From positions 1-64,000 of the forward strand of contig JABSQZ010000027.1 of assembly GCA_013215505.1 (NCBI GenBank): 64,000 nucleotides of DNA, in the 5' to 3' direction. Each line of letters opens with the position of its first letter. Position 1 is the stretch's first letter. The DNA comes from Oceanospirillaceae bacterium. GTDB taxonomy: Bacteria > Pseudomonadota > Gammaproteobacteria > Pseudomonadales > Balneatricaceae. Both the position numbers and the translations under genes were made by a program. Of this stretch, positions 1-64,000 are shown piece by piece. The notes under the pieces are model-generated. The model did no database searches and was not told the DNA's origin. It saw nothing but the letters and a program-made list of their open reading frames with translations.

Positions 1-361
1 AACAAGTAAATTAACCACTCCGACAGGATCAGATTAGCTAAATTGATGTATTGGCAAACGACGGTATCGGCCAAAAGCGATCATTTTTTGTGTCAACATT
101 AAAGCCATATTCGCTACATGGCTATACAGCAAATCAATAAACCCACTTCTTGAGATTGTTTATTGTACAATCATGGCGCACTCTGACGCAAAGTGATATT
201 CTATAATTCTTTTAAATTCAGACAATTAGATAAGTATTTTGAATTATATTGCGCTCAATATTTGTAGAAAGTGAGCCTGCTCAAAAACTACAGTTTGCAA
301 TTTATAAAGTACTTTTAAATTAAAGCGTTGGTGTGAATTTAGTGGATATCACTTCACGTAA
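1..361. other. AT-rich leader region, no gene seen
   Basis: No convincing open reading frame or RNA gene is visible. Bases 66-95 resemble the tail of the dispersed repeat found at 931-1065 and 2420-2525 (shared core tatcggccaa.agcg.tcatt), so part of the stretch is probably repeat-derived. The window opens with AACAAG, which could be the outer end of an integron attC site cut by the edge, but no matching right half was found. Confidence 0.4.
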
Positions 362-682
362 ATGCGCCGGCGCACTATTAAGCTGTTGTATTTCTATCGA
401 GGCTCACAACTACATATGAATAATTCGCCAGTTGGTGGGATGACGCTGAATCAAATCATTGAGCGGAAATTATCATTCCTTTTAAATAATGACATTTGTC
501 GGTGGGATGGTGATAACTCCGATGTGGGTGAACGAGATGCACTTCAACAAATGTCATCTGATTCAAATGTGCTTTCTGAGAAAGCATTCGAACAGAAATA
601 TTTGGCTGAGGTAGCTAGGTTGGGTAAACGAATGGAAGCTAAGGTGTTTTCTGAAAAAGATAATGATGATTACTATGAGTAA
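362..682 (+). CDS. Hypothetical protein, possible integron cassette gene
   Basis: Unrecognised 106-residue, charged, soluble protein with no signal peptide or membrane segment. The first ATG has no clear ribosome binding site. A second in-frame ATG at 416 lies about 13 bases after a GAGG and would give an 88-residue product starting MNNSPVGGMT; the start is undecided. The gene ends 81 bases before a good attC site, in the orientation expected of an integron cassette (gene followed by its attC), so I infer it is a cassette gene. The C-terminal half is strongly acidic and ends in DNDDYYE. No function is proposed. Confidence 0.5.
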   Translation: MRRRTIKLLYFYRGSQLHMNNSPVGGMTLNQIIERKLSFLLNNDICRWDGDNSDVGERDALQQMSSDSNVLSEKAFEQKYLAEVARLGKRMEAKVFSEKDNDDYYE

Positions 683-763
683 TTTAATAATACTATCGTG
701 AATATTCTTTCACTTATAAACCCTATTAATCTCTATGATTTAGAAGATGAATAACAAAAAATA

Positions 764-851
764 TAACAAGTTTAGGCAATTCACCCCTTCGGGACCGGAC
801 GTCTTTTCCTCTGCTTCGCAGCTACAAATCCGCCGTTGCTAAAGGCGTTAT
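764..851 (+). repeat. Integron attC recombination site
   Basis: The left outer box TAACAAG (764-770) and the right outer box GCGTTAT (845-851) are complementary in the usual attC manner. Inside them TTTAGGCAA (771-779) faces TTGCTAAA (836-843): these pair except for one unpaired G on the left arm, the extrahelical base typical of attC folding. The centre carries further hairpin sequence around CCCCTTCGGG and CTGCTTCGCAG. At about 88 bases this is within the normal size range. No integrase gene is in the window. Confidence 0.8.
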
Positions 852-867
852 GTTTTTGGAGAAAAAA

Positions 868-969
868 TTGAGTAAAGGATTATCATTTATCGAAAAAATG
901 CAGTGTGATAGGTCCCCAGTTCACAAGATGCATATTTGGTTCCCAAAGTGCCAATTTTCAGGTCCGTAA
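868..969 (+). CDS. Short ORF after attC, probably a broken cassette gene
   Basis: A TTG start at 868 preceded by GGAG (857-860) opens a 33-residue frame directly after the attC site, where the next cassette gene should begin. The frame enters the dispersed repeat at about 931 and stops at 967. The simplest reading is that a cassette gene was truncated by the repeat. It is not recognisable and may not be translated. Confidence 0.25.
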   Translation: MSKGLSFIEKMQCDRSPVHKMHIWFPKCQFSGP

Positions 970-1065
970 AAACGGCAGCTATGTGTCAGATTTTGCCGTT
1001 ACCCAGGCTGACTAGCCAGCGGTGAGTCTGCGGTTAGCGAAGACAGCTGTCGGCCATTTGCAGAC
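931..1065. repeat. Dispersed hairpin repeat, copy A
   Basis: This copy contains a central inverted repeat, AACGGCA (971-977) facing TGCCGTT (994-1000), within a longer conserved stretch shared with 2420-2525 and in part with 4446-4507. The left flank (catatttggttc.caaagtgcc) recurs at 4446. It has the character of a non-coding palindromic miniature element. No coding content was seen. Confidence 0.65.
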
Positions 1066-1080
1066 ATTTCACTTCTACTT

Positions 1081-1287
1081 ATGACTTTGGGTAGTAAAGG
1101 GGATTACCCTGCTAAAGTTGCAAAGGGAGCAAAGTTAACCTTTGATGCGGCCAGTAAATCATAGATCACACCAGCAGGGTTAATAAACGGAGAAGGTTCT
1201 AGGCATGCCAGTGGTGTTAATCATGTACTAGATCATCCGACCCTGGATATAAAGAAAAATTCGTATTTCAGGAATTTGGAGAAGAGA
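1081..1287 (+). pseudogene. Relic of a polymorphic-toxin C-terminal domain
   Basis: One frame runs from 1081 up to and into the following immunity gene with a single TAG at 1162-1164. Its translation has LTFDAASKS, the stop, then ITPAGLINGEGSRHASG and VNHVLDH. From memory of CdiA/Rhs-type toxin tips of the barnase-EndoU-colicin-RelE group, modules resembling LTFDAASKSW..PAGL..G.GS.H..RV.HVL.H occur, so the TAG probably replaced a TGG tryptophan codon. The rest of the toxin domain is missing. The family assignment is inference; the continuous frame and the stop are seen directly. Confidence 0.45.
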
Positions 1288-1710
1288 ATGGTCAAAGTTA
1301 AGTCCGGGATCGGCGATATAGTTATGATACCTATTGGTGGTTGTCTTTTTGTGTTTGGACGTTTGTTGAGAGATGCATCGATAGCCATATACTCCTTTGT
1401 GTCCAATGAACCAGTAGATGTGCGCCAACTAGCTGGTGAAAATGTACTGTTTGATGCTGGAGTATTCGGCACTAATATAGCAAACGGACAATGGCAAATT
1501 ATAGGAAATATTCCATTTAGCGACGATGATGAGAGCTGGTCTTCTCCTCAATATATTCGTGACATAATAAACCCAAGTAAGTATAGAATATATTATAAAG
1601 GTGAAATGAAACCTGCTAATGAAGAAGATGTCAGTGGGCTTGAAAAACAGGTTATGTACAAACCTGAAGGACTGGTTGAAGAGATCAAAATACGGCTCGT
1701 AATCCAATAA
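1288..1710 (+). CDS. Imm26-like immunity protein
   Basis: The 140-residue protein begins MVKVKSGIGDIVMIPIGG, then LFVFGRLL; this GD.....P.G....FG pattern is the N-terminal signature of the Imm26 family of immunity proteins for polymorphic toxins. It is soluble, with no signal peptide. The start is placed at ATG 1288, six bases after GGAG; an in-frame TTG at 1276 would add four residues. It follows a decayed toxin-tip relic in the same frame, which is the usual toxin-then-immunity order. It may now be an orphan immunity gene protecting against toxins of sister cells; that role is inferred. Confidence 0.6.
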   Translation: MVKVKSGIGDIVMIPIGGCLFVFGRLLRDASIAIYSFVSNEPVDVRQLAGENVLFDAGVFGTNIANGQWQIIGNIPFSDDDESWSSPQYIRDIINPSKYRIYYKGEMKPANEEDVSGLEKQVMYKPEGLVEEIKIRLVIQ

Positions 1711-1939
1711 TTTTAAAAACAAAGCAAAGACTGGTTCATATCCCCCAGACGGGCAGTTGCCAACTTTAAGACCCTAGCCTCTAGACCCATATTTACTTCT
1801 AAAAAGCCTCTTATTAAGAGCTTTGAAATGTCTGCAATGTGTCAGAACTGAAATTTGGAGCTGAAAAGTATCGGTTGCTAAAGGCCACGAGGAGTTATTT
1901 TGATGAAAATTTTATCGAGAAATAAGGGATTAAATTTAT

Positions 1940-2380
1940 ATGACTGAAATCTATACTTATAGCTCATTATGGAAAAGAAGATACCTAGTGGCATCTATCG
2001 TTACAGCTCTTATTTTAGTTAGTGGCTGGATATTTTTTCTTGGATTTGATCGTACTTTATCGGACCTGCTTTCTATAGCTTATATCTGGATGATTTTCGT
2101 TCTAGGCTATGTTTATAGCTATTATTCAGAACGGGTATTAGTTAATGGTGTTGAAATAAATAATGAGAAAATAAAAGCTACATTGATTAACGGCGATATT
2201 GTAAATTTCAAGACTTCAAATATCCAAAGCATAGGCATGAATAAAAAAATAATAATTAATGGCTTTGGTGTGGCGGAATTAAAGATTGTGCTAGAACATG
2301 ATGTTAAATTATCAATCCCAACTAATATAAGTAAGTTTAATACGCTACACCAACTGCTTACCAAGAGGATAGTTCGTTAG
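1940..2380 (+). CDS. Hypothetical membrane protein with two TM helices
   Basis: The 146-residue protein has two hydrophobic segments (about residues 16-35 and 42-62) joined by a short loop, then a soluble beta-rich C-terminal domain of about 80 residues (ERVLVNGVEINNEKIKATLI and onward) that resembles a bacterial PH-like or YcxB-type layout. AAGGGA lies about 10 bases before the ATG. It stands alone in the accessory region between copies of the dispersed repeat. No specific family can be named. Confidence 0.55.
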   Translation: MTEIYTYSSLWKRRYLVASIVTALILVSGWIFFLGFDRTLSDLLSIAYIWMIFVLGYVYSYYSERVLVNGVEINNEKIKATLINGDIVNFKTSNIQSIGMNKKIIINGFGVAELKIVLEHDVKLSIPTNISKFNTLHQLLTKRIVR

Positions 2381-2747
2381 CTCCCCTGGAATATAATTAC
2401 AGAAGCTTCAACGTAAGCTTGAAAACGGCAGCTATGTGTCAGGTTTTGCCGTTACCCTTGCTGACTTGCCAGCGCTGAGTCTTCGGTTAGCGCTGACGAC
2501 TATCGGCCAATAGCGGTCATTCTACTAAGTGTTTATTTGCCTTCTGATCTCCCCTTGTTAGTCATCAGCGATAACGTTTACTAACTCTTTGAAGCGTCTA
2601 CCGTAATAGGGCTTTACCACATGCGCAGTATTAAGGTTTTGGCTTAAAGTATGACCGACTGTAATTCAGTTAATAGGCATCGTGTTAGACTTAGTTGAAT
2701 AGAACTGAGTCATTATCTACAAAGTAGAAACACAGAAAGGCCAGAAT
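2381..2747. other. Intergenic region with repeat copy B and a short decayed frame
   Basis: Bases 2420-2525 are the second copy of the dispersed repeat. Between about 2565 and 2665 the minus strand carries a short open frame ending VVKPYYGRRFKELVNVIADD before a stop, with a stop upstream; it looks like a coding remnant but was not recognised. AGAAAGG precedes the next gene at 2748. Confidence 0.4.
2420..2525. repeat. Dispersed hairpin repeat, copy B
   Basis: The hairpin AACGGCA (2424-2430) and TGCCGTT (2447-2453) is identical to that of copy A, and the following 70 bases (gttaccc..gctgact.gccagcg.tgagtct.cggttagcg) align closely. It ends tatcggccaatagcggtcatt, which is also recognisable at bases 66-95. 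Confidence 0.65.
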
Positions 2748-4262
2748 ATGAAACTTGTAAATATCATTTTTGCATTAGTAAGTATTTTTATTATCAACTC
2801 TGCAATTCAAGCTGAGGGGAAAGGAGAACTAGTTCTAAGAGTCACTGAAATCCCTCCAATGTATTTTCAAACTCATACGGGAGAATGGACTGGTCGAGAT
2901 TATTCAATTGCCAAAAGAATTATTGAAAATGCTGGCTATTCTTTACGAATCGTAACAATGCCGTGGAAAAGAGCATTAACGGAGTTAATTAAAGGTGAAT
3001 TGGTTGATGTTCTTGCGGGAGTTACTCCTAATCAGGAACGAGCAAAAGATTATTTATTTATTGGACCTTATGATTATGAGGAGATTGGTCTAATTGTTAA
3101 AAAGGAAGATGAAAATCTGCCAATTCATACAGTGTCTGATTTAATAGAACATTTACAGAAAACAAAAATGAAGGTGGGCTACCATCGAGGATATATATTC
3201 CCTGGCGAGTTTAAGAAATATGCTACAAATAAACGATATTCGCATGGTTTTACTAATTATGAGCAAGGCGGGAAAATGCTTCGTGCAAATAGAATTATAG
3301 GATTTATTGCACAACGAGCTGTATCTCAATATCAAATTGATAACGGGGTTGAACATATGCGTGGATTAGTCGTTCATTCTTTTATCTTCAGGCGAGCACC
3401 AAATTACTTAGCTTTATCAAAGAAAAGTGATCCTCAAGTGTACGTGGACTTAGTCAGTTCATTTGACGAGCTAAAGTGGACAGATGTTTTCGAAGAAATC
3501 AAAAAGACTAAATGGAAGAAACCTGTTAAGTCAGTTGAAAATTTGAACTTAATTACCGCTCTAGAACCCCCGCAACAATACCTAGAGGATGGAAAGCTGC
3601 AAGGGATTGGCATTGATGTAATTAATGCTATTCAAAATGAAATTGGAAGTAGTTATAAAATTTCACATTTTCCTTGGGCTAGAGGTATGAAGAATGCAAA
3701 AATAAACAAAAATAGTATTATGTTTTTGGCTGCAAAAACTCTGGACAGAGAACCACATTTCATTTTCCTTGGCCCCATATTAGCAAAAAAATATTATCTC
3801 TATAAGAGATCAACTGACAACCTCATGATTGAGTCTCTTGAAGCAGCTAGAAACGTTGAATCAATAGCCAGTGTGCAAAGTGATGTAAGGACTAAATATC
3901 TGATAAATCAAAAGTTTAGTAACATCCATCTGATGCGAGATCATCAGCAAGGACTACTAATGCTCACTAGGGGGCGGGTTGATCTATGGACAAGTTCAGA
4001 CTGGGAGTTGTCTTCGCAGTTGAAAGCAGCGGATATATCGTTTTCTCAAGTTATTCCAGTTTATGAACTGTTCAAAAAGTACAACTATATCATCATTAAC
4101 AATCAAACGAATCCAAAAACCATAAGAGAATGGAAGAAGGCTTTGAGAAAGATAAAGGACGATGGGACGATGGATAACATCGCAGCCAAATGGAGTAAAA
4201 AGCTGAATTTGAATCTTCATTTTAGCAAAAAATCTGACGCCATAGAGATTAAATTGGAATAG
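2748..4262 (+). CDS. Tandem-domain periplasmic solute-binding protein (SBP_bac_3 type)
   Basis: The 504-residue protein has a signal peptide (about 1-22, ending AIQA) and then two consecutive type-3 extracellular solute-binding domains. The first (about 25-260) starts VLRVTEIPPMYFQ and has the MPWKRALTELIKGELVDVLAG segment broken here into MPWKRAL and GELVDVLAG. The second (about 265-490) starts LITALEPPQQYLEDGKL and repeats the FPWARGM motif. The C-terminal WKKALRKIKDDGTMDNIAAKW-like ending is typical of the family. Usual family length is about 250, so this is an internal duplication. There is no permease or ATPase nearby, so the ligand and partner are unknown; it may serve sensing rather than uptake. 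Confidence 0.75.
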   Translation: MKLVNIIFALVSIFIINSAIQAEGKGELVLRVTEIPPMYFQTHTGEWTGRDYSIAKRIIENAGYSLRIVTMPWKRALTELIKGELVDVLAGVTPNQERAKDYLFIGPYDYEEIGLIVKKEDENLPIHTVSDLIEHLQKTKMKVGYHRGYIFPGEFKKYATNKRYSHGFTNYEQGGKMLRANRIIGFIAQRAVSQYQIDNGVEHMRGLVVHSFIFRRAPNYLALSKKSDPQVYVDLVSSFDELKWTDVFEEIKKTKWKKPVKSVENLNLITALEPPQQYLEDGKLQGIGIDVINAIQNEIGSSYKISHFPWARGMKNAKINKNSIMFLAAKTLDREPHFIFLGPILAKKYYLYKRSTDNLMIESLEAARNVESIASVQSDVRTKYLINQKFSNIHLMRDHQQGLLMLTRGRVDLWTSSDWELSSQLKAADISFSQVIPVYELFKKYNYIIINNQTNPKTIREWKKALRKIKDDGTMDNIAAKWSKKLNLNLHFSKKSDAIEIKLE

Positions 4263-4777
4263 TGTAAAACGGTTTTAACCGCGAATAGTACCAGTGCAAT
4301 GATCAGTTATGAATTATTTGTATAATTCAAAATAGACTAATTAGTTCTATTTTCAATTAAGGTTTTTAGAGCCTTGTTAAGACCTGTTACCAAATATTTT
4401 TTACTTATTTAGAATATGAACATTGGTAAGCCCTTAGTTTTTCAGACCCATATTTGGTTCTCAAAGTGCCTGTTATCAGATTTGTTAAAACGGCAGCTAT
4501 GTGTCAACTCCGGCCATGGTCGGAGTTGATAAACCATGATAAAACTTTCTACATAGCTCTATCTAATCTATTGTCCTACAGTGTTATCGAAAGCATTCGA
4601 GGCCTAATTCACTAACACATACCTCTATGAGGCCCGCAGTTACTGATGATTAGCTGTTCAATAACTCCAGAACTTTGCTAAAAAGCCAGTTTCACCCCAC
4701 TGGACAAAATTTCACATGAAACCGAAAACAACAATAGCTCTTATCAAGCAGGTACTTTTCCGTTCTTGGATGTTATG
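4263..4777. other. Intergenic region with partial repeat copy C and hairpin
   Basis: Bases 4446-4507 match the left part of the dispersed repeat (catatttggtt.tcaaagtgcc, then aaaacggcagctatgtgtca). Immediately after, CAACTCCG (4505-4512) pairs with CGGAGTTG (4521-4528), a strong hairpin that replaces the usual right arm. Nothing else is recognisable. Confidence 0.5.
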
Positions 4778-4795
4778 ATTGACTGATCAGTCAAT
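4778..4795. promoter_or_regulatory. Perfect 18-bp palindrome, TetR-type operator
   Basis: ATTGACTGATCAGTCAAT is a perfect inverted repeat 38 bases before the TetR-family start codon at 4834. Its core TGACTGATCAGTCA recurs in imperfect form at 5415-5428, just before the hydrolase gene. This placement suggests autoregulation by the TetR protein. Confidence 0.65.
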
Positions 4796-4833
4796 TCTGC
4801 TAGTCTGTGCTCTTAGCTTTAAAAGAGATCTCT

Positions 4834-5421
4834 ATGAGTAGCGATAAAAAACAACAGTTAATCCAGGCCGGCATAGACTTGTTTTCCCAGCGTGGTTTTT
4901 GGAATACTTCTACAGCCAGTATTGCCAAGCACGCGAATGTGGCAACAGGTACATTATTTAACTATTTTCCCAGCAAAGAGAGTTTGATTGATGCGGTGTA
5001 TTTGCATATGAAAACTCAGTTGCTGGAGGAGCTGAGCGGCAGTTTGGTGCAGCTCGGTGAGCAGCAACAGGTAAAGCCAGTTGTAGAAGCGCTGTGGTAT
5101 CGCTATATCAGTTGGGGTATCAAGAATCCAGTAGAGCACGACTTACTAAATCAGTTGAAGCTTTCGGATTTGGTCAGTTCTGAGGCTAAAGATCGCGGCA
5201 TGGCCAGTTTCAGCGATTTCAATCTGCATATGCAGAACTGGCTAGCCAGCGGTGAGCTTAAAGAAATGGATACGGGCTTTTTTGCAGAGTTAATGCTGGC
5301 GCAGATGCAGGCGAGTATTGATTATGCCATTGGCCACAACTTAGCAGATATGGCACTGGCAAAACACATACTCCTTGGGTTTAGTGTGTTCTGGGACGGA
5401 ATAAGAGTAACAACTGACTGA
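4834..5421 (+). CDS. TetR/AcrR-family transcriptional regulator
   Basis: The 195-residue protein has an N-terminal TetR helix-turn-helix (about residues 8-55: LIQAGIDLFSQRGFWNTS, then VATGTLFNYFPSKESLID) and a variable ligand-binding C-terminal domain. The start is set at ATG 4834 after AAAGAGA; an upstream GTG at 4807 is in frame but has no ribosome binding site and lies closer to the operator. The gene is followed at 31 bases by a metallo-hydrolase gene and both have the same TGACTGAT.. palindrome upstream, so the regulator probably represses itself and that gene. The effector is unknown. Confidence 0.85.
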   Translation: MSSDKKQQLIQAGIDLFSQRGFWNTSTASIAKHANVATGTLFNYFPSKESLIDAVYLHMKTQLLEELSGSLVQLGEQQQVKPVVEALWYRYISWGIKNPVEHDLLNQLKLSDLVSSEAKDRGMASFSDFNLHMQNWLASGELKEMDTGFFAELMLAQMQASIDYAIGHNLADMALAKHILLGFSVFWDGIRVTTD

Positions 5422-5428
5422 TTGGTCA
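5415..5428. promoter_or_regulatory. Second TetR operator-like palindrome
   Basis: TGACTGATTGGTCA overlaps the end of the tetR gene and lies 25 bases before the hydrolase start. It is the same half-site pair as the perfect palindrome at 4778-4795 with one half-site altered, suggesting a weaker second operator. Confidence 0.55.
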
Positions 5429-5452
5429 CTATGCTGTTAATTTGAGGAATGT

Positions 5453-6598
5453 ATGTCAGTTAAAAAGTATCTATATACGGCGTTAGCCATCGGTTTTATT
5501 CCACTTGGAGTTTTTATGTTTGATTTAAGTTTTGCCAGCAAACCCAGCGATAATGAGAACCAAAAAACCCAGTTACTTATTGCACAGTCAACGCAATTTA
5601 ATGGCAAAAAATTTGAAAATATTGGCCAGGTACAGTCTAAACCAGATTTTTGGTCAATGATTAAAATGTATATGTTTGACAAGCAAAAGCCAGCTAGTCC
5701 GCCATCGCCGATTGAAGTGCAAGCTATTACTAAAGCACAGTTATTGGAGTTGCAGGAAAACCAGCAGGGCCAGGGGCTGAGCTTTTTTCGCCTGGGGCAC
5801 TCGACACTGTTGATATTATTAGACGGCGACTTCTGGCTAACGGATCCAGTATTTTCAGAGCGCGCCTCGCCGTTCCAGTTTGTCGGTCCAAAGCGTTTTC
5901 ACCAATCGCCGATTAGCATCGATGACCTGCCGGATATTAAAGGGGTAATTTTGTCTCACAATCATTACGACCATCTGGACAAAGCCGCGATCGGGAAACT
6001 CAAAGATAAAGTCGAACATTTTTATACGCCACTGGGTGTGGGTGAAGCGCTGATAAAGTGGGGGGTCGCCCGAGAGAAAATTAGCCAGCTGGACTGGTGG
6101 CAATCGATTAAAGTCAATCAAACTACTTTGACCGCCACCCCGGCACAACATTTTTCCGGTCGGGCATTCAGTGATGGTAATCAATCGCTCTGGTCCAGCT
6201 GGTCGGTAAAGGCCGAGCACGGCAGTTTCTTCTTCTCAGGAGATACTGGCTATTTTGATCAGTTTGCGGTGATCGGTGAAAAGCTTGGCCCTTTCGATGT
6301 TGCATTTATGGAAACCGGTGCCTACAACCACATGTGGTCAGAGATTCATATGCATCCACAGCAGTCGGCTCAGGCGCATTTAGATGTAAAAGCAAAATAC
6401 ATGGTGCCTATCCACAATGGCACCTTTGATTTAAGTTTACACACTTGGACAGATCCCTTTGAGCGCATAAGTGAATGGGCTGGAAAATACAATATAGCGT
6501 TACTGACGCCGAAAATGGGCCAGCTAGTGCAATTGCAAGATGGGCAAAGTTTAAGTGAAAAAACAGAGCGCTGGTGGCAAAATATTGCAGCGAATTAA
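5453..6598 (+). CDS. Metallo-beta-lactamase-fold hydrolase (UlaG/NAPE-PLD-like, RomA type)
   Basis: The 381-residue protein has an N-terminal hydrophobic segment (about 8-28) acting as signal or anchor, so it is probably periplasmic or membrane bound. The MBL signature is H169-N-H171-Y-D173-H174; further metal ligands are in FFFSGDTGYFDQF and in MVPIHNGTFDLS. LGHSTLLILLDG and LTDPVFSERASP match the UlaG-like/NAPE-PLD-like subgroup that includes RomA. Substrate is unknown; lipid-phosphodiester and lactone hydrolases occur in the group. GAGG precedes the ATG. The gene sits under a TetR operator and is followed 30 bases later by a serine hydrolase, likely co-transcribed. Confidence 0.8.
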   Translation: MSVKKYLYTALAIGFIPLGVFMFDLSFASKPSDNENQKTQLLIAQSTQFNGKKFENIGQVQSKPDFWSMIKMYMFDKQKPASPPSPIEVQAITKAQLLELQENQQGQGLSFFRLGHSTLLILLDGDFWLTDPVFSERASPFQFVGPKRFHQSPISIDDLPDIKGVILSHNHYDHLDKAAIGKLKDKVEHFYTPLGVGEALIKWGVAREKISQLDWWQSIKVNQTTLTATPAQHFSGRAFSDGNQSLWSSWSVKAEHGSFFFSGDTGYFDQFAVIGEKLGPFDVAFMETGAYNHMWSEIHMHPQQSAQAHLDVKAKYMVPIHNGTFDLSLHTWTDPFERISEWAGKYNIALLTPKMGQLVQLQDGQSLSEKTERWWQNIAAN

Positions 6599-6628
6599 TA
6601 GCTATAAATCACTACACTGGAGAGTAAA

Positions 6629-7771
6629 GTGTCCCTAGTCGAGAACATTCAGCAGAGCATAATGGCAGTCGAACAGGGCTTGCGGCCATTTGTGCGCCAG
6701 CGAGAAACGAATCTGCAAGCAGCGGGCCATATAGATTTGCGGATGCAGCAATTGCATGTACAGGGGCTTAGTTGCGCGGTTGTTAAGCAAGGTGAAATAC
6801 ACTGGGCTAAACAGTATGGCGTTTTAGACCTTATCAGCCAGACTCCGGTTAGGGGTGAGACACAATTTAACGCTTGTTCAATGAGTAAATTAGTCACATC
6901 TATGCTGGTGTTAGTGTTAGTAGGCCAAGGTCGGTTAGATCTGGATGAGGATGTTAACCGGTACTTAGTTAGCTGGAAAATGTCGGTTAATCAGTACAGT
7001 GTTGAGCAGGCGGTCACATTGCGACATCTGCTCAATCACCAGTCAGGTATCGTTGATGGCAGTGATAGTTTTGGCCCGTTAGCTGTGGTTGATCAGCCTC
7101 CCTCTGCACTGGAGATTTTGCAGGCAAGCGGTCCCTGTAATCCTAAACCGGTGCAGTTGGAACATACACCAGGGAGTAAGTTTGAATATTCGGATGCTGG
7201 CTACTGTGTGATTGAACAGTTACTGATAGATGTGACAGGGCAGCCTTTTGAGCAATTGGCTCAGCGGTTGTTGTTTACTCCTCTGGGAATGGCTAATAGC
7301 CATTTTCAGCTTAGCCATCATTACCCTGAGGATAGGGCGATGGTATCTGCTCATGATAAACAGGGCCAGTTAATTACTGGAGCGACTGTCTATCCTTATA
7401 GCTGTGGATCTGGACTATGGTCAACCCCAAGCGACTTGTGTTTGTTGGCGATTGAATTAGGGTTGCAATTGCAAGGCGAGGGCAAGTTAGCAGTTCCTGC
7501 GGCGCTCGCGTCACAAATGCTTAATGGCCAAGGCGCCGAGCCATGGGCGGGTCTGGGAGTTTTTTTGGACACTGATATGCAGCAGCTGAATATCAGTTCA
7601 CTGGGTTGGGGAGTTGGGGCGCAGTCCATGTTGCTGGCATTTCCCTATCTCAACGCTGCAATTGTGGTGATGATTAACACTGATCTGGGCATTCATCAGC
7701 ATAAAGCTATTATTGGTGAATTGATAAGAAGCGCAGTAAACCATTACCAGTGGCCGTTAAGTGATACCTGA
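6629..7771 (+). CDS. Serine hydrolase, beta-lactamase/class C-like family
   Basis: The 380-residue protein starts at GTG after GGAGAG. It has the penicillin-binding fold signature S84-M-S-K87 (catalytic Ser and Lys) and Y187-S-D189 at the place of the usual Y-x-N; the third motif appears as GWGVG near the C-terminus. FTPLGMANSHF is a typical family segment. No signal peptide is apparent, so the protein is likely cytoplasmic and more probably an esterase or peptidase-like hydrolase than a true beta-lactamase. It follows the MBL-fold hydrolase by 30 bases and probably shares its TetR-controlled transcript. Confidence 0.8.
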   Translation: MSLVENIQQSIMAVEQGLRPFVRQRETNLQAAGHIDLRMQQLHVQGLSCAVVKQGEIHWAKQYGVLDLISQTPVRGETQFNACSMSKLVTSMLVLVLVGQGRLDLDEDVNRYLVSWKMSVNQYSVEQAVTLRHLLNHQSGIVDGSDSFGPLAVVDQPPSALEILQASGPCNPKPVQLEHTPGSKFEYSDAGYCVIEQLLIDVTGQPFEQLAQRLLFTPLGMANSHFQLSHHYPEDRAMVSAHDKQGQLITGATVYPYSCGSGLWSTPSDLCLLAIELGLQLQGEGKLAVPAALASQMLNGQGAEPWAGLGVFLDTDMQQLNISSLGWGVGAQSMLLAFPYLNAAIVVMINTDLGIHQHKAIIGELIRSAVNHYQWPLSDT

Positions 7772-7817
7772 GCCAGTCTGCTATGACTCTGAATTAGTTG
7801 GCGCCTGACTCGATAAA

Positions 7818-8762
7818 TTAAGCCTTGATCAGCCGGGCTGCCAGTAGCTTAAGCTCGACATGTAGTTGACTGGGCCGATGGACTTTAAAGTTAAAGGGCC
7901 AATGCGCTAACTCCCTGGCAAACCAGCCTAAGTCACTGCACTGGTGCTTTAATAACACCCCTGAATCTACTTGCGATAATTCACCCAAGGTTTTACTCAG
8001 ATAGCTTTCAGCTGTTGCTAAATCGGTGTCCAGTAGTACTTCTACATAATGCTCCCTGGTTATGTTTGCCAATGATTTTTCTATATGGCTAATGATATTT
8101 TTTGTTTCAGGGGCATTAAAATTTGTAGTCAGTGTCTGCAGTTGTGCGATGCGCTCAACAGTAAAGGTTCTGATGTCATTTCGTAGTTGGCAGTAGGCGA
8201 CTAAATAGTAACGACCCAGATAAAATGCTACCCCGTAGGGATCAACGATTCTGCTTGAACCCATCGCAGCGGCGCTCCGGTATTGTATCGACACTTGTTG
8301 TTGATTGGCTGCGGCACAGCTGAGTTCAAGTACAGTGCTGTTGTTAGCAGCAGTCACTGAACTCTTAGCCACATCAATAGTGATCGCATGATGAATAGCG
8401 CGTACTTTTTTACGCAGAGGCTCGGGCATCACTCGCTCTAGTTTAGAGCGGGCAGAGGCAAAAGCGCTATCGCTTTGCACTAATCCACATTGTTGTGCCG
8501 CCAGTAACCCCAGGCTCAGTGCCATCGCTTCATTATCTTCAAACATCATCGGTGGCAGTTTAAATCCCGGCATTAATGAATAGCCACCGTAGCGACCACG
8601 TTCACTCATAATAGGGATGCCAAGATCTTCCAGAGCAGCTATATAACGTCGCAGTGTGCGTCTGTCTAAATTGAGCCTTGAAGCTAATTCTGCGCCACTG
8701 AGGCGGCCGTGAGATTGCAGTAGTTCCAGTACTGCTAAGATGCGTGTCGTGGATTGGGCCAT
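7818..8762 (-). CDS. HTH-WYL domain transcriptional regulator
   Basis: The 314-residue protein has an N-terminal DeoR/HTH_11-type winged helix (about 5-55: RILAVLELLQ, LSGAELASRLNLDRRTLRRY), then a WYL ligand-sensing domain (about 140-215: VSIQYRSA, VDPYGVAFYLGRYYLVAYC) and a C-terminal extension. Such proteins act as ligand-responsive, often single-component regulators. It is transcribed convergently with the serine hydrolase, with 46 bases between stop codons, and has no obvious target next to it. Confidence 0.85.
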   Translation of the reverse strand: MAQSTTRILAVLELLQSHGRLSGAELASRLNLDRRTLRRYIAALEDLGIPIMSERGRYGGYSLMPGFKLPPMMFEDNEAMALSLGLLAAQQCGLVQSDSAFASARSKLERVMPEPLRKKVRAIHHAITIDVAKSSVTAANNSTVLELSCAAANQQQVSIQYRSAAAMGSSRIVDPYGVAFYLGRYYLVAYCQLRNDIRTFTVERIAQLQTLTTNFNAPETKNIISHIEKSLANITREHYVEVLLDTDLATAESYLSKTLGELSQVDSGVLLKHQCSDLGWFARELAHWPFNFKVHRPSQLHVELKLLAARLIKA

Positions 8763-8906
8763 AAGTTCTTCTTAGAATGAATATTTAACAGGACGATATT
8801 TGCCCTATATCGAAACTTATAGTAGCGATTAGTTAGCATATCGTAAACAAGAAGTATGCCGCAGACTACTGTAGCGGTAGTGCTACTAGCCACCAAGTTA
8901 ATTTAT

Positions 8907-8967
8907 CTTCCAACTTCCAACTTCCAACTTCCAACTTCCAACTTCCAACTTCCAACTTCCAACTTCC
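8907..8967. repeat. Tandem heptamer array (CTTCCAA)8, copy 1
   Basis: Eight perfect copies of CTTCCAA plus CTTCC, 61 bases in all, ending in TTCCGAT. It lies between the 5' end of the WYL gene and the terminator of fhs. The same array occurs at 44973-45039 and, inverted, at 53131-53214. Confidence 0.95.
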
Positions 8968-8991
8968 GATAGGACCCATATTGCAGACAAT

Positions 8992-9022
8992 AAAAAAGGC
9001 TATCATCAGATAGCCTTTTTTT
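8992..9022 (-). terminator. Rho-independent terminator of fhs
   Basis: AAAAAAGGCTAT and ATAGCCTTTTTTT flank a short loop, giving a strong hairpin with U-runs on both strands. It lies 16 bases after the fhs stop codon on the minus strand. Confidence 0.85.
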
Positions 9023-9038
9023 AATCACAGTTTAACGT

Positions 9039-10709
9039 TTAGAATAAACCTTGAATCAGGCCTTCTTCGTCGACGTGAATTTTGTTTGCTGCGGGTACTC
9101 TAGGTAGTCCAGGCATAGTCATGATGTCACCACAAACGGCGACTACAAACTCAGCACCGGCAGCGAGACGCACTTCGCGAATCGTCACAGTGTGTCCTGT
9201 TGGTGCACCCAACAAGGCCATGTCAGTAGAGAAGCTGTATTGAGTCTTTGCCATACAGATTGGCAGAGCACCAAAACCTTGCTCTTCAAACACTTTAAGC
9301 TTAGCGCGAACGGCTTTATCAGCTGCAACATCGCCTGCTCCGTAGATCTTAGTAGCGATCGCTTCGATTTTGTCGAACAACGGCTGATCTAAGTCGTAGA
9401 TAGGAGAGAACTGAGAATGGCCTGCGTCGATTAGCTCAACAACTTTACCGGCTAGCTCTTCAGTACCTGCAGAACCGTTAGCCCAGTGGCTGGCAACAAC
9501 AGCTTCAACACCGTGTGCTCTAGCAGCTTCTTGTATAGCCGCTACTTCTGCATCGGTATCATTAATGAACTGGTTGATAGCAACAATCACCGGAACGCCG
9601 AAAGTTTTAACGTTTTGGATGTGTCTAACTAAGTTGGCACAACCTTTAACGACTGCCTCAACGTTTTCACCGGTTAGTTCTTTCTTGTCTACGCCGCCGT
9701 GCATTTTCAGGGCACGTACTGTGGCAACAATTACTGTTGCTTCAGGCTTTAAGCCCGCTTTGCGACATTTGATGTCGAAGAATTTTTCAGCGCCAAGATC
9801 CGCACCGAAACCGGCTTCAGTAACAACATAGTCACCTAGCTTCAATGCAGCTTTAGTGGCAATAACTGAGTTACAGCCGTGAGCGATGTTAGCAAAAGGG
9901 CCGCCGTGGATGAAAGCTGGGTTGTTTTCAAGCGTCTGTACTAAGTTAGGATTGATCGCATCTTTTAACAGTGTTGCCATAGCGCCATCTGCATCTAACT
10001 GCTTGGCAAGAATAGGCTGGCGCTCGCGAGTTTCCGCGACCACGATGTTACCAATACGCTTTTGCAGATCTTTGATATCAGTAGCCAGGCAGAAAATGGC
10101 CATAATTTCAGAGGCAACCGTAATGTCGAAGCCGTCTGTGCGTGAGTAACCGTTACCTGGACCACCCAGGCCAATAGCCAACTCGCGAAGAGCGCGATCG
10201 TTCATGTCGATAACACGCTTGAAAGCAATACGACGGTTATCAATACCCAGAGCGTTGCCCCAGTGAATGTGGTTGTCGATCAGGGCTGCCAGTAAGTTGT
10301 GGGCCGCGCCAATGGCGTGGAAGTCACCAGTGAAATGTAAGTTGATATCTTCCATAGGTACAACTTGTGCCATACCACCACCAGCAGCACCACCTTTCAT
10401 ACCAAAACATGGGCCAAGGCTTGGCTCACGCAAGCAGATAACAGTTTGTTTGCCGATGCGGTTAAGACCGTCACCCAGGCCTACGGTTGTTGTGGTTTTA
10501 CCTTCACCAGCGGGAGTCGGGCTGATGGCTGTTACAAGAATAAGTTTACCGTCTGGCTGATCACTTAAGCTGTTGATGTATTCTACATTCACTTTGGCTT
10601 TATCGTGGCCATAGGGAGTGATGTGTTCAATTGGGATGCCAAGTTTAGCGGCGATTTCAGCGATTGGCTTTTTATTTGCAGCTCTAGCAATATCGATATC
10701 TGAGTTCAC
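9039..10709 (-). CDS. fhs: Formate-tetrahydrofolate ligase
   Basis: The 556-residue protein is full length for the family. It catalyses ATP-dependent formation of 10-formyltetrahydrofolate from formate in one-carbon metabolism, in the cytoplasm. The ATP-binding P-loop T65[10 protein letters not shown] is clear, as are [24 protein letters not shown] and the C-terminal [11 protein letters not shown]. The N-terminus [20 protein letters not shown] is normal. It is a single-gene transcript with its own terminator. I looked for a ZTP riboswitch upstream, as fhs genes sometimes have, and found no match to its conserved core. Confidence 0.97.
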
Positions 10710-11425
10710 TGATGTATCCTTTATTATTTATTGGATTTAAATATGACTAGGTTTTTAAGCTCTACAGCGTCATATTTATTAATCTTAAGTACGAAAAAAC
10801 AAGTCTGTGGATGAGTTAAATTCAACACAGATTTAACGTTGGATCGGATCATAGCACTGTTAGAAGTAATTAAACAAAGTTTCCTATAAGAAACTTTTGC
10901 TTTTCATAAGATATTTATCTCGAATATAACTTTATGTGCACGCGGCGACGTTAACTTGCCTGCGTTAGTCGTGTTTATGAAGGAATAGGCGGTTTTTGTG
11001 ATAATAGTCATGGCAATTTAGCTGAAAAATTTGCGCTCTAGGCAAACTTAACAGAGCCGTTTGCAACCGCATCCGCTGTGCCATAAAAGAATCTGTGAAC
11101 AGTATTGATATCTCTGGGAAAATGCCTGGCGGCGCCTTTTAAGGGCATATCTGAACCGATTCGTTTGGGGTAGCTAGCTGTGTTTACTGCTAAAGTGACG
11201 CTCTGATAGAACTGCTCGCTGCACAGCAGCTAGAATCGCTTTAATCGCGGCTGAGAAAACGGCGTATTTTTTGTCGGTGAAAAAAAGCCGTAATTAGCTG
11301 AAGAGGATTAAACTTGCCTGCCACATACTTTATAATGCTGGCTTTTCAACAGTAGTAGCACAGGCCAGTACCAGCATTGATCCTTAAGTGCCCTTTAATT
11401 AGATCTAATAACAGTGGAAGTAAAT
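10710..11425. other. Divergent intergenic region between fhs and the decarboxylase
   Basis: About 700 bases without a recognisable gene. It must hold the promoters of both divergent genes. A TATAAT at 11331-11336 is a possible -10 for the plus-strand gene, with only a weak -35 (TTAAAC, 11308). No riboswitch or RNA gene was recognised. Confidence 0.4.
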
Positions 11426-12847
11426 ATGGCGCAGCATTCGATACAAAATAGTCTCAAAAGTTTAAACAATATCGTTAAGCAGTTCAGCTCAAATGAACGA
11501 CCCGTATCTAATGCCCCAAATGCCGATGAATTACAGCAACAGTTAGATGTTAGTTTAGCTGATCAGGGGGCCCCCTTCGCAGCGCTGGAAGAGATGGCCA
11601 ATCAATACCTGACGCTGAACCCGGATGTATCATCTGCCAAATTTAATAAATTACTCTATTCAGGATTAAACCCTACAGCTTTGCTCGGCGATTGGGTGAC
11701 CAGCATTGGCAATGCCACTATGCACACTTATCAGGTTAGCCCGGTTGCAACTCTGATGGAGTTTGAGTTGATACGGCAGTGGAATAAGCTAGTAGGGTTT
11801 GAGCGCGGAGAAGGGGTGATGGTCAGCGGCGGCAGCCAAGCTAATTTGATTGCCATGCTACTGGCCAGGCACAAGGCTTGCCCACAAGCTAAAACCAAAG
11901 GCATGCAAAAGACCCTGGTGGCCTACGTATCTGATCAGGCACACTACTCCAGCTTAAAGGCGGTCAATGTATTGGGCATTGGCAGCGATAACTTAATCAC
12001 CGTGGCCAGTGATGAGCAGGGCAAGATAATACCCGACGCATTAGAGCAGGCAATAGCGCAGAGTCTGGCGTTAGGACACACACCTTTTTACATAGGTTTA
12101 ACTGCGGGTACTACCGTGTTAGGTGCCTATGACCCCGTCGCCCCCTGCGCAGACATTAGCCGGCGTCACAATTTGTGGTTGCACATCGATGGCGCCTGGG
12201 GTGCGCCGATTCTGTTTTCGAAAAAACACCGGCACCTATTGGCTGATTCACACTTAGCTGACTCGGTTGCCTGGGATGCACACAAGCTGATGAACGTACC
12301 GCTGACCGCGGCAGTCATTTTAACCCGTGAGCCCGGCCTGTTAAAAGCAGCTTGTAGCGGTGGCGGCTCTGACTATTTATTCCACAGCGATGCCAATGCT
12401 GAATTCAATTTAGGTGAAAGATCTATTCAATGTGGTCGCAGAGCGGACGCCCTAAAGGTATGGATGGGCTGGAAAGCTGTAGGGAACAACGGATTTGAAG
12501 AAAAAATAGATTATCTACAACAGCTTAGGGTCGATTTTGTGGCGCGCCTAGAACAGCTACAGAACTTTGAGTTGCTGCACCAACCGGGCTTTTTAAACGT
12601 ATTGTTTCGCTATTCCCCAGATAAGCCGATTAGCGAATCCGCCTCCAAAGCGTTGAGCATTGCAATCTGTGCCGAGTTGAAGCACAGGAATGTTGCCTAT
12701 AGTGATTACGCCAGCTGTAAAGGTAAATCTGGCATTCGACTGATCTTAGCGAATGCCGATATCACCGCAGAGCAGTTACAAAGTTTACTGCTACAGTGCC
12801 AGCAAATTGCCCAGCAACTGATGGACTCAGGTAATTACAGTGAATAA
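11426..12847 (+). CDS. PLP-dependent decarboxylase (group II amino acid decarboxylase family)
   Basis: The 473-residue protein has the group II fold: the pyridoxal-binding lysine in AWDAHKLMNVPL, the ring-stacking histidine in SDQAHYSSLKA, and the GGSQANLIAMLLARHKA segment. LHIDGAWGAP supplies the cofactor-binding Asp. Relatives decarboxylate glutamate, cysteine sulfinate, 2,4-diaminobutyrate or aromatic amino acids; the substrate cannot be read from the sequence. The start is set at ATG 11426 behind GGAAG; a GTG at 11414 is in frame. It overlaps the following lipoprotein gene by 8 bases, so the two are co-transcribed. Confidence 0.85.
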   Translation: MAQHSIQNSLKSLNNIVKQFSSNERPVSNAPNADELQQQLDVSLADQGAPFAALEEMANQYLTLNPDVSSAKFNKLLYSGLNPTALLGDWVTSIGNATMHTYQVSPVATLMEFELIRQWNKLVGFERGEGVMVSGGSQANLIAMLLARHKACPQAKTKGMQKTLVAYVSDQAHYSSLKAVNVLGIGSDNLITVASDEQGKIIPDALEQAIAQSLALGHTPFYIGLTAGTTVLGAYDPVAPCADISRRHNLWLHIDGAWGAPILFSKKHRHLLADSHLADSVAWDAHKLMNVPLTAAVILTREPGLLKAACSGGGSDYLFHSDANAEFNLGERSIQCGRRADALKVWMGWKAVGNNGFEEKIDYLQQLRVDFVARLEQLQNFELLHQPGFLNVLFRYSPDKPISESASKALSIAICAELKHRNVAYSDYASCKGKSGIRLILANADITAEQLQSLLLQCQQIAQQLMDSGNYSE

Positions 12848-13778
12848 TCTAATCAGACAAAAATTCAGTGCAAAACTGCTGCTCAATAGTAAAATTATGG
12901 CTGTGCTTTTAGCGATTAGTTTGCTGGCGGGTTGTAGCTCCTCACTGAATGCCAGCGGCGTTAAAATAGTTACCCTCAGCGCCAATCACAGCCACAATTT
13001 AGACCCGAGACTCGATGAAATATCGGGTTTGGCGACCAGCGATAACAAAATCTGGGGAATCAATGACAGTGGCGGAGAGGCCACTCTGTACGCATTTGAT
13101 CCGCAGACGTATCAACTAATCCAAAGCATCATGCTGCCGCGGGCACTGAATACCGACTGGGAAGATCTAGCCCAAGATAGCCACTTTATCTATGTAGCGG
13201 ACACCGGTAATAACTTTGCTATTCGCCAAAGCCTGAATATATATAAAGTGCCTTTAGATAAAATCCAAGCTAAGGGGGCTGCTGAAGTTGCATCGATTAC
13301 AGATACCCAGGTACTGACCATCGAATACGCGGATCGCAAAGGTATTCTGCCCAGAAAATCTCACAACTTTGACAGCGAAGCACTGACAGTCGTTAACGAT
13401 AAGTTGTGGCTGTTTAGCAAGAACCGTGAAGATGCTCAGACTAAACTGTATAAAATCGACAGGGGCAGGCGCGAGCAGTTAGTTGCACCCGTTGCCCGCT
13501 ATCCGGTGGATGGGCTGATTACCGCCGCCGACTACTCTGCGGCTAATAACAAACTACTCTTACTAGGCTATTCAGCGCGAACAGTATTTGGCCACTCCTT
13601 TGTCTGGGTGGTTGATATTACGGATGATCTGCCCGATTGGCGCAGTGCGATTAAATACAAACTTTTCCCCTATGCGCAGTGGGAATCGATAAAATGGCAG
13701 GGCGGTAAACGCTTTTTAGTCGCGGCTGAAGACAGTGTACTGAGTGAACAGAAAATCGCCGAATTCACTCTGCCTTAA
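12840..13778 (+). CDS. Putative lipoprotein, beta-propeller-like
   Basis: The 312-residue protein begins with a basic N-region, a hydrophobic stretch and a lipobox LLAGC (Cys32), so it is probably a lipid-anchored periplasmic protein. The mature part has repeated short beta motifs (ISGLATSDNKIWGINDSGG, FIYVADTGNNFA, KLWLFSKNRED) like a propeller or esterase-like phytase fold. Translation is coupled to the decarboxylase by an 8-base overlap using a GTG start; an ATG at 12897 would still give a lipobox but lacks the charged N-region. Function is unknown. Confidence 0.65.
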   Translation: MNNLIRQKFSAKLLLNSKIMAVLLAISLLAGCSSSLNASGVKIVTLSANHSHNLDPRLDEISGLATSDNKIWGINDSGGEATLYAFDPQTYQLIQSIMLPRALNTDWEDLAQDSHFIYVADTGNNFAIRQSLNIYKVPLDKIQAKGAAEVASITDTQVLTIEYADRKGILPRKSHNFDSEALTVVNDKLWLFSKNREDAQTKLYKIDRGRREQLVAPVARYPVDGLITAADYSAANNKLLLLGYSARTVFGHSFVWVVDITDDLPDWRSAIKYKLFPYAQWESIKWQGGKRFLVAAEDSVLSEQKIAEFTLP

Positions 13779-13892
13779 TTTAAACCGCTCAGATAGCTGC
13801 CCCGGGCCAGATATTTGTTTATAATGCCGCAGATTAAGCACTGGGCGAGCAACCACGCCGTTTCAAAAAAAATCACAATTAAGTAGGGTCAA

Positions 13893-15281
13893 ATGTTACA
13901 GATATACGATACATTAACGAAACAAAAAACTGCCTTTAAACCTCTGGTAGAAGGACAGATCAGCATGTATGTTTGTGGCATGACAGTGTACGACTACTGC
14001 CATATAGGGCATGCCAGAGTGATGGTGTCTTTTGATGTTATCACCCGTTTCTTGCGCTCCCAGGGCTGGAAAGTTAATTATGTGCGTAACATCACCGACG
14101 TCGATGACAAGATTATTAAGCGCGCCAATGAAAATCAGGAATCAATGCAGCAATTGACGCAGCGGATGATTGAGGCGATGCATGAAGATGAAGCCAGTTT
14201 GTTTGTGCTGCCACCGGACCAGGAACCTCGCGCTACCGGGCACATTCAGGGAATCATCGAAATCACTCAGACACTGATCGATAAAGGCTATGCCTATGCC
14301 GCCGGTAACGGTGATGTTTACTATCGGGTTGCGAAATTTGAAGGCTACGGTAAGTTAACCAACAAAAATATCGATGAGTTGCGTGCCGGTGCCAGGGTTG
14401 CGGTCAATGAAATTAAAGAAAATCCGATTGATTTTGTGCTCTGGAAAGCAGCCAAAGAAGGCGAAGTTAGCTGGCCGTCTCCCTGGGGTGACGGGCGACC
14501 GGGTTGGCACATAGAGTGCTCGGCGATGTCTAAGCACTGCTTAGGTGATAACTTTGATATTCATGGCGGAGGGCCGGATTTACCTTTTCCACATCACGAA
14601 AATGAGATAGCCCAATCGGAGGCGGCCAACGGTTGCACCTTTGCCAATAGCTGGATGCATGCCGGAGCGGTGCGGGTCAATTCGGAAAAAATGTCCAAGT
14701 CGCTGGGTAACTTTTTCACTATCCGCGAAGTATTGAAAAAGTATAATGCCGAAGTAGTGCGGTTGTTTTTGGCCAGTGTGCACTATCGCAGTTACATAGA
14801 TTACTCTGAGCAATCTCTTAAAGAAGCGCAAGTTAAGCTAGAGCGGTTCTACCAGGCACTGCGTGGTATTAATGCAACTGCTGAGGTTGAGTTGCAAAAT
14901 GATTACAGCGGCAAGTTTAATGCGGCAATGAACGACGATTTCAATACTCCCAAGGCGATAGCCGTACTGTTCGAATTGGTCAATGAGTTGAACAGCGCCA
15001 GTCGCCAGAAATTGCCGACAGCTCCGACGTTGGCTAAACAACTGCTGGATCTGGCCAATAGCATTGGTCTGCTACAGCAAGACCCGGAAGCATTTTTGCA
15101 AGGTGAAGCAAAAGAGGGTGAACTGAGTGCGCAGCAAATTGAAGCTTTTATCATTGAGCGAAAAGCGGCCCGCGCCAACAAAGACTTTGCCGAGTCCGAT
15201 CGGATTCGCGACTTGCTGTTAGAGCAGAGCGTGGTACTTAAAGATACCCGTGAAGGGACTAGTTGGTTTAGAGAAAGTTAA
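13893..15281 (+). CDS. cysS: Cysteinyl-tRNA synthetase
   Basis: The 462-residue class I aminoacyl-tRNA synthetase has the HIGH motif H37-I-G-H40, KMSKS at 266-270, and the zinc ligands C28, C209, H234 and E238 in their expected places. The family length is normal. It charges tRNA-Cys in the cytoplasm. It is transcribed alone; the next gene is convergent. Confidence 0.97.
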   Translation: MLQIYDTLTKQKTAFKPLVEGQISMYVCGMTVYDYCHIGHARVMVSFDVITRFLRSQGWKVNYVRNITDVDDKIIKRANENQESMQQLTQRMIEAMHEDEASLFVLPPDQEPRATGHIQGIIEITQTLIDKGYAYAAGNGDVYYRVAKFEGYGKLTNKNIDELRAGARVAVNEIKENPIDFVLWKAAKEGEVSWPSPWGDGRPGWHIECSAMSKHCLGDNFDIHGGGPDLPFPHHENEIAQSEAANGCTFANSWMHAGAVRVNSEKMSKSLGNFFTIREVLKKYNAEVVRLFLASVHYRSYIDYSEQSLKEAQVKLERFYQALRGINATAEVELQNDYSGKFNAAMNDDFNTPKAIAVLFELVNELNSASRQKLPTAPTLAKQLLDLANSIGLLQQDPEAFLQGEAKEGELSAQQIEAFIIERKAARANKDFAESDRIRDLLLEQSVVLKDTREGTSWFRES

Positions 15282-15288
15282 AGCAGCT

Positions 15289-15316
15289 ACCCTGTAGGGT
15301 ACTCTCTCTACAGGGT
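15289..15316. terminator. Hairpin after cysS
   Basis: ACCCTGTAG pairs perfectly with CTACAGGGT across a 10-base loop, eight bases after the cysS stop. There is no clear U-run, so it may be a weak terminator or an mRNA end-stabilising hairpin. Confidence 0.5.
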
Positions 15317-15407
15317 TGCTAAATTATATACAGACCTTTGTTTACCTTAGATAACACTTTTACAGATTATCCTGCCTTTTAGAACGATAAAGCCTGTCTA
15401 TAGCCCT

Positions 15408-17417
15408 TTACAGCACCGTTAAGTTAAACTGGGAAACTAATTGTTGCTGCTGTTGCGCCAACCCGGATAAAGTCTTGCTGCCCAGGGCAGATTGTTCTGC
15501 ATTTACTGCACCCTTTTTAGCCATCTCTGCCATACGTAGTACGCTGGTCGATATTTCGTGGCTCGCGGCGGTCTGCTGTTCGGCGGCGGCAGCTATATTG
15601 GAGGACATATTGCGGATCTCACTGAGTTGCTTTTCCATCTGCGCAAGCGAGCTACCCGCTTTTTCGGTTTGGGTGAGAGAAGATTGCGCTTGCAGACGAC
15701 TGCTTTGCATAATCGCCACAGCATCTTTTGCCCCAGACTGCAGTTTATTAATCATGTTCTGAATTTGTTGGGTTGCATCTTGGGTACGGCTCGCTAAAGA
15801 GCGGACTTCATCAGCGACAACGGCAAATCCTCGGCCCGCTTCTCCAGCCCTTGCCGCTTCTATCGCCGCATTCAAAGCCAGTAGATTTGTTTGGTTGGCA
15901 ATCCCTTCTATCGCCTCTAAAATTTGACCTATATTGGTCGAGTCCTTATTGAGTTCTTCTATCACAACTGCAGCTCGCTCAATTTCTGAGGCGAGGGAGT
16001 TGGCCACTATTATATTCTGTTGCATTAAAGCGCGGTTCTGTTTGGCCGATTCATCGATATCATTGGCCCGGTACATAGCGGTTTCGGCACTTTGCGCAAC
16101 TTCTGCGATGGTGGCTGACATCTGTTGAATCGCAGCGGCTACTTGCGAGGTATGTTGTTGCTGTTCATCCATCATCAATTGGGTGTCTTGGCTTATACCC
16201 GCTGTATCTTGAGCAGAGCTATTAATGCTATCGGAGGCAGATTGAATGTCCCTGATGATAGCTTCCTGTTTATTCGCCAACTCATTAACCCACTGAGATA
16301 ATTTACCAAATTCATCATTAGTCTCTATACTCACTCTCTGACTTAAATCGCCCTCTGCGATGACTTTTAATACTGATAACACCCGTTTTAAAGGGGTGCG
16401 AATACTGCGACTCACCCACAGCGCTATCAAAATTGATACTAAAACGGATACAGCACTGATCACAATATTGGTGTTTTTACTTGAAGTAACAGTATATTGA
16501 GATTCAAGTCTGGAAATGTCCGCCAGTGCACGCGCTTCATCGCGCAAATGGGTCATAGCAGTATTGGCGTTGTTGATGGCCAGGGACAGCGTTTTAAGTA
16601 ATTCGACTTGTTGTTTTTGCAACAGCACTTGTCGCTTATGTTGTTGCACCACCCCGCTGGGCTCAAGTATCGCCTGTTGCAATATTTCAACGGTTGCCAG
16701 TAGGTGCACAGCATTGTTGCTGCCTGTTGATTTGAGCTTTTGTAATCGCTCTTCTATTGCCTTTAATCCATAGCCTGACGTATTAAAAGAATTTTCCAGC
16801 AGTTTTATTTTGCTTAGTTCCTGTGCTGCGAGAATATTACTCAGATCACTGGATACCGATTTTAAATTGGCGGCTAGAATATTTCCGGCGGTTTTTTCAG
16901 CGGCGGAGTCGCCGTACTGAGTAAGATCTTCAATGTCATTGTTAAAGAACTCCATTTCGCTGCTTAACGCTTTTTTTAATCCCTTTATACTGTCATTTAA
17001 GCCCAAGTAGTCTCTGTGTATCTTAAATGCTCGTCTGGAGTCGGTAAAAAAGCTTTTAGAGTGACCTTCCAGTTCAGCCATAGCCTCTTCGACTTGCAAA
17101 TAGGAAGTTCCTAGCTGGATTATCTTATCTCGCTGTTGCTTGAATATTGTCTGTTGTGCAGTGAAAATTTTATCATGTTGCAACAAAACATCATCTTCGG
17201 TAGCAGTTATGAATTGCATCATTTCTTTATTTGCCGACAAGATAGCGACTGTCATATCTGCACTATGCAACATGATCGGGGTAATTTCTTGTGCCGTTCG
17301 CTGCAGTTGATTATCAACTTTGCTTAAGCTGAGCCAAGAGTTGACACTGATAACCAGTAAAAGTAAAACTAATAAGGTGAAACCACCACTGATTCGCTGT
17401 ATTACAGAGAAAGCCAT
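15408..17417 (-). CDS. Methyl-accepting chemotaxis protein
   Basis: The 669-residue transmembrane chemoreceptor has TM1 at about 10-30, a long helical periplasmic domain of about 280 residues, TM2 at about 318-338 ([17 protein letters not shown]), a HAMP domain, and a cytoplasmic signalling domain with the conserved hairpin tip [20 protein letters not shown]-like sequence and [16 protein letters not shown]. The C-terminus has no NWETF-type pentapeptide. It signals to CheA/CheW; the ligand is unknown. It is monocistronic and convergent with cysS. Confidence 0.92.
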
Positions 17418-18048
17418 TTTGGATCCTTTAGATATAATATTTTAGGTTATGCTGTGTGCTCTAAAACTACCTGTCTATGTCGTATAGGGGTAAATTTCAA
17501 TTAATGTAACAATAGCCAGCAACTAGACTACAATGGCTATGAGTTGAACTCTTTTCTTTAACAGACAAATACTTACCTGATCTCCACCCAACTTCAGAAT
17601 ACCTTCGCTATGCCTCAAACTTAGCGATTACATCCACAGCTAACGCGAGTAATAACTATAAAGCTGCTGCTGTTGTTTGCTGCTAGCTGATAGTCACAAT
17701 ACATAAACAGCTGGATTGTCTAAGTAACAATCAGCATCAATCCCATCATCAACCTTGGTGTAAGCAATATCACTCTGCTGATAAAAACTACTGTTGTCTG
17801 GGTCTGGCTTTATATGGTAAATAAGACAGCAGTAAAGACGCCAATCATTGATAGGAAAAGGAGACTTAACAATTGCGAGGTTGTGAAGTGCTGCCGTAAA
17901 TTAGAGGGCGGCTGAAAGCGAGTGACTCAGAATGCGTTTTAAGTACTATCGAGTATCAGCATCGGATATTTATGTGTTGTCTGCTCTGGTTTATGCCAAT
18001 GTGGATTCAGGGGGAAAAGCTCGATTGATCAAAAAACGCACAAATAAT
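17418..18048. other. Intergenic region upstream of cold-shock locus 1
   Basis: No gene is supported. The part from about 17938 resembles the region upstream of the second cold-shock gene (shared cgagtatcagcat at 17949 and 30250), showing that the duplicated unit extends well beyond the promoter. Confidence 0.5.
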
Positions 18049-18227
18049 TTGACTGCAGTAAAGGTCTTATATATAGTGCCCGCAGCTAGAAAGAAAGTCT
18101 CTTGTTTGAAGTCTCCATTACGTAATTTTTCGTCCTGTAGTTTCCAAGTGTTACAATATTTCAGTCAGTTACAACTACAAATGCCTTTATCGGCACACTT
18201 ACTTATTTTTAAAATACAGGAAAAATT
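18049..18227 (+). promoter_or_regulatory. Promoter and long 5' leader of cold-shock gene 1
   Basis: TTGACT (18049-18054) and TATAGT (18072-18077) are separated by 17 bases, a good sigma-70 promoter. Transcription from about 18084 would give a 5' untranslated leader of about 145 bases, as in cspA-type mRNAs whose leaders act as cold-sensing structures. The leader is nearly identical to that at 30377-30527, and is too conserved for neutral sequence. AGGA lies just before the ATG. Confidence 0.7.
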
Positions 18228-18437
18228 ATGTCTAATACAACTACGGGTACAGTCAAATGGTTCAACGAAGCTAAAGGTTTTGGTTTCATAGAGCAAGAGT
18301 CTGGTCCAGATGTTTTTGCACACTTCTCAGCGATTGCCGGTGACGGCTTTAAGACTCTGGCTGAAGGTCAGCGTGTTGAGTTTGTTTTAGGTCAAGGTCA
18401 GAAAGGCCCACAAGCTGAAAACATTGTAGCAATCTAA
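18228..18437 (+). CDS. CspA-family cold-shock protein, copy 1
   Basis: A 69-residue single cold-shock domain with both RNA-binding motifs: KGFGFI (RNP1) and DVFAHFS (RNP2). It binds single-stranded RNA and DNA and melts RNA structure at low temperature. The protein is identical to that encoded at 30528-30737. Longer upstream frames exist but are leader RNA; the start after AGGAAAAATT is the family start. Confidence 0.96.
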
Positions 18438-18500
18438 CCGATTGCTACAGCCTGGATAGTATCCGGGCAAAAAGCTATTAGTAAGTACTAGTAGCGAATG

Positions 18501-18533
18501 AAAGGGCATACTTTAATGAGTAGGCCCTTTTTT
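18501..18533 (+). terminator. Rho-independent terminator of cold-shock gene 1
   Basis: AAAGGGC and GCCCTTT form the stem base, with TACT and AGTA above one mismatch, followed by TTT. The same terminator with a perfect stem follows the second copy at 30800-30832. Confidence 0.85.
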
Positions 18534-18762
18534 AGTTTTAGGCTGAGGGAAGCCGCCAAGGATTTTCGCTGCAACTGTTGTTTGTATCGCTGAATCAGTA
18601 TTTACTCGTTCACGCTATAGAAAGTTAGCAGAGGTGAATAGTGAGACGAACTTCAGCTGGGAGCTTTTATCTATATCAGCAGGCTTTAAACTGACATTTT
18701 CCACAGATGACTTTAGCCACTCTAATAGTGACGTAAGTCAGCATGACTTACGTCATCAGTGA
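18534..18762. other. Intergenic, nothing recognised
   Basis: Between the cold-shock terminator and the 3' end of tenA. A palindromic ATGACTTACGTCAT-like element lies around 18729-18755 (gacgtaagtca then tgacttacgtca), which could act as the terminator hairpin of the thiamin operon although it lacks a U-run. Confidence 0.4.
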
Positions 18763-19425
18763 TTAACTCAAATCTAACCCCTGCTGCCAAAAGGCAATTT
18801 CCATGCGCGTAGCCGTGCTGAAGTGCTGCTGCAGGCGCTGTCCGCGGGGGGAGTCTATGTCGATATCTGCGATCAGCTGATCGAAAAATTCAGTACTGGC
18901 ATAGGCCGCCCGCTGATAGTCTTCACCGGCATACATAGCTATCCAATTCGCGTAGGGGTTGTCGGTTAACTGGCTGTTGCCCTCTTTGCTCAGCCACTGG
19001 CCGACATGGGCGTAACCTAGTGCGCAGGGCACCAGTGCAGCATACAGGTCGCTAAGGTCACCCTGTACACCGGCGTCGATCAGATAGCGGGTGTAGGCGA
19101 TAGTGGCGACACCTTCCTCCAGTGCCAGAATCGCCGCTTCATCTAGCCCCCAAGATTGACAGTATTCTATGTGCAGGGCGATTTCATCTTGGACTAATGC
19201 GTTTAATGAGGGCATGCTGGCGCGCATTTGCGCCGGATTTTCACTTTTAAACACCGCCAGTGCGAAGGCCCGGGCGTAGTGAATTAAGTACAGGTAATCT
19301 TGCTGTAAATAGTGTCGAAAGCTCTCTTTGGCGAGGCTGCCAGCGCCCAGTTGCCGCACAAAGTCGTGGGTAATGTACGCATCCCACTGTTGCTGGCAAC
19401 CGGCAATTAGCTGTTGATGATTCAT
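18763..19425 (-). CDS. tenA: TenA-family aminopyrimidine aminohydrolase (thiaminase II)
   Basis: The 220-residue all-helical enzyme has family features: FRHYLQQDYLYLIHYARAFA near residue 45, the catalytic cysteine in VPCALGYAHVG, and YQRAAYASTEFFD near the C-terminus. It hydrolyses aminomethyl-pyrimidine degradation products of thiamin to HMP for reuse. The start is set at M14 of the longer frame (ATG 19425), which gives the normal N-terminus MNHQQLIAGCQQQW. It is the last gene of a thiamin salvage operon, about 115 bases after thiY. Confidence 0.9.
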   Translation of the reverse strand: MNHQQLIAGCQQQWDAYITHDFVRQLGAGSLAKESFRHYLQQDYLYLIHYARAFALAVFKSENPAQMRASMPSLNALVQDEIALHIEYCQSWGLDEAAILALEEGVATIAYTRYLIDAGVQGDLSDLYAALVPCALGYAHVGQWLSKEGNSQLTDNPYANWIAMYAGEDYQRAAYASTEFFDQLIADIDIDSPRGQRLQQHFSTATRMEIAFWQQGLDLS

Positions 19426-19540
19426 CTTTAGTGCCTTGTTAAATGTTCCGCTAAGCAGTCTCAATTGTTCAGTCGCAGCGCAGCGCTGCGTTTGAACAGC
19501 AAATCTAGCTGCTTAGGCGGGACAGAGATAAACGAGAATA

Positions 19541-20473
19541 TTAATCTAAGATGTAGCTGTTAACGTCAGGCTTAATTTTGATCACGTCGTTATCCAGTAA
19601 AAACTGCGCGTAGTTGTCGTAACGTGATTTGTCAGCGGCTTTAGGGCGCAGGGCGAAACGCACTAAAGTATCTTGCCAGGCCAAACGGTTCAGCTCAGTG
19701 TCGAGTTTTTTGCCGTCGCCGTAAGCTTTGAATAGCTGCCACGCCTGATCCGGGTGGTTGACAGTGTATTGAGTAGCCAGCTCCAGGGCGCGGTTAAACT
19801 TGGCGACCATCTCTTGGTCGACGCTGTTGCTGTTGGCGACTACCACTAGCTCGTCGTAAGGTGGCACGCCTTCCTCTTCTACGTAGAAGCCTTTACCCTC
19901 GAAACCTTCCATCTTTAACTGGTGCATTTCAAAGTTGCGGTAGGCGCCGTAGATGGCATCGACTTTACCTGCGGCCAGTGAAGCGGAAAGCGACCAGCCG
20001 ACATTGATCAGCTCTACATCATCTATGCTGATGCCGTTGTTTTCGAGCATAGTGCCGACAGTGGCATTGACTAAACCGCCATCGAAGGCGAAGCCGATTT
20101 TTTTACCTTTTAGGTCGGCCAGGCTGTTGTAGCCCTTGTCCGCCAGAACCATCACAGTGTTGAGTGGGGTGGCGATCAAGGTGGAGACGCGGGTCAGGGG
20201 CAACTGTTCTGCGACGTCGCGAATCAGCTGGGGCTGGTAGGTAACGGCCAGGTCAAATTTTCCGGCGGCCACTAGTTTGGGGGGCATGCTAGGGTCGGCA
20301 GGTTCATGAATTTCCAGCTCCAGGCCCTGAGCTTTAAACAACCCCTGCTGCTTGGCGACTATGATGGGGCCGTGATCCGGGTTGACGAACCAGTCCAACA
20401 TTAAAGTGACTTTTTGTGCAAAAGCGCTTTGGCTTATCAAGACTAAAGTCAATGAAACTATTAGTTTTTTCAT
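19541..20473 (-). CDS. thiY: Thiamin-precursor periplasmic binding protein ThiY
   Basis: The 310-residue protein has a signal peptide (1-19, ending SAFA) and an NMT1/THI5-like binding domain beginning LMLDWFVNPDHGPIIVAK, the typical opening of pyrimidine-binding ThiY proteins. It delivers formylaminopyrimidine or HMP-like precursors to the ThiXZ importer. The reading frame is open for another 65 codons upstream inside thiX, but ATG 20473 after GAGAG is the natural start and gives the signal peptide. Its place between thiX and tenA agrees with base-degraded thiamin salvage. Confidence 0.92.
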   Translation of the reverse strand: MKKLIVSLTLVLISQSAFAQKVTLMLDWFVNPDHGPIIVAKQQGLFKAQGLELEIHEPADPSMPPKLVAAGKFDLAVTYQPQLIRDVAEQLPLTRVSTLIATPLNTVMVLADKGYNSLADLKGKKIGFAFDGGLVNATVGTMLENNGISIDDVELINVGWSLSASLAAGKVDAIYGAYRNFEMHQLKMEGFEGKGFYVEEEGVPPYDELVVVANSNSVDQEMVAKFNRALELATQYTVNHPDQAWQLFKAYGDGKKLDTELNRLAWQDTLVRFALRPKAADKSRYDNYAQFLLDNDVIKIKPDVNSYILD

Positions 20474-20487
20474 GCTAACTCTCTCAG

Positions 20488-21282
20488 TTAATGGCCCGTT
20501 TGTTCGCGGTGCCAGGGGATTAAAGCTTTCAGTAGTAAATCGGTAAAGTAATAGAGGGTGATGGAAAACAGCGCCAGAATAAACAGCGCTGCAAACATGT
20601 CGGCGATCTGCATGCGCGCATTGGCCTGCAACATCAGATAACCCAGGCCACCGGATGAACCGACCCACTCACCCACCACCGCGCCAATAGGGGCCACAAC
20701 GGCGGCCACGCGAATGCCTGAGGCCAGAGTCGGCAGTGCCGCCGGCAGTCGGATGTGCCACAGCTGCCGCCATTTGTTGGCCCCCATAGTGTGCGCCAGA
20801 TCCAGATAGCCGATGGGGGTGTAGCGCAAGCCGTCAAAGCAGGTAGTGGTCACAGGGAAAAAGATAATCAGCGCCGCCATTATCACTTTGGAGGTCATGC
20901 CGTAGCCGAACCAGAGCATTAAAATAGGCGCCAGGGCAAACACCGGGATCGCCTGACTGGCGATTAAAACCGGCAGTAGCCAGCGCCGCAGCGGCTTGAA
21001 CAACAGCATTTGCAGCGCAAACAGCAGCCCCATCAGCAAACCGAGTATCAGCCCCAGCACTATTTCGCTCATAGTGATCAAGCTGTGACTCAGCAGCAGC
21101 TGGTAGCTGCCGATTAACTTTTCCAGCACCAGCAGTGGCGGCGGTAAAATAAAAGGTGGCATCTCAAAATACACCACTATTACCTGCCACAGCAGTAAGA
21201 TAACCGCAGTAGTGATCGCCAGCCGGCAGAGGCTGGAGAAACTGCTGCCCAGTGTGGCTGTGTTAAAGGTGATTTTAGCCAT
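20488..21282 (-). CDS. thiX: Thiamin-precursor ABC transporter permease ThiX
   Basis: The 264-residue inner-membrane permease has about six membrane helices and the ABC coupling (EAA) motif GANKWRQLWHIRLPAALP. The start is the ATG at 21282, which overlaps the end of thiZ by 8 bases (ATGGCTAA). It is of the SsuC/TauC class used by NMT1-type binding proteins. It works with ThiY and ThiZ. Confidence 0.92.
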   Translation of the reverse strand: MAKITFNTATLGSSFSSLCRLAITTAVILLLWQVIVVYFEMPPFILPPPLLVLEKLIGSYQLLLSHSLITMSEIVLGLILGLLMGLLFALQMLLFKPLRRWLLPVLIASQAIPVFALAPILMLWFGYGMTSKVIMAALIIFFPVTTTCFDGLRYTPIGYLDLAHTMGANKWRQLWHIRLPAALPTLASGIRVAAVVAPIGAVVGEWVGSSGGLGYLMLQANARMQIADMFAALFILALFSITLYYFTDLLLKALIPWHREQTGH

Positions 21283-22018
21283 GTTGCACCTGCATTTTTT
21301 GCAGCAAACTCTGCTGGTAGTGACCCAGTTCAGCATCTACTGCTCTGGGGGGGAGCGAGTCGGGTAAGGGCAGGGGTAACAGCTGCTGATCGGCGCTAAA
21401 GAGATAGAGCTGGTCGCCCAGGCGCAGTGCCTCCTGCGGGTCATGAGTGATTAACAATACAGTGCGATCCTGCAGCACTTGCGCGGCTAAATTCTGTAAC
21501 TTGTAGCGATTGACGGCATCCAGTGCTGAAAAAGGCTCGTCCATCAGTACTATCGGCGTGTCCTGCATCAACGTTCGGGCCAGTGCCACTCGCTGGCGCA
21601 TACCGCCGGAGAGCTGATCGGGCAGTGATTTTTCGATACCTGACAGATTTAGCTGTTCCAGTAACTGTCTGGCTCGGTGTTGCTGTGCAGCGCTGACCTT
21701 GCCGGTTAACAACCTCGCCTTAAGGCAGACGTTGTCCAATACGTTCAGCCAAGGTAACAGCAGGTCTTGCTGGGCCATGTAGGAGATGCGGTTGTCGATG
21801 CTCAGGCCATCGCTGCAACTTATCTCGCCACTGAGCTGGTGACTGGAGTCGATCAGACCTGCCAGCAGGCGCAGTAAACTGGTTTTACCGCACCCGCTGG
21901 GTCCCAGCAGGCAGGTCCATTTTTTTGCTGGCAAGTTCAAGTTCAGCCCAGAAAAAGTAGCACGCGCTGCACCGGCATACTGCAGCGAAGCGTCGCTTAG
22001 TTGCACACAGATGCTCAT
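21275..22018 (-). CDS. thiZ: Thiamin-precursor ABC transporter ATP-binding protein ThiZ
   Basis: The 247-residue ATPase has Walker A GPSGCGKTSLL, Q-loop MAQQDLLLPW, signature LSGGMRQRVALART and Walker B VLMDEPFSALD. It powers the ThiX permease. The ATG overlaps the thiD stop by four bases (ATGA), showing translational coupling. Confidence 0.92.
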   Translation of the reverse strand: MSICVQLSDASLQYAGAARATFSGLNLNLPAKKWTCLLGPSGCGKTSLLRLLAGLIDSSHQLSGEISCSDGLSIDNRISYMAQQDLLLPWLNVLDNVCLKARLLTGKVSAAQQHRARQLLEQLNLSGIEKSLPDQLSGGMRQRVALARTLMQDTPIVLMDEPFSALDAVNRYKLQNLAAQVLQDRTVLLITHDPQEALRLGDQLYLFSADQQLLPLPLPDSLPPRAVDAELGHYQQSLLQKMQVQHG

Positions 22019-22908
22019 CGCTTGGGCTGGGCGTAAAAGTGGTGTACCGGACCGGCACCACTGCCAATCTGCAGTTGATCTGCCTGTTTGATGGCCTCAC
22101 TGATGTAGCCCTTGGCACTGCCGATGGCGCTGGTCAGGTCCTGACCTTGTGCCAGGTAAGAGGCGATCGCCGAAGAGAGCGTGCAGCCGGTGCCGTGAGT
22201 GTTTTTGGTGTCGATACGCGCGCTGCTGAAAATTTGCTGTTGGCTGTGGCTCAGCCAGTAGTCGCTGCTGGTGGCCCCCGTTAAGTGGCCGCCTTTGACC
22301 AGTACCGACTGGCTGCCCAGCTCGAGCAGCTCGCGACACAGTTGCAAGCCATCTTCGACTGACTGGCCCGGGTCTCTGCCCAGCAGTGCCAGCGCCTCGG
22401 GAATATTGGGGGTGATCACAGTGGCCAGTGGCAATAACTCATAGATCAAGCTCGAGATAGCCTCTCTGGCCAGTAACAGGTCGCCGCTGGTGGCCACCAT
22501 TACCGGGTCTAAGACGATGTGTTTAACGGGATGTTTTTTCAGGGCAGTGGCAACGGTTTTGATGGTTGCCGCGTCGCCTAGCATGCCTATTTTGACGACA
22601 TCTACGGCGATATCACTGAACACAGCAGCAAATTGTTGCTCGATGAAAGCTTGCTCTATGGGCAGTACCCCAGTGACGCCTAAGGTGTTTTGTGCGGTGA
22701 GTGCGGTGATAACTGTGCAGGCGTAGCTGCCGGTGGCCGAAATGGTTTTAATGTCAGCTTGGATGCCGGCACCGCCGCCACTGTCTGATCCCGCGACCGT
22801 CAGCACTATGGGAGTGTGGTTTTTAACTTGAGATGCAGCGCGTTGCGATTGCAGCGCGGCAGATTGCTTGAGATTGTCCACTGTAATTCCTAAATTTTGC
22901 GCGGACAA
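22015..22908 (-). CDS. thiD: Hydroxymethylpyrimidine/phosphomethylpyrimidine kinase
   Basis: The 297-residue ribokinase-fold enzyme phosphorylates HMP and HMP-P in thiamin synthesis. AGSDSGGGAGIQADIKT near residue 40 and the catalytic NTHGTGCTLSSAIA near residue 240 are clear. The protein has about 30 extra N-terminal residues compared with usual ThiD, so a downstream start is possible, but no better ribosome site was found. It is the first gene after the TPP riboswitch. Confidence 0.93.
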   Translation of the reverse strand: MSAQNLGITVDNLKQSAALQSQRAASQVKNHTPIVLTVAGSDSGGGAGIQADIKTISATGSYACTVITALTAQNTLGVTGVLPIEQAFIEQQFAAVFSDIAVDVVKIGMLGDAATIKTVATALKKHPVKHIVLDPVMVATSGDLLLAREAISSLIYELLPLATVITPNIPEALALLGRDPGQSVEDGLQLCRELLELGSQSVLVKGGHLTGATSSDYWLSHSQQQIFSSARIDTKNTHGTGCTLSSAIASYLAQGQDLTSAIGSAKGYISEAIKQADQLQIGSGAGPVHHFYAQPKR

Positions 22909-22935
22909 CCTGAGGCACGAATGCTATCAATCAAG

Positions 22936-23019
22936 TTAGTTCCCTACGCCAATATGAGTTGGATCAGGTTCAGCGGGTCCAGTATTAAATACCATCTCAG
23001 CCCTAAGGCCCCCCGACTA
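22936..23019 (-). promoter_or_regulatory. TPP riboswitch (THI element)
   Basis: On the minus strand the sequence reads GGGGGGCC, then GGGCTGAGATGG, a variable stem, then ACCCGCTGAACCTGATC and ATTGGCGTAGGGAACTAA. The CTGAGA box, the CTGAACCTGATC block and the GCGTAGGGAA block are the conserved elements of the TPP-binding riboswitch. It precedes thiD by about 28 bases, so it probably controls translation or termination of the whole thiD-thiZ-thiX-thiY-tenA operon in response to thiamin pyrophosphate. Confidence 0.96.
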
Positions 23020-23424
23020 ACGAGCGCGTATCATAGACGTATTAAATTTTTGATGCAAATGCATTGATAAATAGATGGCGTTTTCGGGGGCCAGAGTGTT
23101 TTGCAACCGGGTTAATGTTTGCTGGGCTAGCGGTATACAGAGGCAGTTCGAAGGGAGAAAATCTGTCGTAAATAATAGCCAGAGAATATAATTCACCGTC
23201 CACCAAGAGCGCTCTATGCTGGAGTTAGACTGCACTTGGGGAAGAGGGGATTTAGTGTTTACTATGTTTGGTTCCAAGTGTCAGGCATAACCCCTAATAA
23301 CTTAGATAAGAGTATTTGATAAAGATACAGATGAGAGGATTGGACACATGCAGGCATTTCAAAAGTACTGGGAAGATGTGTTTATGGAACTAAAATGCGT
23401 CTGGAAAACTAAGATGTAGCACAT
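23020..23424. other. Intergenic region upstream of the thiamin operon
   Basis: Contains the operon promoter by position. No gene is supported; the minus-strand frame at 23017-23277 overlaps the riboswitch and has no family resemblance. Confidence 0.4.
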
Positions 23425-23790
23425 TTAGTTATATTGCTGAATGATTTTTGATAGATCGCCATTTTCTTTCATTATGGCGAGCTCTTGATTAAAAATTAAA
23501 ACAAAGGACTGCCATTTTTTATTAAACATAATTCTGTACTCATAACTGTTTATTGGCTGCTTTGAGATATAAAGTTTTCCCCGCATAGAGGGGGCATTTT
23601 TAATGATCCACTTGCCCACAAGTTCGTTCACAATCGCGCCGTGACTGCGGTGCTTTAGGGTTTTTTTCAGCATTAAGACCTCACTGATAGCTGCTGTGGT
23701 TTGTATCTTTCCATCGTCAATAAATGGCTGCAACTTAGGGTGGTAATAACCTAAGTTGATTCCAATCAGTTTCCTATCACGTCTATTGTG
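23425..23790 (-). pseudogene. C-terminal fragment of a periplasmic solute-binding protein
   Basis: The frame reads KLIGINLGYYHPKLQPFIDD, then IQTTAAISEVLMLKKTL and ends FNQELAIMKENGDLSKIIQQY, which is the C-terminal lobe of a type-3 solute-binding protein. An in-frame TAA at 23791 cuts it off upstream, and no signal peptide or first lobe remains. It is therefore a truncated relic of a gene like those at 25661 and 29153. Beyond the break to the next gene nothing matches the missing lobe. Confidence 0.65.
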
Positions 23791-23917
23791 TTAACTATTT
23801 CACTTGGCTAAAAAGACAAGTTAGGGAATTTCCTCAGTGATTCTCCGCCTCCAGTCATGGAAAATACTTCACCAGTACAGAATGTTTTTTGTTTGATGGA
23901 TCAGGCGATAAGCTAAG

Positions 23918-25576
23918 ATGAAAATAAGTGCCAAATTAATTTCGGTGAGATTTTTGTTTCTCTTTATCATGTTATTGGGAACCTTTCTGGCCTCCTATTT
24001 TTATGCCATACCTCATGTCGAACAACATGAAAAAAGCCAGGGACTTAAAGATATCTCAAGGGTAATACACCGAACTGATCAGGAACTCGATTTGCTGCGG
24101 TTTCTGGCGACAGGTTGGGGGGAGTGGGATGATACCTATGCTTATATCAATGATCGTAATAAGGCCTATGAGAAATCAAATTTAGGCCATAAGACACTTT
24201 TGGAGATGGAAATAGATTTCATCTTTATTGTTAAGGTAAATGGTCAGGTGATCTGGAAACAGTTTTCAGAAAAGATTAAAAAGTTTGCAACACCAGCGCT
24301 TTGGCAAAAGAATAACTGGGGTGAACAGCATCCTTTCATTGCTCTGATGTCCGATCAGGAGAAGGGATTGATATATAGCGATTTTGGCGCTTTGCTGGTT
24401 GCAGGATCGCAAATTGTCACTAGTCAGGGAAAGGGCGACAGCCGCGGTTATTTCTTTTTTGGTAAGCTAATATCTAATGAATTAGTCAAGAAATTCTCAC
24501 AAGATCTTGAATTTCAGATTGAAATGTCGATTGCTGAAAATCAGGATGCAGATGACGTGCACTTTGTGTCTCAGCATAAGAAAATTGTATATGGCAAAAT
24601 AAAGCTTGCTAACAGCAGCACTCATTCCCTCTCAATCAGTATTTTTCAATCACGGCCATTTTATCAAGAGGCGATAAAGGCCATAAAATATAATCTTCTG
24701 GTTGTTCTGGGCTTAGGTGTTTTATCTTCAGTGATCACTTTTTTTATTCTAAAAAAAATACTTATCAATCCAATCATACAGTTGCGGCAACAAGCCTTCA
24801 AATTTGGCAGAGATCAAAGTTCGATACCGATTAAGTTATTAAACAGTAATGATGAACTGGGACATTTATCCGCTTCCCTAGTGAATATGGCGAATGAACT
24901 TAAAAGAATCTGGGGACTCCAGGAGCAAGAAAAGAATGAATATTTGACTGCCAGTAATACCGATGCACTGACTCAATTAAATAACAGACGCTGCATGATA
25001 TCTATCCTCAGCAAACAACAGACATGGAGTACGCCTAAACATTGGTCATTTCTCATGTTGGATATCGATTATTTTAAAAATATTAATGACAAATGGGGCC
25101 ACGATGTAGGTGACACAGTGTTGCAACAGTTTTCCTCGATATTAAAAGAAGTCTGCCGCGGTTCGGATATTATATTTCGCTCCGGAGGAGAGGAATTTGT
25201 GGTGGTCTGTGAAGGGGCAACTCAAGTGCAGGGTTGCCTGGTCGTTGAGAGGATAAGAAAAGCGGTTGAAATCTATGAGTTTGGCCCCGGGGGCAAGAGC
25301 TTCAACGTCACTTGCTCAATTGGCTTTTATTCAATGTACAACACTAAACCTAATGTAAACTGGGAGATCAAACTAAAACTAGCGGATTGTGCTATGTATG
25401 CTGCCAAAAACAGCGGCAGGAACACTTGGGTGGGGTTGGCGATCAACCAGCAGTCACCGTTGCTTGATAAATACAAGTTACCTGGCGATGTTGATTCGTT
25501 AGTGGCTGATATTAAAAGTGAGAAGTTGCTGGTTTTGTCGCCACAACCAGTGCCTGAAGATGTCCAGTGGCGTTGA
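23918..25576 (+). CDS. CHASE4-HAMP-GGDEF diguanylate cyclase
   Basis: The 552-residue inner-membrane protein has TM1 (about 10-30), a periplasmic CHASE4 sensory domain (about 45-250, with WGEWDDTYAYI), TM2 (about 262-285), a HAMP region and a GGDEF domain (about 350-510). The catalytic signature is RSGGEEFVVV, and DALTQLNNRR is a typical domain opening, so it should make cyclic di-GMP. No EAL domain is present. An RxxD product-inhibition site is not obvious. It lies next to orphan solute-binding protein genes, which may feed signals to such sensors; that link is conjecture. Confidence 0.9.
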   Translation: MKISAKLISVRFLFLFIMLLGTFLASYFYAIPHVEQHEKSQGLKDISRVIHRTDQELDLLRFLATGWGEWDDTYAYINDRNKAYEKSNLGHKTLLEMEIDFIFIVKVNGQVIWKQFSEKIKKFATPALWQKNNWGEQHPFIALMSDQEKGLIYSDFGALLVAGSQIVTSQGKGDSRGYFFFGKLISNELVKKFSQDLEFQIEMSIAENQDADDVHFVSQHKKIVYGKIKLANSSTHSLSISIFQSRPFYQEAIKAIKYNLLVVLGLGVLSSVITFFILKKILINPIIQLRQQAFKFGRDQSSIPIKLLNSNDELGHLSASLVNMANELKRIWGLQEQEKNEYLTASNTDALTQLNNRRCMISILSKQQTWSTPKHWSFLMLDIDYFKNINDKWGHDVGDTVLQQFSSILKEVCRGSDIIFRSGGEEFVVVCEGATQVQGCLVVERIRKAVEIYEFGPGGKSFNVTCSIGFYSMYNTKPNVNWEIKLKLADCAMYAAKNSGRNTWVGLAINQQSPLLDKYKLPGDVDSLVADIKSEKLLVLSPQPVPEDVQWR

Positions 25577-25660
25577 TGCAAGAAGAATTGGTAGTTCAGG
25601 GTCTCCAACACCTAAGTCGCTCGGGATTTAGTTATACAGTTTTCCTTGATAATGACACTA

Positions 25661-26413
25661 CTACAATCTGGAAGAATTGTTTACCGCCCTAACAATCTTT
25701 GCATAACTACCATCCTGTTTCATTTTCTCAATAGAGGTGGCAATTTCCTCCGCTAACTGATGATGTTTTTTATGTATATAGGAGTAAATTCTGACCGGGT
25801 GTACCTTGGTTATTTTTATGATATTTGAAAAATGACTGCGACCTGCTAACAAACTATCCCCCAGCCTGCTTTCAGATACCACTACATCTATAAGACCATC
25901 AGATAGCATTTTGAAGGCATGGGTATCGCTGTTGGCCACTACTATCTGTTTTTTTTGCAAAAATTGGTGAAGAATTTTCTGCATGTTAATTCTACCCCTT
26001 GTATAGGCTACCCGGTAGCCTTTGAGGTCATTCCAAGTTTCGAATTTTATCTCTTGGGTGGCAAATACTGCCTGCCAGATAGTCAGCATTTCAGATTCAA
26101 TCCTAATTAGGCCAGGGTATTTACCGCCACTGACTTTATGAAAATCATAAACCCGGTGTAGCTCACCGTCTGAGGCTCCAGTATTTGAATATAATAGCGA
26201 TCTTAGACTAGGGTAAGGAACCGCTTTAAACCTAATGCCGTTGCGTCTAAAGGCCTCAGTTAATATAGGTACGATTATACGGGGTTGATGATAATGAAGA
26301 GGCTGGCTGGCGGTAAAAGTAATTTCTTCTACGGCTTGGCTGGACAAGGGGGTAAACGTAAATAAAATGACGAGGAAAAGGCAGCATAGTTTTATGCCAG
26401 AAGGGTTTTGCAT
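25661..26413 (-). CDS. Periplasmic solute-binding protein (SBP_bac_3-like), orphan
   Basis: The 250-residue protein has a signal peptide (about 1-28, ending SSQA) and a type-3 solute-binding fold: IIVPILTEAFRRNGIRFKAV, VAYTRGRINMQKIL in the second lobe and IEKMKQDGSYAKIV at the C-terminus. The usual arginine/aspartate ligand pair is not evident, so it may bind something other than an amino acid. There is no permease or ATPase nearby. It is convergent with the GGDEF gene. Confidence 0.7.
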   Translation of the reverse strand: MQNPSGIKLCCLFLVILFTFTPLSSQAVEEITFTASQPLHYHQPRIIVPILTEAFRRNGIRFKAVPYPSLRSLLYSNTGASDGELHRVYDFHKVSGGKYPGLIRIESEMLTIWQAVFATQEIKFETWNDLKGYRVAYTRGRINMQKILHQFLQKKQIVVANSDTHAFKMLSDGLIDVVVSESRLGDSLLAGRSHFSNIIKITKVHPVRIYSYIHKKHHQLAEEIATSIEKMKQDGSYAKIVRAVNNSSRL

Positions 26414-26959
26414 GTTCGGCCCGTGTTGGGTTAACGTTAAGTAAAAACGCCATCCTTAGCGCCATAGCCACCATCAATCGTTATCGCTGTAACACTTATA
26501 TAAGCGTCCGGATCAGATCTGATGCTTTAAAAATGATCTCTACTGCACATTCCTATACGAAAGCGAGGGAGCCTACAGGTAATCTTGCTAGCTTAGCCAT
26601 TTATACCTCCTTTACATCTGTTTATTAATAGACAAAATCGGGCTTTTAATCATTCTGAACTGGCACGAATAAAGACGTACAAGAAAGACTCCAGATATTA
26701 ACAAGATGATTAAAGGGATATATTTGTTCAGGTTGTCGGTGCCGGCAGTTTAGCAGCTGCGGTGAAATCCATCGTCGGCGAGCAAGGACATAAGTGCACC
26801 TGAGTATCGACCGGTCGTGTTACTCCCTGATCATCTGAAACTTATCATAAAACATAATTGCGAAATTTTCCCGTAAAAAGAGGATTTTGTACGAAACGCT
26901 GACCTTCGTATACTACCTGATAGAACAATTATTAATGGCCCAATTTGGATGACCATCCT
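26414..26959. other. Intergenic region with decayed coding sequence
   Basis: Contains the SDR relic at 26439-26518. The rest, up to the octamer array, shows no intact gene; a few short frames between 26735 and 26900 look protein-like but were not recognised. Confidence 0.35.
26439..26518 (-). pseudogene. C-terminal relic of a short-chain dehydrogenase
   Basis: The minus strand reads SDPDAYISVTAITIDGGYGA followed by KDGVFT and a stop. The SD.A.YI....I..DGGY pattern is the usual C-terminus of SDR-family enzymes. A stop lies a few codons upstream and no other part of the gene is visible, so only about 26 codons remain. Confidence 0.45.
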
Positions 26960-27079
26960 CTCAAAACCTCAAAACCTCAAAACCTCAAAACCTCAAAACC
27001 TCAAAACCTCAAAACCTCAAAATCTCAAGACCTCAAGACCTCAAGACCTCAAGACCTCAAGACCTCAAGACCTCAAGAC
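26960..27079. repeat. Octamer tandem array in two homogeneous blocks
   Basis: Fifteen 8-base units: seven CTCAAAAC (26960-27015), one CTCAAAAT (27016-27023), then seven CTCAAGAC (27024-27079). The unit length is not a multiple of three, so the array is open in several frames and encodes repeats such as LKTSKPQN; I regard these frames as non-coding. Confidence 0.95.
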
Positions 27080-27512
27080 CTCGAACATAGTAAAATTCCC
27101 CGACATCAACATGTCTGCTATTGGTCTATAGCGTCGATTTCGACTGACTGTTTTTGCCTTAGTAAATCAGCCTGGATAATCGGAGGAATTGACAAATACC
27201 TGAAATTTAGAAGGTATTTTGAGAATCAGAAAAAGCTGACTAGAAAGTTAAAGGCATCTCATATATATAGAATGCCAGGCCGGATTGTCGGGCCGCTTAG
27301 GTTAAATCATCTAAATTACACTATTGCTATAAGCAGTGAATTCGCAGCATTTAGCTATTGTGTTGGGTCTAGGACTATTTCTTGAATTTGGAAAAAGAGC
27401 CAAAATCTGGATTTAATCGGATATTTGTTCACCTGTAATTGGTACACAATTAGATCTTGTTGGCCTATTTCCCAACAAAATAACAAGTTACAACAAAGGA
27501 TAAAGGTGCGTA
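27080..27512. other. Leader region of the ethylene-receptor-like kinase
   Basis: No gene is supported. An inverted repeat TTGTTGG (27457-27463) and CCAACAA (27472-27478) lies 34 bases before the kinase start and may be an operator or a leader hairpin. AAAGGATAAAGG just before the ATG serves as ribosome binding site. Confidence 0.45.
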
Positions 27513-28703
27513 ATGGAATCAACATCGATTTTTAACAATGATAGCTATATGCCACATGGGGTCTGCTACTTATGGCAGCCCGAAATTTTGTGGACCACAG
27601 CCATATCTGATGTCGTCATAGCCCTGGCTTATTTTTCCATTACCGCTGCAATGATTGTGTTTGTGAAACGCCGCAAAGACTTACCTTATCCCTGGTTTTT
27701 TATCCTGGCGGGCTCGATAATCTTTGTTGCCTGTGGTTTATCTCATTTAGTCAGCGCAATCGTCATCTGGAAACCCATTTACGGTATATCAGCAGTTGTA
27801 AAAGCAATCACCGCAGTCGCCTCGTTGACGACCGGTATTGTTATCTGGTTTGTATTGCCTTTTTTCCTCAAACTACCCAGCCCAAGCATGTTAGAAAAGA
27901 AAAATGAAGCCTTACAAACATCGATTAAAACATTACATTTTGCCCAAGATCAGCTGGTGGAATCCAGAAAAATGGCGTCTTTAGGCGGCTTAGTCACTGG
28001 CGTGGCCCATGAGATTAACACCCCGGTAGGCACTGCAGTGACAGCGGTGACACATTTGATGGATTTCACCGATAACTTGAAATTTAGTCTTCTGACAACT
28101 GCGATGTCGGACACAACAATGAACAAGTTTCTAAAAGAAGTCACTATATGTACCAACATGGTCAGTAAAAATTTAAACAGAGCCTCTGATATTATTATGA
28201 GCTTTAAACAAGTTGCCGTTGATCAGTCAGACAAACATATACGGGTATATAACGCGAAAAGATATATTGACGGGGTGTTGATGAACCTGAGACCAATGGT
28301 TGGGCAAACACCTTATGAAATCACTATGAGCTGCGATGATCATATCGAAATTAATGGTGACCCGGGAGATATCACCCAAATTTTAACCAATTTAGTGGTC
28401 AATTCTTTACAACATGGCCTTGATGGGAAGGAGGAGGGGCTGATTACTATAGAAATTACCCAGCAAGATCAGACTATCTTGATCCATTACCAAGACAATG
28501 GTCGCGGTATGAACAAAAAGCACCTTGAGCGTATATATGAACCTTTTTTCACCACTAAACGTGGTTCAGGCAACAGTGGTTTAGGTATGCATATTGTTTA
28601 TAATTTAGTGACACAATCACTAAATGGATCTATAGATTGTGTCAGTGAAGTAGATCATGGTGTACAGTTTTCGATTAAGTTTGGTGCCAATAGCAGTAAA
28701 TAG
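27513..28703 (+). CDS. Histidine kinase with ethylene-receptor-like sensor domain
   Basis: The 396-residue protein starts with three membrane helices (about 28-51, 60-82, 90-118) that closely resemble the ethylene-binding domain of plant ETR1. ISD33VVIALAY40FS matches ETR1 ISDFFIAIAYFS, and C74-G-L-S-H78 matches the copper-ligand motif C65-G-A-T-H69. A short coiled linker leads to a histidine kinase core with the H-box GVAHEINTPVG (H166), the N-box around NLVVNSLQHG, and DNGRGM and GLGMHIV. There is no GAF or receiver domain, so a separate response regulator is needed; none is adjacent. It is monocistronic. Binding of ethylene through Cu(I) is inferred from conserved residues. Confidence 0.85.
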   Translation: MESTSIFNNDSYMPHGVCYLWQPEILWTTAISDVVIALAYFSITAAMIVFVKRRKDLPYPWFFILAGSIIFVACGLSHLVSAIVIWKPIYGISAVVKAITAVASLTTGIVIWFVLPFFLKLPSPSMLEKKNEALQTSIKTLHFAQDQLVESRKMASLGGLVTGVAHEINTPVGTAVTAVTHLMDFTDNLKFSLLTTAMSDTTMNKFLKEVTICTNMVSKNLNRASDIIMSFKQVAVDQSDKHIRVYNAKRYIDGVLMNLRPMVGQTPYEITMSCDDHIEINGDPGDITQILTNLVVNSLQHGLDGKEEGLITIEITQQDQTILIHYQDNGRGMNKKHLERIYEPFFTTKRGSGNSGLGMHIVYNLVTQSLNGSIDCVSEVDHGVQFSIKFGANSSK

Positions 28704-29152
28704 TTGGCTGACACAAAGTTACTGCGAATTTTGGTATTAGACGAAATTGCTACTTTGTTCATCTGTACTCATCTGTTTCTAATATAAAGAGTGTTTTGTA
28801 CTTCCATGCTGGCCGCGTTTAACCTAAATAGAGAGTTGCTACTATGCACATGCGGGGGCGGGTGTTGTATTTTTGGTCCTGTCCTAGTGCCCTTACTGAC
28901 AAATGCTAGACAGAGCTCCTACCCGGTCTAATCGGCCCTGGTAAAAGCAGGAGCCGACAGATCGCAGACATGCTGATTAGGTTATTTTTACTTAAACGAC
29001 TATTTTAAATGAAACGCCCTGTGCGGATCCACTTTAAAGGTGCTGTGGGCGGCTAGTAGGTGAAATACTCAGCTAGCAGATACTGTATCTGGTTTGTTTG
29101 AGAGAATACGTTTCCTGCTTCAATAAGATTAATGAATGAAAATGCAATCAAC
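28704..29152. other. Intergenic region with degenerate repeat element
   Basis: No gene was seen. Bases 28998-29025 (ctatttt.aatgaaacgccctgtgcgg) resemble the repeat cores at 31776-31813 and 33906-33940, all lying just 3' of minus-strand genes. Confidence 0.4.
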
Positions 29153-29890
29153 TCAGAATCCATGCTGTAGCAAAATTTTATTCATTTCCCCTGTTTCAGT
29201 AAGCTTTTTTAGGCCTAAATTAAACGCCTGCAGAATTTTCTGAAAATCCTTTGCCTGCTTTGAAATCATCAGATATTGATTCAGAACTTCAATGGGAGGG
29301 GCAATCCATTCTAGCTTATGGGCCTGTCCTACTAACTGGGTACCTATAATATATTTTCCCAACGTTTTGTCTGTTAAAACTAAATCAATACGTCCCATCG
29401 TCAGCAGGAGGAGATTTTCCCTGTCCGTTGCGGATTCGATGGTTTGCAAATTAGCTTCTTTGAACCCAAGAGGACGAATGTATCCCCTGACAACTCCTAT
29501 CTTGTATGATTTTAAATCTTCGAATGAATTAAATTTGATGTATTCTCCTTTTCGTTTGTAGAAACCAATCTTGTTCTGATACAGGGGGGCGGAAAAAACG
29601 AACCATTTCTCCCTGTCCTTGGTGTACCAAGCAGTGAATAGGCCATCATAGGTCCCTTGTTTTGCTCCCTCCAGACCTCTTGCCCATGGAACAAACTTTA
29701 ACTTCACTGCATACCCTACTTTATTAAATGCCTGGACAATAATTTCCGTGATAGGTCCTCCATTCTCTAAGCTTTCCCCATAGTAAGGAGGGTACTCCAC
29801 ATAAGCTAAGACCACCTTGTTTTCATAGGCAGCTGCCGGCAATGGATAAATCAAACAAATCAATATTGTGACCAATAATTTAAAGCTCAA
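29153..29890 (-). CDS. Periplasmic solute-binding protein (SBP_bac_3), orphan
   Basis: The 245-residue protein has a signal peptide (about 1-20, ending AAAYE) and a complete type-3 solute-binding domain: VVLAYVEYPPYYGESLENGG, KFVPWARGLEGAKQGTYDGL split by the usual hinge, IGVVRGYIRPLGF, and GLKKLTETGEMNKILLQHGF at the C-terminus. The PWARG motif is shared with the second half of the tandem protein at 2748. No transporter genes are adjacent. A perfect palindrome lies 62 bases upstream of the start (29952-29965). Confidence 0.82.
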   Translation of the reverse strand: MSFKLLVTILICLIYPLPAAAYENKVVLAYVEYPPYYGESLENGGPITEIIVQAFNKVGYAVKLKFVPWARGLEGAKQGTYDGLFTAWYTKDREKWFVFSAPLYQNKIGFYKRKGEYIKFNSFEDLKSYKIGVVRGYIRPLGFKEANLQTIESATDRENLLLLTMGRIDLVLTDKTLGKYIIGTQLVGQAHKLEWIAPPIEVLNQYLMISKQAKDFQKILQAFNLGLKKLTETGEMNKILLQHGF

Positions 29891-30347
29891 AATGATTTAC
29901 TCCCATCAACAATTAAGACCTGAGTTTTGACTTATACTCTCAAACATAATTGTGAGACGTCTCACTTTTTATAAATAGGACTATCTGACGATAGTCTGAG
30001 ATTAATGGCAGTTGTATAAGAAAAAATCTTGTTTTAAGTTACTGTTGAAAGTGGTACTGGTGATTCATTTATCTTAGCTATGAATGACAGCGATGACCGA
30101 TAGCCTCCACGGACGTTGGTCAAGTGACTCTGGCCAGACTTTTGTATCCAAGCCAGTAACATCTGAGCCCTGATGTGAGTGGCTTTGGATGCAAAATTAT
30201 ACGGATGCTCCCTATCTCTATCAACTTCTGAACTAGCTTAAAGTGCTTTCGAGTATCAGCATGGGTTATTTATTTGCAATGTCTGGTCCGTTGTATCAGT
30301 GCGGATTTTGAGAACAAAACTCATTGATTGAAAAATGTACAAACAAA
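29891..30347. other. Intergenic region upstream of cold-shock locus 2
   Basis: Holds the palindrome at 29952-29965 and, from about 30237, the start of the unit duplicated from the 17.9 kb locus. No gene was seen. Confidence 0.45.
29952..29965. promoter_or_regulatory. Perfect 14-bp palindrome, candidate operator
   Basis: GTGAGACGTCTCAC is a perfect inverted repeat 62 bases upstream of the solute-binding protein gene at 29153-29890. It has the size and placement of a repressor site; the regulator is not identified. Confidence 0.5.
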
Positions 30348-30527
30348 TTGACCGCAGTAAGGATCTTCTATATAGTGCCCGCAGCTAGAAAGAAAGTCTC
30401 TTGTTTGAAGTCTCCATTACGTAATTTCTCGTCCTGTAGTTTCCAAGTGTTACAATATTTCAGTCTGTTACATCTACAAATGCCTTTTTCGGCACACTTA
30501 CTTATTTTTAAAATACAGGATAATATT
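30348..30527 (+). promoter_or_regulatory. Promoter and long 5' leader of cold-shock gene 2
   Basis: TTGACC (30348-30353) and TATAGT (30371-30376) with a 17-base spacer; the leader of about 145 bases differs from copy 1 at only a handful of positions. The extended open frame through the leader is not regarded as coding. Confidence 0.7.
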
Positions 30528-30737
30528 ATGTCTAATACAACTACTGGTACAGTCAAATGGTTCAACGAAGCTAAAGGTTTTGGTTTCATCGAGCAAGAGT
30601 CTGGTCCAGATGTTTTTGCACACTTCTCAGCGATTGCCGGTGACGGATTTAAGACTCTGGCTGAAGGTCAGCGTGTTGAATTCGTTTTAGGTCAAGGCCA
30701 GAAAGGCCCGCAAGCTGAAAATATTGTAGCTATCTAA
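30528..30737 (+). CDS. CspA-family cold-shock protein, copy 2
   Basis: A 69-residue cold-shock domain protein identical in amino acid sequence to the one at 18228-18437, with KGFGFI and DVFAHFS. The DNA differs by a few silent changes. ATG 30528 follows AGGATAATATT. Two identical proteins from two loci suggest dosage or differential regulation. Confidence 0.96.
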
Positions 30738-30799
30738 ATCGCTATAGCCCGGGTTTATCCTGGGCAAAAAAAGCTATTAGTGATAACTAGTAGTCAATT

Positions 30800-30832
30800 A
30801 AAGGGCTTACTTTAACCAGTAAGCCCTTTTTT
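30800..30832 (+). terminator. Rho-independent terminator of cold-shock gene 2
   Basis: AAAGGGCTTACT pairs perfectly with AGTAAGCCCTTT around a six-base loop and is followed by TTT. Confidence 0.88.
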
Positions 30833-30994
30833 AGTTTTAGAGCAACTTCACTAATATTTATCTCGGGCTAGATGGTAGTTTAAAGGCTCTGCGCTAAGCG
30901 TTATTTTCAGCCCTAACTTTATGTTTAATAAGTGCTTATGAACAGTTAAAATAATCAAGGTAAAGTTAGTGATATGACTTTATCAACTTATGGG

Positions 30995-31516
30995 TCAATT
31001 GGTTTCGGAGGGGATCACTGGCGATCCTGGATGGGGGCCATGGCTATGTGTCGCGTGTTCCCCTTTGCCTTCCAATTCCGCATTGGTGAAGACAATCCTC
31101 ATTGAGGGTGTCTGTTTCGCTTCTCTGAATTTGTAAGCGCTGATTGGGTAACCCAGAACTTGCTGCATTTGCTTTTTAATCAGCATAGCCTGGGAGAGAT
31201 CCTCTCTATTAAAGAAAAAGTGGCTCTGAGAAAATTGAGTAGCTTCGGAGTTTTTTAACTTTGTGGCTTTTAAAGTGTTAACCAAATATCCCTGCTGATT
31301 AAAAAAATCAGATAAAGCAAAGGCGGTAGGTTTACGGCCCGGAAAATAATATATATCGATTTGGTAGCGGGGATCAGCGGTGCCGTCATTGATACCGCCC
31401 CCGACAAGCTTAATAATTAAGTCAAAGTTCATGGTGAACACGGTAACACATAGTAAAATCATTGCGCTTATAACCAGCTCAACTGTCTTCGAGTTTGATA
31501 GCTTCAATTTTGCCAT
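30995..31516 (-). CDS. Hypothetical membrane-anchored protein
   Basis: The 173-residue protein has one N-terminal membrane helix (about 12-34) and a soluble domain outside. The segment YQIDIYYFPGRKPTAFALSD, then FFNQQGYLVNTL, suggests a small alpha/beta domain of the LytR-C or SPOR-like type, but this is weak. The C-terminal tail is rich in His, Pro and Gly (GEHATHSHGPHPGSP). No neighbours suggest a function. Confidence 0.5.
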   Translation of the reverse strand: MAKLKLSNSKTVELVISAMILLCVTVFTMNFDLIIKLVGGGINDGTADPRYQIDIYYFPGRKPTAFALSDFFNQQGYLVNTLKATKLKNSEATQFSQSHFFFNREDLSQAMLIKKQMQQVLGYPISAYKFREAKQTPSMRIVFTNAELEGKGEHATHSHGPHPGSPVIPSETN

Positions 31517-31861
31517 TTATTCAATACCTTTGCGTCTATCTACAGCAGTATTATTGACGTCAAATTACTTTTATACAGTTAGGATAGCCACAATTAAGCA
31601 CTTAGCAACTTCCGGAAATTGCCAGGGTGATTCATCTGTAGTAACCAACAATGACTGATTTTGGTAGGTAACTACCATTGCCAATCATTGGCTCTGAGCT
31701 GGCATACCAAAGGACATGTCACATAGCGGAAGATTTAACACGATGCATTGTCACTGCCTAATATTTGAATCCAGCTTTGCTATTTTCAGCAAAACACCCA
31801 GTGCAGGGTGTTTGTGGGACGGGACTATCGACCCCCACTAGCCGATTAGCAAGATGAATCT
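31517..31861. other. Intergenic region with covarying hairpin repeat
   Basis: TTTGCT (31776-31781) pairs with AGCAAA (31788-31793), followed by ACACCCAGTGCAGGGTGT, another hairpin that may terminate the EthD gene. The same layout with a different stem is at 33906-33930. Confidence 0.45.
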
Positions 31862-32173
31862 CTAAACCTTTATTTCACTAATTTGAATTTGCGGCTGAGT
31901 ATTTGTGTAATTGGGGATATCTGCCATTATTTTTTCTGCATGGGGGCCAAATGCATTCTGAAAACTATCCACGGAATCAAATGTCAAATGACCCATTGCT
32001 ATAAAAGATGCCGATTCGCCAGGGGCTCCTCCAGCTAAGCCATAATCAACACTGATACTTTTTATAGTATCCCCAAGAAGTCCCTGCACCATGGGCATAT
32101 GAGTATTGCAATAATATTCAATGTCAAAATTCGCATCTGACTTGTTTGGGTACATTACACTTACTTTAATCAT
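31862..32173 (-). CDS. EthD-family protein
   Basis: The 103-residue ferredoxin-like protein begins MIKVSVMYPNKSDANFDIEY and has YCNTHMPMVQGLLG, the hallmark HMP segment of EthD-type proteins, then FIAMGHLTFDSVDSFQNAF and AFGPHAEKIMADIPNYT. EthD proteins are small dimeric alpha/beta-barrel proteins of often unknown function found beside degradation genes. The start is set at ATG 32173 with AAGGAG upstream; the longer frame adds 11 residues without support. Monocistronic. Confidence 0.88.
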   Translation of the reverse strand: MIKVSVMYPNKSDANFDIEYYCNTHMPMVQGLLGDTIKSISVDYGLAGGAPGESASFIAMGHLTFDSVDSFQNAFGPHAEKIMADIPNYTNTQPQIQISEIKV

Positions 32174-32596
32174 TATTTTTCTCCTTGAAGTTGAAATTAC
32201 ATCCATTTTTAATTTTTTGAGAATACGTCAATGTCATTTAGAAAAATGCCTGCCCTATTAGATTAATTGATCGAAAATAACCGCTGAGCATAAAGAGTAT
32301 AGTTTATAGTGCGAATAAAGGATGGATAAGCCGGAAGCAGGGGAGAGTCTAGAGTAAAGAAGTAAAATAACTTAGATCTCCCAAGCGGGGCTCCCAAGGA
32401 TGAGCACCGACAACCCGCTGGCCATAGATAGTTTATCGACACGATTAATATACTAGAAACAGCTGGTTTTTAAATAAGACACACTCATCAAGCGTACTTT
32501 ATATATCTGTAATAATGATAAGAGAAATTATATAGAGCCCGATTATTGTGAGTACTGCCTCCATAATGTAGATGTGTCAAATGTACCTTTGTGTTA
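32174..32596. other. Intergenic region, nothing recognised
   Basis: No gene or strong structure is evident upstream of the EthD gene. The right end passes into the transposase relic. Confidence 0.35.
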
Positions 32597-32915
32597 CAGA
32601 AGCCGAGGCATTCATGACTCCAGAGCGATTTGGCGGGGTATGGGCCGATAAATATCCGAGTATCTCGGTGTCCTGGCATAGGCACTGAGGTAATCTAATT
32701 ACTCTTGAAATATCCGAAATCAATCTACACCACCAATGCTGTCGAGTCATTAAACAGTGTCATCAAATAAGCGATCAAGAACCCTGAGCTCATTGCTAGT
32801 AAGGACTTTGCCAAGAAAGTTGTTTATCTGACAATCGGGCAAGTCACCAAAAATGGACAATACCGATTAGAAACTGGAAACCGGCACTGAACCGTTTATC
32901 ATTGAGTTTAAAAGT
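32597..32915 (+). pseudogene. IS256-family transposase relic
   Basis: The translation can be followed across frames: WADKYPSISVSWHRH, a stop and frameshift, SIYTTNAVESLNSVIK, a TAA stop, AIKNPELIASKDFAKKVVYL, a one-base deletion, then W..PIRNWKPALNRF and IEF after another deletion. YTTNAVESLN and NWKPALNRF are signatures of the C-terminal region of IS256/mutator-type transposases. The N-terminal two thirds and the terminal inverted repeats were not found. It is long inactive. Confidence 0.85.
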
Positions 32916-32966
32916 GTATCAAATATTTTATATAAATTAGATCGTTAAGCTTTGTTTTTCTCAGGG

Positions 32967-33248
32967 TCAGCGGGTCACTCCCTGTTTGGCGAAAACATGA
33001 ACTTCTTTAAATGATATTGAATCCCCTATTGCGACAACATCTGCTGAGTGATTAGTTTCAACCACCTCACCTGAGTAAACACTGTCTCCAAACTCAAAGA
33101 TATTTACTAAAATATCAATGCCATCATATTTCAGAGTCACAGAATTACCAACTTTCAAATCCAAACAAGGTAAATCGTGATCCCATGTGTAATATATTAT
33201 GTCGTCTTCTTTTCTTGCATCTAAATCTAATTCAGCAGCCGTGGTCAT
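32967..33248 (-). CDS. Hypothetical protein, 93 residues
   Basis: A small acidic soluble protein (AAELDLDARKEDDIIYYTWD, then KVGNSVTLKYDGI and ADVVAIGDSISFKEVHVF). No family is recognised. It overlaps a short upstream frame by 17 bases. Strong acidity and beta-type patterning argue for a real product, but no ribosome binding site is clear. Confidence 0.4.
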   Translation of the reverse strand: MTTAAELDLDARKEDDIIYYTWDHDLPCLDLKVGNSVTLKYDGIDILVNIFEFGDSVYSGEVVETNHSADVVAIGDSISFKEVHVFAKQGVTR

Positions 33249-33417
33249 AATCCAATCCTTGGGTGATATTGCTTTTATATGCAGAATTTAGGGTCCAATC
33301 CAGCACGATATTATCAACAAAAATTGAACCGTTTCCTGTGTTGAGTATAGCGACAACCAGGTAATCTGCCATATTGGACATCAAATCTGTTGTTCGCAGG
33401 AAAACACCCGCGCCCAA
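33232..33417 (-). CDS. Short hypothetical ORF, doubtful
   Basis: A 61-residue frame including YLVVAILNTGNGSIFVDNIV, which resembles a beta-sandwich fragment. It overlaps the start of the 93-residue ORF. It could be the remains of a longer gene. Not recognised. Confidence 0.25.
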   Translation of the reverse strand: MGAGVFLRTTDLMSNMADYLVVAILNTGNGSIFVDNIVLDWTLNSAYKSNITQGLDYDHGC

Positions 33418-33975
33418 GCCGGTATTAGCTGCTACCCCAGCTGAAGGATGCAGCGATCTAGGCTGGAGCTTAAGATGCGCTACTTATTGATAACCCGACT
33501 GCAACCTTTGTGGCGATCCAAAAGGGTGAGCCAATGACTGGTCCGGGTATATTCTTCGAAGATCTTCTCATCCTTACGCGGGATACCTAAGTTAAAAACA
33601 ACGAGATTATGACCTGCGATTTAAACGGGAAATTTTATGTGCAAGCAAGTCGATAAAAAATGGCCGGTTACTGTCTGCAGCCAATGAGTATGAGCCCTAG
33701 ATGTTTTAAGCTGGGGATGACTTTTAGGCAGGGGGGGTGGTTGTTAGATCTATCCGTTTGCATCGAGCAATAAACAATATACCGCCGGCAGAGTCGGTTT
33801 TGGGGGTTGCTGAAGAGTGATTGATAAAGGTTCAACGTCTGCACATGACGCACAGCCGCCGTTTTGAAAAGCATAAATTATCACAATGTGATAGCTGGAT
33901 TAATATTCACTATTCTCAGTGAAACACCTTGTGCGGGCACGCATGCAGGTAAAGGTGCTCGGCTAACTGATTAGA
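33418..33975. other. Intergenic region with decayed sequence and hairpin repeat
   Basis: A minus-strand frame at about 33485-33600 (IPRKDEKIFEEYTRTSHW, then LTLLDRHKG) looks like a coding remnant, but no family was recognised. TTCACT (33906-33911) pairs with AGTGAA (33918-33923), followed by acaccttgtgcgggcac, the third copy of the repeat lying 3' of a minus-strand gene. Confidence 0.4.
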
Positions 33976-34347
33976 TTATTGATCTAAACCCTCAAGCCAG
34001 TCCAATGCCGATTTTCGCTCTTTGAATAATCGTATATTCCATGGGATAGCTTTGGGAATGGAGATAAGGCTATTGGTAGAGGTTTCAGTGAAAGAGTTAT
34101 ATGCGACCACAGCCATTGAGTTGATTTGGCTGAGTGTCGCTAAATGTTGTTGAGCTTCAAAGGTATAGGAGTACGGATGGATTTTATTGATTAACAGATT
34201 AAAAGGATGCTCAAGATGAGTGAGCAAAAACTCATGATATTCGCCAACCATTGCCAAATCCATTTCAACATAACTGTTAACTATGACCTCAGCTAAATTA
34301 GGCTTGAGTATAGTTATTTCAGCAAATGACAACTTATGTATCGACAC
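33976..34347 (-). CDS. STAS/SpoIIAA-like small protein
   Basis: The 123-residue soluble protein has the layout of STAS/SEC14-like small proteins common in marine bacteria: AEVIVNSYVEMDLAMVGEYH, HPFNLLINKIHPYSYTFEAQ and SMAVVAYNSFTETSTN. No phospho-acceptor serine in an anti-sigma-antagonist context can be assigned with confidence. Single gene; function unknown. Confidence 0.6.
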   Translation of the reverse strand: MSIHKLSFAEITILKPNLAEVIVNSYVEMDLAMVGEYHEFLLTHLEHPFNLLINKIHPYSYTFEAQQHLATLSQINSMAVVAYNSFTETSTNSLISIPKAIPWNIRLFKERKSALDWLEGLDQ

Positions 34348-35026
34348 TAGGGTCTTCCTTCTTATTCAGAAAATCTAACAGCTTAGCTTCAGTATTTATC
34401 TCGAATACGCCATCTTAGTATAATCCATTCTTGAATAAAATCTATTTAAAAGTAGTGCCGTTCTATGTTCAAGAGTGCCAATACAATACAGCCTTACGCG
34501 GGCAGAAAGATTGGCTAAAGATAAACATGCAAATGAATATATGAATGAAGAGGCATAAAAAAGTGTTTCAATCGGACGATGAGAATGGTGGCTATTGGCC
34601 CCATCATTAAGCCTGGCAAAAACACTATACCGGCAGTCACTATGTATACCATTTCCAGGTCTGATTTCTGGACTTGAATACCTAGCCTATAAAGACAATT
34701 ACCCTGAATAAGAAAAAGCCCCCGCCAACGGTCATAGCTATATTGTGAAAGTCTGCCATCTGAGATTTTTTATTGATAAACAGCGAGCAGATATTAAGTC
34801 AATTCAGTGGTGTTACTCGGCCCATAACCGATTGGGTTTTACACATATATTACACATAACAAAAACAGCCAGGGGAGTCCTATTCTAATTATTTGATTTT
34901 TGGCAATATATTAAATATTCAGCTCAACTCAAACAACCGGACGTTCAATGCAGAGCAGTCTTAATTGCTTGGTTTCGCTAGCACAGCGGCTATGCGAGAA
35001 GCGGGTAATCTGTTGATATGAAGCCG
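34348..35026. other. Intergenic region, about 680 bases
   Basis: No intact gene was recognised. A minus-strand 45-codon frame at about 34510-34650 (YIVTAGIVFLPGLMMGPIAT) encodes one hydrophobic helix, and another short minus frame near 34700-34790 (QMADFHNIAMTVGGGFFLF) resembles the end of a DoxX-like membrane protein. Both are more likely relics than genes. Confidence 0.35.
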
Positions 35027-35056
35027 CCAAAACCTTCTATGTATCGAAGGTTTTGG
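35027..35056 (-). terminator. Hairpin at the end of the sugar ABC operon
   Basis: CCAAAACCTTC and GAAGGTTTTGG form a perfect 11-base-pair stem with an 8-base loop, 20 bases after the stop of the ATPase gene. There is no U-run on the minus strand. Confidence 0.6.
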
Positions 35057-35076
35057 CCTGCTGGTTTAACAGGAGG

Positions 35077-35856
35077 TTATTGCGGATCACTCTGCAGATT
35101 TCTCGGTTGCCAGCCTTCGGGCAACTTGCCAATGATAATTAGACTGAGAATATCATCTGGCGTCACTTCTTCAACCTTGAAGGAACCTACGTCGCGGCCG
35201 TTTTTCATCACCATCACCCTATCGCAAAGTTCGAAAACGTCGTGCATATCGTGGCTGATTAGAAAAATGCCAATGCCTTCTGACTTAAGCTGTTTGATTA
35301 AATCAGACACCATGGCGGTTTCAGAGGGGCCTAATGCAGCGGTGGGTTCGTCCATGATTAATGTCTTGGCGTCGAAGTAGATAGCTCTACCTATTGCCAC
35401 AACTTGGCGCTGGCCTCCAGACATAGACCTTACCGGGTCGGTAATGTTACTAAAATTTGGGTTTAGTTTATGCATGACCTTGCGTGTCGCGACTTCCATC
35501 CTCGGGTCGTCTAAGGTACCCATTGAGGTCAGCAATTCTCGGCCGAGGAATAGATTTGCAGGGGCATTTAGATTATCTGCCAGGGCTAAGCTCTGATAAA
35601 TAGTCTCAATACCAAGGTCTCGTGAAACTCTTGGGTTTTCAATCGTCACACTTTGTCCATTGACAATAATTTCACCGGAATCTACCGGTAATGCGCCTGC
35701 CAACATTTTCATCAAGCAAGATTTTCCCGCGCCATTGTGGCCTAACACACCGACAACTTCACCTGGATATAAACTGATAGAAACGTTTTCAACCGCGTGT
35801 ACACCACCAAAGCGCTTGTGAATATTTTTCATCTCAATAAGAGGAGTAACTGACAT
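35077..35856 (-). CDS. Sugar ABC transporter ATP-binding protein, single-domain (XylG-like)
   Basis: The 259-residue ATPase has Walker [13 protein letters not shown], signature [14 protein letters not shown], and Walker [13 protein letters not shown]. Typical XylG and RbsA have two fused ATPase domains of about 500 residues; this one has a single domain, as in FrcA-type systems, and would act as a homodimer. It follows the permease by 12 bases. Confidence 0.88.
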
Positions 35857-35868
35857 AATCTATTCTCG

Positions 35869-37098
35869 CTATTTTTGCTGGGCTTTATAAAAAGTGTCGA
35901 ACCAGACGGCGCCAATAAGCACTAAGCCTATAATGACTTGTCGCTCGGCGCTCCCGGCACCTAATAGCACCATGCCATTTTCAAGACTTTGCATGATGAG
36001 AGCACCTAAAATAGCGCCTGTGATTGAGCCCGACCCGCCGTTTAGAGAAGTGCCGCCAATAACGGCAGCGGCGATTACGGATAACTCAGTTAACAAACCC
36101 ATCGAGTTTACACCGGCGTTCAGGCGCGCGGTGGTAATCACAGCGGCAATACCACAGAGCAGACCCATTAATGCAAAGATCATCATGGTCACTTTTTTAA
36201 CATCTATGCCTGATAATTCTGCTGCTTCAGGGTTGCCACCTATAGCAAAAACATAGCGCCCAAAACGTGTCAGGCGAGTGAGCATTGACATGACAATCAC
36301 TGTGACTATCAAGATTAATACCGGGATGGGGATGCCTCTGGCGATATCACTGCGCGGCTTATTGTACGAGTTCATGATCCATACAAACCCTAAAATCAGT
36401 GCGGCACTAATAATAAATAGTCCGATTTGAATCCCCATGGGTTTAGCGACAAAGCCGTGGTTAACACGATTTTTGTGACTGCGATACATCAGTATGGCGA
36501 CGCTGATAATCGCAATAATGCCTAACAGTAAGCTCCAAGTGGCACCAATGGAGCCGTTGATACCTCCACCGAGCAGTTGGTAATCAGTATTCATGGGAGC
36601 GACTGTGCGGCCATCAGTCACTAAAAATGCTGCACCTCGATAGATAAGTAACCCACCGAGAGTCACCACAAAGGCGGGAATTGCTTTATAGGCAATCCAA
36701 TAGCCCTGTAATGCGCCTATGACGACACCTAATAATAAACCTATAACAATAGTAAAAGGCCAGTTCCAGGAGGCAGTGATAGGGAATATATCAACTTGTA
36801 ACCAGGCGATCATCATGCCGGTAAAGCCGACAATTGAACCCACTGACAAGTCGATGTGTCTGGCGACAATCACCAGTACCATGCCAGTAGCCATGATACC
36901 GACTACTGAGCTCTGTACACTCAAGTTGTATAGGTTTCTCGCGGTGAGAAATATCCCGTCAGTGGCGAAGTTAAGGCCCAGCCAGACTGCAGCTAAAATG
37001 CCGACCATGGCTAGCATTCGCGTGTCTAGCTCTGAGGCTTTAAGTATTCGGGACACTGCATTGCCAGATTTGCTATAAGCGGAATTTTCATTTGTCAT
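35869..37098 (-). CDS. Sugar ABC transporter permease (XylH-like)
   Basis: The 409-residue inner-membrane protein of the BPD_transp_2 class has about 10-12 hydrophobic segments, with the family segments VIVARHIDLSVGSIVGFTGM and ELSVIAAAVIGGTSLNGGSG. The start is set at ATG 37098; a further ATG at 37137 adds 13 residues that look leader-like. It works with the XylF-like binding protein upstream and the ATPase downstream. Length matches XylH rather than RbsC. Confidence 0.88.
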   Translation of the reverse strand: MTNENSAYSKSGNAVSRILKASELDTRMLAMVGILAAVWLGLNFATDGIFLTARNLYNLSVQSSVVGIMATGMVLVIVARHIDLSVGSIVGFTGMMIAWLQVDIFPITASWNWPFTIVIGLLLGVVIGALQGYWIAYKAIPAFVVTLGGLLIYRGAAFLVTDGRTVAPMNTDYQLLGGGINGSIGATWSLLLGIIAIISVAILMYRSHKNRVNHGFVAKPMGIQIGLFIISAALILGFVWIMNSYNKPRSDIARGIPIPVLILIVTVIVMSMLTRLTRFGRYVFAIGGNPEAAELSGIDVKKVTMMIFALMGLLCGIAAVITTARLNAGVNSMGLLTELSVIAAAVIGGTSLNGGSGSITGAILGALIMQSLENGMVLLGAGSAERQVIIGLVLIGAVWFDTFYKAQQK

Positions 37099-37425
37099 AA
37101 GAATTTTTTCTTTTATTAGTAGAACACTGAAGTTCATATCTTGAGAGTGAGCCTCTAAGCTATTTGAGGAGGAAAAAGATCAACGAGTTGCTGCTACTTT
37201 TTCCTTCATTTCAAGCTTAGCCAAAAGGAAAGTCATCAGTATCGCCTGTTGACATTACCGACTCGGATGTCAGTGCTTTAGAGTAGATCGGGAACCATTG
37301 CTCAGCTATGCTAACGCGACATTGGCGACAGGATGACGGTATTTAACCCTTGTCTAGAACATAGAGTCTGACCGTGCATCCTGTACATAAAGCAGGTGCC
37401 AGCACCTGCTGATGATACTCAGAGG
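37099..37425. other. Intercistronic region between xylF-like gene and permease
   Basis: About 330 bases. AGCAGGTGC and GCACCTGCT (37391-37410) form a 9-base-pair hairpin directly after the binding-protein stop, probably limiting read-through so that more binding protein than permease is made. Nothing else was recognised. Confidence 0.5.
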
Positions 37426-38460
37426 TTACTTACAAGCGGCGACTGAAGCTTGAGCGCCCAGACAAACAGCCTCTTTAGTGATCCAATTGGCATCGATAAC
37501 GATATCTAAGTTTGCCTGTGTGATAGGCACTGGTGCCAGTAGCACTGCATCCATTTCAACGCCTTTGGCGCCACCAGACCATTTAATTGAATTTCCGGCG
37601 GCTTTACCTTTAGCCAATTGCACGGCGATTTCACCGGCAGCTTTACCGAGTGCGCGAGCATCTTTCCATACAGATACGGTCTGCAAACCACGTGCAACAC
37701 GATTCAGTGCGGCGTGATCACCATCTTGACCAGAAACAGGTAAACCCTCTAATCCCTGAGCGGTTAATGCGGCTACTACACCACCAGCAGTACCGTCATT
37801 AGAGGCGACAACAGCATCGACTTTGTTAGCCGTAGCAGTGAGGATTTGCTCCATGTTGTTTTGGGCATTTTCAGGTTTCCAACCGTCTGTATACTGCTCG
37901 CCTACTACTTTGATTTTACCGCTGTCGATGGCAGCTTTAAGCACTTCCAATTGACCACTGTGTAAAAAGTCTGCATTGGGGTCGGTCGGTGCGCCTTTGA
38001 TAAAGACGTAGTTGCCTTCAGGCTGAACTTCTAGCACTGCACGGGCCTGCATTCTGCCAACTTCTTTGTTATCGAATGTCAGATAAAATACATCTTTAGC
38101 TTCAATCAAACGGTCATAACCTAACACTGCGATGCCTTCTGCTTGTGCTTTGGCTACAGCGGGTAAGATAGCCTCAGCATCCCATGCGAGTATGATAATG
38201 GCATTGGCGCCACGGGTAATTAAGCTTTCAATATCGGACAATTGCTTCTCTGCGGAGCCACCGGCATCTGAGCTAATGTATTTTACATTATCGCCAAGAC
38301 CTTTTTTGATTCCCGCTTCGTCTTTTTTCCAGCGCTCTTCCTGGAAATTTGACCAACTCACACCCACCACTAAATCTGCGGCAAATGCCGAGCTAGCAAT
38401 GCCCATAGACATTACTGTTCCTAATGCTGCACTGATCATTTTATTTTTATTGATTTTCAT
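37426..38460 (-). CDS. xylF: D-xylose-type periplasmic binding protein
   Basis: The 344-residue protein has a signal peptide (about 1-28, SSAFA) and a type-1 periplasmic fold. [40 protein letters not shown] and [18 protein letters not shown], and [16 protein letters not shown] are close to XylF. It captures a pentose, most probably D-xylose, for the ABC importer encoded downstream. No xylose isomerase or kinase is in the window. Confidence 0.9.
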
Positions 38461-39127
38461 TTCAAACCTCTGTTACATCAATTTAGACAGAATTTCTGCA
38501 TGACTCCAACGGCAACGACGACTGAAATTAAGAAGTTACAGTTTGTTGTATACGTCAGACATTTATTGAAACCAATTTTTTACCCAGAAAATATGCTCTT
38601 TTTAACTTTTGCTATTGTGAAATGTGGTTTATTTATCAACTCGCTGATTAGAAAGAAGGCAAGTGTCTCCAATGAGCTACATTAACAAGTTAATTCAGTA
38701 CTAGAATTTTATTAGATTAAGCTTTATCAACTGCGCTGGTGGTGTTCTTGTGTGCTCTGAGAGCAACCAACTTGCAGTTTAAAGCGTTGTGTTGCAAAGC
38801 AAAGCCCGTTATTGGCTAAATATATCCTCTTAGTCATGATGTCTCACAGAAGCATGACTAAGTTTGATGACGAGACCCAGACAAGTTTGCAAAATATCTG
38901 TTGAGCTGTAATTGGCATCTTAATTTAAGCTGTTTGAATAAGCACAAAGCAAATCTGATAGCCGCAGTGCTATCGTATATTTAATTAAAACGCCAAGAGA
39001 ACCGGCCGACTGATAAGCGACAGTGTTTTATTGGGGTTGGAGCACGGTAATAAAGAGGAATAAAGGCAGCTATATAGAGCAGGGACAGATTTGTATGCAA
39101 TGGACTTTAGGGAAAAGGCTTTTCCCT
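38461..39127. other. Intergenic region upstream of the sugar transporter
   Basis: Holds the promoter of the minus-strand sugar operon by position. No gene is supported. The right end leads into an IS30 relic. Confidence 0.35.
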
Positions 39128-39256
39128 ATGCTCGATCATAAGCCTTTCAGTAAAGAGACTGGAGTTAAAGTGTTTTTTGCCAAGTCTTATGCGGGCGGAC
39201 TACGTGAAGCTACTGAGAATACCAATGTAAGGATTAGGCGGGTTCTGCCTAAATAA
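39128..39256 (+). pseudogene. IS30-family transposase relic
   Basis: The frame reads FSKETGVKVFFAKSYAGG, then ENTNVRIRRVLPK and a stop. In IS30-type transposases this region reads like ISKETG..VYFA.PY..W.RG.NENTNGL.RQ.LPK, so the match is clear but decayed: the conserved NENTNG has become TENTNV. No further domain or terminal repeats were found. Confidence 0.6.
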
Positions 39257-39704
39257 TCCTAGATGACGTTCTTTAGCGAACAAGACATTTATGACCGAAC
39301 ATTTCCTTTGAAAACCAGCCTAAAATTTTTTTCAGGGCTAACTCCGTCCGCGGTCTTCAAAGGTAAGTGTGCTGTACTTATTAATGCAATTTAGCTCCTA
39401 TTCTATCGTTTACATCTGGCTGGCTGGCGATCGCGAATTGCACACCGATAGCAGAGGAGAATGGAGTATTAAACAGCTACTCAAAGTGAACTTTGCGAAA
39501 ATGCTCGCGAAAGCCCAGTCACAAAATACAGTAAACAGATTTTTTTCATTACTATTATTCATATGTATATTATGAAAAATCTCAACTTAGCCTCAGGCAA
39601 GCTCAGCTCAAATCAATATAGGTTAGTATATTTTCTTAACCTATCTATAGGGGAGTGAATCTAGTACAAGGTCGCTTCCACGTAGCGATGAAGATGGAAC
39701 GGCT
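39257..39704. other. Intergenic region, nothing recognised
   Basis: About 450 bases between the IS30 relic and the di-heme oxidoreductase gene. It must contain the promoter of the latter; no clear box was chosen. The 68-codon frame inside shows no protein-like features. Confidence 0.35.
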
Positions 39705-41105
39705 ATGACCAGACTAAAAATAATAACATTTGTCGGCATTTTAATACCCCTGTGCACCCAAGCCGCAGATCAGATCCCAGTGATCGGCGATGAGCGGGCG
39801 GTGACCCAACATATAGCGCTCAGCGAGTTAGAGAGACTCGCACCTGAGCAAATCATTGCCCAGGGGAAGTTGCTCTTTAACGCCAAATTTACCGCCTTAG
39901 ATGGTGCGGGCCGTCCGGCTTCGACCTCCGCTGAAATACCGGTAAAAAAGCGGGTTGATTTAACCCCGGCAATGTTTAGAACCTCAGGTCCTGACTCCAA
40001 TGCCTGTGTCGGCTGTCACAATCAACCGGGTTCCGGGGGGGCGGGTGAGTTCGTGGTGAATGTATTTGCCTCCTCAGGGGTAGTCAACGTTGACTTTGAT
40101 ACATTGGAGCCGCAGTTCTCAAATGAGCGAGGCACACCTCATTTACACGGCAGTGGCTTAGTCGAACTTTTAGCGCGGGAGATGAGCGCCGACCTGCAGG
40201 AGATCCGCCGCGCTGCTGTGGCAAGTGCCCGCAGTCAGCAACAGCGTATTAGCGTGAAACTTATCACTAAGGGTGTTGATTTTGGCGAGTTGAGTGTCAA
40301 CCCTGACGGTTTTATTGATATCGCCAAGATTCAAGGCGTCGATCATGATCTGATTATTCGCCCCTTCAGCCAGAAGGGTGTATTCACTTCTCTGCGCCAA
40401 TTCAGCATCAATGCCATGAATGCCCACCACGGGATTCAAAGCAATGAACGCTGGGGGAAGCAGTGGACCAACAGTGACGATTTTGACGAAGACAACTTCA
40501 CGGCAGAAATTAGTTCAGGAGATTTAACCGCTATATCCCTCTATCAGGCCACTCTGCCGACCCCGGTGCAGAAATTTGCTGAGCATCCGCTATTACAAGA
40601 GGCCGCCGCCCAAGGGGAGCAGCTGTTTCGCCAGGCGGCATGCAACCAGTGCCATATCCAGACACTGCCTCTAACCTCATTGAGCTTTGCAGAACCAGGA
40701 CCCTACAACGCGGCGGGTAATTTACGGCAAACGGATGTCGCAGCTGTGTATCGTTACCAAATCGATAGTCAGGGACTGGATCGTGATCAGCAAGGCAATT
40801 GGTTAGTGCCCATATTCTCCGATTTAAAGCGTCATGTGATTGCCGATGTGCACAAGCCACACTTTGCCAACGAGCGTCTAAGTCAGCGCTTTATTGCCAT
40901 AGATGAGTTTATGAGTGCCAAGCTCTGGGGGGTGGGCAGTACCGCTCCCTATGGTCATCGTGGGGATGTCAGTACCTTGATGGAAGTTATCATGCACCAC
41001 GGTGGTGAAGCACAAGGGGCCCGGGAAAAATTCGAAGCTTTCAGTGACTTACAGCGCAGAAAAGTGGTGGAATTTCTCAAATCATTACAGCTGACCCAGG
41101 GATAA
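39705..41105 (+). CDS. Di-heme oxidoreductase-like cytochrome c (DUF1111 family)
   Basis: The 466-residue periplasmic protein has a signal peptide (1-20, ending CTQA) and two c-type heme motifs, C101-V-G-C-H105 and C313-N-Q-C-H317. LFNAKFTALDGAGRP, FRTSGPDSNACVGCH and the C-terminal KLWGVGSTAPYGHRGD are hallmarks of the di-heme oxidoreductase (DUF1111) family, distantly related to CcpA-type peroxidases. Its substrate is unknown. The gene is followed 8 bases later by an FG-GAP protein, so the pair is an operon. Confidence 0.88.
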   Translation: MTRLKIITFVGILIPLCTQAADQIPVIGDERAVTQHIALSELERLAPEQIIAQGKLLFNAKFTALDGAGRPASTSAEIPVKKRVDLTPAMFRTSGPDSNACVGCHNQPGSGGAGEFVVNVFASSGVVNVDFDTLEPQFSNERGTPHLHGSGLVELLAREMSADLQEIRRAAVASARSQQQRISVKLITKGVDFGELSVNPDGFIDIAKIQGVDHDLIIRPFSQKGVFTSLRQFSINAMNAHHGIQSNERWGKQWTNSDDFDEDNFTAEISSGDLTAISLYQATLPTPVQKFAEHPLLQEAAAQGEQLFRQAACNQCHIQTLPLTSLSFAEPGPYNAAGNLRQTDVAAVYRYQIDSQGLDRDQQGNWLVPIFSDLKRHVIADVHKPHFANERLSQRFIAIDEFMSAKLWGVGSTAPYGHRGDVSTLMEVIMHHGGEAQGAREKFEAFSDLQRRKVVEFLKSLQLTQG

Positions 41106-41113
41106 AGTGCATC

Positions 41114-42739
41114 ATGAAAATACTTAAACTATTGAGCTTTTGCACTGCGCTGCTGACCAGCGTCAGTTGTTTGGGCATCACTTCGCCAAATATGCACGAA
41201 GAGACACTGACCTCGGGTATCTCCCATCAGTATAAGGGCGGTTGGGAGTATTTTGTCGGCGGTGGGGTGGCGGTTTTTGACTGCAACGACGATCAGTATC
41301 CCGAACTGTTTTTTGCCGCGGGAGTAGGGCGCGCAACGCTCTACCTGAATAACAGCGAGTTGGGGCAAGCCTTGCGTTTTAATAAAAAGGTGCAATCAGA
41401 GCTGTCTGTTACGGCTGTGACTGGTGCCTATCCACTGGATATCGACGGCGATGGAATCATGGATTTAGCGGTACTTCGGGTTGGAGAAAACATCTTGTTT
41501 AAAGGCTTGGGGAATTGCCAGTTTGAAAATGCCAACCGGCTCTGGGGATTCGATGGCGGCAGTGCCTGGACAACGGCGTTTGCAGCCACTTGGGAAGGGG
41601 ATAATCAGCTGCCGAGTCTAGCCTTTGGCAACTATGTAGACCGCGACTTACCGGGAGCGCCATTTGGCACTTGCCACAACAGTGATTTTTATCGACCAGA
41701 CAAAAAAGGTCAATACAGGCACAATACCCCTTTAATCCCAGGGTACTGTGCACTGTCGATGCTGTTTACCGACTGGAATCGCTCTGGTACCCCCAGTCTG
41801 CGTATTGCCAACGATCGCCAGTATTATCGCGGCGGTCACGAGCAGCTGTGGAAAATCCCCGAGACTAATCCGCCGCTGCAATACAGCGCAGAAGAGGGCT
41901 GGCGCAAACAGAAAATTTGGGGAATGGGTATCGCCTCCACAGATTTAAACCGAGACGGTAAGCCCGATTACTACATCACTAGCATGGCGGACAACAAATT
42001 AAGTACTTTGCAAACTCAAGACGGCAGTCCGCGTTTTAAAGATATCGCCCTGGAGCGGGGGGTAACTGCTCATCGGCCCTTTATCGGTAACAGCGTGCTG
42101 CCATCCACTGGCTGGCACGCCCAATTTGACGACGTTAACAACGACAGCTATACAGACCTCTATGTGGTCAAAGGCAACGTTGAAGAGATGAGTGACTTCG
42201 CCCAGTTAGATCCGAATAATTTGTTCTTAGGCACCCCACAGGGGCGTTTTATCGAGAGCGCCGAGCGATCTGCCATGTTGAGTTTTAAACGCGGCCGCGG
42301 TGGCAGTTTAGTGGATCTGAATCTAGACGGGTTGTTGGATGTGGTCGTGGTTAATCGCAAGGATGACGCACAGCTGTGGCGAAATTTAGGCGCTGGCAGA
42401 GCGCTAAGTCCAGCCCCTATGGGTAATTGGTTGGCGCTTAAAATTCAGCAAGCTGGTGGCAATCGCAACGCCATTGGCGCCTTTATCGAAGTGCGCATCG
42501 CCGATCGCACTCAAAGTAAAGAGATCACAGTCGGTGGTGGGCACGGTGGTGATAAGGCGGTGTGGCACCACTTCGGAATTGGCGTTGCAGAGCGGGCAAT
42601 CGCCAGAGTGCAATGGCCCGATGGTCAGTGGAGCCCCTGGATTCGGTTGTTTGCCAATCAGCACGCACGCATCCGTCGAGATCAGTCGACAGCCGATACT
42701 TGGCTGCCTTTTGCTCGCGCCAAAACGACGCAAAATTAG
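41114..42739 (+). CDS. FG-GAP/VCBS repeat protein with ASPIC/UnbV domain (CRTAC1 type)
   Basis: The 541-residue secreted protein has a signal peptide (about 1-20) and several FG-GAP-type calcium-loop repeats (DIDGDGIMDLAV, DLNRDGKPDYYI, DVNNDSYTDLYV, DLNLDGLLDVVV), predicting a beta-propeller. The C-terminus (about 435-520) is an ASPIC/UnbV domain (NAIGAFIEVRI, GHGGDKAVWHHFGIG, VQWPDG). Such proteins are often surface or adhesive; here the pairing with a di-heme cytochrome suggests a periplasmic or surface redox partner, which is inference. Confidence 0.88.
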   Translation: MKILKLLSFCTALLTSVSCLGITSPNMHEETLTSGISHQYKGGWEYFVGGGVAVFDCNDDQYPELFFAAGVGRATLYLNNSELGQALRFNKKVQSELSVTAVTGAYPLDIDGDGIMDLAVLRVGENILFKGLGNCQFENANRLWGFDGGSAWTTAFAATWEGDNQLPSLAFGNYVDRDLPGAPFGTCHNSDFYRPDKKGQYRHNTPLIPGYCALSMLFTDWNRSGTPSLRIANDRQYYRGGHEQLWKIPETNPPLQYSAEEGWRKQKIWGMGIASTDLNRDGKPDYYITSMADNKLSTLQTQDGSPRFKDIALERGVTAHRPFIGNSVLPSTGWHAQFDDVNNDSYTDLYVVKGNVEEMSDFAQLDPNNLFLGTPQGRFIESAERSAMLSFKRGRGGSLVDLNLDGLLDVVVVNRKDDAQLWRNLGAGRALSPAPMGNWLALKIQQAGGNRNAIGAFIEVRIADRTQSKEITVGGGHGGDKAVWHHFGIGVAERAIARVQWPDGQWSPWIRLFANQHARIRRDQSTADTWLPFARAKTTQN

Positions 42740-42761
42740 CATAAGCTCAAGGATATAAAGC

Positions 42762-42795
42762 GCTGCCCAGAGAAGTACTATAAATGCTGGGCAGC
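42762..42795 (+). terminator. Hairpin after the CRTAC1-like gene
   Basis: GCTGCCCAG (42762-42770) pairs with CTGGGCAGC (42787-42795) and is followed by a T-rich stretch (ttcatttatttgttg). Likely intrinsic terminator of the two-gene operon. Confidence 0.65.
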
Positions 42796-43009
42796 TTCAT
42801 TTATTTGTTGCTCTGCTGACAAGTTATTTTGCTACTTGGTTAGCGTTGCCTCTTAATTGAGATACAGCGTGCAAATAGCCAGACGATCTGAGCCTTATTG
42901 TTCGGGCTATAGAGGTCAGAGTTTTGCATAGGTTTTGCGAATCAAAAAACAGTTAGATGTTTTAATGTCTAACGGTTTGATTTTAAATTATATAGTGTTT
43001 ATTTGTAAA

Positions 43010-43444
43010 TCAAGCAACTGGGCGTTTGCCGACCATATAGATAGCTTCACCGGAAACCACTAATTTTCCTTCAACATGCACTTGTGTTGACATAGTTACC
43101 CGGCCGCGTCGCGCATTGATATCGGTAATGGTCAAGGTTGCTACTGCAGTGTCATCGATGAAGATAGGCTTGCGGAATTTTAATTCCTGGGAGAGGTAAA
43201 CACCTCCTGGTCCTGGTAGCTTAGTACCGGCAACAGCTGAGATCAGAGCGGCGCTGAACATACCGTGTACTATACAGCGACCAAAGCTAGTGGTTTTGGC
43301 ATATTCCTCATCCAGGTGGATAGGGTTGTTATCTCCGGATAAGCTGGCGAACATCTGTACATCGGCAGCAGTGATGGTTTTTTCGATGCTGGCCTGCATA
43401 TCCAGCGTTAGATCTTCTAAATAGTACCCTTGATTATGGCTCAA
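43010..43444 (-). CDS. MaoC-family (R)-specific enoyl-CoA hydratase
   Basis: The 144-residue hot-dog-fold protein has the MaoC hydratase motif SGDNNPIHLDEEYAKTTSFG (catalytic Asp and His) and IVHGMFSAALISAVAGTKLPG. It hydrates trans-2-enoyl-CoA to (R)-3-hydroxyacyl-CoA, feeding polyhydroxyalkanoate or other lipid paths. It is divergent from fabV, which acts on the same type of intermediate in the ACP-linked pathway. Confidence 0.9.
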   Translation of the reverse strand: MSHNQGYYLEDLTLDMQASIEKTITAADVQMFASLSGDNNPIHLDEEYAKTTSFGRCIVHGMFSAALISAVAGTKLPGPGGVYLSQELKFRKPIFIDDTAVATLTITDINARRGRVTMSTQVHVEGKLVVSGEAIYMVGKRPVA

Positions 43445-43717
43445 ACTAATTTCCCCGTATGTGTTTTAGTGGCGCTATTGTAGCATTGCATAACCTGACA
43501 CATAATGCAGATTAGCTTGCAGGGCCTGCAATCTATCAAAATGCGGCAAAATAATGTATCTTAGCCGCAATTAAATTAAGGAATATGTGATCAGTCTAAG
43601 CCCGCAGAGAAGACAGCGGACTTATTCGCATATTCCACCAATAAATCTTAATTCTGTGTTTGAGTAATTTGCCATCAAATACAGAACTTGTGACTAATCA
43701 AAGAGAAGCGCTTAAGT

Positions 43718-44911
43718 ATGATTATTAAACCAAAAATTCGTGGCTTTATCTGTACTACTACTCACCCTGAAGGCTGTCTTTCCAATGTTCGTGAACAGAT
43801 TGCCTATGTACAAAAAAATGGCACAGTAGCAGATGGCCCTAAACGGGTACTGATCGTTGGTGCTTCAAGTGGTTATGGTTTGTCATCGCGTATCACCGCT
43901 GCTTTTGGCAGTGGCGCTGCTACTATTGGGGTGTTTTTTGAAAAGCCCGCCACTGAGAAAAAGCCAGGTACCGCTGGCTGGCACAACAGTGCCGCTTTTA
44001 CCGCAGAGGCAACCAAAGCCGGACTCTATGCTAAAAGTTTAAACGGTGATGCGTTTAGCAATGAAGCGAAGCAGAAAACCATTGATCTGATCAAAGAAGA
44101 CCTAGGTCAGATCGATTTAGTCATTTATTCACTGGCTTCCCCGGTACGAAAATTGCCAGAGACCGGTGAATTGGTACGCTCTACTCTAAAGCCTATTGGC
44201 GAAGCCTACCAGTCGACTGCGATCAATACTAACAAAGATACTTTGTTCAGTGCTGAAGTTGAGCCGGCTACCGAGCAGGAAATTGCCGACACTGTCACAG
44301 TGATGGGTGGTGATGACTGGCAGTTGTGGATCGATGCAATGAGCGATGCGGGTGTATTGGCCGAGGGGTGTAAAACCGTTGCCTATAGCTACATGGGCTC
44401 CGACATTACCTGGCCAATATACTGGCACGGTACTATAGGTCGCGCCAAGCAACACGTTGATGAAATTGCCGCCGTACTTAACACTAAAATGCAGCAGATA
44501 GGCGGTCAGGCCAATGTCGCGGTATTAAAATCTGTAGTGACTCAGGCCAGCTCTGCTATTCCGGTGATGCCATTGTACTTATCAATGGTCTTCAAAGTGA
44601 TGAAAGAGAGCAATGTACACGAGGGGTGTATCGAGCAGATTGACCGTCTGTTCCGCACTGGTTTGTACAGCGCCGAAGTCGAGTACGACGAAGGTAACAG
44701 ATACCGTATGGACGACCTGGAATTACGCGGTGACATCCAGGCACGCTGTAAAGATATCTGGGCGCAAGTAAGTGACGAGAACGTCTTCGACACTACCGAT
44801 TACGCTTACTATAAAGCAGAGTTCCTGAAGCTATTCGGTTTTGGCATAGAAGGCATCGACTACGAGCAAGACGTAGAAACTCTGGTCCCCTTCGATGTCA
44901 TCGACATCTAA
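43718..44911 (+). CDS. fabV: Trans-2-enoyl-ACP/CoA reductase FabV
   Basis: The 397-residue NADH-dependent reductase carries the FabV catalytic Tyr-x8-Lys as Y235-WHGTIGRA-K244, the nucleotide-binding [16 protein letters not shown], and N-terminus [20 protein letters not shown]. It performs the last step of fatty acid elongation and is the triclosan-resistant alternative to FabI. Length is normal. AAGAGAAG precedes the ATG. Confidence 0.97.
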
Positions 44912-44931
44912 AAGGATCAAGTCTAAAAAAA

Positions 44932-44953
44932 ACCCGCACTCAGCGGGTTTTTT
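44932..44953 (+). terminator. Rho-independent terminator of fabV
   Basis: AACCCGC and GCGGGTTTTTT form a compact stem 20 bases after the fabV stop, with a good U-run. Confidence 0.9.
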
Positions 44954-44972
44954 ATGCCTCAAGTCAATAATT

Positions 44973-45039
44973 TTCCAACTTCCAACTTCCAACTTCCAAC
45001 TTCCAACTTCCAACTTCCAACTTCCAACTTCCAACTTCC
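44973..45039. repeat. Tandem heptamer array (CTTCCAA)8, copy 2
   Basis: A leading TTCCAA, eight perfect CTTCCAA units and a final CTTCC followed by GAT, exactly as in copy 1. It lies between the fabV terminator and the stop codon of the E2 gene, which begins two bases after the array. Translated frames give repeated KLEVGSW. Confidence 0.95.
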
Positions 45040-45041
45040 GA

Positions 45042-46160
45042 TCAAGCTTGCAAATCGCCAATCAATACCTGCATAAACCTGGCGGCCTCGGCGCCGGTTA
45101 CCGCTCGGTGATCAAAGGTCAGTGATAGCGGCAAGTATTTCTGTTCCACCACATTGCCTTGATCCAGAGCCAGTTTGTTGAAGCTGCGGCCCGCGCCAAT
45201 AATGGCGACAGTGGGCGGCACTACTATAGGATTAGCGTATTTACCACCAATTGAGCCGAAGTTAGAAAGAGTGATACTGTTGCCGCGCAACTGCTCGGCA
45301 GGTATTTTACGTTGTACCACCAGCTCTTTTATCTCGGAAATTTTGTCGCGTAGTTGCTGCGGTTGATACTGGGCGACGTCGCTGATCACCGGAACAAACA
45401 GACCCGCTTTGGTATCTACAGCTAACCCTAAATGCACTTGCTGTAAAATTCGGCGGCCAATCGAGTGGCTGTCATACCAGGCATTTAGACAAGGTTCTGC
45501 TTTGCAGGCGCAGATTATCGCCCTTACCAGCCGGAGGGTGACGTCGGTTTTTTCTGGCCACTGATGAATGTTGGCATCATCAATGATCGTTACCCCCACC
45601 ACTTCAGCATGGGCCTGGGCCATGGTTTTAGCCATTGCCCGGCGAACCCCTTTAAGTGGCTGTAGCTGGCCGACGCTGGCAAATATTTTTGCCACGCGTT
45701 CAACATCGCTGGCTTTAATGGTGCCATCGGGGCCCGAGGGGGTGACTATACTCAGGTCTATATCGTGACGCCTGGCCAGTGCCCGTACAGCGGGAGTGGC
45801 TTTAACGCCGATGTGCGAGGCACCACTATTCGCCTGAGCGACTTCTTTTAAATGCTTCTCAGTGGTGGGAATATCTCCGACTACTGAAGTAGATTTGAGC
45901 GGTGCTGGTGTGGCTGCCCCTTGCTCGCTGTGCTCAAACTCCAGCAGCGGATCTCCAGTGTGAATGATATCTCCAACAGCGCCGTAGAGTCTGGATATTG
46001 TGCCGGCCTGCGGGCTGGGTATATCAACAATGGCCTTGGCTGTTTCCATAGAGACAATGATTTGATCGACACTGACGCTATCGCCTTCTTTGATAAACCA
46101 TTCAACAACTTCAGCCTCGGGAAGCCCTTCACCTAAATCGGGTAATTTGAATATATTCAT
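45042..46160 (-). CDS. 2-oxoacid dehydrogenase E2 (dihydrolipoyl acyltransferase)
   Basis: The 372-residue protein has one lipoyl domain (1-75, lysine in ETAKAIVDIP), a peripheral-subunit-binding domain (about 120-155, KATPAVRALARRHDID) and a catalytic core. The active-site segment reads TFDHRAVTGAEAARFM, where classic E2 proteins have DHR..DG; the Asp is replaced by Thr. Short single-lipoyl form, as in branched-chain or pyruvate complexes of the alpha2beta2 type. It is the third gene of the E1 alpha-E1 beta-E2 operon; no E3 (lpd) is present. Its stop adjoins the heptamer array. Confidence 0.88.
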   Translation of the reverse strand: MNIFKLPDLGEGLPEAEVVEWFIKEGDSVSVDQIIVSMETAKAIVDIPSPQAGTISRLYGAVGDIIHTGDPLLEFEHSEQGAATPAPLKSTSVVGDIPTTEKHLKEVAQANSGASHIGVKATPAVRALARRHDIDLSIVTPSGPDGTIKASDVERVAKIFASVGQLQPLKGVRRAMAKTMAQAHAEVVGVTIIDDANIHQWPEKTDVTLRLVRAIICACKAEPCLNAWYDSHSIGRRILQQVHLGLAVDTKAGLFVPVISDVAQYQPQQLRDKISEIKELVVQRKIPAEQLRGNSITLSNFGSIGGKYANPIVVPPTVAIIGAGRSFNKLALDQGNVVEQKYLPLSLTFDHRAVTGAEAARFMQVLIGDLQA

Positions 46161-47137
46161 TAAAACTCCATCACTTTGCTGACCGCAGTGACTATTTGCG
46201 CAACACTGGGCATGTATTTTTGTTCCAGTTTAAACATCGGCATCACAGTGTCGTGGCCTGAAACTCTGACAATAGGTGCCAGTAGTGTGGTGAGGCCTTC
46301 CTCGGCGATGATGGCGGAAATTTCAGCGGCAACGCCACCGCTTTTTGCGGCTTCTGAGACAATAACGCAACGCCCGGTTTTCTCCACTGACTGTAAAATA
46401 GTGGCTTTATCAATCGGCTTTATAGTTGCCAGGTCTATTACTTCTGCATCAATACCGCGCTCGGCCAGGGCGTCTGCGGCCTGCATCGTTTCGAGGAGCA
46501 TGGCACCCCAGCTGATCAAAGTGATGTCGCTGCCCTGGCGCAAGGTAAAGCAGACATCCAGCGGTAGAGCCTGACCGTCGTCAGCGACCATTTCTGACTG
46601 GGCCCGGTAGATGCGTTTGGGTTCTAAAAAGACCACCGGGTCAGGGTCTCTGATCGCAGCCAGCAACAAGCCGTAGGCGCGGGCAGGAGAGGAGGGGATT
46701 ACCACTCTGATACCCGGCACATGGGCAAAAATAGCTTCGGTACTCTCACTGTGATGTTCAGGGGCATGAATACCGCCCCCATAGGGAGCGCGCAGCACCA
46801 TAGGGCAAGTTAATCTGCCGCGGGTACGGTTGCGCATTCTGCTGGCGTGACAGATGATCTGATCAAAGGCGGCGTAGATAAAACCCATAAATTGGATTTC
46901 AGCCACAGGTTTTAAGCCCTGTGCGGCGAGCCCTACACTCATTCCGCAGATAAGGGATTCGGCCAATGGGGTATCGAATACCCGCATTTCGCCGTATTGT
47001 TGTTGCAAATTATCAGTGGCGCGAAACACCCCACCGTTGGTGCCGACATCTTCACCTAATACCACTACTGATTCATCAACGCCCATTTCATAGCTCATGG
47101 CGGCATTGACTGCTTCTATTAATGTCATTTCTGGCAT
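46160..47137 (-). CDS. 2-oxoacid dehydrogenase E1 beta subunit
   Basis: The 325-residue transketolase-like subunit has MTLIEAVNAAMSYEMGVDES, VVVLGEDVGTNGGVFRATDN and the C-terminal transketolase domain (IDAEVIDLATIKPIDK). It pairs with the E1 alpha subunit to decarboxylate a 2-oxoacid using thiamin pyrophosphate. It overlaps the E2 start by one base. Confidence 0.92.
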   Translation of the reverse strand: MPEMTLIEAVNAAMSYEMGVDESVVVLGEDVGTNGGVFRATDNLQQQYGEMRVFDTPLAESLICGMSVGLAAQGLKPVAEIQFMGFIYAAFDQIICHASRMRNRTRGRLTCPMVLRAPYGGGIHAPEHHSESTEAIFAHVPGIRVVIPSSPARAYGLLLAAIRDPDPVVFLEPKRIYRAQSEMVADDGQALPLDVCFTLRQGSDITLISWGAMLLETMQAADALAERGIDAEVIDLATIKPIDKATILQSVEKTGRCVIVSEAAKSGGVAAEISAIIAEEGLTTLLAPIVRVSGHDTVMPMFKLEQKYMPSVAQIVTAVSKVMEF

Positions 47138-47173
47138 AGTTTAGCTCCGAGTAATTATTATCAGCGCGCGCTG

Positions 47174-48244
47174 TTATTGCGTCTCAAGTTGTGCCAACTG
47201 CTGCCTGAGCCCGGCGGGCATTTCTTGATACATATGCTCGAAAATAGAGGAGACAGCTTCAGTCTCAGTGGCCAGGTACTTTTCCACGCTGGCTTCAACA
47301 GCTTCGCTGCACTGTTGTTGGATGGACTCTAGCTGTTGCTCAGTAATTAACTGGTTTTCGACTAAAAAGGTTTTAAGCCGTGCCACTGGCTCCTCTTTCC
47401 AGGCCTGCTCGAGTTCGGCGGCATCGCGATAGCGGCTGGCATCATCGGCAGTAGTGTGGTCACCGAGGCGGTAGCAAATAGCTTCGATGAGATGCGGGCC
47501 GTTACCGGCGCGGGCGCTGTCAATGGCCTGCTGCAGTTTTAGGTGGCAGCCTATGATATCGTTACCATCCACTTGCTCGCCTTTAAAACCGCCGGCAATG
47601 GCTTTTTGCGCCAGCGTTTTACAGCCGGACTGCTTGCTTCTGGGTACTGATATCGCCCATTGATTGTTGATCACCACAAACACTATTGGCAGATTCCAAG
47701 TGCCTGCGGCGTTCAGCGATTCATAAAAATCACCTTCAGAGGTGCCGCCATCGCCACAGACGACGACTGCTACTCGCGGTTGCTGGCGAAGTTTAAAAGC
47801 GTAGCCAATGCCGATGCTGTGGCAGCACTGGCTGGCAATAGGCACATTGTAGGGCAGATCCTGAGTATTTATGCTGAAGTTCATACCGCGAGAGTCACCG
47901 CCCCAATAGAGCAGTAATTCTTCCATTTTAGTGCCGCGAAGAATCAGTGTAGCGGCATCTCGGTATCCTGGAATAAACACATCTTCGGCGGCCATCGTAT
48001 TGCCAATGGCGGTGCTGATCGCCTCCTGACCCAGGCAGGATGCGTAAGTGCCTATACGGCCAGTGCGCTGTAAGGCAATGGCCTTAGTATCAAAAATACG
48101 CACCAGTAACATAGTGCGATAAAACTCAATCAGGTCTTCATGGTTAATCCCCCTGGCCGCGAGCTGCTCTAAGCTAATATTCAACTGAGCACTGACGTTT
48201 AGGGATTGGGAATAACTAATATCAAATTTAGCGACTGTTTCCAT
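47174..48244 (-). CDS. 2-oxoacid dehydrogenase E1 alpha subunit
   Basis: The 356-residue subunit binds thiamin pyrophosphate through VVVCGDGGTSEGDFYESLNAA-type sequence (GDG...-N). RTGRIGTYASCLGQEA and the regulatory-loop area YRLGDHTTADDASRYRD are typical of the pyruvate or branched-chain alpha2beta2 enzymes. The start is set at ATG 48244 behind GGGAG; the frame is open 16 codons further. It is the first gene of the operon and the substrate (pyruvate versus branched-chain oxoacid) is not decided. Confidence 0.92.
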   Translation of the reverse strand: METVAKFDISYSQSLNVSAQLNISLEQLAARGINHEDLIEFYRTMLLVRIFDTKAIALQRTGRIGTYASCLGQEAISTAIGNTMAAEDVFIPGYRDAATLILRGTKMEELLLYWGGDSRGMNFSINTQDLPYNVPIASQCCHSIGIGYAFKLRQQPRVAVVVCGDGGTSEGDFYESLNAAGTWNLPIVFVVINNQWAISVPRSKQSGCKTLAQKAIAGGFKGEQVDGNDIIGCHLKLQQAIDSARAGNGPHLIEAICYRLGDHTTADDASRYRDAAELEQAWKEEPVARLKTFLVENQLITEQQLESIQQQCSEAVEASVEKYLATETEAVSSIFEHMYQEMPAGLRQQLAQLETQ

Positions 48245-48484
48245 CGTTAGCTCCCTATAAAGAGATAACACAACAATTAAGAGTGACGGCAACCTCTGGG
48301 GTTGCTGTTTTGGCTAATTGCCAGTAAATGACAGCGGCAAAATTCAGCTGTCATTATAACTATAGACGGTGATTGGCTTATTTGACTGATAAAGCGGTAT
48401 TTAATTTAGATTAAGGTTGTCTGTTTGCGCAAGTAAGCTGATAACAACCGCAGTAGCAAAATCAAACTTGGCTGATGGATCGGC
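48245..48484. other. Promoter region of the dehydrogenase operon
   Basis: About 240 bases between the E1 alpha start and the end of the marR-like gene. It should hold the operon promoter; nothing specific was identified. Confidence 0.35.
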
Positions 48485-48922
48485 TTATTGCCTGGCTGCG
48501 TCTGCTAATAGCCGCAGTCCTTCAACCACTTGCTGCTGCTGAGTTGCGGATAGCTTATTTAATAGCCGCTGTAGCTTTTGCGTGTCCAGAACTGATGAAT
48601 CCTGCAGCGCTTTTTCCCCCAGTACCGATAATCGATAGTGGGACTTGCGCTCATCTTCAGCATCGACGCTGACTACTAACATTTGCAGCGCCACTAAATT
48701 GTTCAGTGCCTCGGACATAGTCGAAGGTGCGACTTTTAAATGGGCAGCTAATGCCTTGTTATAGGTTAGTTGGCCATCGTATAAGTGCGCCAAAATGCTC
48801 ATGTCGCGATTAGATAAGCCACTGGCACTGGATCTGGAGCTATTGTGTTCGCTGTGACAAGCAAAATATATTTTTGGGTAGTGCGCCTGGATTTGTATCA
48901 CTAGATTGGTATCGATGTTCAT
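48485..48922 (-). CDS. MarR-family transcriptional regulator
   Basis: The 145-residue winged-helix protein has ILAHLYDGQLTYNKALAAHL, then VAPSTMSEALNNLVALQML and the wing DAEDERKSHYRLSVLGEKAL. It is divergent from the SRPBCC/ABC exporter genes and probably regulates them; an imperfect inverted repeat (AACC 48946-48949, GGTT 48957-48960) lies between. Confidence 0.88.
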   Translation of the reverse strand: MNIDTNLVIQIQAHYPKIYFACHSEHNSSRSSASGLSNRDMSILAHLYDGQLTYNKALAAHLKVAPSTMSEALNNLVALQMLVVSVDAEDERKSHYRLSVLGEKALQDSSVLDTQKLQRLLNKLSATQQQQVVEGLRLLADAARQ

Positions 48923-49023
48923 TAAACTGCCTTTTTAGTTCGGTTAACCTAACAATGGTTGTTTGATAAAGAGCAGATTATAAAATGAAAAACACTTTTA
49001 ATGCGCTAAGTTAGGAAACTAAG

Positions 49024-49518
49024 ATGAAGATTTTACTGATAATGATGGGGCTGCTATTAACCACCATCAGCCTGGTTCTGTTGATCGGCTGGTGGTTGCC
49101 GGTGAAACATAATGCCTCAAGAAGCACCTTGCTGGATGCAGATATTGAGCGAGTTTGGCAAAAGTTAATCAGCTATGAAAAAATGCCGCAATGGCGTTCA
49201 GAACTACTCAGTGTTGAACAAACCGCTGCTCAAGTGTGGAAAGAAACCTCTAAAGAAGGTAAGAGTATTTCATTTGCCACTATTGAAGAGATACAGCAGC
49301 AGCGTTTAGTCAGAAAGATAGTGGGTGAGCGGTTAATGTTTGGTGGCAGCTGGACTTTTGAGCTGTGCGTTGTAGGCGAGCAAACTAAATTAACCATCAG
49401 CGAAAACGGCGAAGTGTATAATCCGTTGTTTCGTTTTGTGGCTAAATTTATCATTGGTCATCACCGCTCTATGGATAAGTATCTGCAACAGCTGTTATCA
49501 TCATTGGCAGAAAAATGA
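49024..49518 (+). CDS. Membrane-anchored SRPBCC (polyketide cyclase/START-like) protein
   Basis: The 164-residue protein has one N-terminal membrane helix (about 4-24) and an SRPBCC domain: IERVWQKLISYEKMPQWRSE, WTFELCVVGEQTKLTISENG. Such domains bind hydrophobic ligands. It lies 46 bases before an ABC exporter gene in the same direction, so it may present or sense a lipophilic substrate. Confidence 0.8.
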   Translation: MKILLIMMGLLLTTISLVLLIGWWLPVKHNASRSTLLDADIERVWQKLISYEKMPQWRSELLSVEQTAAQVWKETSKEGKSISFATIEEIQQQRLVRKIVGERLMFGGSWTFELCVVGEQTKLTISENGEVYNPLFRFVAKFIIGHHRSMDKYLQQLLSSLAEK

Positions 49519-49564
49519 TCAATTAAACAATCTTTGTTATTCAGTATCACGAGCAGATTAATCA

Positions 49565-51358
49565 ATGAGCCAGCAGCAAAACACTCCCCCAGAGAAAGCG
49601 CCTAAATATTCGGTCAAAAAATCAACCTTAACGATGTTGTTTTCTTTTGCCTTGCCCTACAGGAAGACCATGGCTTGCGCGATGCTGGCTTTAGTATTCA
49701 CCGCCGCAGTCACATTATCCATCGGCCAGGGGCTGCGTTTGATGATCGACAATGGCTTTGTGGCCCAATCAAATAGTCAATTAAATCAAACGACTCTAGT
49801 GATATTGTCACTTACATTGTTAATGTCTGTTGGCACTTATATCCGCTTTTATTTAGTCTCTTGGTTGGGCGAGAGAGTCTGCGCCGATATCCGCAAGGCG
49901 GTGTTTGATCATCTGGTTGAGTTACACCCCAGTTATTTTGAGACCAATCTCAGTGGCGAGATAATGTCGCGGCTGACCACTGATACCACTTTACTACAGA
50001 CCATCATCGGCTCTTCGATGTCGATGGCACTGCGCAGCTTGCTTATGTTTATCGGTGCGCTGATTATGCTGCTATTAACTGATGCCTGGTTAACCATGGT
50101 GGTCTTTATTAGTGTGCCGGTAGTGCTGCTACCTATTCTTATCTTTGGCCGCAGAGTCAGGGAGCTCTCTAAGCGCACTCAAGATTCCGTGGCCAACGTC
50201 GGCACCTACGCCGGCGAGATTATTCAACAGATTAAAACGGTGCAGAGCTATTCTCGCGAGGGCTATGAAAAAGAGGCGTTTGGCAGGGAAGTAGAGCACT
50301 CCTTTAACATTGGAAAATTACGTATTAAACAGCGCGCACTGCTAATTGCCGCCGTGTTGCTGTTAGTTTTTTCAGCCGTCGCCAGCATGTTGTGGTTAGG
50401 TGGCAGTGCGGTCATTGCCGGAGAGATGAGCGCCGGACAACTGGGTGCCTTTGTCTTTTACTCTATCTTACTGGCCACTTCAGTGACGACTATTTCCCAG
50501 GTGTGGGGAGATTTACAGCGCGCTGCAGGTGCCAGCGACAGGTTGGTCGAGCTGCTACAAGTGCGCAGTGAGATTAGCTCAATAGCATCCACAGTCACAG
50601 ATGTAAATGCTCTTGCGCCGGTGATCGCCTGCCAGAATATGCATTTCTATTATCCGTCAAGAAGTAACACGGCGGCGTTACAGGATATTAACTTTTCTAT
50701 TCCCGCAGGACAAAGCGTCGCACTGGTGGGACCATCTGGTGCCGGAAAGTCCAGTCTGTTTGAGTTGATTCAGCGTTTTTATGATCCGCAGCAGGGCGCA
50801 GTCCTGTTTGACGGTGTCGATGTTCGCGAACTGGATCATCACGCGCTGCGCGAGCAAATGGCGCTGGTACCGCAGCAGCCGGTGCTGTTTAGCAGTGATG
50901 TGCGCTACAACATCCGCTACGGGCGACCGTCAGCCAGCGACGATGAAGTAACTGCCGCTGCAAAGGCAGCCAATGCGCACGACTTTATTATGCAGCTACC
51001 GGATGGCTACGATAGCTATCTGGGCGAGAAGGGGGTGCGTTTAAGTGGTGGGCAGAAGCAGCGCATTGCAATCGCCAGAGCGATTCTGAAAAACCCGCGG
51101 ATTCTGTTGTTAGATGAGGCGACCAGCGCCTTAGATGCGCAGAGCGAAGCGAAAGTACAACAGGCGCTAAACAGACTGATGCAGGGCCGCACTACGATCA
51201 TCATCGCCCATAGACTGGCGACTATTCTAGACGTAGACAAAATCATGGTGCTTGATCAGGGGCGGATTATTGCCAGCGGTACCCATCAGCAACTGCTGAC
51301 AAGCTGTGATCTCTACAGTCAACTGGCCAAGTTACAATTCAGAGACGTGCACGTCTAG
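49565..51358 (+). CDS. ABC exporter, fused transmembrane and ATPase domains (MsbA-like)
   Basis: The 597-residue half-transporter has six membrane helices (about 30-310) and an ATPase domain (about 350-595) with Walker A GPSGAGKSSLFELI, signature LSGGQKQRIAIARA and Walker B ILLLDEATSALD. It would form a homodimer exporting lipid or drug. Because msbA itself usually pairs with lpxK, this one is more likely an accessory multidrug or lipid exporter. Controlled perhaps by the adjacent MarR. Confidence 0.92.
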   Translation: MSQQQNTPPEKAPKYSVKKSTLTMLFSFALPYRKTMACAMLALVFTAAVTLSIGQGLRLMIDNGFVAQSNSQLNQTTLVILSLTLLMSVGTYIRFYLVSWLGERVCADIRKAVFDHLVELHPSYFETNLSGEIMSRLTTDTTLLQTIIGSSMSMALRSLLMFIGALIMLLLTDAWLTMVVFISVPVVLLPILIFGRRVRELSKRTQDSVANVGTYAGEIIQQIKTVQSYSREGYEKEAFGREVEHSFNIGKLRIKQRALLIAAVLLLVFSAVASMLWLGGSAVIAGEMSAGQLGAFVFYSILLATSVTTISQVWGDLQRAAGASDRLVELLQVRSEISSIASTVTDVNALAPVIACQNMHFYYPSRSNTAALQDINFSIPAGQSVALVGPSGAGKSSLFELIQRFYDPQQGAVLFDGVDVRELDHHALREQMALVPQQPVLFSSDVRYNIRYGRPSASDDEVTAAAKAANAHDFIMQLPDGYDSYLGEKGVRLSGGQKQRIAIARAILKNPRILLLDEATSALDAQSEAKVQQALNRLMQGRTTIIIAHRLATILDVDKIMVLDQGRIIASGTHQQLLTSCDLYSQLAKLQFRDVHV

Positions 51359-51436
51359 TGACGAAAAAGATAAACCCGCTATTTGCAAAGCCACTTCCAG
51401 GCGATGTTATCTGTAACAGGCAAGTATAAAGGTAAG

Positions 51437-51466
51437 TGGAGCTTTGCCAGTTTGCGCAAAGCTCCA
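51437..51466. terminator. Convergent hairpin between exporter and small protein gene
   Basis: TGGAGCTTTGC pairs perfectly with GCAAAGCTCCA across an 8-base loop. It separates two convergent genes and may terminate both, although the U-run is poor. Confidence 0.65.
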
Positions 51467-51474
51467 TAGCGGTA

Positions 51475-51606
51475 CTACTTATCAGGGTCCTGTTCTATCA
51501 GCGATTTCACTTTAAACCAACCCCAAATCATCGCCGCGGCCATGCCAACTATCCCCAATAAACTGGGCCAAAGTGTCTCAAAAACGTATGGGTCAATTCC
51601 GAACAT
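51475..51606 (-). CDS. Small single-pass membrane protein, 43 residues
   Basis: The frame MFGIDPYVFETLWPSLLGIV continues GMAAAMIWGWFKVKSLIEQD and ends PDK. It has one membrane helix (about 12-31) flanked by an acidic N-terminus and a basic-then-acidic tail, and a strong GAGGAG ribosome binding site six to seven bases before the ATG. It is too short for standard gene calling. A perfect FNR-type box (51723-51736) lies 117 bases upstream of the start codon, so expression may be oxygen-dependent. The size is like that of small subunits of respiratory oxidases, but no family match is claimed. Confidence 0.7.
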   Translation of the reverse strand: MFGIDPYVFETLWPSLLGIVGMAAAMIWGWFKVKSLIEQDPDK

Positions 51607-51722
51607 AATGTACTCCTCTGTGTTAACTGACCCCAGAATACGCCTACTGTTGGATTGAAAAATTGATCTAACGCAAGTTTATATGGCTGAGTTTTAACCA
51701 TTGCTGATAACTCGCAGATCTA

Positions 51723-51736
51723 TTGATATAGATCAA
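51723..51736. promoter_or_regulatory. FNR/ANR-type box
   Basis: TTGATATAGATCAA is a perfect match to the FNR consensus TTGAT-N4-ATCAA. It lies between the end of the 217-residue protein gene and the start of the 43-residue membrane protein gene on the minus strand, 117 bases from the latter, so it probably serves that gene. Confidence 0.7.
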
Positions 51737-51771
51737 TAAAAAGGCTGTTCAGGGCTGATGGAGACCGCGTT

Positions 51772-52425
51772 TTAATTGTGCTCAGCATGTGCTGAAGTAC
51801 CTTTGGCCAATAAAAAATGATGGGCCTGATGATGCGATCCAGTGGCCATTACTCCGTAAAACCCCAGCGCTTTTAATGTTTGTAACTCTGCGGGATTATC
51901 AGCCGTCATCTGTAATACCACACCGCGGGTGATGTTTTGTACATTGGAATGCCATGGGGTGGTTGCGGCAATCTCAACCATATGTGCCGACACCATAGTT
52001 TGGATAGAGGCAACAGTGTCGCCAGTGCCTTCAATGGTAAAAATCACTTTATTGTCTGAGTACTGGTGAGTGACTTTGCTTTGCAAGGTCACTTGATGCA
52101 TATCGACTAAATGCGCTTGCAGAGCGGCTATATCGACTTTGGACCAATCTGTAGTGGGGTCGTTTTGCAGTAGCTGTACTATTTCGGCGATGGTGGCAAA
52201 GGCGCCTTGTCCGGCTTGGGTAGGTTGGCGAATAACTGCCTGATTAACTACCATGGAATTTTGCTGTAGGTGGCTGCTGTGTTGCTCAGTAGCGGTTTGT
52301 GCAGCGAGGCTGGTACTGGCCAATAACAGTGCTAGGTGACTTGTCAGTGTCAATCGGCTAAATAGACCTATGTTACGCTTAAACCGCTGAGCGGTTTGAT
52401 TTGATGGTGCAGTCGAGTGAGTCAT
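51772..52425 (-). CDS. Periplasmic protein of unknown function, His/Met-bearing
   Basis: The 217-residue protein has an N-terminal signal-like stretch (about 20-42, LTLTSHLALLLASTSLAA) and a mature part with LVDMHQVTLQSKVTHQYSDN, VVLQMTADNPAELQTLKALG and a His-rich end (GSHHQAHHFLLAKG and SAHAEHN). Histidine and methionine richness hints at metal handling, but no known family is recognised. It is divergent from a Crp/Fnr-family gene, with an FNR-like half-perfect site between them (52502-52515). Confidence 0.6.
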   Translation of the reverse strand: MTHSTAPSNQTAQRFKRNIGLFSRLTLTSHLALLLASTSLAAQTATEQHSSHLQQNSMVVNQAVIRQPTQAGQGAFATIAEIVQLLQNDPTTDWSKVDIAALQAHLVDMHQVTLQSKVTHQYSDNKVIFTIEGTGDTVASIQTMVSAHMVEIAATTPWHSNVQNITRGVVLQMTADNPAELQTLKALGFYGVMATGSHHQAHHFLLAKGTSAHAEHN

Positions 52426-52501
52426 TTGCTGTGCTCTCTAATTTGAAAAAGAAAAAGGTTGGCAAAAAAGGTTAGCACTGCCGCTGCTTATCTAATATGA
52501 T

Positions 52502-52515
52502 TTGAATCATATCAA
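52502..52515. promoter_or_regulatory. FNR/Crp-like site in the divergent promoter region
   Basis: TTGAATCATATCAA matches the FNR consensus at nine of ten defined positions. It lies 50 bases before the Crp/Fnr gene start and 77 bases before the periplasmic protein gene, a good position for joint control. Confidence 0.55.
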
Positions 52516-52564
52516 TTATATTTATACCGTTATCTAAGTTGTTTGATTGCTATTGTGAGGTTTT

Positions 52565-53155
52565 ATGTATCCCCGTCCTTTTGATCAAGTGCCCGCGGCT
52601 CAATGCCGACAGCATCCGTTGCAAAAAGGCCAAAAACTGTTTAGCCAGGGTGGAACAACTGCTGGCTTGTTCTATATAAACACCGGGAATGTTGAGCTGA
52701 TCAGGCACACACAAGAGGGCGTTTTGATTGTCAATCACCGTGCTACAGCAGGCACACTATTTGCCGAGGCCTCACTGTTTTGCCGGCACTATCACTGCTA
52801 TGCCATAGCAACGACTGATACTTTAGTCACTGAATTTGATCGCGGCTACCTGCTGGCTCAATTTCAGCTAAATCCGCAGTTTGCCATGACGCTGGCGCAA
52901 CAGTTCGCCCAGCAAATTCAGACATCCCGCAGGCTCAGAGAAATTCTGGCGATCAAAGGCGCGACTGATCGCACTTTAGTGGCAATTCATGAAGGAATGT
53001 TAAACAGTCATTTAAAATCATTTGCCGCTCAAATTGGCCTGACCCATGAGGCGCTTTATCGGGCGTTGAAGGCATTGGTAGAGCAGGGGAAATTGCATAA
53101 AGTGGGCAGAGGTGAGTATTGTATAAAAAAGTTGGAAGTCGGAAGTCTGAAGTAG
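52565..53155 (+). CDS. Crp/Fnr-family transcriptional regulator
   Basis: The 196-residue protein has a cyclic-nucleotide-binding-like sensor domain (about 15-110: LQKGQKLFSQGGTTAGLFYI, ATAGTLFAEASLFCRHYHCY), a dimer helix and a C-terminal HTH_Crp (about 140-190, FAAQIGLTHEALYRALKALV). It lacks the N-terminal cysteine cluster of FNR. Its last residues KKLEVGSLK are encoded by the first degenerate units of the inverted heptamer array, so the native C-terminus was replaced by repeat DNA. TGAGG lies a few bases before the ATG. Confidence 0.88.
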   Translation: MYPRPFDQVPAAQCRQHPLQKGQKLFSQGGTTAGLFYINTGNVELIRHTQEGVLIVNHRATAGTLFAEASLFCRHYHCYAIATTDTLVTEFDRGYLLAQFQLNPQFAMTLAQQFAQQIQTSRRLREILAIKGATDRTLVAIHEGMLNSHLKSFAAQIGLTHEALYRALKALVEQGKLHKVGRGEYCIKKLEVGSLK

Positions 53156-53214
53156 GGAGTAGCGAGTTGGAAGTTGGAAGTTGGAAGTTGGAAGTTGGAA
53201 GTTGGAAGTTGGAA
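53131..53214. repeat. Tandem heptamer array, copy 3 (inverted)
   Basis: The unit appears as GTTGGAA, the reverse complement of the unit at the other two sites. A degenerate part (53131-53165, GTTGGAA GTCGGAA GTCTGAA) overlaps the end of the Crp/Fnr gene and seven perfect units follow (53166-53214). Confidence 0.95.
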
Positions 53215-53275
53215 GGTGCGGGAAAATTGCTGGGTTTGGTAACTGGCGGATTGTATTGGGGTTCTGCTCAAAGAG

Positions 53276-53302
53276 TGCCCGCTGGTGATAGCGGGCATTA
53301 TT
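53276..53302 (+). terminator. Rho-independent terminator of the Crp/Fnr gene
   Basis: TGCCCGCT (53276-53283) and AGCGGGCA (53290-53297) with a six-base loop and TTATTTTT after it. Confidence 0.8.
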
Positions 53303-53365
53303 TTTGGATGTAAGGCTTAGGTTGCTTTCATTCCTAGTGTTGTTTTAGAGATTATAGGTATTCAA

Positions 53366-54637
53366 TCAATAGCGTTTTAGCACTATAGCGGCATTCACTC
53401 CACCAAAGCCAAAGCCATTACATAAAACATGAGTGACTTGTGCTTTTCTTGCCCGTAGCGGAATTAAATCCAGATCGGACATAGACTCATCGACTGTGTT
53501 TAAATTCAATGTGGCGGGTAGTCTATTGCTCATGATTGCCTGTGCACTAAAGATAGATTCAACGCCTCCCGCCGCGCCTAATAAGTGGCCGGTGGCCGAT
53601 TTTGTCGCTGAAATAGGGACCTTGGGTAAATGCTCGCCAAATACCCGGCGCAGCGCGTTGATCTCGCCTTTATCTCCTACAGGCGTTGAAGTTGCGTGGG
53701 CGTTAACGTAACCAATATCACTGGGTTGCAGCTCAGCCATTGTCAGTGCGCTCTGTATGGCCCTCGCTGCCCCCTCGCCATTCTCCGGGCCCGATGTTAA
53801 ATGGTAGGCATCGGCACTGGTACCGTATCCTACTATTTCGACCAGGGGAGTGGCGTTGCGTGCCAGGGCGTGCTCTAAGGTTTCGATGACCACTAAACCT
53901 GCACCTTCCCCCATGACAAAGCCGTCTCTATTTTGATCAAAGGGGCGAGAAGCATTGGCCGGTGCTTCATTGCGAGTAGACAACGCTTTTAATGCGCCAA
54001 AGCCCACAAGTGAAAGTGGATCAATACAAGCTTCAGTGCCACCCGCTAAAGCAATTTTTGCCTCGCCGCTGCGTATTAAGCGCATAGCATCACCGATCGC
54101 TTGAATACCTGCGGCGCAGGCAGTGACAGGTGTACCTATAGGCCCTTTAAATCCATACTTTATCGACACATTGCCGGCGGCTAAGTTGGCTAAAAAAGCC
54201 GGCACTGTAAATGCTGATAAACGTCGAGCGCCTCGTTGCTCTAACACGGCCTGGGCATGGGTGATAGTGGGAAGACCGCCAATGCCGGTCGCTATAATGG
54301 TTGCAGTGGCGTTTTTCTCCTCCTCGGTGCTGGGGTGCCAGTTAGCTTGAGCCAACGCTTCTCTTGCTGCAACCAATGCATAGAGGGTGAACAGATCGAT
54401 GCGTTTTCGCTCTTTTACAGATAAGTAATCAGATTCATTCAGTCCGTTGTCTTGCTCTAAGTGGCTGGGGACTTGCCCGGCGATTTGCGTTTTTAAATCA
54501 TCTGCCAGCTCACTTTTAATCCGACGAATACCAGACTCGCCATTAATCAGGCGTTGCCATACAGATTCCACTCCAACGCCTAAGGGTGTCACTAAACCCA
54601 TTCCAGTAATAACTATGCGCTGTGTATCGGTTTTCAT
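53366..54637 (-). CDS. fabF: 3-oxoacyl-ACP synthase II (FabF-type condensing enzyme)
   Basis: The 423-residue thiolase-fold enzyme has the catalytic triad Cys174 (VTACAAGIQ), His314 (NAHATSTPVGD) and His351 (TKSATGHLLGAAGG). It condenses malonyl-ACP with acyl-ACP. It stands alone, without acpP or fabG nearby, and is divergent from a TetR regulator, so it is probably an accessory FabF under local control rather than the main elongation enzyme. Confidence 0.92.
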   Translation of the reverse strand: MKTDTQRIVITGMGLVTPLGVGVESVWQRLINGESGIRRIKSELADDLKTQIAGQVPSHLEQDNGLNESDYLSVKERKRIDLFTLYALVAAREALAQANWHPSTEEEKNATATIIATGIGGLPTITHAQAVLEQRGARRLSAFTVPAFLANLAAGNVSIKYGFKGPIGTPVTACAAGIQAIGDAMRLIRSGEAKIALAGGTEACIDPLSLVGFGALKALSTRNEAPANASRPFDQNRDGFVMGEGAGLVVIETLEHALARNATPLVEIVGYGTSADAYHLTSGPENGEGAARAIQSALTMAELQPSDIGYVNAHATSTPVGDKGEINALRRVFGEHLPKVPISATKSATGHLLGAAGGVESIFSAQAIMSNRLPATLNLNTVDESMSDLDLIPLRARKAQVTHVLCNGFGFGGVNAAIVLKRY

Positions 54638-54683
54638 AAGTAACTCCTGTGCTGAAAAATCAGGATACTAAACGTCAAATAAG

Positions 54684-54701
54684 ATATGATAAAGGTCATA
54701 T
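54684..54701. promoter_or_regulatory. Inverted repeat between fabF and tetR
   Basis: ATATGA and TCATAT separated by six bases lie in the 85-base divergent region, a suitable operator for the TetR protein to control both genes. Confidence 0.55.
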
Positions 54702-54722
54702 TAAAATAAAAATGACATTCAA

Positions 54723-55298
54723 ATGCCCTATTCTAAACAACACAAGCAACAAACCCGTGAAAAAATTTTACACAGTGCCTTTAACTTGTTTACCGCTAAA
54801 GGCTTTGATGGGGTTACGGTTAATCAGCTGATGCAGAGCTGCAAACTGACCAGAGGCGCTTTCTATGCACACTTTACCAGCAAGGCAGACTTATACTCTG
54901 AGGTGATCAAGCATTCTGCCAGCAGCAGTAAACTGGCTGAGCTAAAGCCTGATGATGTGACGGATAAGCAGTGGTTGGGAGAATTACTCGATGGTTACTT
55001 AAGTATCGAACACGTTAACGGCACGACGCCATGCCCGCTGGCTTTTTTGGCCACAGATATTGTCACTCGTGATATAGGCGCCAGGCTCGCCTATGCGAAT
55101 GCCTACCAAGGAATGAACCAGGCGGTTATTAATTTTGCCAACTCTTATACAGAATGTGATCCCCGGCAGGTTCTGGCATTAACCGCTATGATCATTGGCG
55201 CGGTCGCCATCGCCCGAACGATGGATGATCAACAGGCGATTATCAGCTTATTGAACGCTTGTCGAAGTGAGGCAGGACTTAAGTTGGGTGGGATTTGA
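54723..55298 (+). CDS. TetR/AcrR-family transcriptional regulator
   Basis: The 191-residue protein has an N-terminal TetR helix-turn-helix (about 10-56: REKILHSAFNLFTAKGFDGV, LTRGAFYAHFTSKADLYSEV) and a C-terminal domain of the NemR-like subgroup with a conserved CPLAFLATDI segment. Divergent from fabF, it likely represses that gene and itself. Confidence 0.9.
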   Translation: MPYSKQHKQQTREKILHSAFNLFTAKGFDGVTVNQLMQSCKLTRGAFYAHFTSKADLYSEVIKHSASSSKLAELKPDDVTDKQWLGELLDGYLSIEHVNGTTPCPLAFLATDIVTRDIGARLAYANAYQGMNQAVINFANSYTECDPRQVLALTAMIIGAVAIARTMDDQQAIISLLNACRSEAGLKLGGI

Positions 55299-55319
55299 TT
55301 GGCTTTAAAAGAAAGTGAA

Positions 55320-56342
55320 TTAGCAATAGGACGAGAATAACTCCTGCTCAAAAAAAACCTGAAAGCTGCTGAAATTGTTATTTATCCAATTAATTTGCAG
55401 AGTATTTTGTTGTATTAATTCGCTGACTTTGTCTGGCACAACTGAGTACTTTCTCAGCAGCCAACGGCTGTTTAGTTGCAGTCCAAGAATCAGTGGTAAC
55501 AATAAATTTTGTTCGCTCTCACAGATAACTGAGTGTGACTGATAACCTGCAAGTAATGCCTTAACTTGTCGTTTGTCCATTTCCCCTGAAGCTGAAAATA
55601 AACTACAAACGATAAATTTCGCTAAATCGAAAACTTTATGTCCTGTCATAATCTTATTAAAATCAATAAGATATAGTCGGTTGTTTAGAGCAGTTATGAT
55701 GTTGTCGCCATGCAAGTCACCATGAATCAGTTGTGGTGTCGAAATATTATCAATCCTGGATTGTAGGTCCTTACACAGTGACTGGCTAAGTGAATACAAG
55801 CTTCTAAGCGCCTTTAGATATTGCTCTGCCAGACAGTTTTCTGGCGAGTTTTTTTGCTGCAGTATGTCCTCTGCTAATGATAGTTCCCGACACAGCTGCT
55901 GGAATGATTGAGGCATTAGCTTCAGGGAGTCGACAGCAAAATCTGCTGCACAGAATTGCTGATGCAGCAAAGCTATTTGTTTACCTGATTGGCTGATGAC
56001 CTCGGGATCGTTACAGTTGCAACTCAAATGTTTGCCGCTGATATAAGGGTACACTTCGAGTATTGTATTGTTTAAACATAAATAGGGAATATCGTAGAAC
56101 GTCAAAGGTAAGAGAATGCTCTGCACATGTGCAGAACACAATACTTTGTACCTGTTCTGTAGATAACCGGCGCTTTTTCCGCTGAGTTTAAGCAGGTAAA
56201 TTTCACCCTCTGTCGTGGTCAGTTTTAACACATCCGCAGATAGCCCGGTATTTACGGAGCTGAGTTTTTGTACCGCTGGAAAATGAGTCTCCCAGAGTTG
56301 GCTAAAATCTGGCTGGTCGCTGATGAGTGCTGATAATTGCAT
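55320..56342 (-). CDS. Aminoglycoside/choline-type phosphotransferase (APH family)
   Basis: The 340-residue kinase-like protein has LIHGDLHGDNIITALNN (catalytic HGD...N loop) and LYLIDFNKIMTGHKVFDLAK (metal-binding Asp) in the order of the APH/choline kinase fold. EIYLLKLSG supplies the ATP-site lysine. The substrate is unknown. It ends 21 bases from the convergent TetR gene. Confidence 0.85.
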   Translation of the reverse strand: MQLSALISDQPDFSQLWETHFPAVQKLSSVNTGLSADVLKLTTTEGEIYLLKLSGKSAGYLQNRYKVLCSAHVQSILLPLTFYDIPYLCLNNTILEVYPYISGKHLSCNCNDPEVISQSGKQIALLHQQFCAADFAVDSLKLMPQSFQQLCRELSLAEDILQQKNSPENCLAEQYLKALRSLYSLSQSLCKDLQSRIDNISTPQLIHGDLHGDNIITALNNRLYLIDFNKIMTGHKVFDLAKFIVCSLFSASGEMDKRQVKALLAGYQSHSVICESEQNLLLPLILGLQLNSRWLLRKYSVVPDKVSELIQQNTLQINWINNNFSSFQVFFEQELFSSYC

Positions 56343-56523
56343 TGGTTATTTCCACGCAGGAATGCTTTATGGCCTGCTGGGCTGATCCGAACTTTGTCGG
56401 CAAGGGCTTTATTTTTCGATGTTATCAACGATGAAGTTGCTGAAATACAAGTAGTCATGGACATAGCTTGGATTATAGGTAAAAAGCGCTTTATAAGTAA
56501 AAGCTCTGGCAAAAATCGCTTGC
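56343..56523. other. Intergenic, nothing recognised
   Basis: Between the APH-like gene and cheR, both on the minus strand. No terminator or gene is evident. Confidence 0.3.
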
Positions 56524-57363
56524 TTATATACAAGAATCTAGTTGGTAAATGCGTTCTTTTCTCTCATAGAGAGAAAAGAATTTACTAACATCAGATAATT
56601 GAATGCTTTCTTTATCGCCTAACACCAGAAAGCCCTTATGGATTAAACTGTCTTTAAATAAATTCAGCACTTTGTTCTGTAAGTCCCTGTCAAAATAAAT
56701 TAAGACATTTCGACAGACGATTAAATGCATTTGTGAAAAAACCTGATCAGTGGTTAAGTTATGGTAGGAAAAGGTAATATTTTTTTTAAGTGCAGTGCGT
56801 ATCTTTATAGTATCTCGATGCACATTAAAGTAATCAGAAAATGATCCCTTAGCGCCTGCAGCCAGATAATTTTCGCTAAAATTTTTAATTCTATCTGCTT
56901 TATAGATACCTTTCTCAGCAATTTCCAATGAGTTTTTGTTGAAGTCGGTGGCATAAATTTGGGTGCTTTTTAACAGTCCTTCCTCTTTTAACATGATGGC
57001 CATAGAATAGACCTCTTCACCTGTGGAACAACCAACATGCCAAATATTAATATGCGGGTAAGTGCTTAACAAATTAAAAACAGACGTTCTAATTTTAGCA
57101 AAAACGTAGGGGTCGCGGAACATTTCCGTTACGTTGATTGAAATATTTTTGAGAAAAAGATCAAAAAAATCAGTGTCATGCAGTATTTTTGGGTTTAGCT
57201 CAGCAATACTGTTGCAGTTTGATTTATCTAAAATCGAGCGTATTCTTCGTTCCAAAGATGCTTGAGCATAGTGCCTGAAATCATAGCCGTAACGAAAATA
57301 TATCGCCTCTAATAATTGTTTTATTTCAAATAGCTCTAATTCATTGGTTTTCATCAATGCCAT
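56524..57363 (-). CDS. CheR-type protein-glutamate methyltransferase
   Basis: The 279-residue SAM-dependent enzyme has an N-terminal helical CheR domain (YFRYGYDFRHYAQASLERRI) and a methyltransferase domain with INIWHVGCSTGEEVYSMAIM and LIVCRNVLIYFDRDLQNKVL. CheR-like proteins beside large hybrid kinases, often with CheB, form chemosensory-like regulatory modules. ATG 57363 is chosen; a GTG lies one codon upstream. It follows the hybrid kinase gene by 22 bases. Confidence 0.93.
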   Translation of the reverse strand: MALMKTNELELFEIKQLLEAIYFRYGYDFRHYAQASLERRIRSILDKSNCNSIAELNPKILHDTDFFDLFLKNISINVTEMFRDPYVFAKIRTSVFNLLSTYPHINIWHVGCSTGEEVYSMAIMLKEEGLLKSTQIYATDFNKNSLEIAEKGIYKADRIKNFSENYLAAGAKGSFSDYFNVHRDTIKIRTALKKNITFSYHNLTTDQVFSQMHLIVCRNVLIYFDRDLQNKVLNLFKDSLIHKGFLVLGDKESIQLSDVSKFFSLYERKERIYQLDSCI

Positions 57364-57385
57364 CACTTAGATAACTGGAGAATGA

Positions 57386-60300
57386 TTAAACGCGTTTAAA
57401 TAACCAAATGCGCATGATGGATAACAATTTGTCAAAATCAATAGGTTTGGTAATGTATTCAGAAGCTCCAGAGTCAAAACACTTCTGCCTATCTTCGGGC
57501 ATGGTCTTTGCTGTTAAGGCGATAATCGGAATTGATTTATATACTTGATTTTGTCTGATCAGCTTTATTGCCTGATTACCATCCATCACCGGCATCATGA
57601 TGTCCATTAACACCAATTCAATATCATTATTTTGTTCAAGAAATTTAACGGCCTCTTTACCATTATTGGCTAATTCAACTTCTAATCCAGATTCAATTAA
57701 CCTTTTCGATAATGCATAGGAGTTGCGCATATCGTCATCTACCAGGAGTATTTTTCGATTTTGTAATATGAGATCTTCATCGTGGTGTAGGCTTATGCTC
57801 TCTTTTTCTCCCTGTTTTTGTTGCCCTGCTAAATGGTGCATAAACAAAGAAACATCATCTAATAAACGCTCCGCAGAACCTACACCTTTGATGACAATGG
57901 TAGACGAATAATGGCTTAATTCCGCTTGTTCTTGTTCAGTGATTTCTTTGCCGGTGTAGATGATTATCGGAGGAATAGAGGTTGTTTTCTGTGTGTTGAT
58001 TCTTTTAAGCACCTCAAAACCTGTCATATCTGGCAAGCCAAGGTCTAAAATTACACAGTCATATTTACCGGATGAAATTTCACTACAGCCGGCCTCTCCT
58101 GTTGCCACACTGGTAATAGACATTTTACTATTTTCCAGTAATCTAGTGGTGGCAATACGGTTTCCAGTGTCATCTTCAATGATCAGAATATTTCGGACTT
58201 CGCTGCTAGATATTGAGGTTATTTTGCTTAATACTTCGAGTAATTCTTGTTCTTTGACCGGTTTAACCAACAATCCGATTGCACCTTGGCCCAATACTTT
58301 AACTTTACCTTCAGTGTGCCCCGATATGACTTCAACCGGTATATGGCGTGTTTTAAGGCTAAATTTAAGTTGCTCTAATACCTGGTGCCCATCGATATCA
58401 GGCAGTTTTAGGTCCAGTATTATACCTTGAGGTTGATATTGCTGAGCCAGATAAATACCACTGCGTCCATCACCGGCCACTAAACATTTAAAACCTTGTG
58501 CAGTCGCCAAATCGCGCAGAATTTTGGCAAAATCTTTATCGTCATCAATGATTAATAAGGATTTATCACTGGCTTGAATATTGTTGCGTTGATCATTTAT
58601 GAAAAGTGGAAAGTTTTGAGCAGGCTGATTTTTCTGTTTGGTGTGTTTAACCATTTCCAGGGCTAAATGTGATGTTTTTGTATCCAGTGCCGGGTTTGCC
58701 AAACTATTATTTTGACTATCCATCATGCCTTCAGATATTTGGTAGGGAAGATATAAGGTGAAGATGCTGCCCTCCCCGGGCTCACTGAAGACCTGAATCT
58801 CACCGCCGAGTATTCGAGTTAGCTCCTTGGCAATAGTTAAACCTAAACCAGTACCGCCATAGCGCCGACTGGTCGAGCCATCTTGCTGTTGAAATGCTTC
58901 AAAGATCTCTTGTAGTTTATCATTGGGAATTCCTATACCTGTATCGACTACAGACAGGGCGAGGGTAGATTCATGGGTCAGAGAGCTAACGGTTAGCTGA
59001 GCTTCTGCGGAAACGGGGGCAATAGTTAAGGTTACAGTGCCAAACTCGGTGAATTTAAGTGCATTAGACAATAAGTTGCGCAATATTTGCTCGATTCTCT
59101 GGCCGTCAGTAGTAATTGATTTGGGGGTTGTATTGGCAATCTCGATCTTAAAATCCAACCCTTTGTCCGTGGCTATCGGCGTGAACATTTTTCGCATATT
59201 GCTGGTAAGGGTTTCAATGTGCACCTCTTCGAGATGCATGGTGAGCTTGCCCGCTTCTACTTTGGACAAATCCAGAATGTCATTTATGATGGTCAATAAA
59301 TTATGGCCGCTATCATGGATAATTTGGGCATCTTCCACTTGTGAATCATCTAAGTTGCCTTTTCTATTCTCTCCAAGTCCTTTAGCTAATAGCAGCAAAC
59401 TATTTAGCGGTGTTCTTAATTCGTGGCTCATATTGGCTAAGAATTCAGATTTATATTTACTCGCCAATGCTAAATCTCGCGCTTTTATGGTCAGCTCTGC
59501 TTGAGATTGTTCAATTTCTTGTTTTTGTTGTTGCAGAGAATCTTGTTTCTCTGATAGCTCTTCGTTGGAAACCTTTAATTGCTCACTTTGCTGTTTGAGA
59601 TTTCCTTCAGAGGCTTTTAATTTATCAGTTTGTTCCAAAAGCACTTCATTGGCCGATTTAAGTTCTTCCTGCTGATTTTGTAATACTGCGGATTGTTGTT
59701 TAGAACTGACTAATAACTCTTCAATGCGTTGCCGACCCAGTACGCTATTGATTATTACTCCCAACCCTAATGCCACTTGCGCCAATAAATCTTCCTGTAA
59801 TTGACTAAATGCTTTAAAAGTCGCCAACTCAATAACACCTAGACAACGCTCTTCATATAACACGGGCAGTACTATCACGTTTAAGGGTGCCAACTCGCCT
59901 AATCCGGAAGATATTTGAATGTATTCTTTAGGGACCTCAGTGAGGATAATGGTTTCTTTTTCCAGAGCACATTGACCAGCCAGCCCCTCACCGAGTTTCA
60001 GCCTGTTAGAGACGTTTTTGCGTTTCTTAAAGGCGTAAGTGCCCAGTAAGTTTAAGTAGGGCTCATCTGTACCCTCAGTGGTTAACACATAGAAAACCCC
60101 TTGTCCGGCATTTACCGCCGTGGCTAATGCTTTAATGACTTCTTTGCTCAACTGTCGTAAGTCTTCAATCCCCTGGGAAACATTGTTAACTTGGGCCACT
60201 TGGGTTTTTAGCCAGCTCTGATCCTCAACCACTTTTAAAGCTTGCGCACGGGCTTTTCCCTCTTCCTCAACTTTAAGATTACGCTCTTTCAATTGCTCGA

Positions 60301-61513
60301 TCATTTGCATTAATGCAATGCCTAAAGTATCGTCATTAGAAACTAGATCTACCTGTATATCCAAGTTACCTCGGGCTATTTCCTGCGCCAACTTAACTTT
60401 AATATTTAAAGCAGCCACCATGTCTTTTAACGCGGCAAAGATACCACTAGGTTCTGCATCTGATTGAAAATCAATATTTGTTTTGCCCAGCGCCACTTGT
60501 TGGGTGATCGCCATGATAGCAAGGGGTTCACCGCCGATAGGCTTCCTGATTTGTATAGTGATCAACCAGCTGAGAAATATCGAAAGGAAAAATCCGATAA
60601 TGGAAAAGATGGAAATAATCAGTAAAGCTTCTTCATTACTGGCCTGTACTTTAGGTCCTAAAATATCTTGATCTGCTTTCACCGACAGTTTTACATCTTC
60701 AGCGGCCTTAGATATAGCGGGGCCAATTCCATCCAGTTGTTGATTGATAATTTCATTGCGCTTAATAATCAGACTATTTACGGCTTTAAAGTGCTGTCGA
60801 TACAATTCTCTAACTTTTTTAAATTCGGCAAATAAAGTTTTTCTGGTTGGGTTATCTAACTCTCTTTCTAAACTGACAATTTCTTTATCAATGTTTGCCC
60901 CAATTTCTAGTTCAAAGCGGTTCGCGTCTTTATCTGCATTGGTATTTAAAAACTTACTGGCAAAGAGTCGAGCGAGTAACACATGCTCCTGAATACGGCC
61001 AGCGTAGTAAGAGGCTTCAGGGTCCTGATCTTCAAAAGCGCTGGTCATAATGGCAGTCAGCTTAGTGCGCATCGCCAGCCCGGTTGGATCTAAGTTATTA
61101 AATACTAAGTCATCACGCTGTTGTTTGAAGGCGATCACTTGATCAAAATTTCTTGCATAATCGTGAATCGAATCGCTAACGATAGCCACATTTCGTGCGC
61201 GTTCAGCTTGTTGTATCTCTACTTCTGCCTCACGCAAAAACTGTTCTAACTTAAGCAGACGTGATCGATAGTTGCTGACACTGCTCTGACTGCCTGTTTT
61301 AAGAAAATCTTTGACGTTTAGCCTAACCTGCAGCATGTTAGCTTGTAAACGGCCTGCAAGATTGGTATCCCGTGCCAATAGCCGGTATTCTCTAAAGCCT
61401 TCTGATGCATCATTTAGTGCGATATAAGATAAGGTTGAAGTTATGATCATGATGGTAACCACCATGCCAAATCCTATACCTAACATGGTTGATAACTTCA
61501 TATTGTCAAACAT
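57386..61513 (-). CDS. Large hybrid sensor histidine kinase with three receiver domains
   Basis: The 1375-residue protein runs: TM1 (about 10-30), a helical bimodular-type periplasmic domain, TM2 (about 290-315), HAMP, GAF (about 455-600), a coiled coil, HisKA (EFLANMSHELRTPLNSLLLL), HATPase (DTGIGIPNDKL, GTGLGLTIAKEL) and three receivers: LLIIDDDKDFAK, ILIIEDDTGNRIA and ILLVDDDMRNSYALSKRL with phospho-acceptor Asps in ILDLKLPDIDG, ILDLGLPDMTG and LMDIMMPVMDG. This arrangement is a phosphorelay hub. It is co-directional with cheR downstream and with a paralogous sensor upstream. Confidence 0.93.
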   Translation of the reverse strand: MFDNMKLSTMLGIGFGMVVTIMIITSTLSYIALNDASEGFREYRLLARDTNLAGRLQANMLQVRLNVKDFLKTGSQSSVSNYRSRLLKLEQFLREAEVEIQQAERARNVAIVSDSIHDYARNFDQVIAFKQQRDDLVFNNLDPTGLAMRTKLTAIMTSAFEDQDPEASYYAGRIQEHVLLARLFASKFLNTNADKDANRFELEIGANIDKEIVSLERELDNPTRKTLFAEFKKVRELYRQHFKAVNSLIIKRNEIINQQLDGIGPAISKAAEDVKLSVKADQDILGPKVQASNEEALLIISIFSIIGFFLSIFLSWLITIQIRKPIGGEPLAIMAITQQVALGKTNIDFQSDAEPSGIFAALKDMVAALNIKVKLAQEIARGNLDIQVDLVSNDDTLGIALMQMIEQLKERNLKVEEEGKARAQALKVVEDQSWLKTQVAQVNNVSQGIEDLRQLSKEVIKALATAVNAGQGVFYVLTTEGTDEPYLNLLGTYAFKKRKNVSNRLKLGEGLAGQCALEKETIILTEVPKEYIQISSGLGELAPLNVIVLPVLYEERCLGVIELATFKAFSQLQEDLLAQVALGLGVIINSVLGRQRIEELLVSSKQQSAVLQNQQEELKSANEVLLEQTDKLKASEGNLKQQSEQLKVSNEELSEKQDSLQQQKQEIEQSQAELTIKARDLALASKYKSEFLANMSHELRTPLNSLLLLAKGLGENRKGNLDDSQVEDAQIIHDSGHNLLTIINDILDLSKVEAGKLTMHLEEVHIETLTSNMRKMFTPIATDKGLDFKIEIANTTPKSITTDGQRIEQILRNLLSNALKFTEFGTVTLTIAPVSAEAQLTVSSLTHESTLALSVVDTGIGIPNDKLQEIFEAFQQQDGSTSRRYGGTGLGLTIAKELTRILGGEIQVFSEPGEGSIFTLYLPYQISEGMMDSQNNSLANPALDTKTSHLALEMVKHTKQKNQPAQNFPLFINDQRNNIQASDKSLLIIDDDKDFAKILRDLATAQGFKCLVAGDGRSGIYLAQQYQPQGIILDLKLPDIDGHQVLEQLKFSLKTRHIPVEVISGHTEGKVKVLGQGAIGLLVKPVKEQELLEVLSKITSISSSEVRNILIIEDDTGNRIATTRLLENSKMSITSVATGEAGCSEISSGKYDCVILDLGLPDMTGFEVLKRINTQKTTSIPPIIIYTGKEITEQEQAELSHYSSTIVIKGVGSAERLLDDVSLFMHHLAGQQKQGEKESISLHHDEDLILQNRKILLVDDDMRNSYALSKRLIESGLEVELANNGKEAVKFLEQNNDIELVLMDIMMPVMDGNQAIKLIRQNQVYKSIPIIALTAKTMPEDRQKCFDSGASEYITKPIDFDKLLSIMRIWLFKRV

Positions 61514-61834
61514 GGTTTTTCCGCCATAAAGGAAGATGCTTGAGTTAATCGCATGTTCCTTAGCTATTATTCGAATGTGAATGGATTTCTTTGAGTGTGA
61601 TGTTAATACTAGGATACAGGTTGAAACTTAGCCATTTTTACAAAATGAACTGAGCAATGTTCTCTCAGTTTTAAGTGTTTTCTGATCCAGCAGTAATAGG
61701 TGATGCAGATTGCATTCACCAGAAGAAGGTGAAACTGCAAATCTGTGCAGTGGAACTAACTAATAATTTTGCAGATCCCATTCCTTTAGCCGATGCGGCT
61801 CGGGCACTGTGCAATTATATTGTACCGCTTACAG
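61514..61834. other. Intergenic between the two sensor genes
   Basis: No kinase-domain sequence is visible that would complete the upstream sensor. A plus-strand 64-codon frame here has no recognisable features. The promoter of the hybrid kinase gene should be within this stretch. Confidence 0.4.
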
Positions 61835-63397
61835 CTATTGAAATCCGTTACCTTCACTGGCCGCTTTAAACTCTTCCTGTTGCATTTGTAGTTCTTCGGC
61901 TTGCCTTTGTGTCTCTTCCAGCAAGTTTTTGGTTTTCTCCTGGTTATTGATGTTATTCAGAATAACGCCAATATTTTCAGATACATCTACTAACATTTGC
62001 CGCTGTGTCTCACTAAAAGCTTGAAAGGATGCCAATTCTATTACCGCGATTAGTAGTCGATCAAAAAATACCGGTATTAGCATAATGTTATAAGGCCTTT
62101 CATTACCCAGAGCCGAATTTACTTGAATGTAATCAGTGGGTACATCTGTTTGTATTATTGAGGCTTTATCTTGGGCGCATTGGCCAACTAAACCCGCCCC
62201 AATGGGGATGGTTAAAAAATCATCCCGGTTATTTACGCCGAAACCACCGACTAAGGTAAGGCAGGCTGCCTCTGCTGCATCATCAACAAGGTAAAGCGCC
62301 GCATGTCCAGATTCGGTCATCTTTGCCAGTACTGAAATGATTTTGTCAGCCACTGATTGCAAGTGTTTTTCATCCTGCTTTATTTCACTAATTTGAGAAA
62401 TCTTAGATTTAATGTCATTTAATAGAATCAGGTTCTGATTGGCTAACTGTAATTGAGCTTCACTTTGCTGCATTTTCTGGGTGCGTTCAGTGATCTGGTT
62501 CTTCATTTCATTTAACGCCAGCCCCAATTTGTCATTTCTACCTTTTTGTTTAATCTCAATCGAGAAATCGCCGTTGGCGATTGCATCCGCCTGAGTGGCT
62601 ATGTCATTTAAGGTATTGACCATAAGATTTATTGACTGAGCCAAGTCTCCAATTTCGTCTGATGATATATATTCAATCCGTTGAGTGAGATCTCCTCGGG
62701 CGACTTTTTTGGTTAAGTTATTGATTTCTACAATAGGTCTGGTAATGATTCGGGTGGTGAAATAGACCAAGAGCACACCCATTAGAATGGCAAAAACGCT
62801 GCCAAAAAAAATCTGATTCAATAATTCATCATTGGCCTGTAAATTGTCCATTTCCCTTTTTTCTAATAATATTTGCTCTACAGCAATAAATTCAGTTAAC
62901 TGCAATCTGAGTGAATCCATGATGTTTTTTCCCTCAGCCTTAATTAATAGCTGACTGACATCGGCCAGGGAAGCGCTCCCTTGTGCTACTTTATCTCGCA
63001 GTGCGATTTCTGGCTTTCCAGCTTTTTCTAACCAGGAGAGTTGCAGTGATTTTATCCGTTGCAGTAACTCAACTTGAGCACTGTTGTCAGAGACCAGATC
63101 AAGTGCATCACTGTGTTTCTGATCGAAGCCGGCATTGCCATCGTAAAAAGGTTTAAGGAAGTTTTTTTTGCCTGTGATCAGATATCCTCGTTGCCCAGTT
63201 TCCATGTCGACCAGAAATTTTTCTAATTTATGACCGATGGAAATCACTTCAATGGTGTGTTTTGTCCAGGAGGTAGTCTCTGCTCCTCTATTAATATTCT
63301 GGTAGGTGATCAGTGATTGAGCAAACAGAATGATCAATATCAGGATATAGCCAAGGGATAGTTGCTTGCGTAAAGTGATGAATTTACTTTTCAACAT
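61835..63397 (-). CDS. CHASE3-HAMP-GAF sensor protein lacking a kinase domain
   Basis: The 520-residue protein has TM1 (about 14-32), a CHASE3 domain (TIEVISIGHKLEKFLVDMET, GQRGYLITG), TM2 (about 195-215), HAMP repeats (RPIVEINNLTKKVARGDLTQ) and a GAF domain homologous to that of the adjacent hybrid kinase (GAGLVGQCAQDKASI versus GEGLAGQCALEKETI). It stops at LLEETQRQAEELQMQQEEFK and a few more residues, where hybrid kinases normally begin the coiled coil leading to HisKA. It is either truncated or a sensor working with the neighbour. ATG 63397 is preferred over the upstream frame start. Confidence 0.8.
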   Translation of the reverse strand: MLKSKFITLRKQLSLGYILILIILFAQSLITYQNINRGAETTSWTKHTIEVISIGHKLEKFLVDMETGQRGYLITGKKNFLKPFYDGNAGFDQKHSDALDLVSDNSAQVELLQRIKSLQLSWLEKAGKPEIALRDKVAQGSASLADVSQLLIKAEGKNIMDSLRLQLTEFIAVEQILLEKREMDNLQANDELLNQIFFGSVFAILMGVLLVYFTTRIITRPIVEINNLTKKVARGDLTQRIEYISSDEIGDLAQSINLMVNTLNDIATQADAIANGDFSIEIKQKGRNDKLGLALNEMKNQITERTQKMQQSEAQLQLANQNLILLNDIKSKISQISEIKQDEKHLQSVADKIISVLAKMTESGHAALYLVDDAAEAACLTLVGGFGVNNRDDFLTIPIGAGLVGQCAQDKASIIQTDVPTDYIQVNSALGNERPYNIMLIPVFFDRLLIAVIELASFQAFSETQRQMLVDVSENIGVILNNINNQEKTKNLLEETQRQAEELQMQQEEFKAASEGNGFQ

Positions 63398-63460
63398 ATA
63401 ATTATTAGTTCCCACAGAAACTCTATAACTTATCAAAGAATTCCAGCAAAGGTAGTCCAC

Positions 63461-63629
63461 GCCGTGGCCATCTAATGATGTTCAGATTCCCTGACATTTG
63501 CATCGACTCAGGAGTTCTTTGCAGACAATTAATGTATAGAGGATAGTTGAGAAACATGAGTTTTTTAGTTTATGGTTAAAACTTATCGGGATATATGCAT
63601 CGAGCTTTACATTTAATAGAGGCCATTAA
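63461..63629. other. Promoter region of the CHASE3 sensor gene
   Basis: Short intergenic stretch with no recognised structure. Confidence 0.3.
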
Positions 63630-63659
63630 AAAAGCCAACACAGAGTTGTGTTGGCTTTT
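63630..63659. terminator. Bidirectional terminator
   Basis: AAAAGCCAACAC pairs with GTGTTGGCTTTT, with T-runs on both strands. It follows the stop of the TRAP permease fragment (63680) on the minus strand. Confidence 0.85.
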
Positions 63660-63679
63660 GCCAATCAAGTTCAGTTGCG

Positions 63680-63949
63680 TCAGTAGCCAAATACCCTGGG
63701 TAAGAACAGCGATATTTCGGGGAAGAAGGCGATGACAAAGACCGCTATAGCCGAAACTGCAGCAAAAGGCAGCGCTTTGGCGGTGACTTCTTCCAGGGAG
63801 ATATTGGATATTCCCCAGGCCACAAATAGATTTTCTCCCAGGGGCGGGGTGGAAAATCCTATGGATAAACAACAGATCATCACAATGCCAAAATGTACCG
63901 GATCAATACCTAAGTTATAGAGGATGTAAAAATAATTGTGTAACTGTTT
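63680..63949 (-). pseudogene. C-terminal fragment of TRAP transporter large permease (DctM-type)
   Basis: The frame reads LGIDPVHFGIVMICCLSIGF, STPPLGENLFVAWGIS and ends ISLFLPRVFGY, the C-terminal membrane segments of the DctM/large permease of TRAP transporters. An in-frame TAA at 63950-63952 and loss of resemblance beyond about 63930 show that the upstream part is missing or displaced, although the window continues another 50 bases. Either a rearrangement junction or an inserted element lies here; a plus-strand ATG at 63979 could begin a new gene. Confidence 0.75.
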
Positions 63950-64000
63950 TTATCTATAACCTATACAAAAGGTATAATTATGGGCACTTTAATGAACCAC

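Follow-up and report, generated by a model that had tools for sequence, protein, structure and literature searches.

A branch of ETR1_N sensor kinases that keeps the expected copper-site residues of ethylene receptors and lacks a helix-1 proline

The 64,000-nucleotide stretch of Oceanospirillaceae DNA analysed here (the window) encodes a putative sensor histidine kinase, P0001, whose N-terminal domain belongs to the known ETR1_N family of ethylene receptors. As judged from alignments, what is new is that P0001 falls in a distinct branch of this family, TM2+1, in which the metal site is kept and the ethylene pocket is altered. We lean, with limited confidence, towards the reading that P0001 is a membrane-bound, copper-containing ETR1_N sensor kinase in which the residues of the metal site and of signal relay have been kept and the ligand pocket has been rebuilt. 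The features on which the discussion turns are the following.

27513..28703, + strand: ETR1_N sensor histidine kinase (P0001), ORF of 396 aa
27564..27566, + strand: Cys18, N-terminal Cys conserved in the family (domain alignment)
27585..27875, + strand: ETR1_N (PF25487) domain, residues 25-121 (Pfam profile)
27609..27611, + strand: Asp33, ETR1 D25 (domain alignment)
27630..27632, + strand: Tyr40, ETR1 Y32 (domain alignment)
27642..27644, + strand: Thr44, replacing ETR1 Pro36 (domain alignment)
27723..27725, + strand: Phe71, extra helix-2 residue, three before Cys74 (domain alignment)
27732..27734, + strand: Cys74, expected copper ligand, ETR1 C65 (domain alignment)
27744..27746, + strand: His78, expected copper ligand, ETR1 H69 (domain alignment)
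28008..28010, + strand: His166, expected phospho-accepting His (read from sequence)
28356..28682, + strand: HATPase_c domain, residues 282-390 (Pfam profile, E 4.4e-21)

The coordinates and strand of this ORF had been given in a preliminary description of the DNA and are borne out, as is its assignment to the ethylene-receptor family: the Pfam profile ETR1_N (PF25487) matches P0001 with an E-value of 1.8e-27 and 95.9 bits (cut-off 27) over profile positions 2-97 of 97. A match to an unrelated MHYT or 7TM family was also looked for; no sensor-domain family besides ETR1_N is found among the Pfam matches, even at E-values up to 10, where only ETR1_N and kinase-type domains appear, and an MHYT or 7TM identity is thus ruled out. 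No chain in our copy of the PDB matches the ETR1_N sensor profile. The HisKA/HATPase core described earlier is well supported in its HATPase_c part, and the kinase motifs are readable by eye (the box A-H166-E-I-N-T-P, and N, G1 and G2), but the HisKA profile reaches 13.5 bits only, below its cut-off of 26.9. Sensor and kinase are directly joined in P0001, with neither GAF nor receiver, as had been noticed, but this layout is not distinctive: in part of the loci surveyed, 58 of 173 distinct domains belong to ORFs 370-470 aa long, of which 42 fall outside the branch, and such ORFs, judging from their length, have no room for a GAF domain or a receiver, whose absence is common in the ETR1_N family. 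P0001 is the sole ETR1_N match found in the host genome (5.73 Mb, 98% complete), and a foreign base composition was not seen (G+C 0.410 for the gene versus 0.414 and 0.402 for its flanks).

Seven positions are required in ETR1, the seventh of which we take to be Y32. The excerpted text of PMC6586836 places I35, P36, I62, C65 and H69 among the essential residues, and mutating C65 or D25 abolishes binding according to PMC11819568. P0001 keeps Asp33, Tyr40, Ile43 (ETR1 Ile35), Cys74 and His78, and D33, Y40, C74 and H78 lie where the preliminary description had located them. Counted by offset from the Asp, P0001 registers with ETR1 at D33, Y40, I43 and Thr44 (the place of Pro36), and the Cys comes one place later. 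The one-residue change of spacing had been reported already. It consists of one added residue, Phe71, which sits inside helix 2 and puts a Phe at -3 of Cys74, a position occupied by Ile in 212 of the 223 domains outside the branch. Phe71 takes the place of Ile62 if the alignment is anchored on the Cys; in the MAFFT alignment Ile70 does so, and Phe71 is the insertion. On these alignments P0001 has another residue at Pro36, and its counterpart of Ile62 is either exchanged or displaced according to the register chosen, so that the earlier statements that all ETR1 positions are kept, and that the binding site is near-complete, went too far.

The family survey started from 301 loci, which yielded 264 ORFs and 244 distinct whole ETR1_N domains; it covers genome draws (every listed place), 80 of 570 confirmed relatives from a contig scan and two plasmid records, and leaves out as partial a gene in two pieces from genome G847 (L301). 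The helix-2 insertion is present in 21 of the 244 domains. In every one of these 21, D, Y, C and H are retained, the Cys is preceded by Phe at -3 and Gly at -7, and Pro36 is absent, with Thr in 17, Ala in three and Met in one; the Ile35 position is occupied by Ile (16), Val (2) or Phe (3). Outside the branch, 185 of 223 domains carry the full D-Y-I-P-I-C-H set, 208 have Pro36 and 218 have Phe at -7, the column of Phe71 is empty in all 223, and Phe at -3 occurs in two domains (L015 and L237). In a tree of 107 columns, computed without Pro36 and the helix-2 columns and with many inner forks unresolved, the 21 insertion-bearing domains form one branch (SH-aLRT 100). Further branch-specific positions are scattered along the domain, namely position 17 (Met or Val), P60, F62, S68, S77, A82 and I89, and, in its C-terminal part, G108, I111, F117, F118 and M126. 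K97, S104 and P116 (by offset ETR1 K91, S98 and P110) are kept inside and outside the branch, as is Cys18; S98 and P110 of ETR1 have been linked to signal transmission (PMC6586836), and the plant counterparts of Cys18 form a dimer disulphide (PMC6682694). Eight domains considered as branch members (L182, L229, L258, L260, L264, L268, L285 and L288) were rejected: their extra residue lies in the loop before helix 2 and their helix-2 motif is ordinary. The last six of these, from the Colwellia family, are encoded in frames of 185-194 aa, too short for a kinase.

The joint occurrence of insertion and Pro36 loss has to be read with caution. Fisher's test (p 1e-15) was set aside because one branch amounts to one event, and the association of the branch changes is not independent evidence since they arose in one branch. 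Moreover, 15 of the 223 domains outside the branch lack Pro36 without having the insertion, four of them with Thr and an ordinary helix-2 motif (L258, L260, L264 and L268), so that loss of this proline may be tolerated.

Most branch members resemble P0001 in layout: 17 of the 19 with wider loci consist of just a sensor and a kinase (L010 is truncated at a contig end). As read from their sequences, L127 is a sensor-PAS-kinase-receiver protein and L217 a sensor-kinase-receiver protein. One branch protein (L013/L022; L022 7965-9167) is possibly a pseudokinase receptor: its phospho-accepting His is replaced by Asn, and its G2 motif is unusual. Elsewhere in the window's order, key residues are changed in L014 (Cys to Trp), L011 (Tyr to Phe) and L015 (several), and the ETR1_N family probably includes members that do not bind ethylene.

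Within the host genus, the branch occurs in four of seven genomes (G000, G003, G005 and G006; not G001, G002 and G004). The corresponding draw of 193 genomes contained 14 ETR1_N-positive genomes, the other 10 of which belong to other families, one of them (G163) with the branch member L013. ETR1_N was detected in 46 of 390 genomes drawn from the order, with branch members in G000, G163, G253 (L238, 66% identical) and G413 (L239, 58%), and in 11 of 369 genomes drawn from the class, where the branch is confined to the window's genome. The draws around Colwellia marinimaniae gave 6 of 39 genomes in its genus, 90 of 395 in its family (ETR1_N match at E 1e-6) and 18 of 394 in its order. Six of the family matches are 76-83% identical to the window sensor and the remainder at most 52%, with the exception of a 41-residue piece in G847 (61%); three of the order genomes add branch members (61-79%).

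A tree of 15 branch proteins (without L127 and later finds) places the host-genus proteins among Colwellia-group sequences, as sister to L125 (91/86). This protein tree suggests that the branch gene may have been transferred. No shared neighbourhood was detected between the window and its genus-mates L017, L134 and L016 (E 1e-10, 60% of the shorter protein covered), the lone match being that of 25661-26413 to a protein of L016 (31%). Comparison of the window with three genus-mates gave dN of 0.03-0.08 and dS of 0.5-1.7 for the sensor part, versus 0.06-0.19 and 0.5-1.4 for the kinase part; by division, dN/dS within the genus is 0.04-0.11 for the sensor and 0.12-0.20 for the kinase. The sensor is under purifying selection and is the better kept half of the protein, which argues against decay.

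The kinase gene is flanked by two minus-strand genes for secreted proteins of solute-binding type, 29153-29890, which is SBP_bac_3 by Pfam, and 25661-26413, which has no Pfam match. An SBP_bac_3 gene is also located near the branch kinase of L132, and L134 contains a kinase of 1263 aa with SBP_bac_3 domains. In Colwellia relatives (L019, L129, L130, L131 and L132), the branch kinase lies beside clusters that, by sequence style, look devoted to sugar use, with genes for outer-membrane receptors, flavin halogenase-like proteins, glycosidases and transporters; profile checks of these clusters cover three periplasmic binding proteins only. A tandem array (26960-27082; 8-base unit, 15.4 copies, 97% matches) precedes the kinase gene by about 430 bases, and the overlapping ORF 26945-27385 is unlikely to be a real gene. 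In the loci of eight relatives, no exact repeats of 7-9 bases with at least four copies turned up in a simple search. Farther away, a TPP riboswitch (RF00059, 75.9 bits; 22924-23025, minus strand) lies directly upstream of minus-strand thiamine-like genes, among them 22015-22908 (-), a phosphomethylpyrimidine kinase by sequence style, and 19541-20668 (-), NMT1/THI5-like by Pfam.

The preliminary description was right that no output partner is encoded nearby: the flanking genes scanned with Pfam (23918-25576, 25661-26413 and 29153-29890) include no response regulator and no DUF3369/HD-GYP regulator, and the only receivers among the 14 Pfam-scanned window proteins are those of the hybrid kinase 57386-61513. 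Regulators of the DUF3369/HD-GYP type adjoin branch kinases in two loci, L018 and L021; their receiver matches (28.8 and 28.9 bits) are just under the Pfam cut-off of 30.2, and their genes are convergent with the kinase gene and not co-transcribed with it. The search for an orphan regulator in the host genome, proposed earlier, returned three DUF3369 proteins. L183 contains a candidate regulator (6314-7891), with no ORF matching the P0001 kinase core within the 14 kb taken; L184 is a regulator encoded behind a kinase whose core is 37% identical to that of P0001, and L185 is a protein of 288-388 aa. ORFs with a kinase core of the window type were found in 8 of the 33 DUF3369 loci examined (L136 and L183 overlap). 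DUF3369 proteins are, however, present in all seven host-genus genomes, including the three that lack the branch kinase. One candidate partner of P0001 is a regulator of this type, and P0001 may plausibly act through cyclic-di-GMP. On a conjugative Novosphingobium plasmid (NZ_CP063447.1; L142 2950-4417), a Cas9 gene adjoins the gene of an ETR1_N kinase, which overlaps that of a response regulator.

According to the reading that we favour, P0001 would act as a dimer, with Cys74 and His78 as the ligands of Cu(I). Ethylene or some other small neutral molecule would enter near helices 1 and 2 and alter kinase activity, and phosphate would pass from His166 to a response regulator of another locus, for which the DUF3369/HD-GYP type (cyclic-di-GMP phosphodiesterases) is the most likely. 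Since P0001 departs from plant receptors at pocket positions that these require for ethylene, ethylene should not be assumed to be its natural ligand. The MAFFT gap placement counts against a rebuilt pocket, since Ile70 would then still correspond to Ile62 and only an insertion would have occurred.

A serious alternative, to which we give about one chance in three, is that P0001 is an ordinary bacterial ethylene receptor in which a bulge in helix 2 and the missing proline of helix 1 offset each other and copper still binds ethylene. The metal-site and relay residues kept in all 21 domains and the strong purifying selection on the sensor fit this view, and compensation predicts that the insertion is never found together with Pro36, as is the case. 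Yet Pro36 and Ile62 are among the ETR1 essentials named in PMC6586836, a Pro36Leu change makes the tomato NR receptor ethylene-insensitive (PMC6727826), and no ethylene response of branch hosts was found in the literature searched.

Among the matches listed, the named branch loci come from Osedax symbiont Rs2 (L016), Oceanospirillaceae DT_74 (L017), Pseudomonadales ALOHA_DT_135 (L018), Colwellia marinimaniae MTCD1 (L019), Colwellia ALOHA_DT_126 (L020), Colwellia DT_19 (L021) and Oceanospirillaceae C15_61_62_5 (L022). MTCD1 comes from amphipods at 10,918 m (PMC7542103), and the Osedax symbionts Rs1 and Rs2 belong to the Nitrincolaceae, genus Rs1 (PMC10199937). The deep-sea origin of Osedax is taken from a title in the reference list of PMC10199937, and 'DT' probably designates the 4,000-m traps of Station ALOHA, going by the excerpted text of PMC9426571. 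Six of these seven named carriers thus look deep-sea, which is a lead rather than an established association. This habitat, the branch-specific changes along the whole domain and the Asn in place of the phospho-accepting His in L013/L022 could fit a loss of gas binding, with the domain serving as a membrane or dimer module of a constitutive kinase or of a sensor of membrane state (e.g., pressure or cold), but we find this improbable: exact retention of D, Y, C and H in all 21 domains is hard to explain without metal binding, and other divergent members do lose metal-site residues (Cys to Trp in L014; L015).

Extending the favoured reading of a copper-containing sensor with a rebuilt pocket, we tentatively propose, and regard as rather doubtful in its entirety, that TM2+1 is a natural re-engineering: a copper-centred receptor of largely deep-sea gammaproteobacteria whose pocket, with the proline lost and a Phe inserted beside the copper site, would serve a non-ethylene small molecule, or ethylene at high pressure, and control cyclic-di-GMP.

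In the open-licence literature searched, we recognised no paper on TM2+1. Ethylene binding has already been shown for AzoEtr1 and SynEtr1. With its metal site intact and Pro36 naturally missing, TM2+1 may allow copper binding to be told apart from ethylene selectivity, and it lends itself to testing directly which residues determine the choice of ligand in the ETR1_N family. Should the ligand not be ethylene, the family would represent a broader class of gas sensors based on copper, and calling the branch proteins 'Ethylene receptor 1-like' would be misleading.

The closest functional comparison is AzoEtr1 of Azospirillum brasilense (PLoS Genet 2025, PMC11819568), likewise a proteobacterial ETR1_N sensor kinase without a fused receiver, for which ethylene binding is proven. 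Its D35, C75 and H79 correspond to D33, C74 and H78 of P0001, but the distance from D to C is 40 residues in AzoEtr1, as in ETR1 (D25 to C65), and 41 in P0001. Unlike P0001, AzoEtr1 has all seven required residues, a PAS domain and a receiver-only gene overlapping its 3' end (PMC11819568). SynEtr1 of Synechocystis and plant ETR1 have the sensor family and the metal-site residues in common with P0001, which resembles cyanobacterial forms in its single N-terminal Cys (PMC6682694); both have the same seven residues as AzoEtr1, Pro36 included (PMC11819568), whereas P0001 lacks Pro36. Their GAF or PAS domains, and the receivers present in part of them, have no counterpart in P0001. Tomato NR (SlETR3 Pro36Leu) is altered at the same position as P0001, but it is a mutant of an otherwise ordinary receptor, whereas the change in P0001 is fixed throughout its branch together with an extra helix-2 residue. 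The nearest relatives are the Colwellia ETR1_N kinases, including that of C. marinimaniae MTCD1, which belong to the same branch, share 76-83% identity in the sensor (genus and family draws) and mostly have the same layout, in gene neighbourhoods unlike that of the window.
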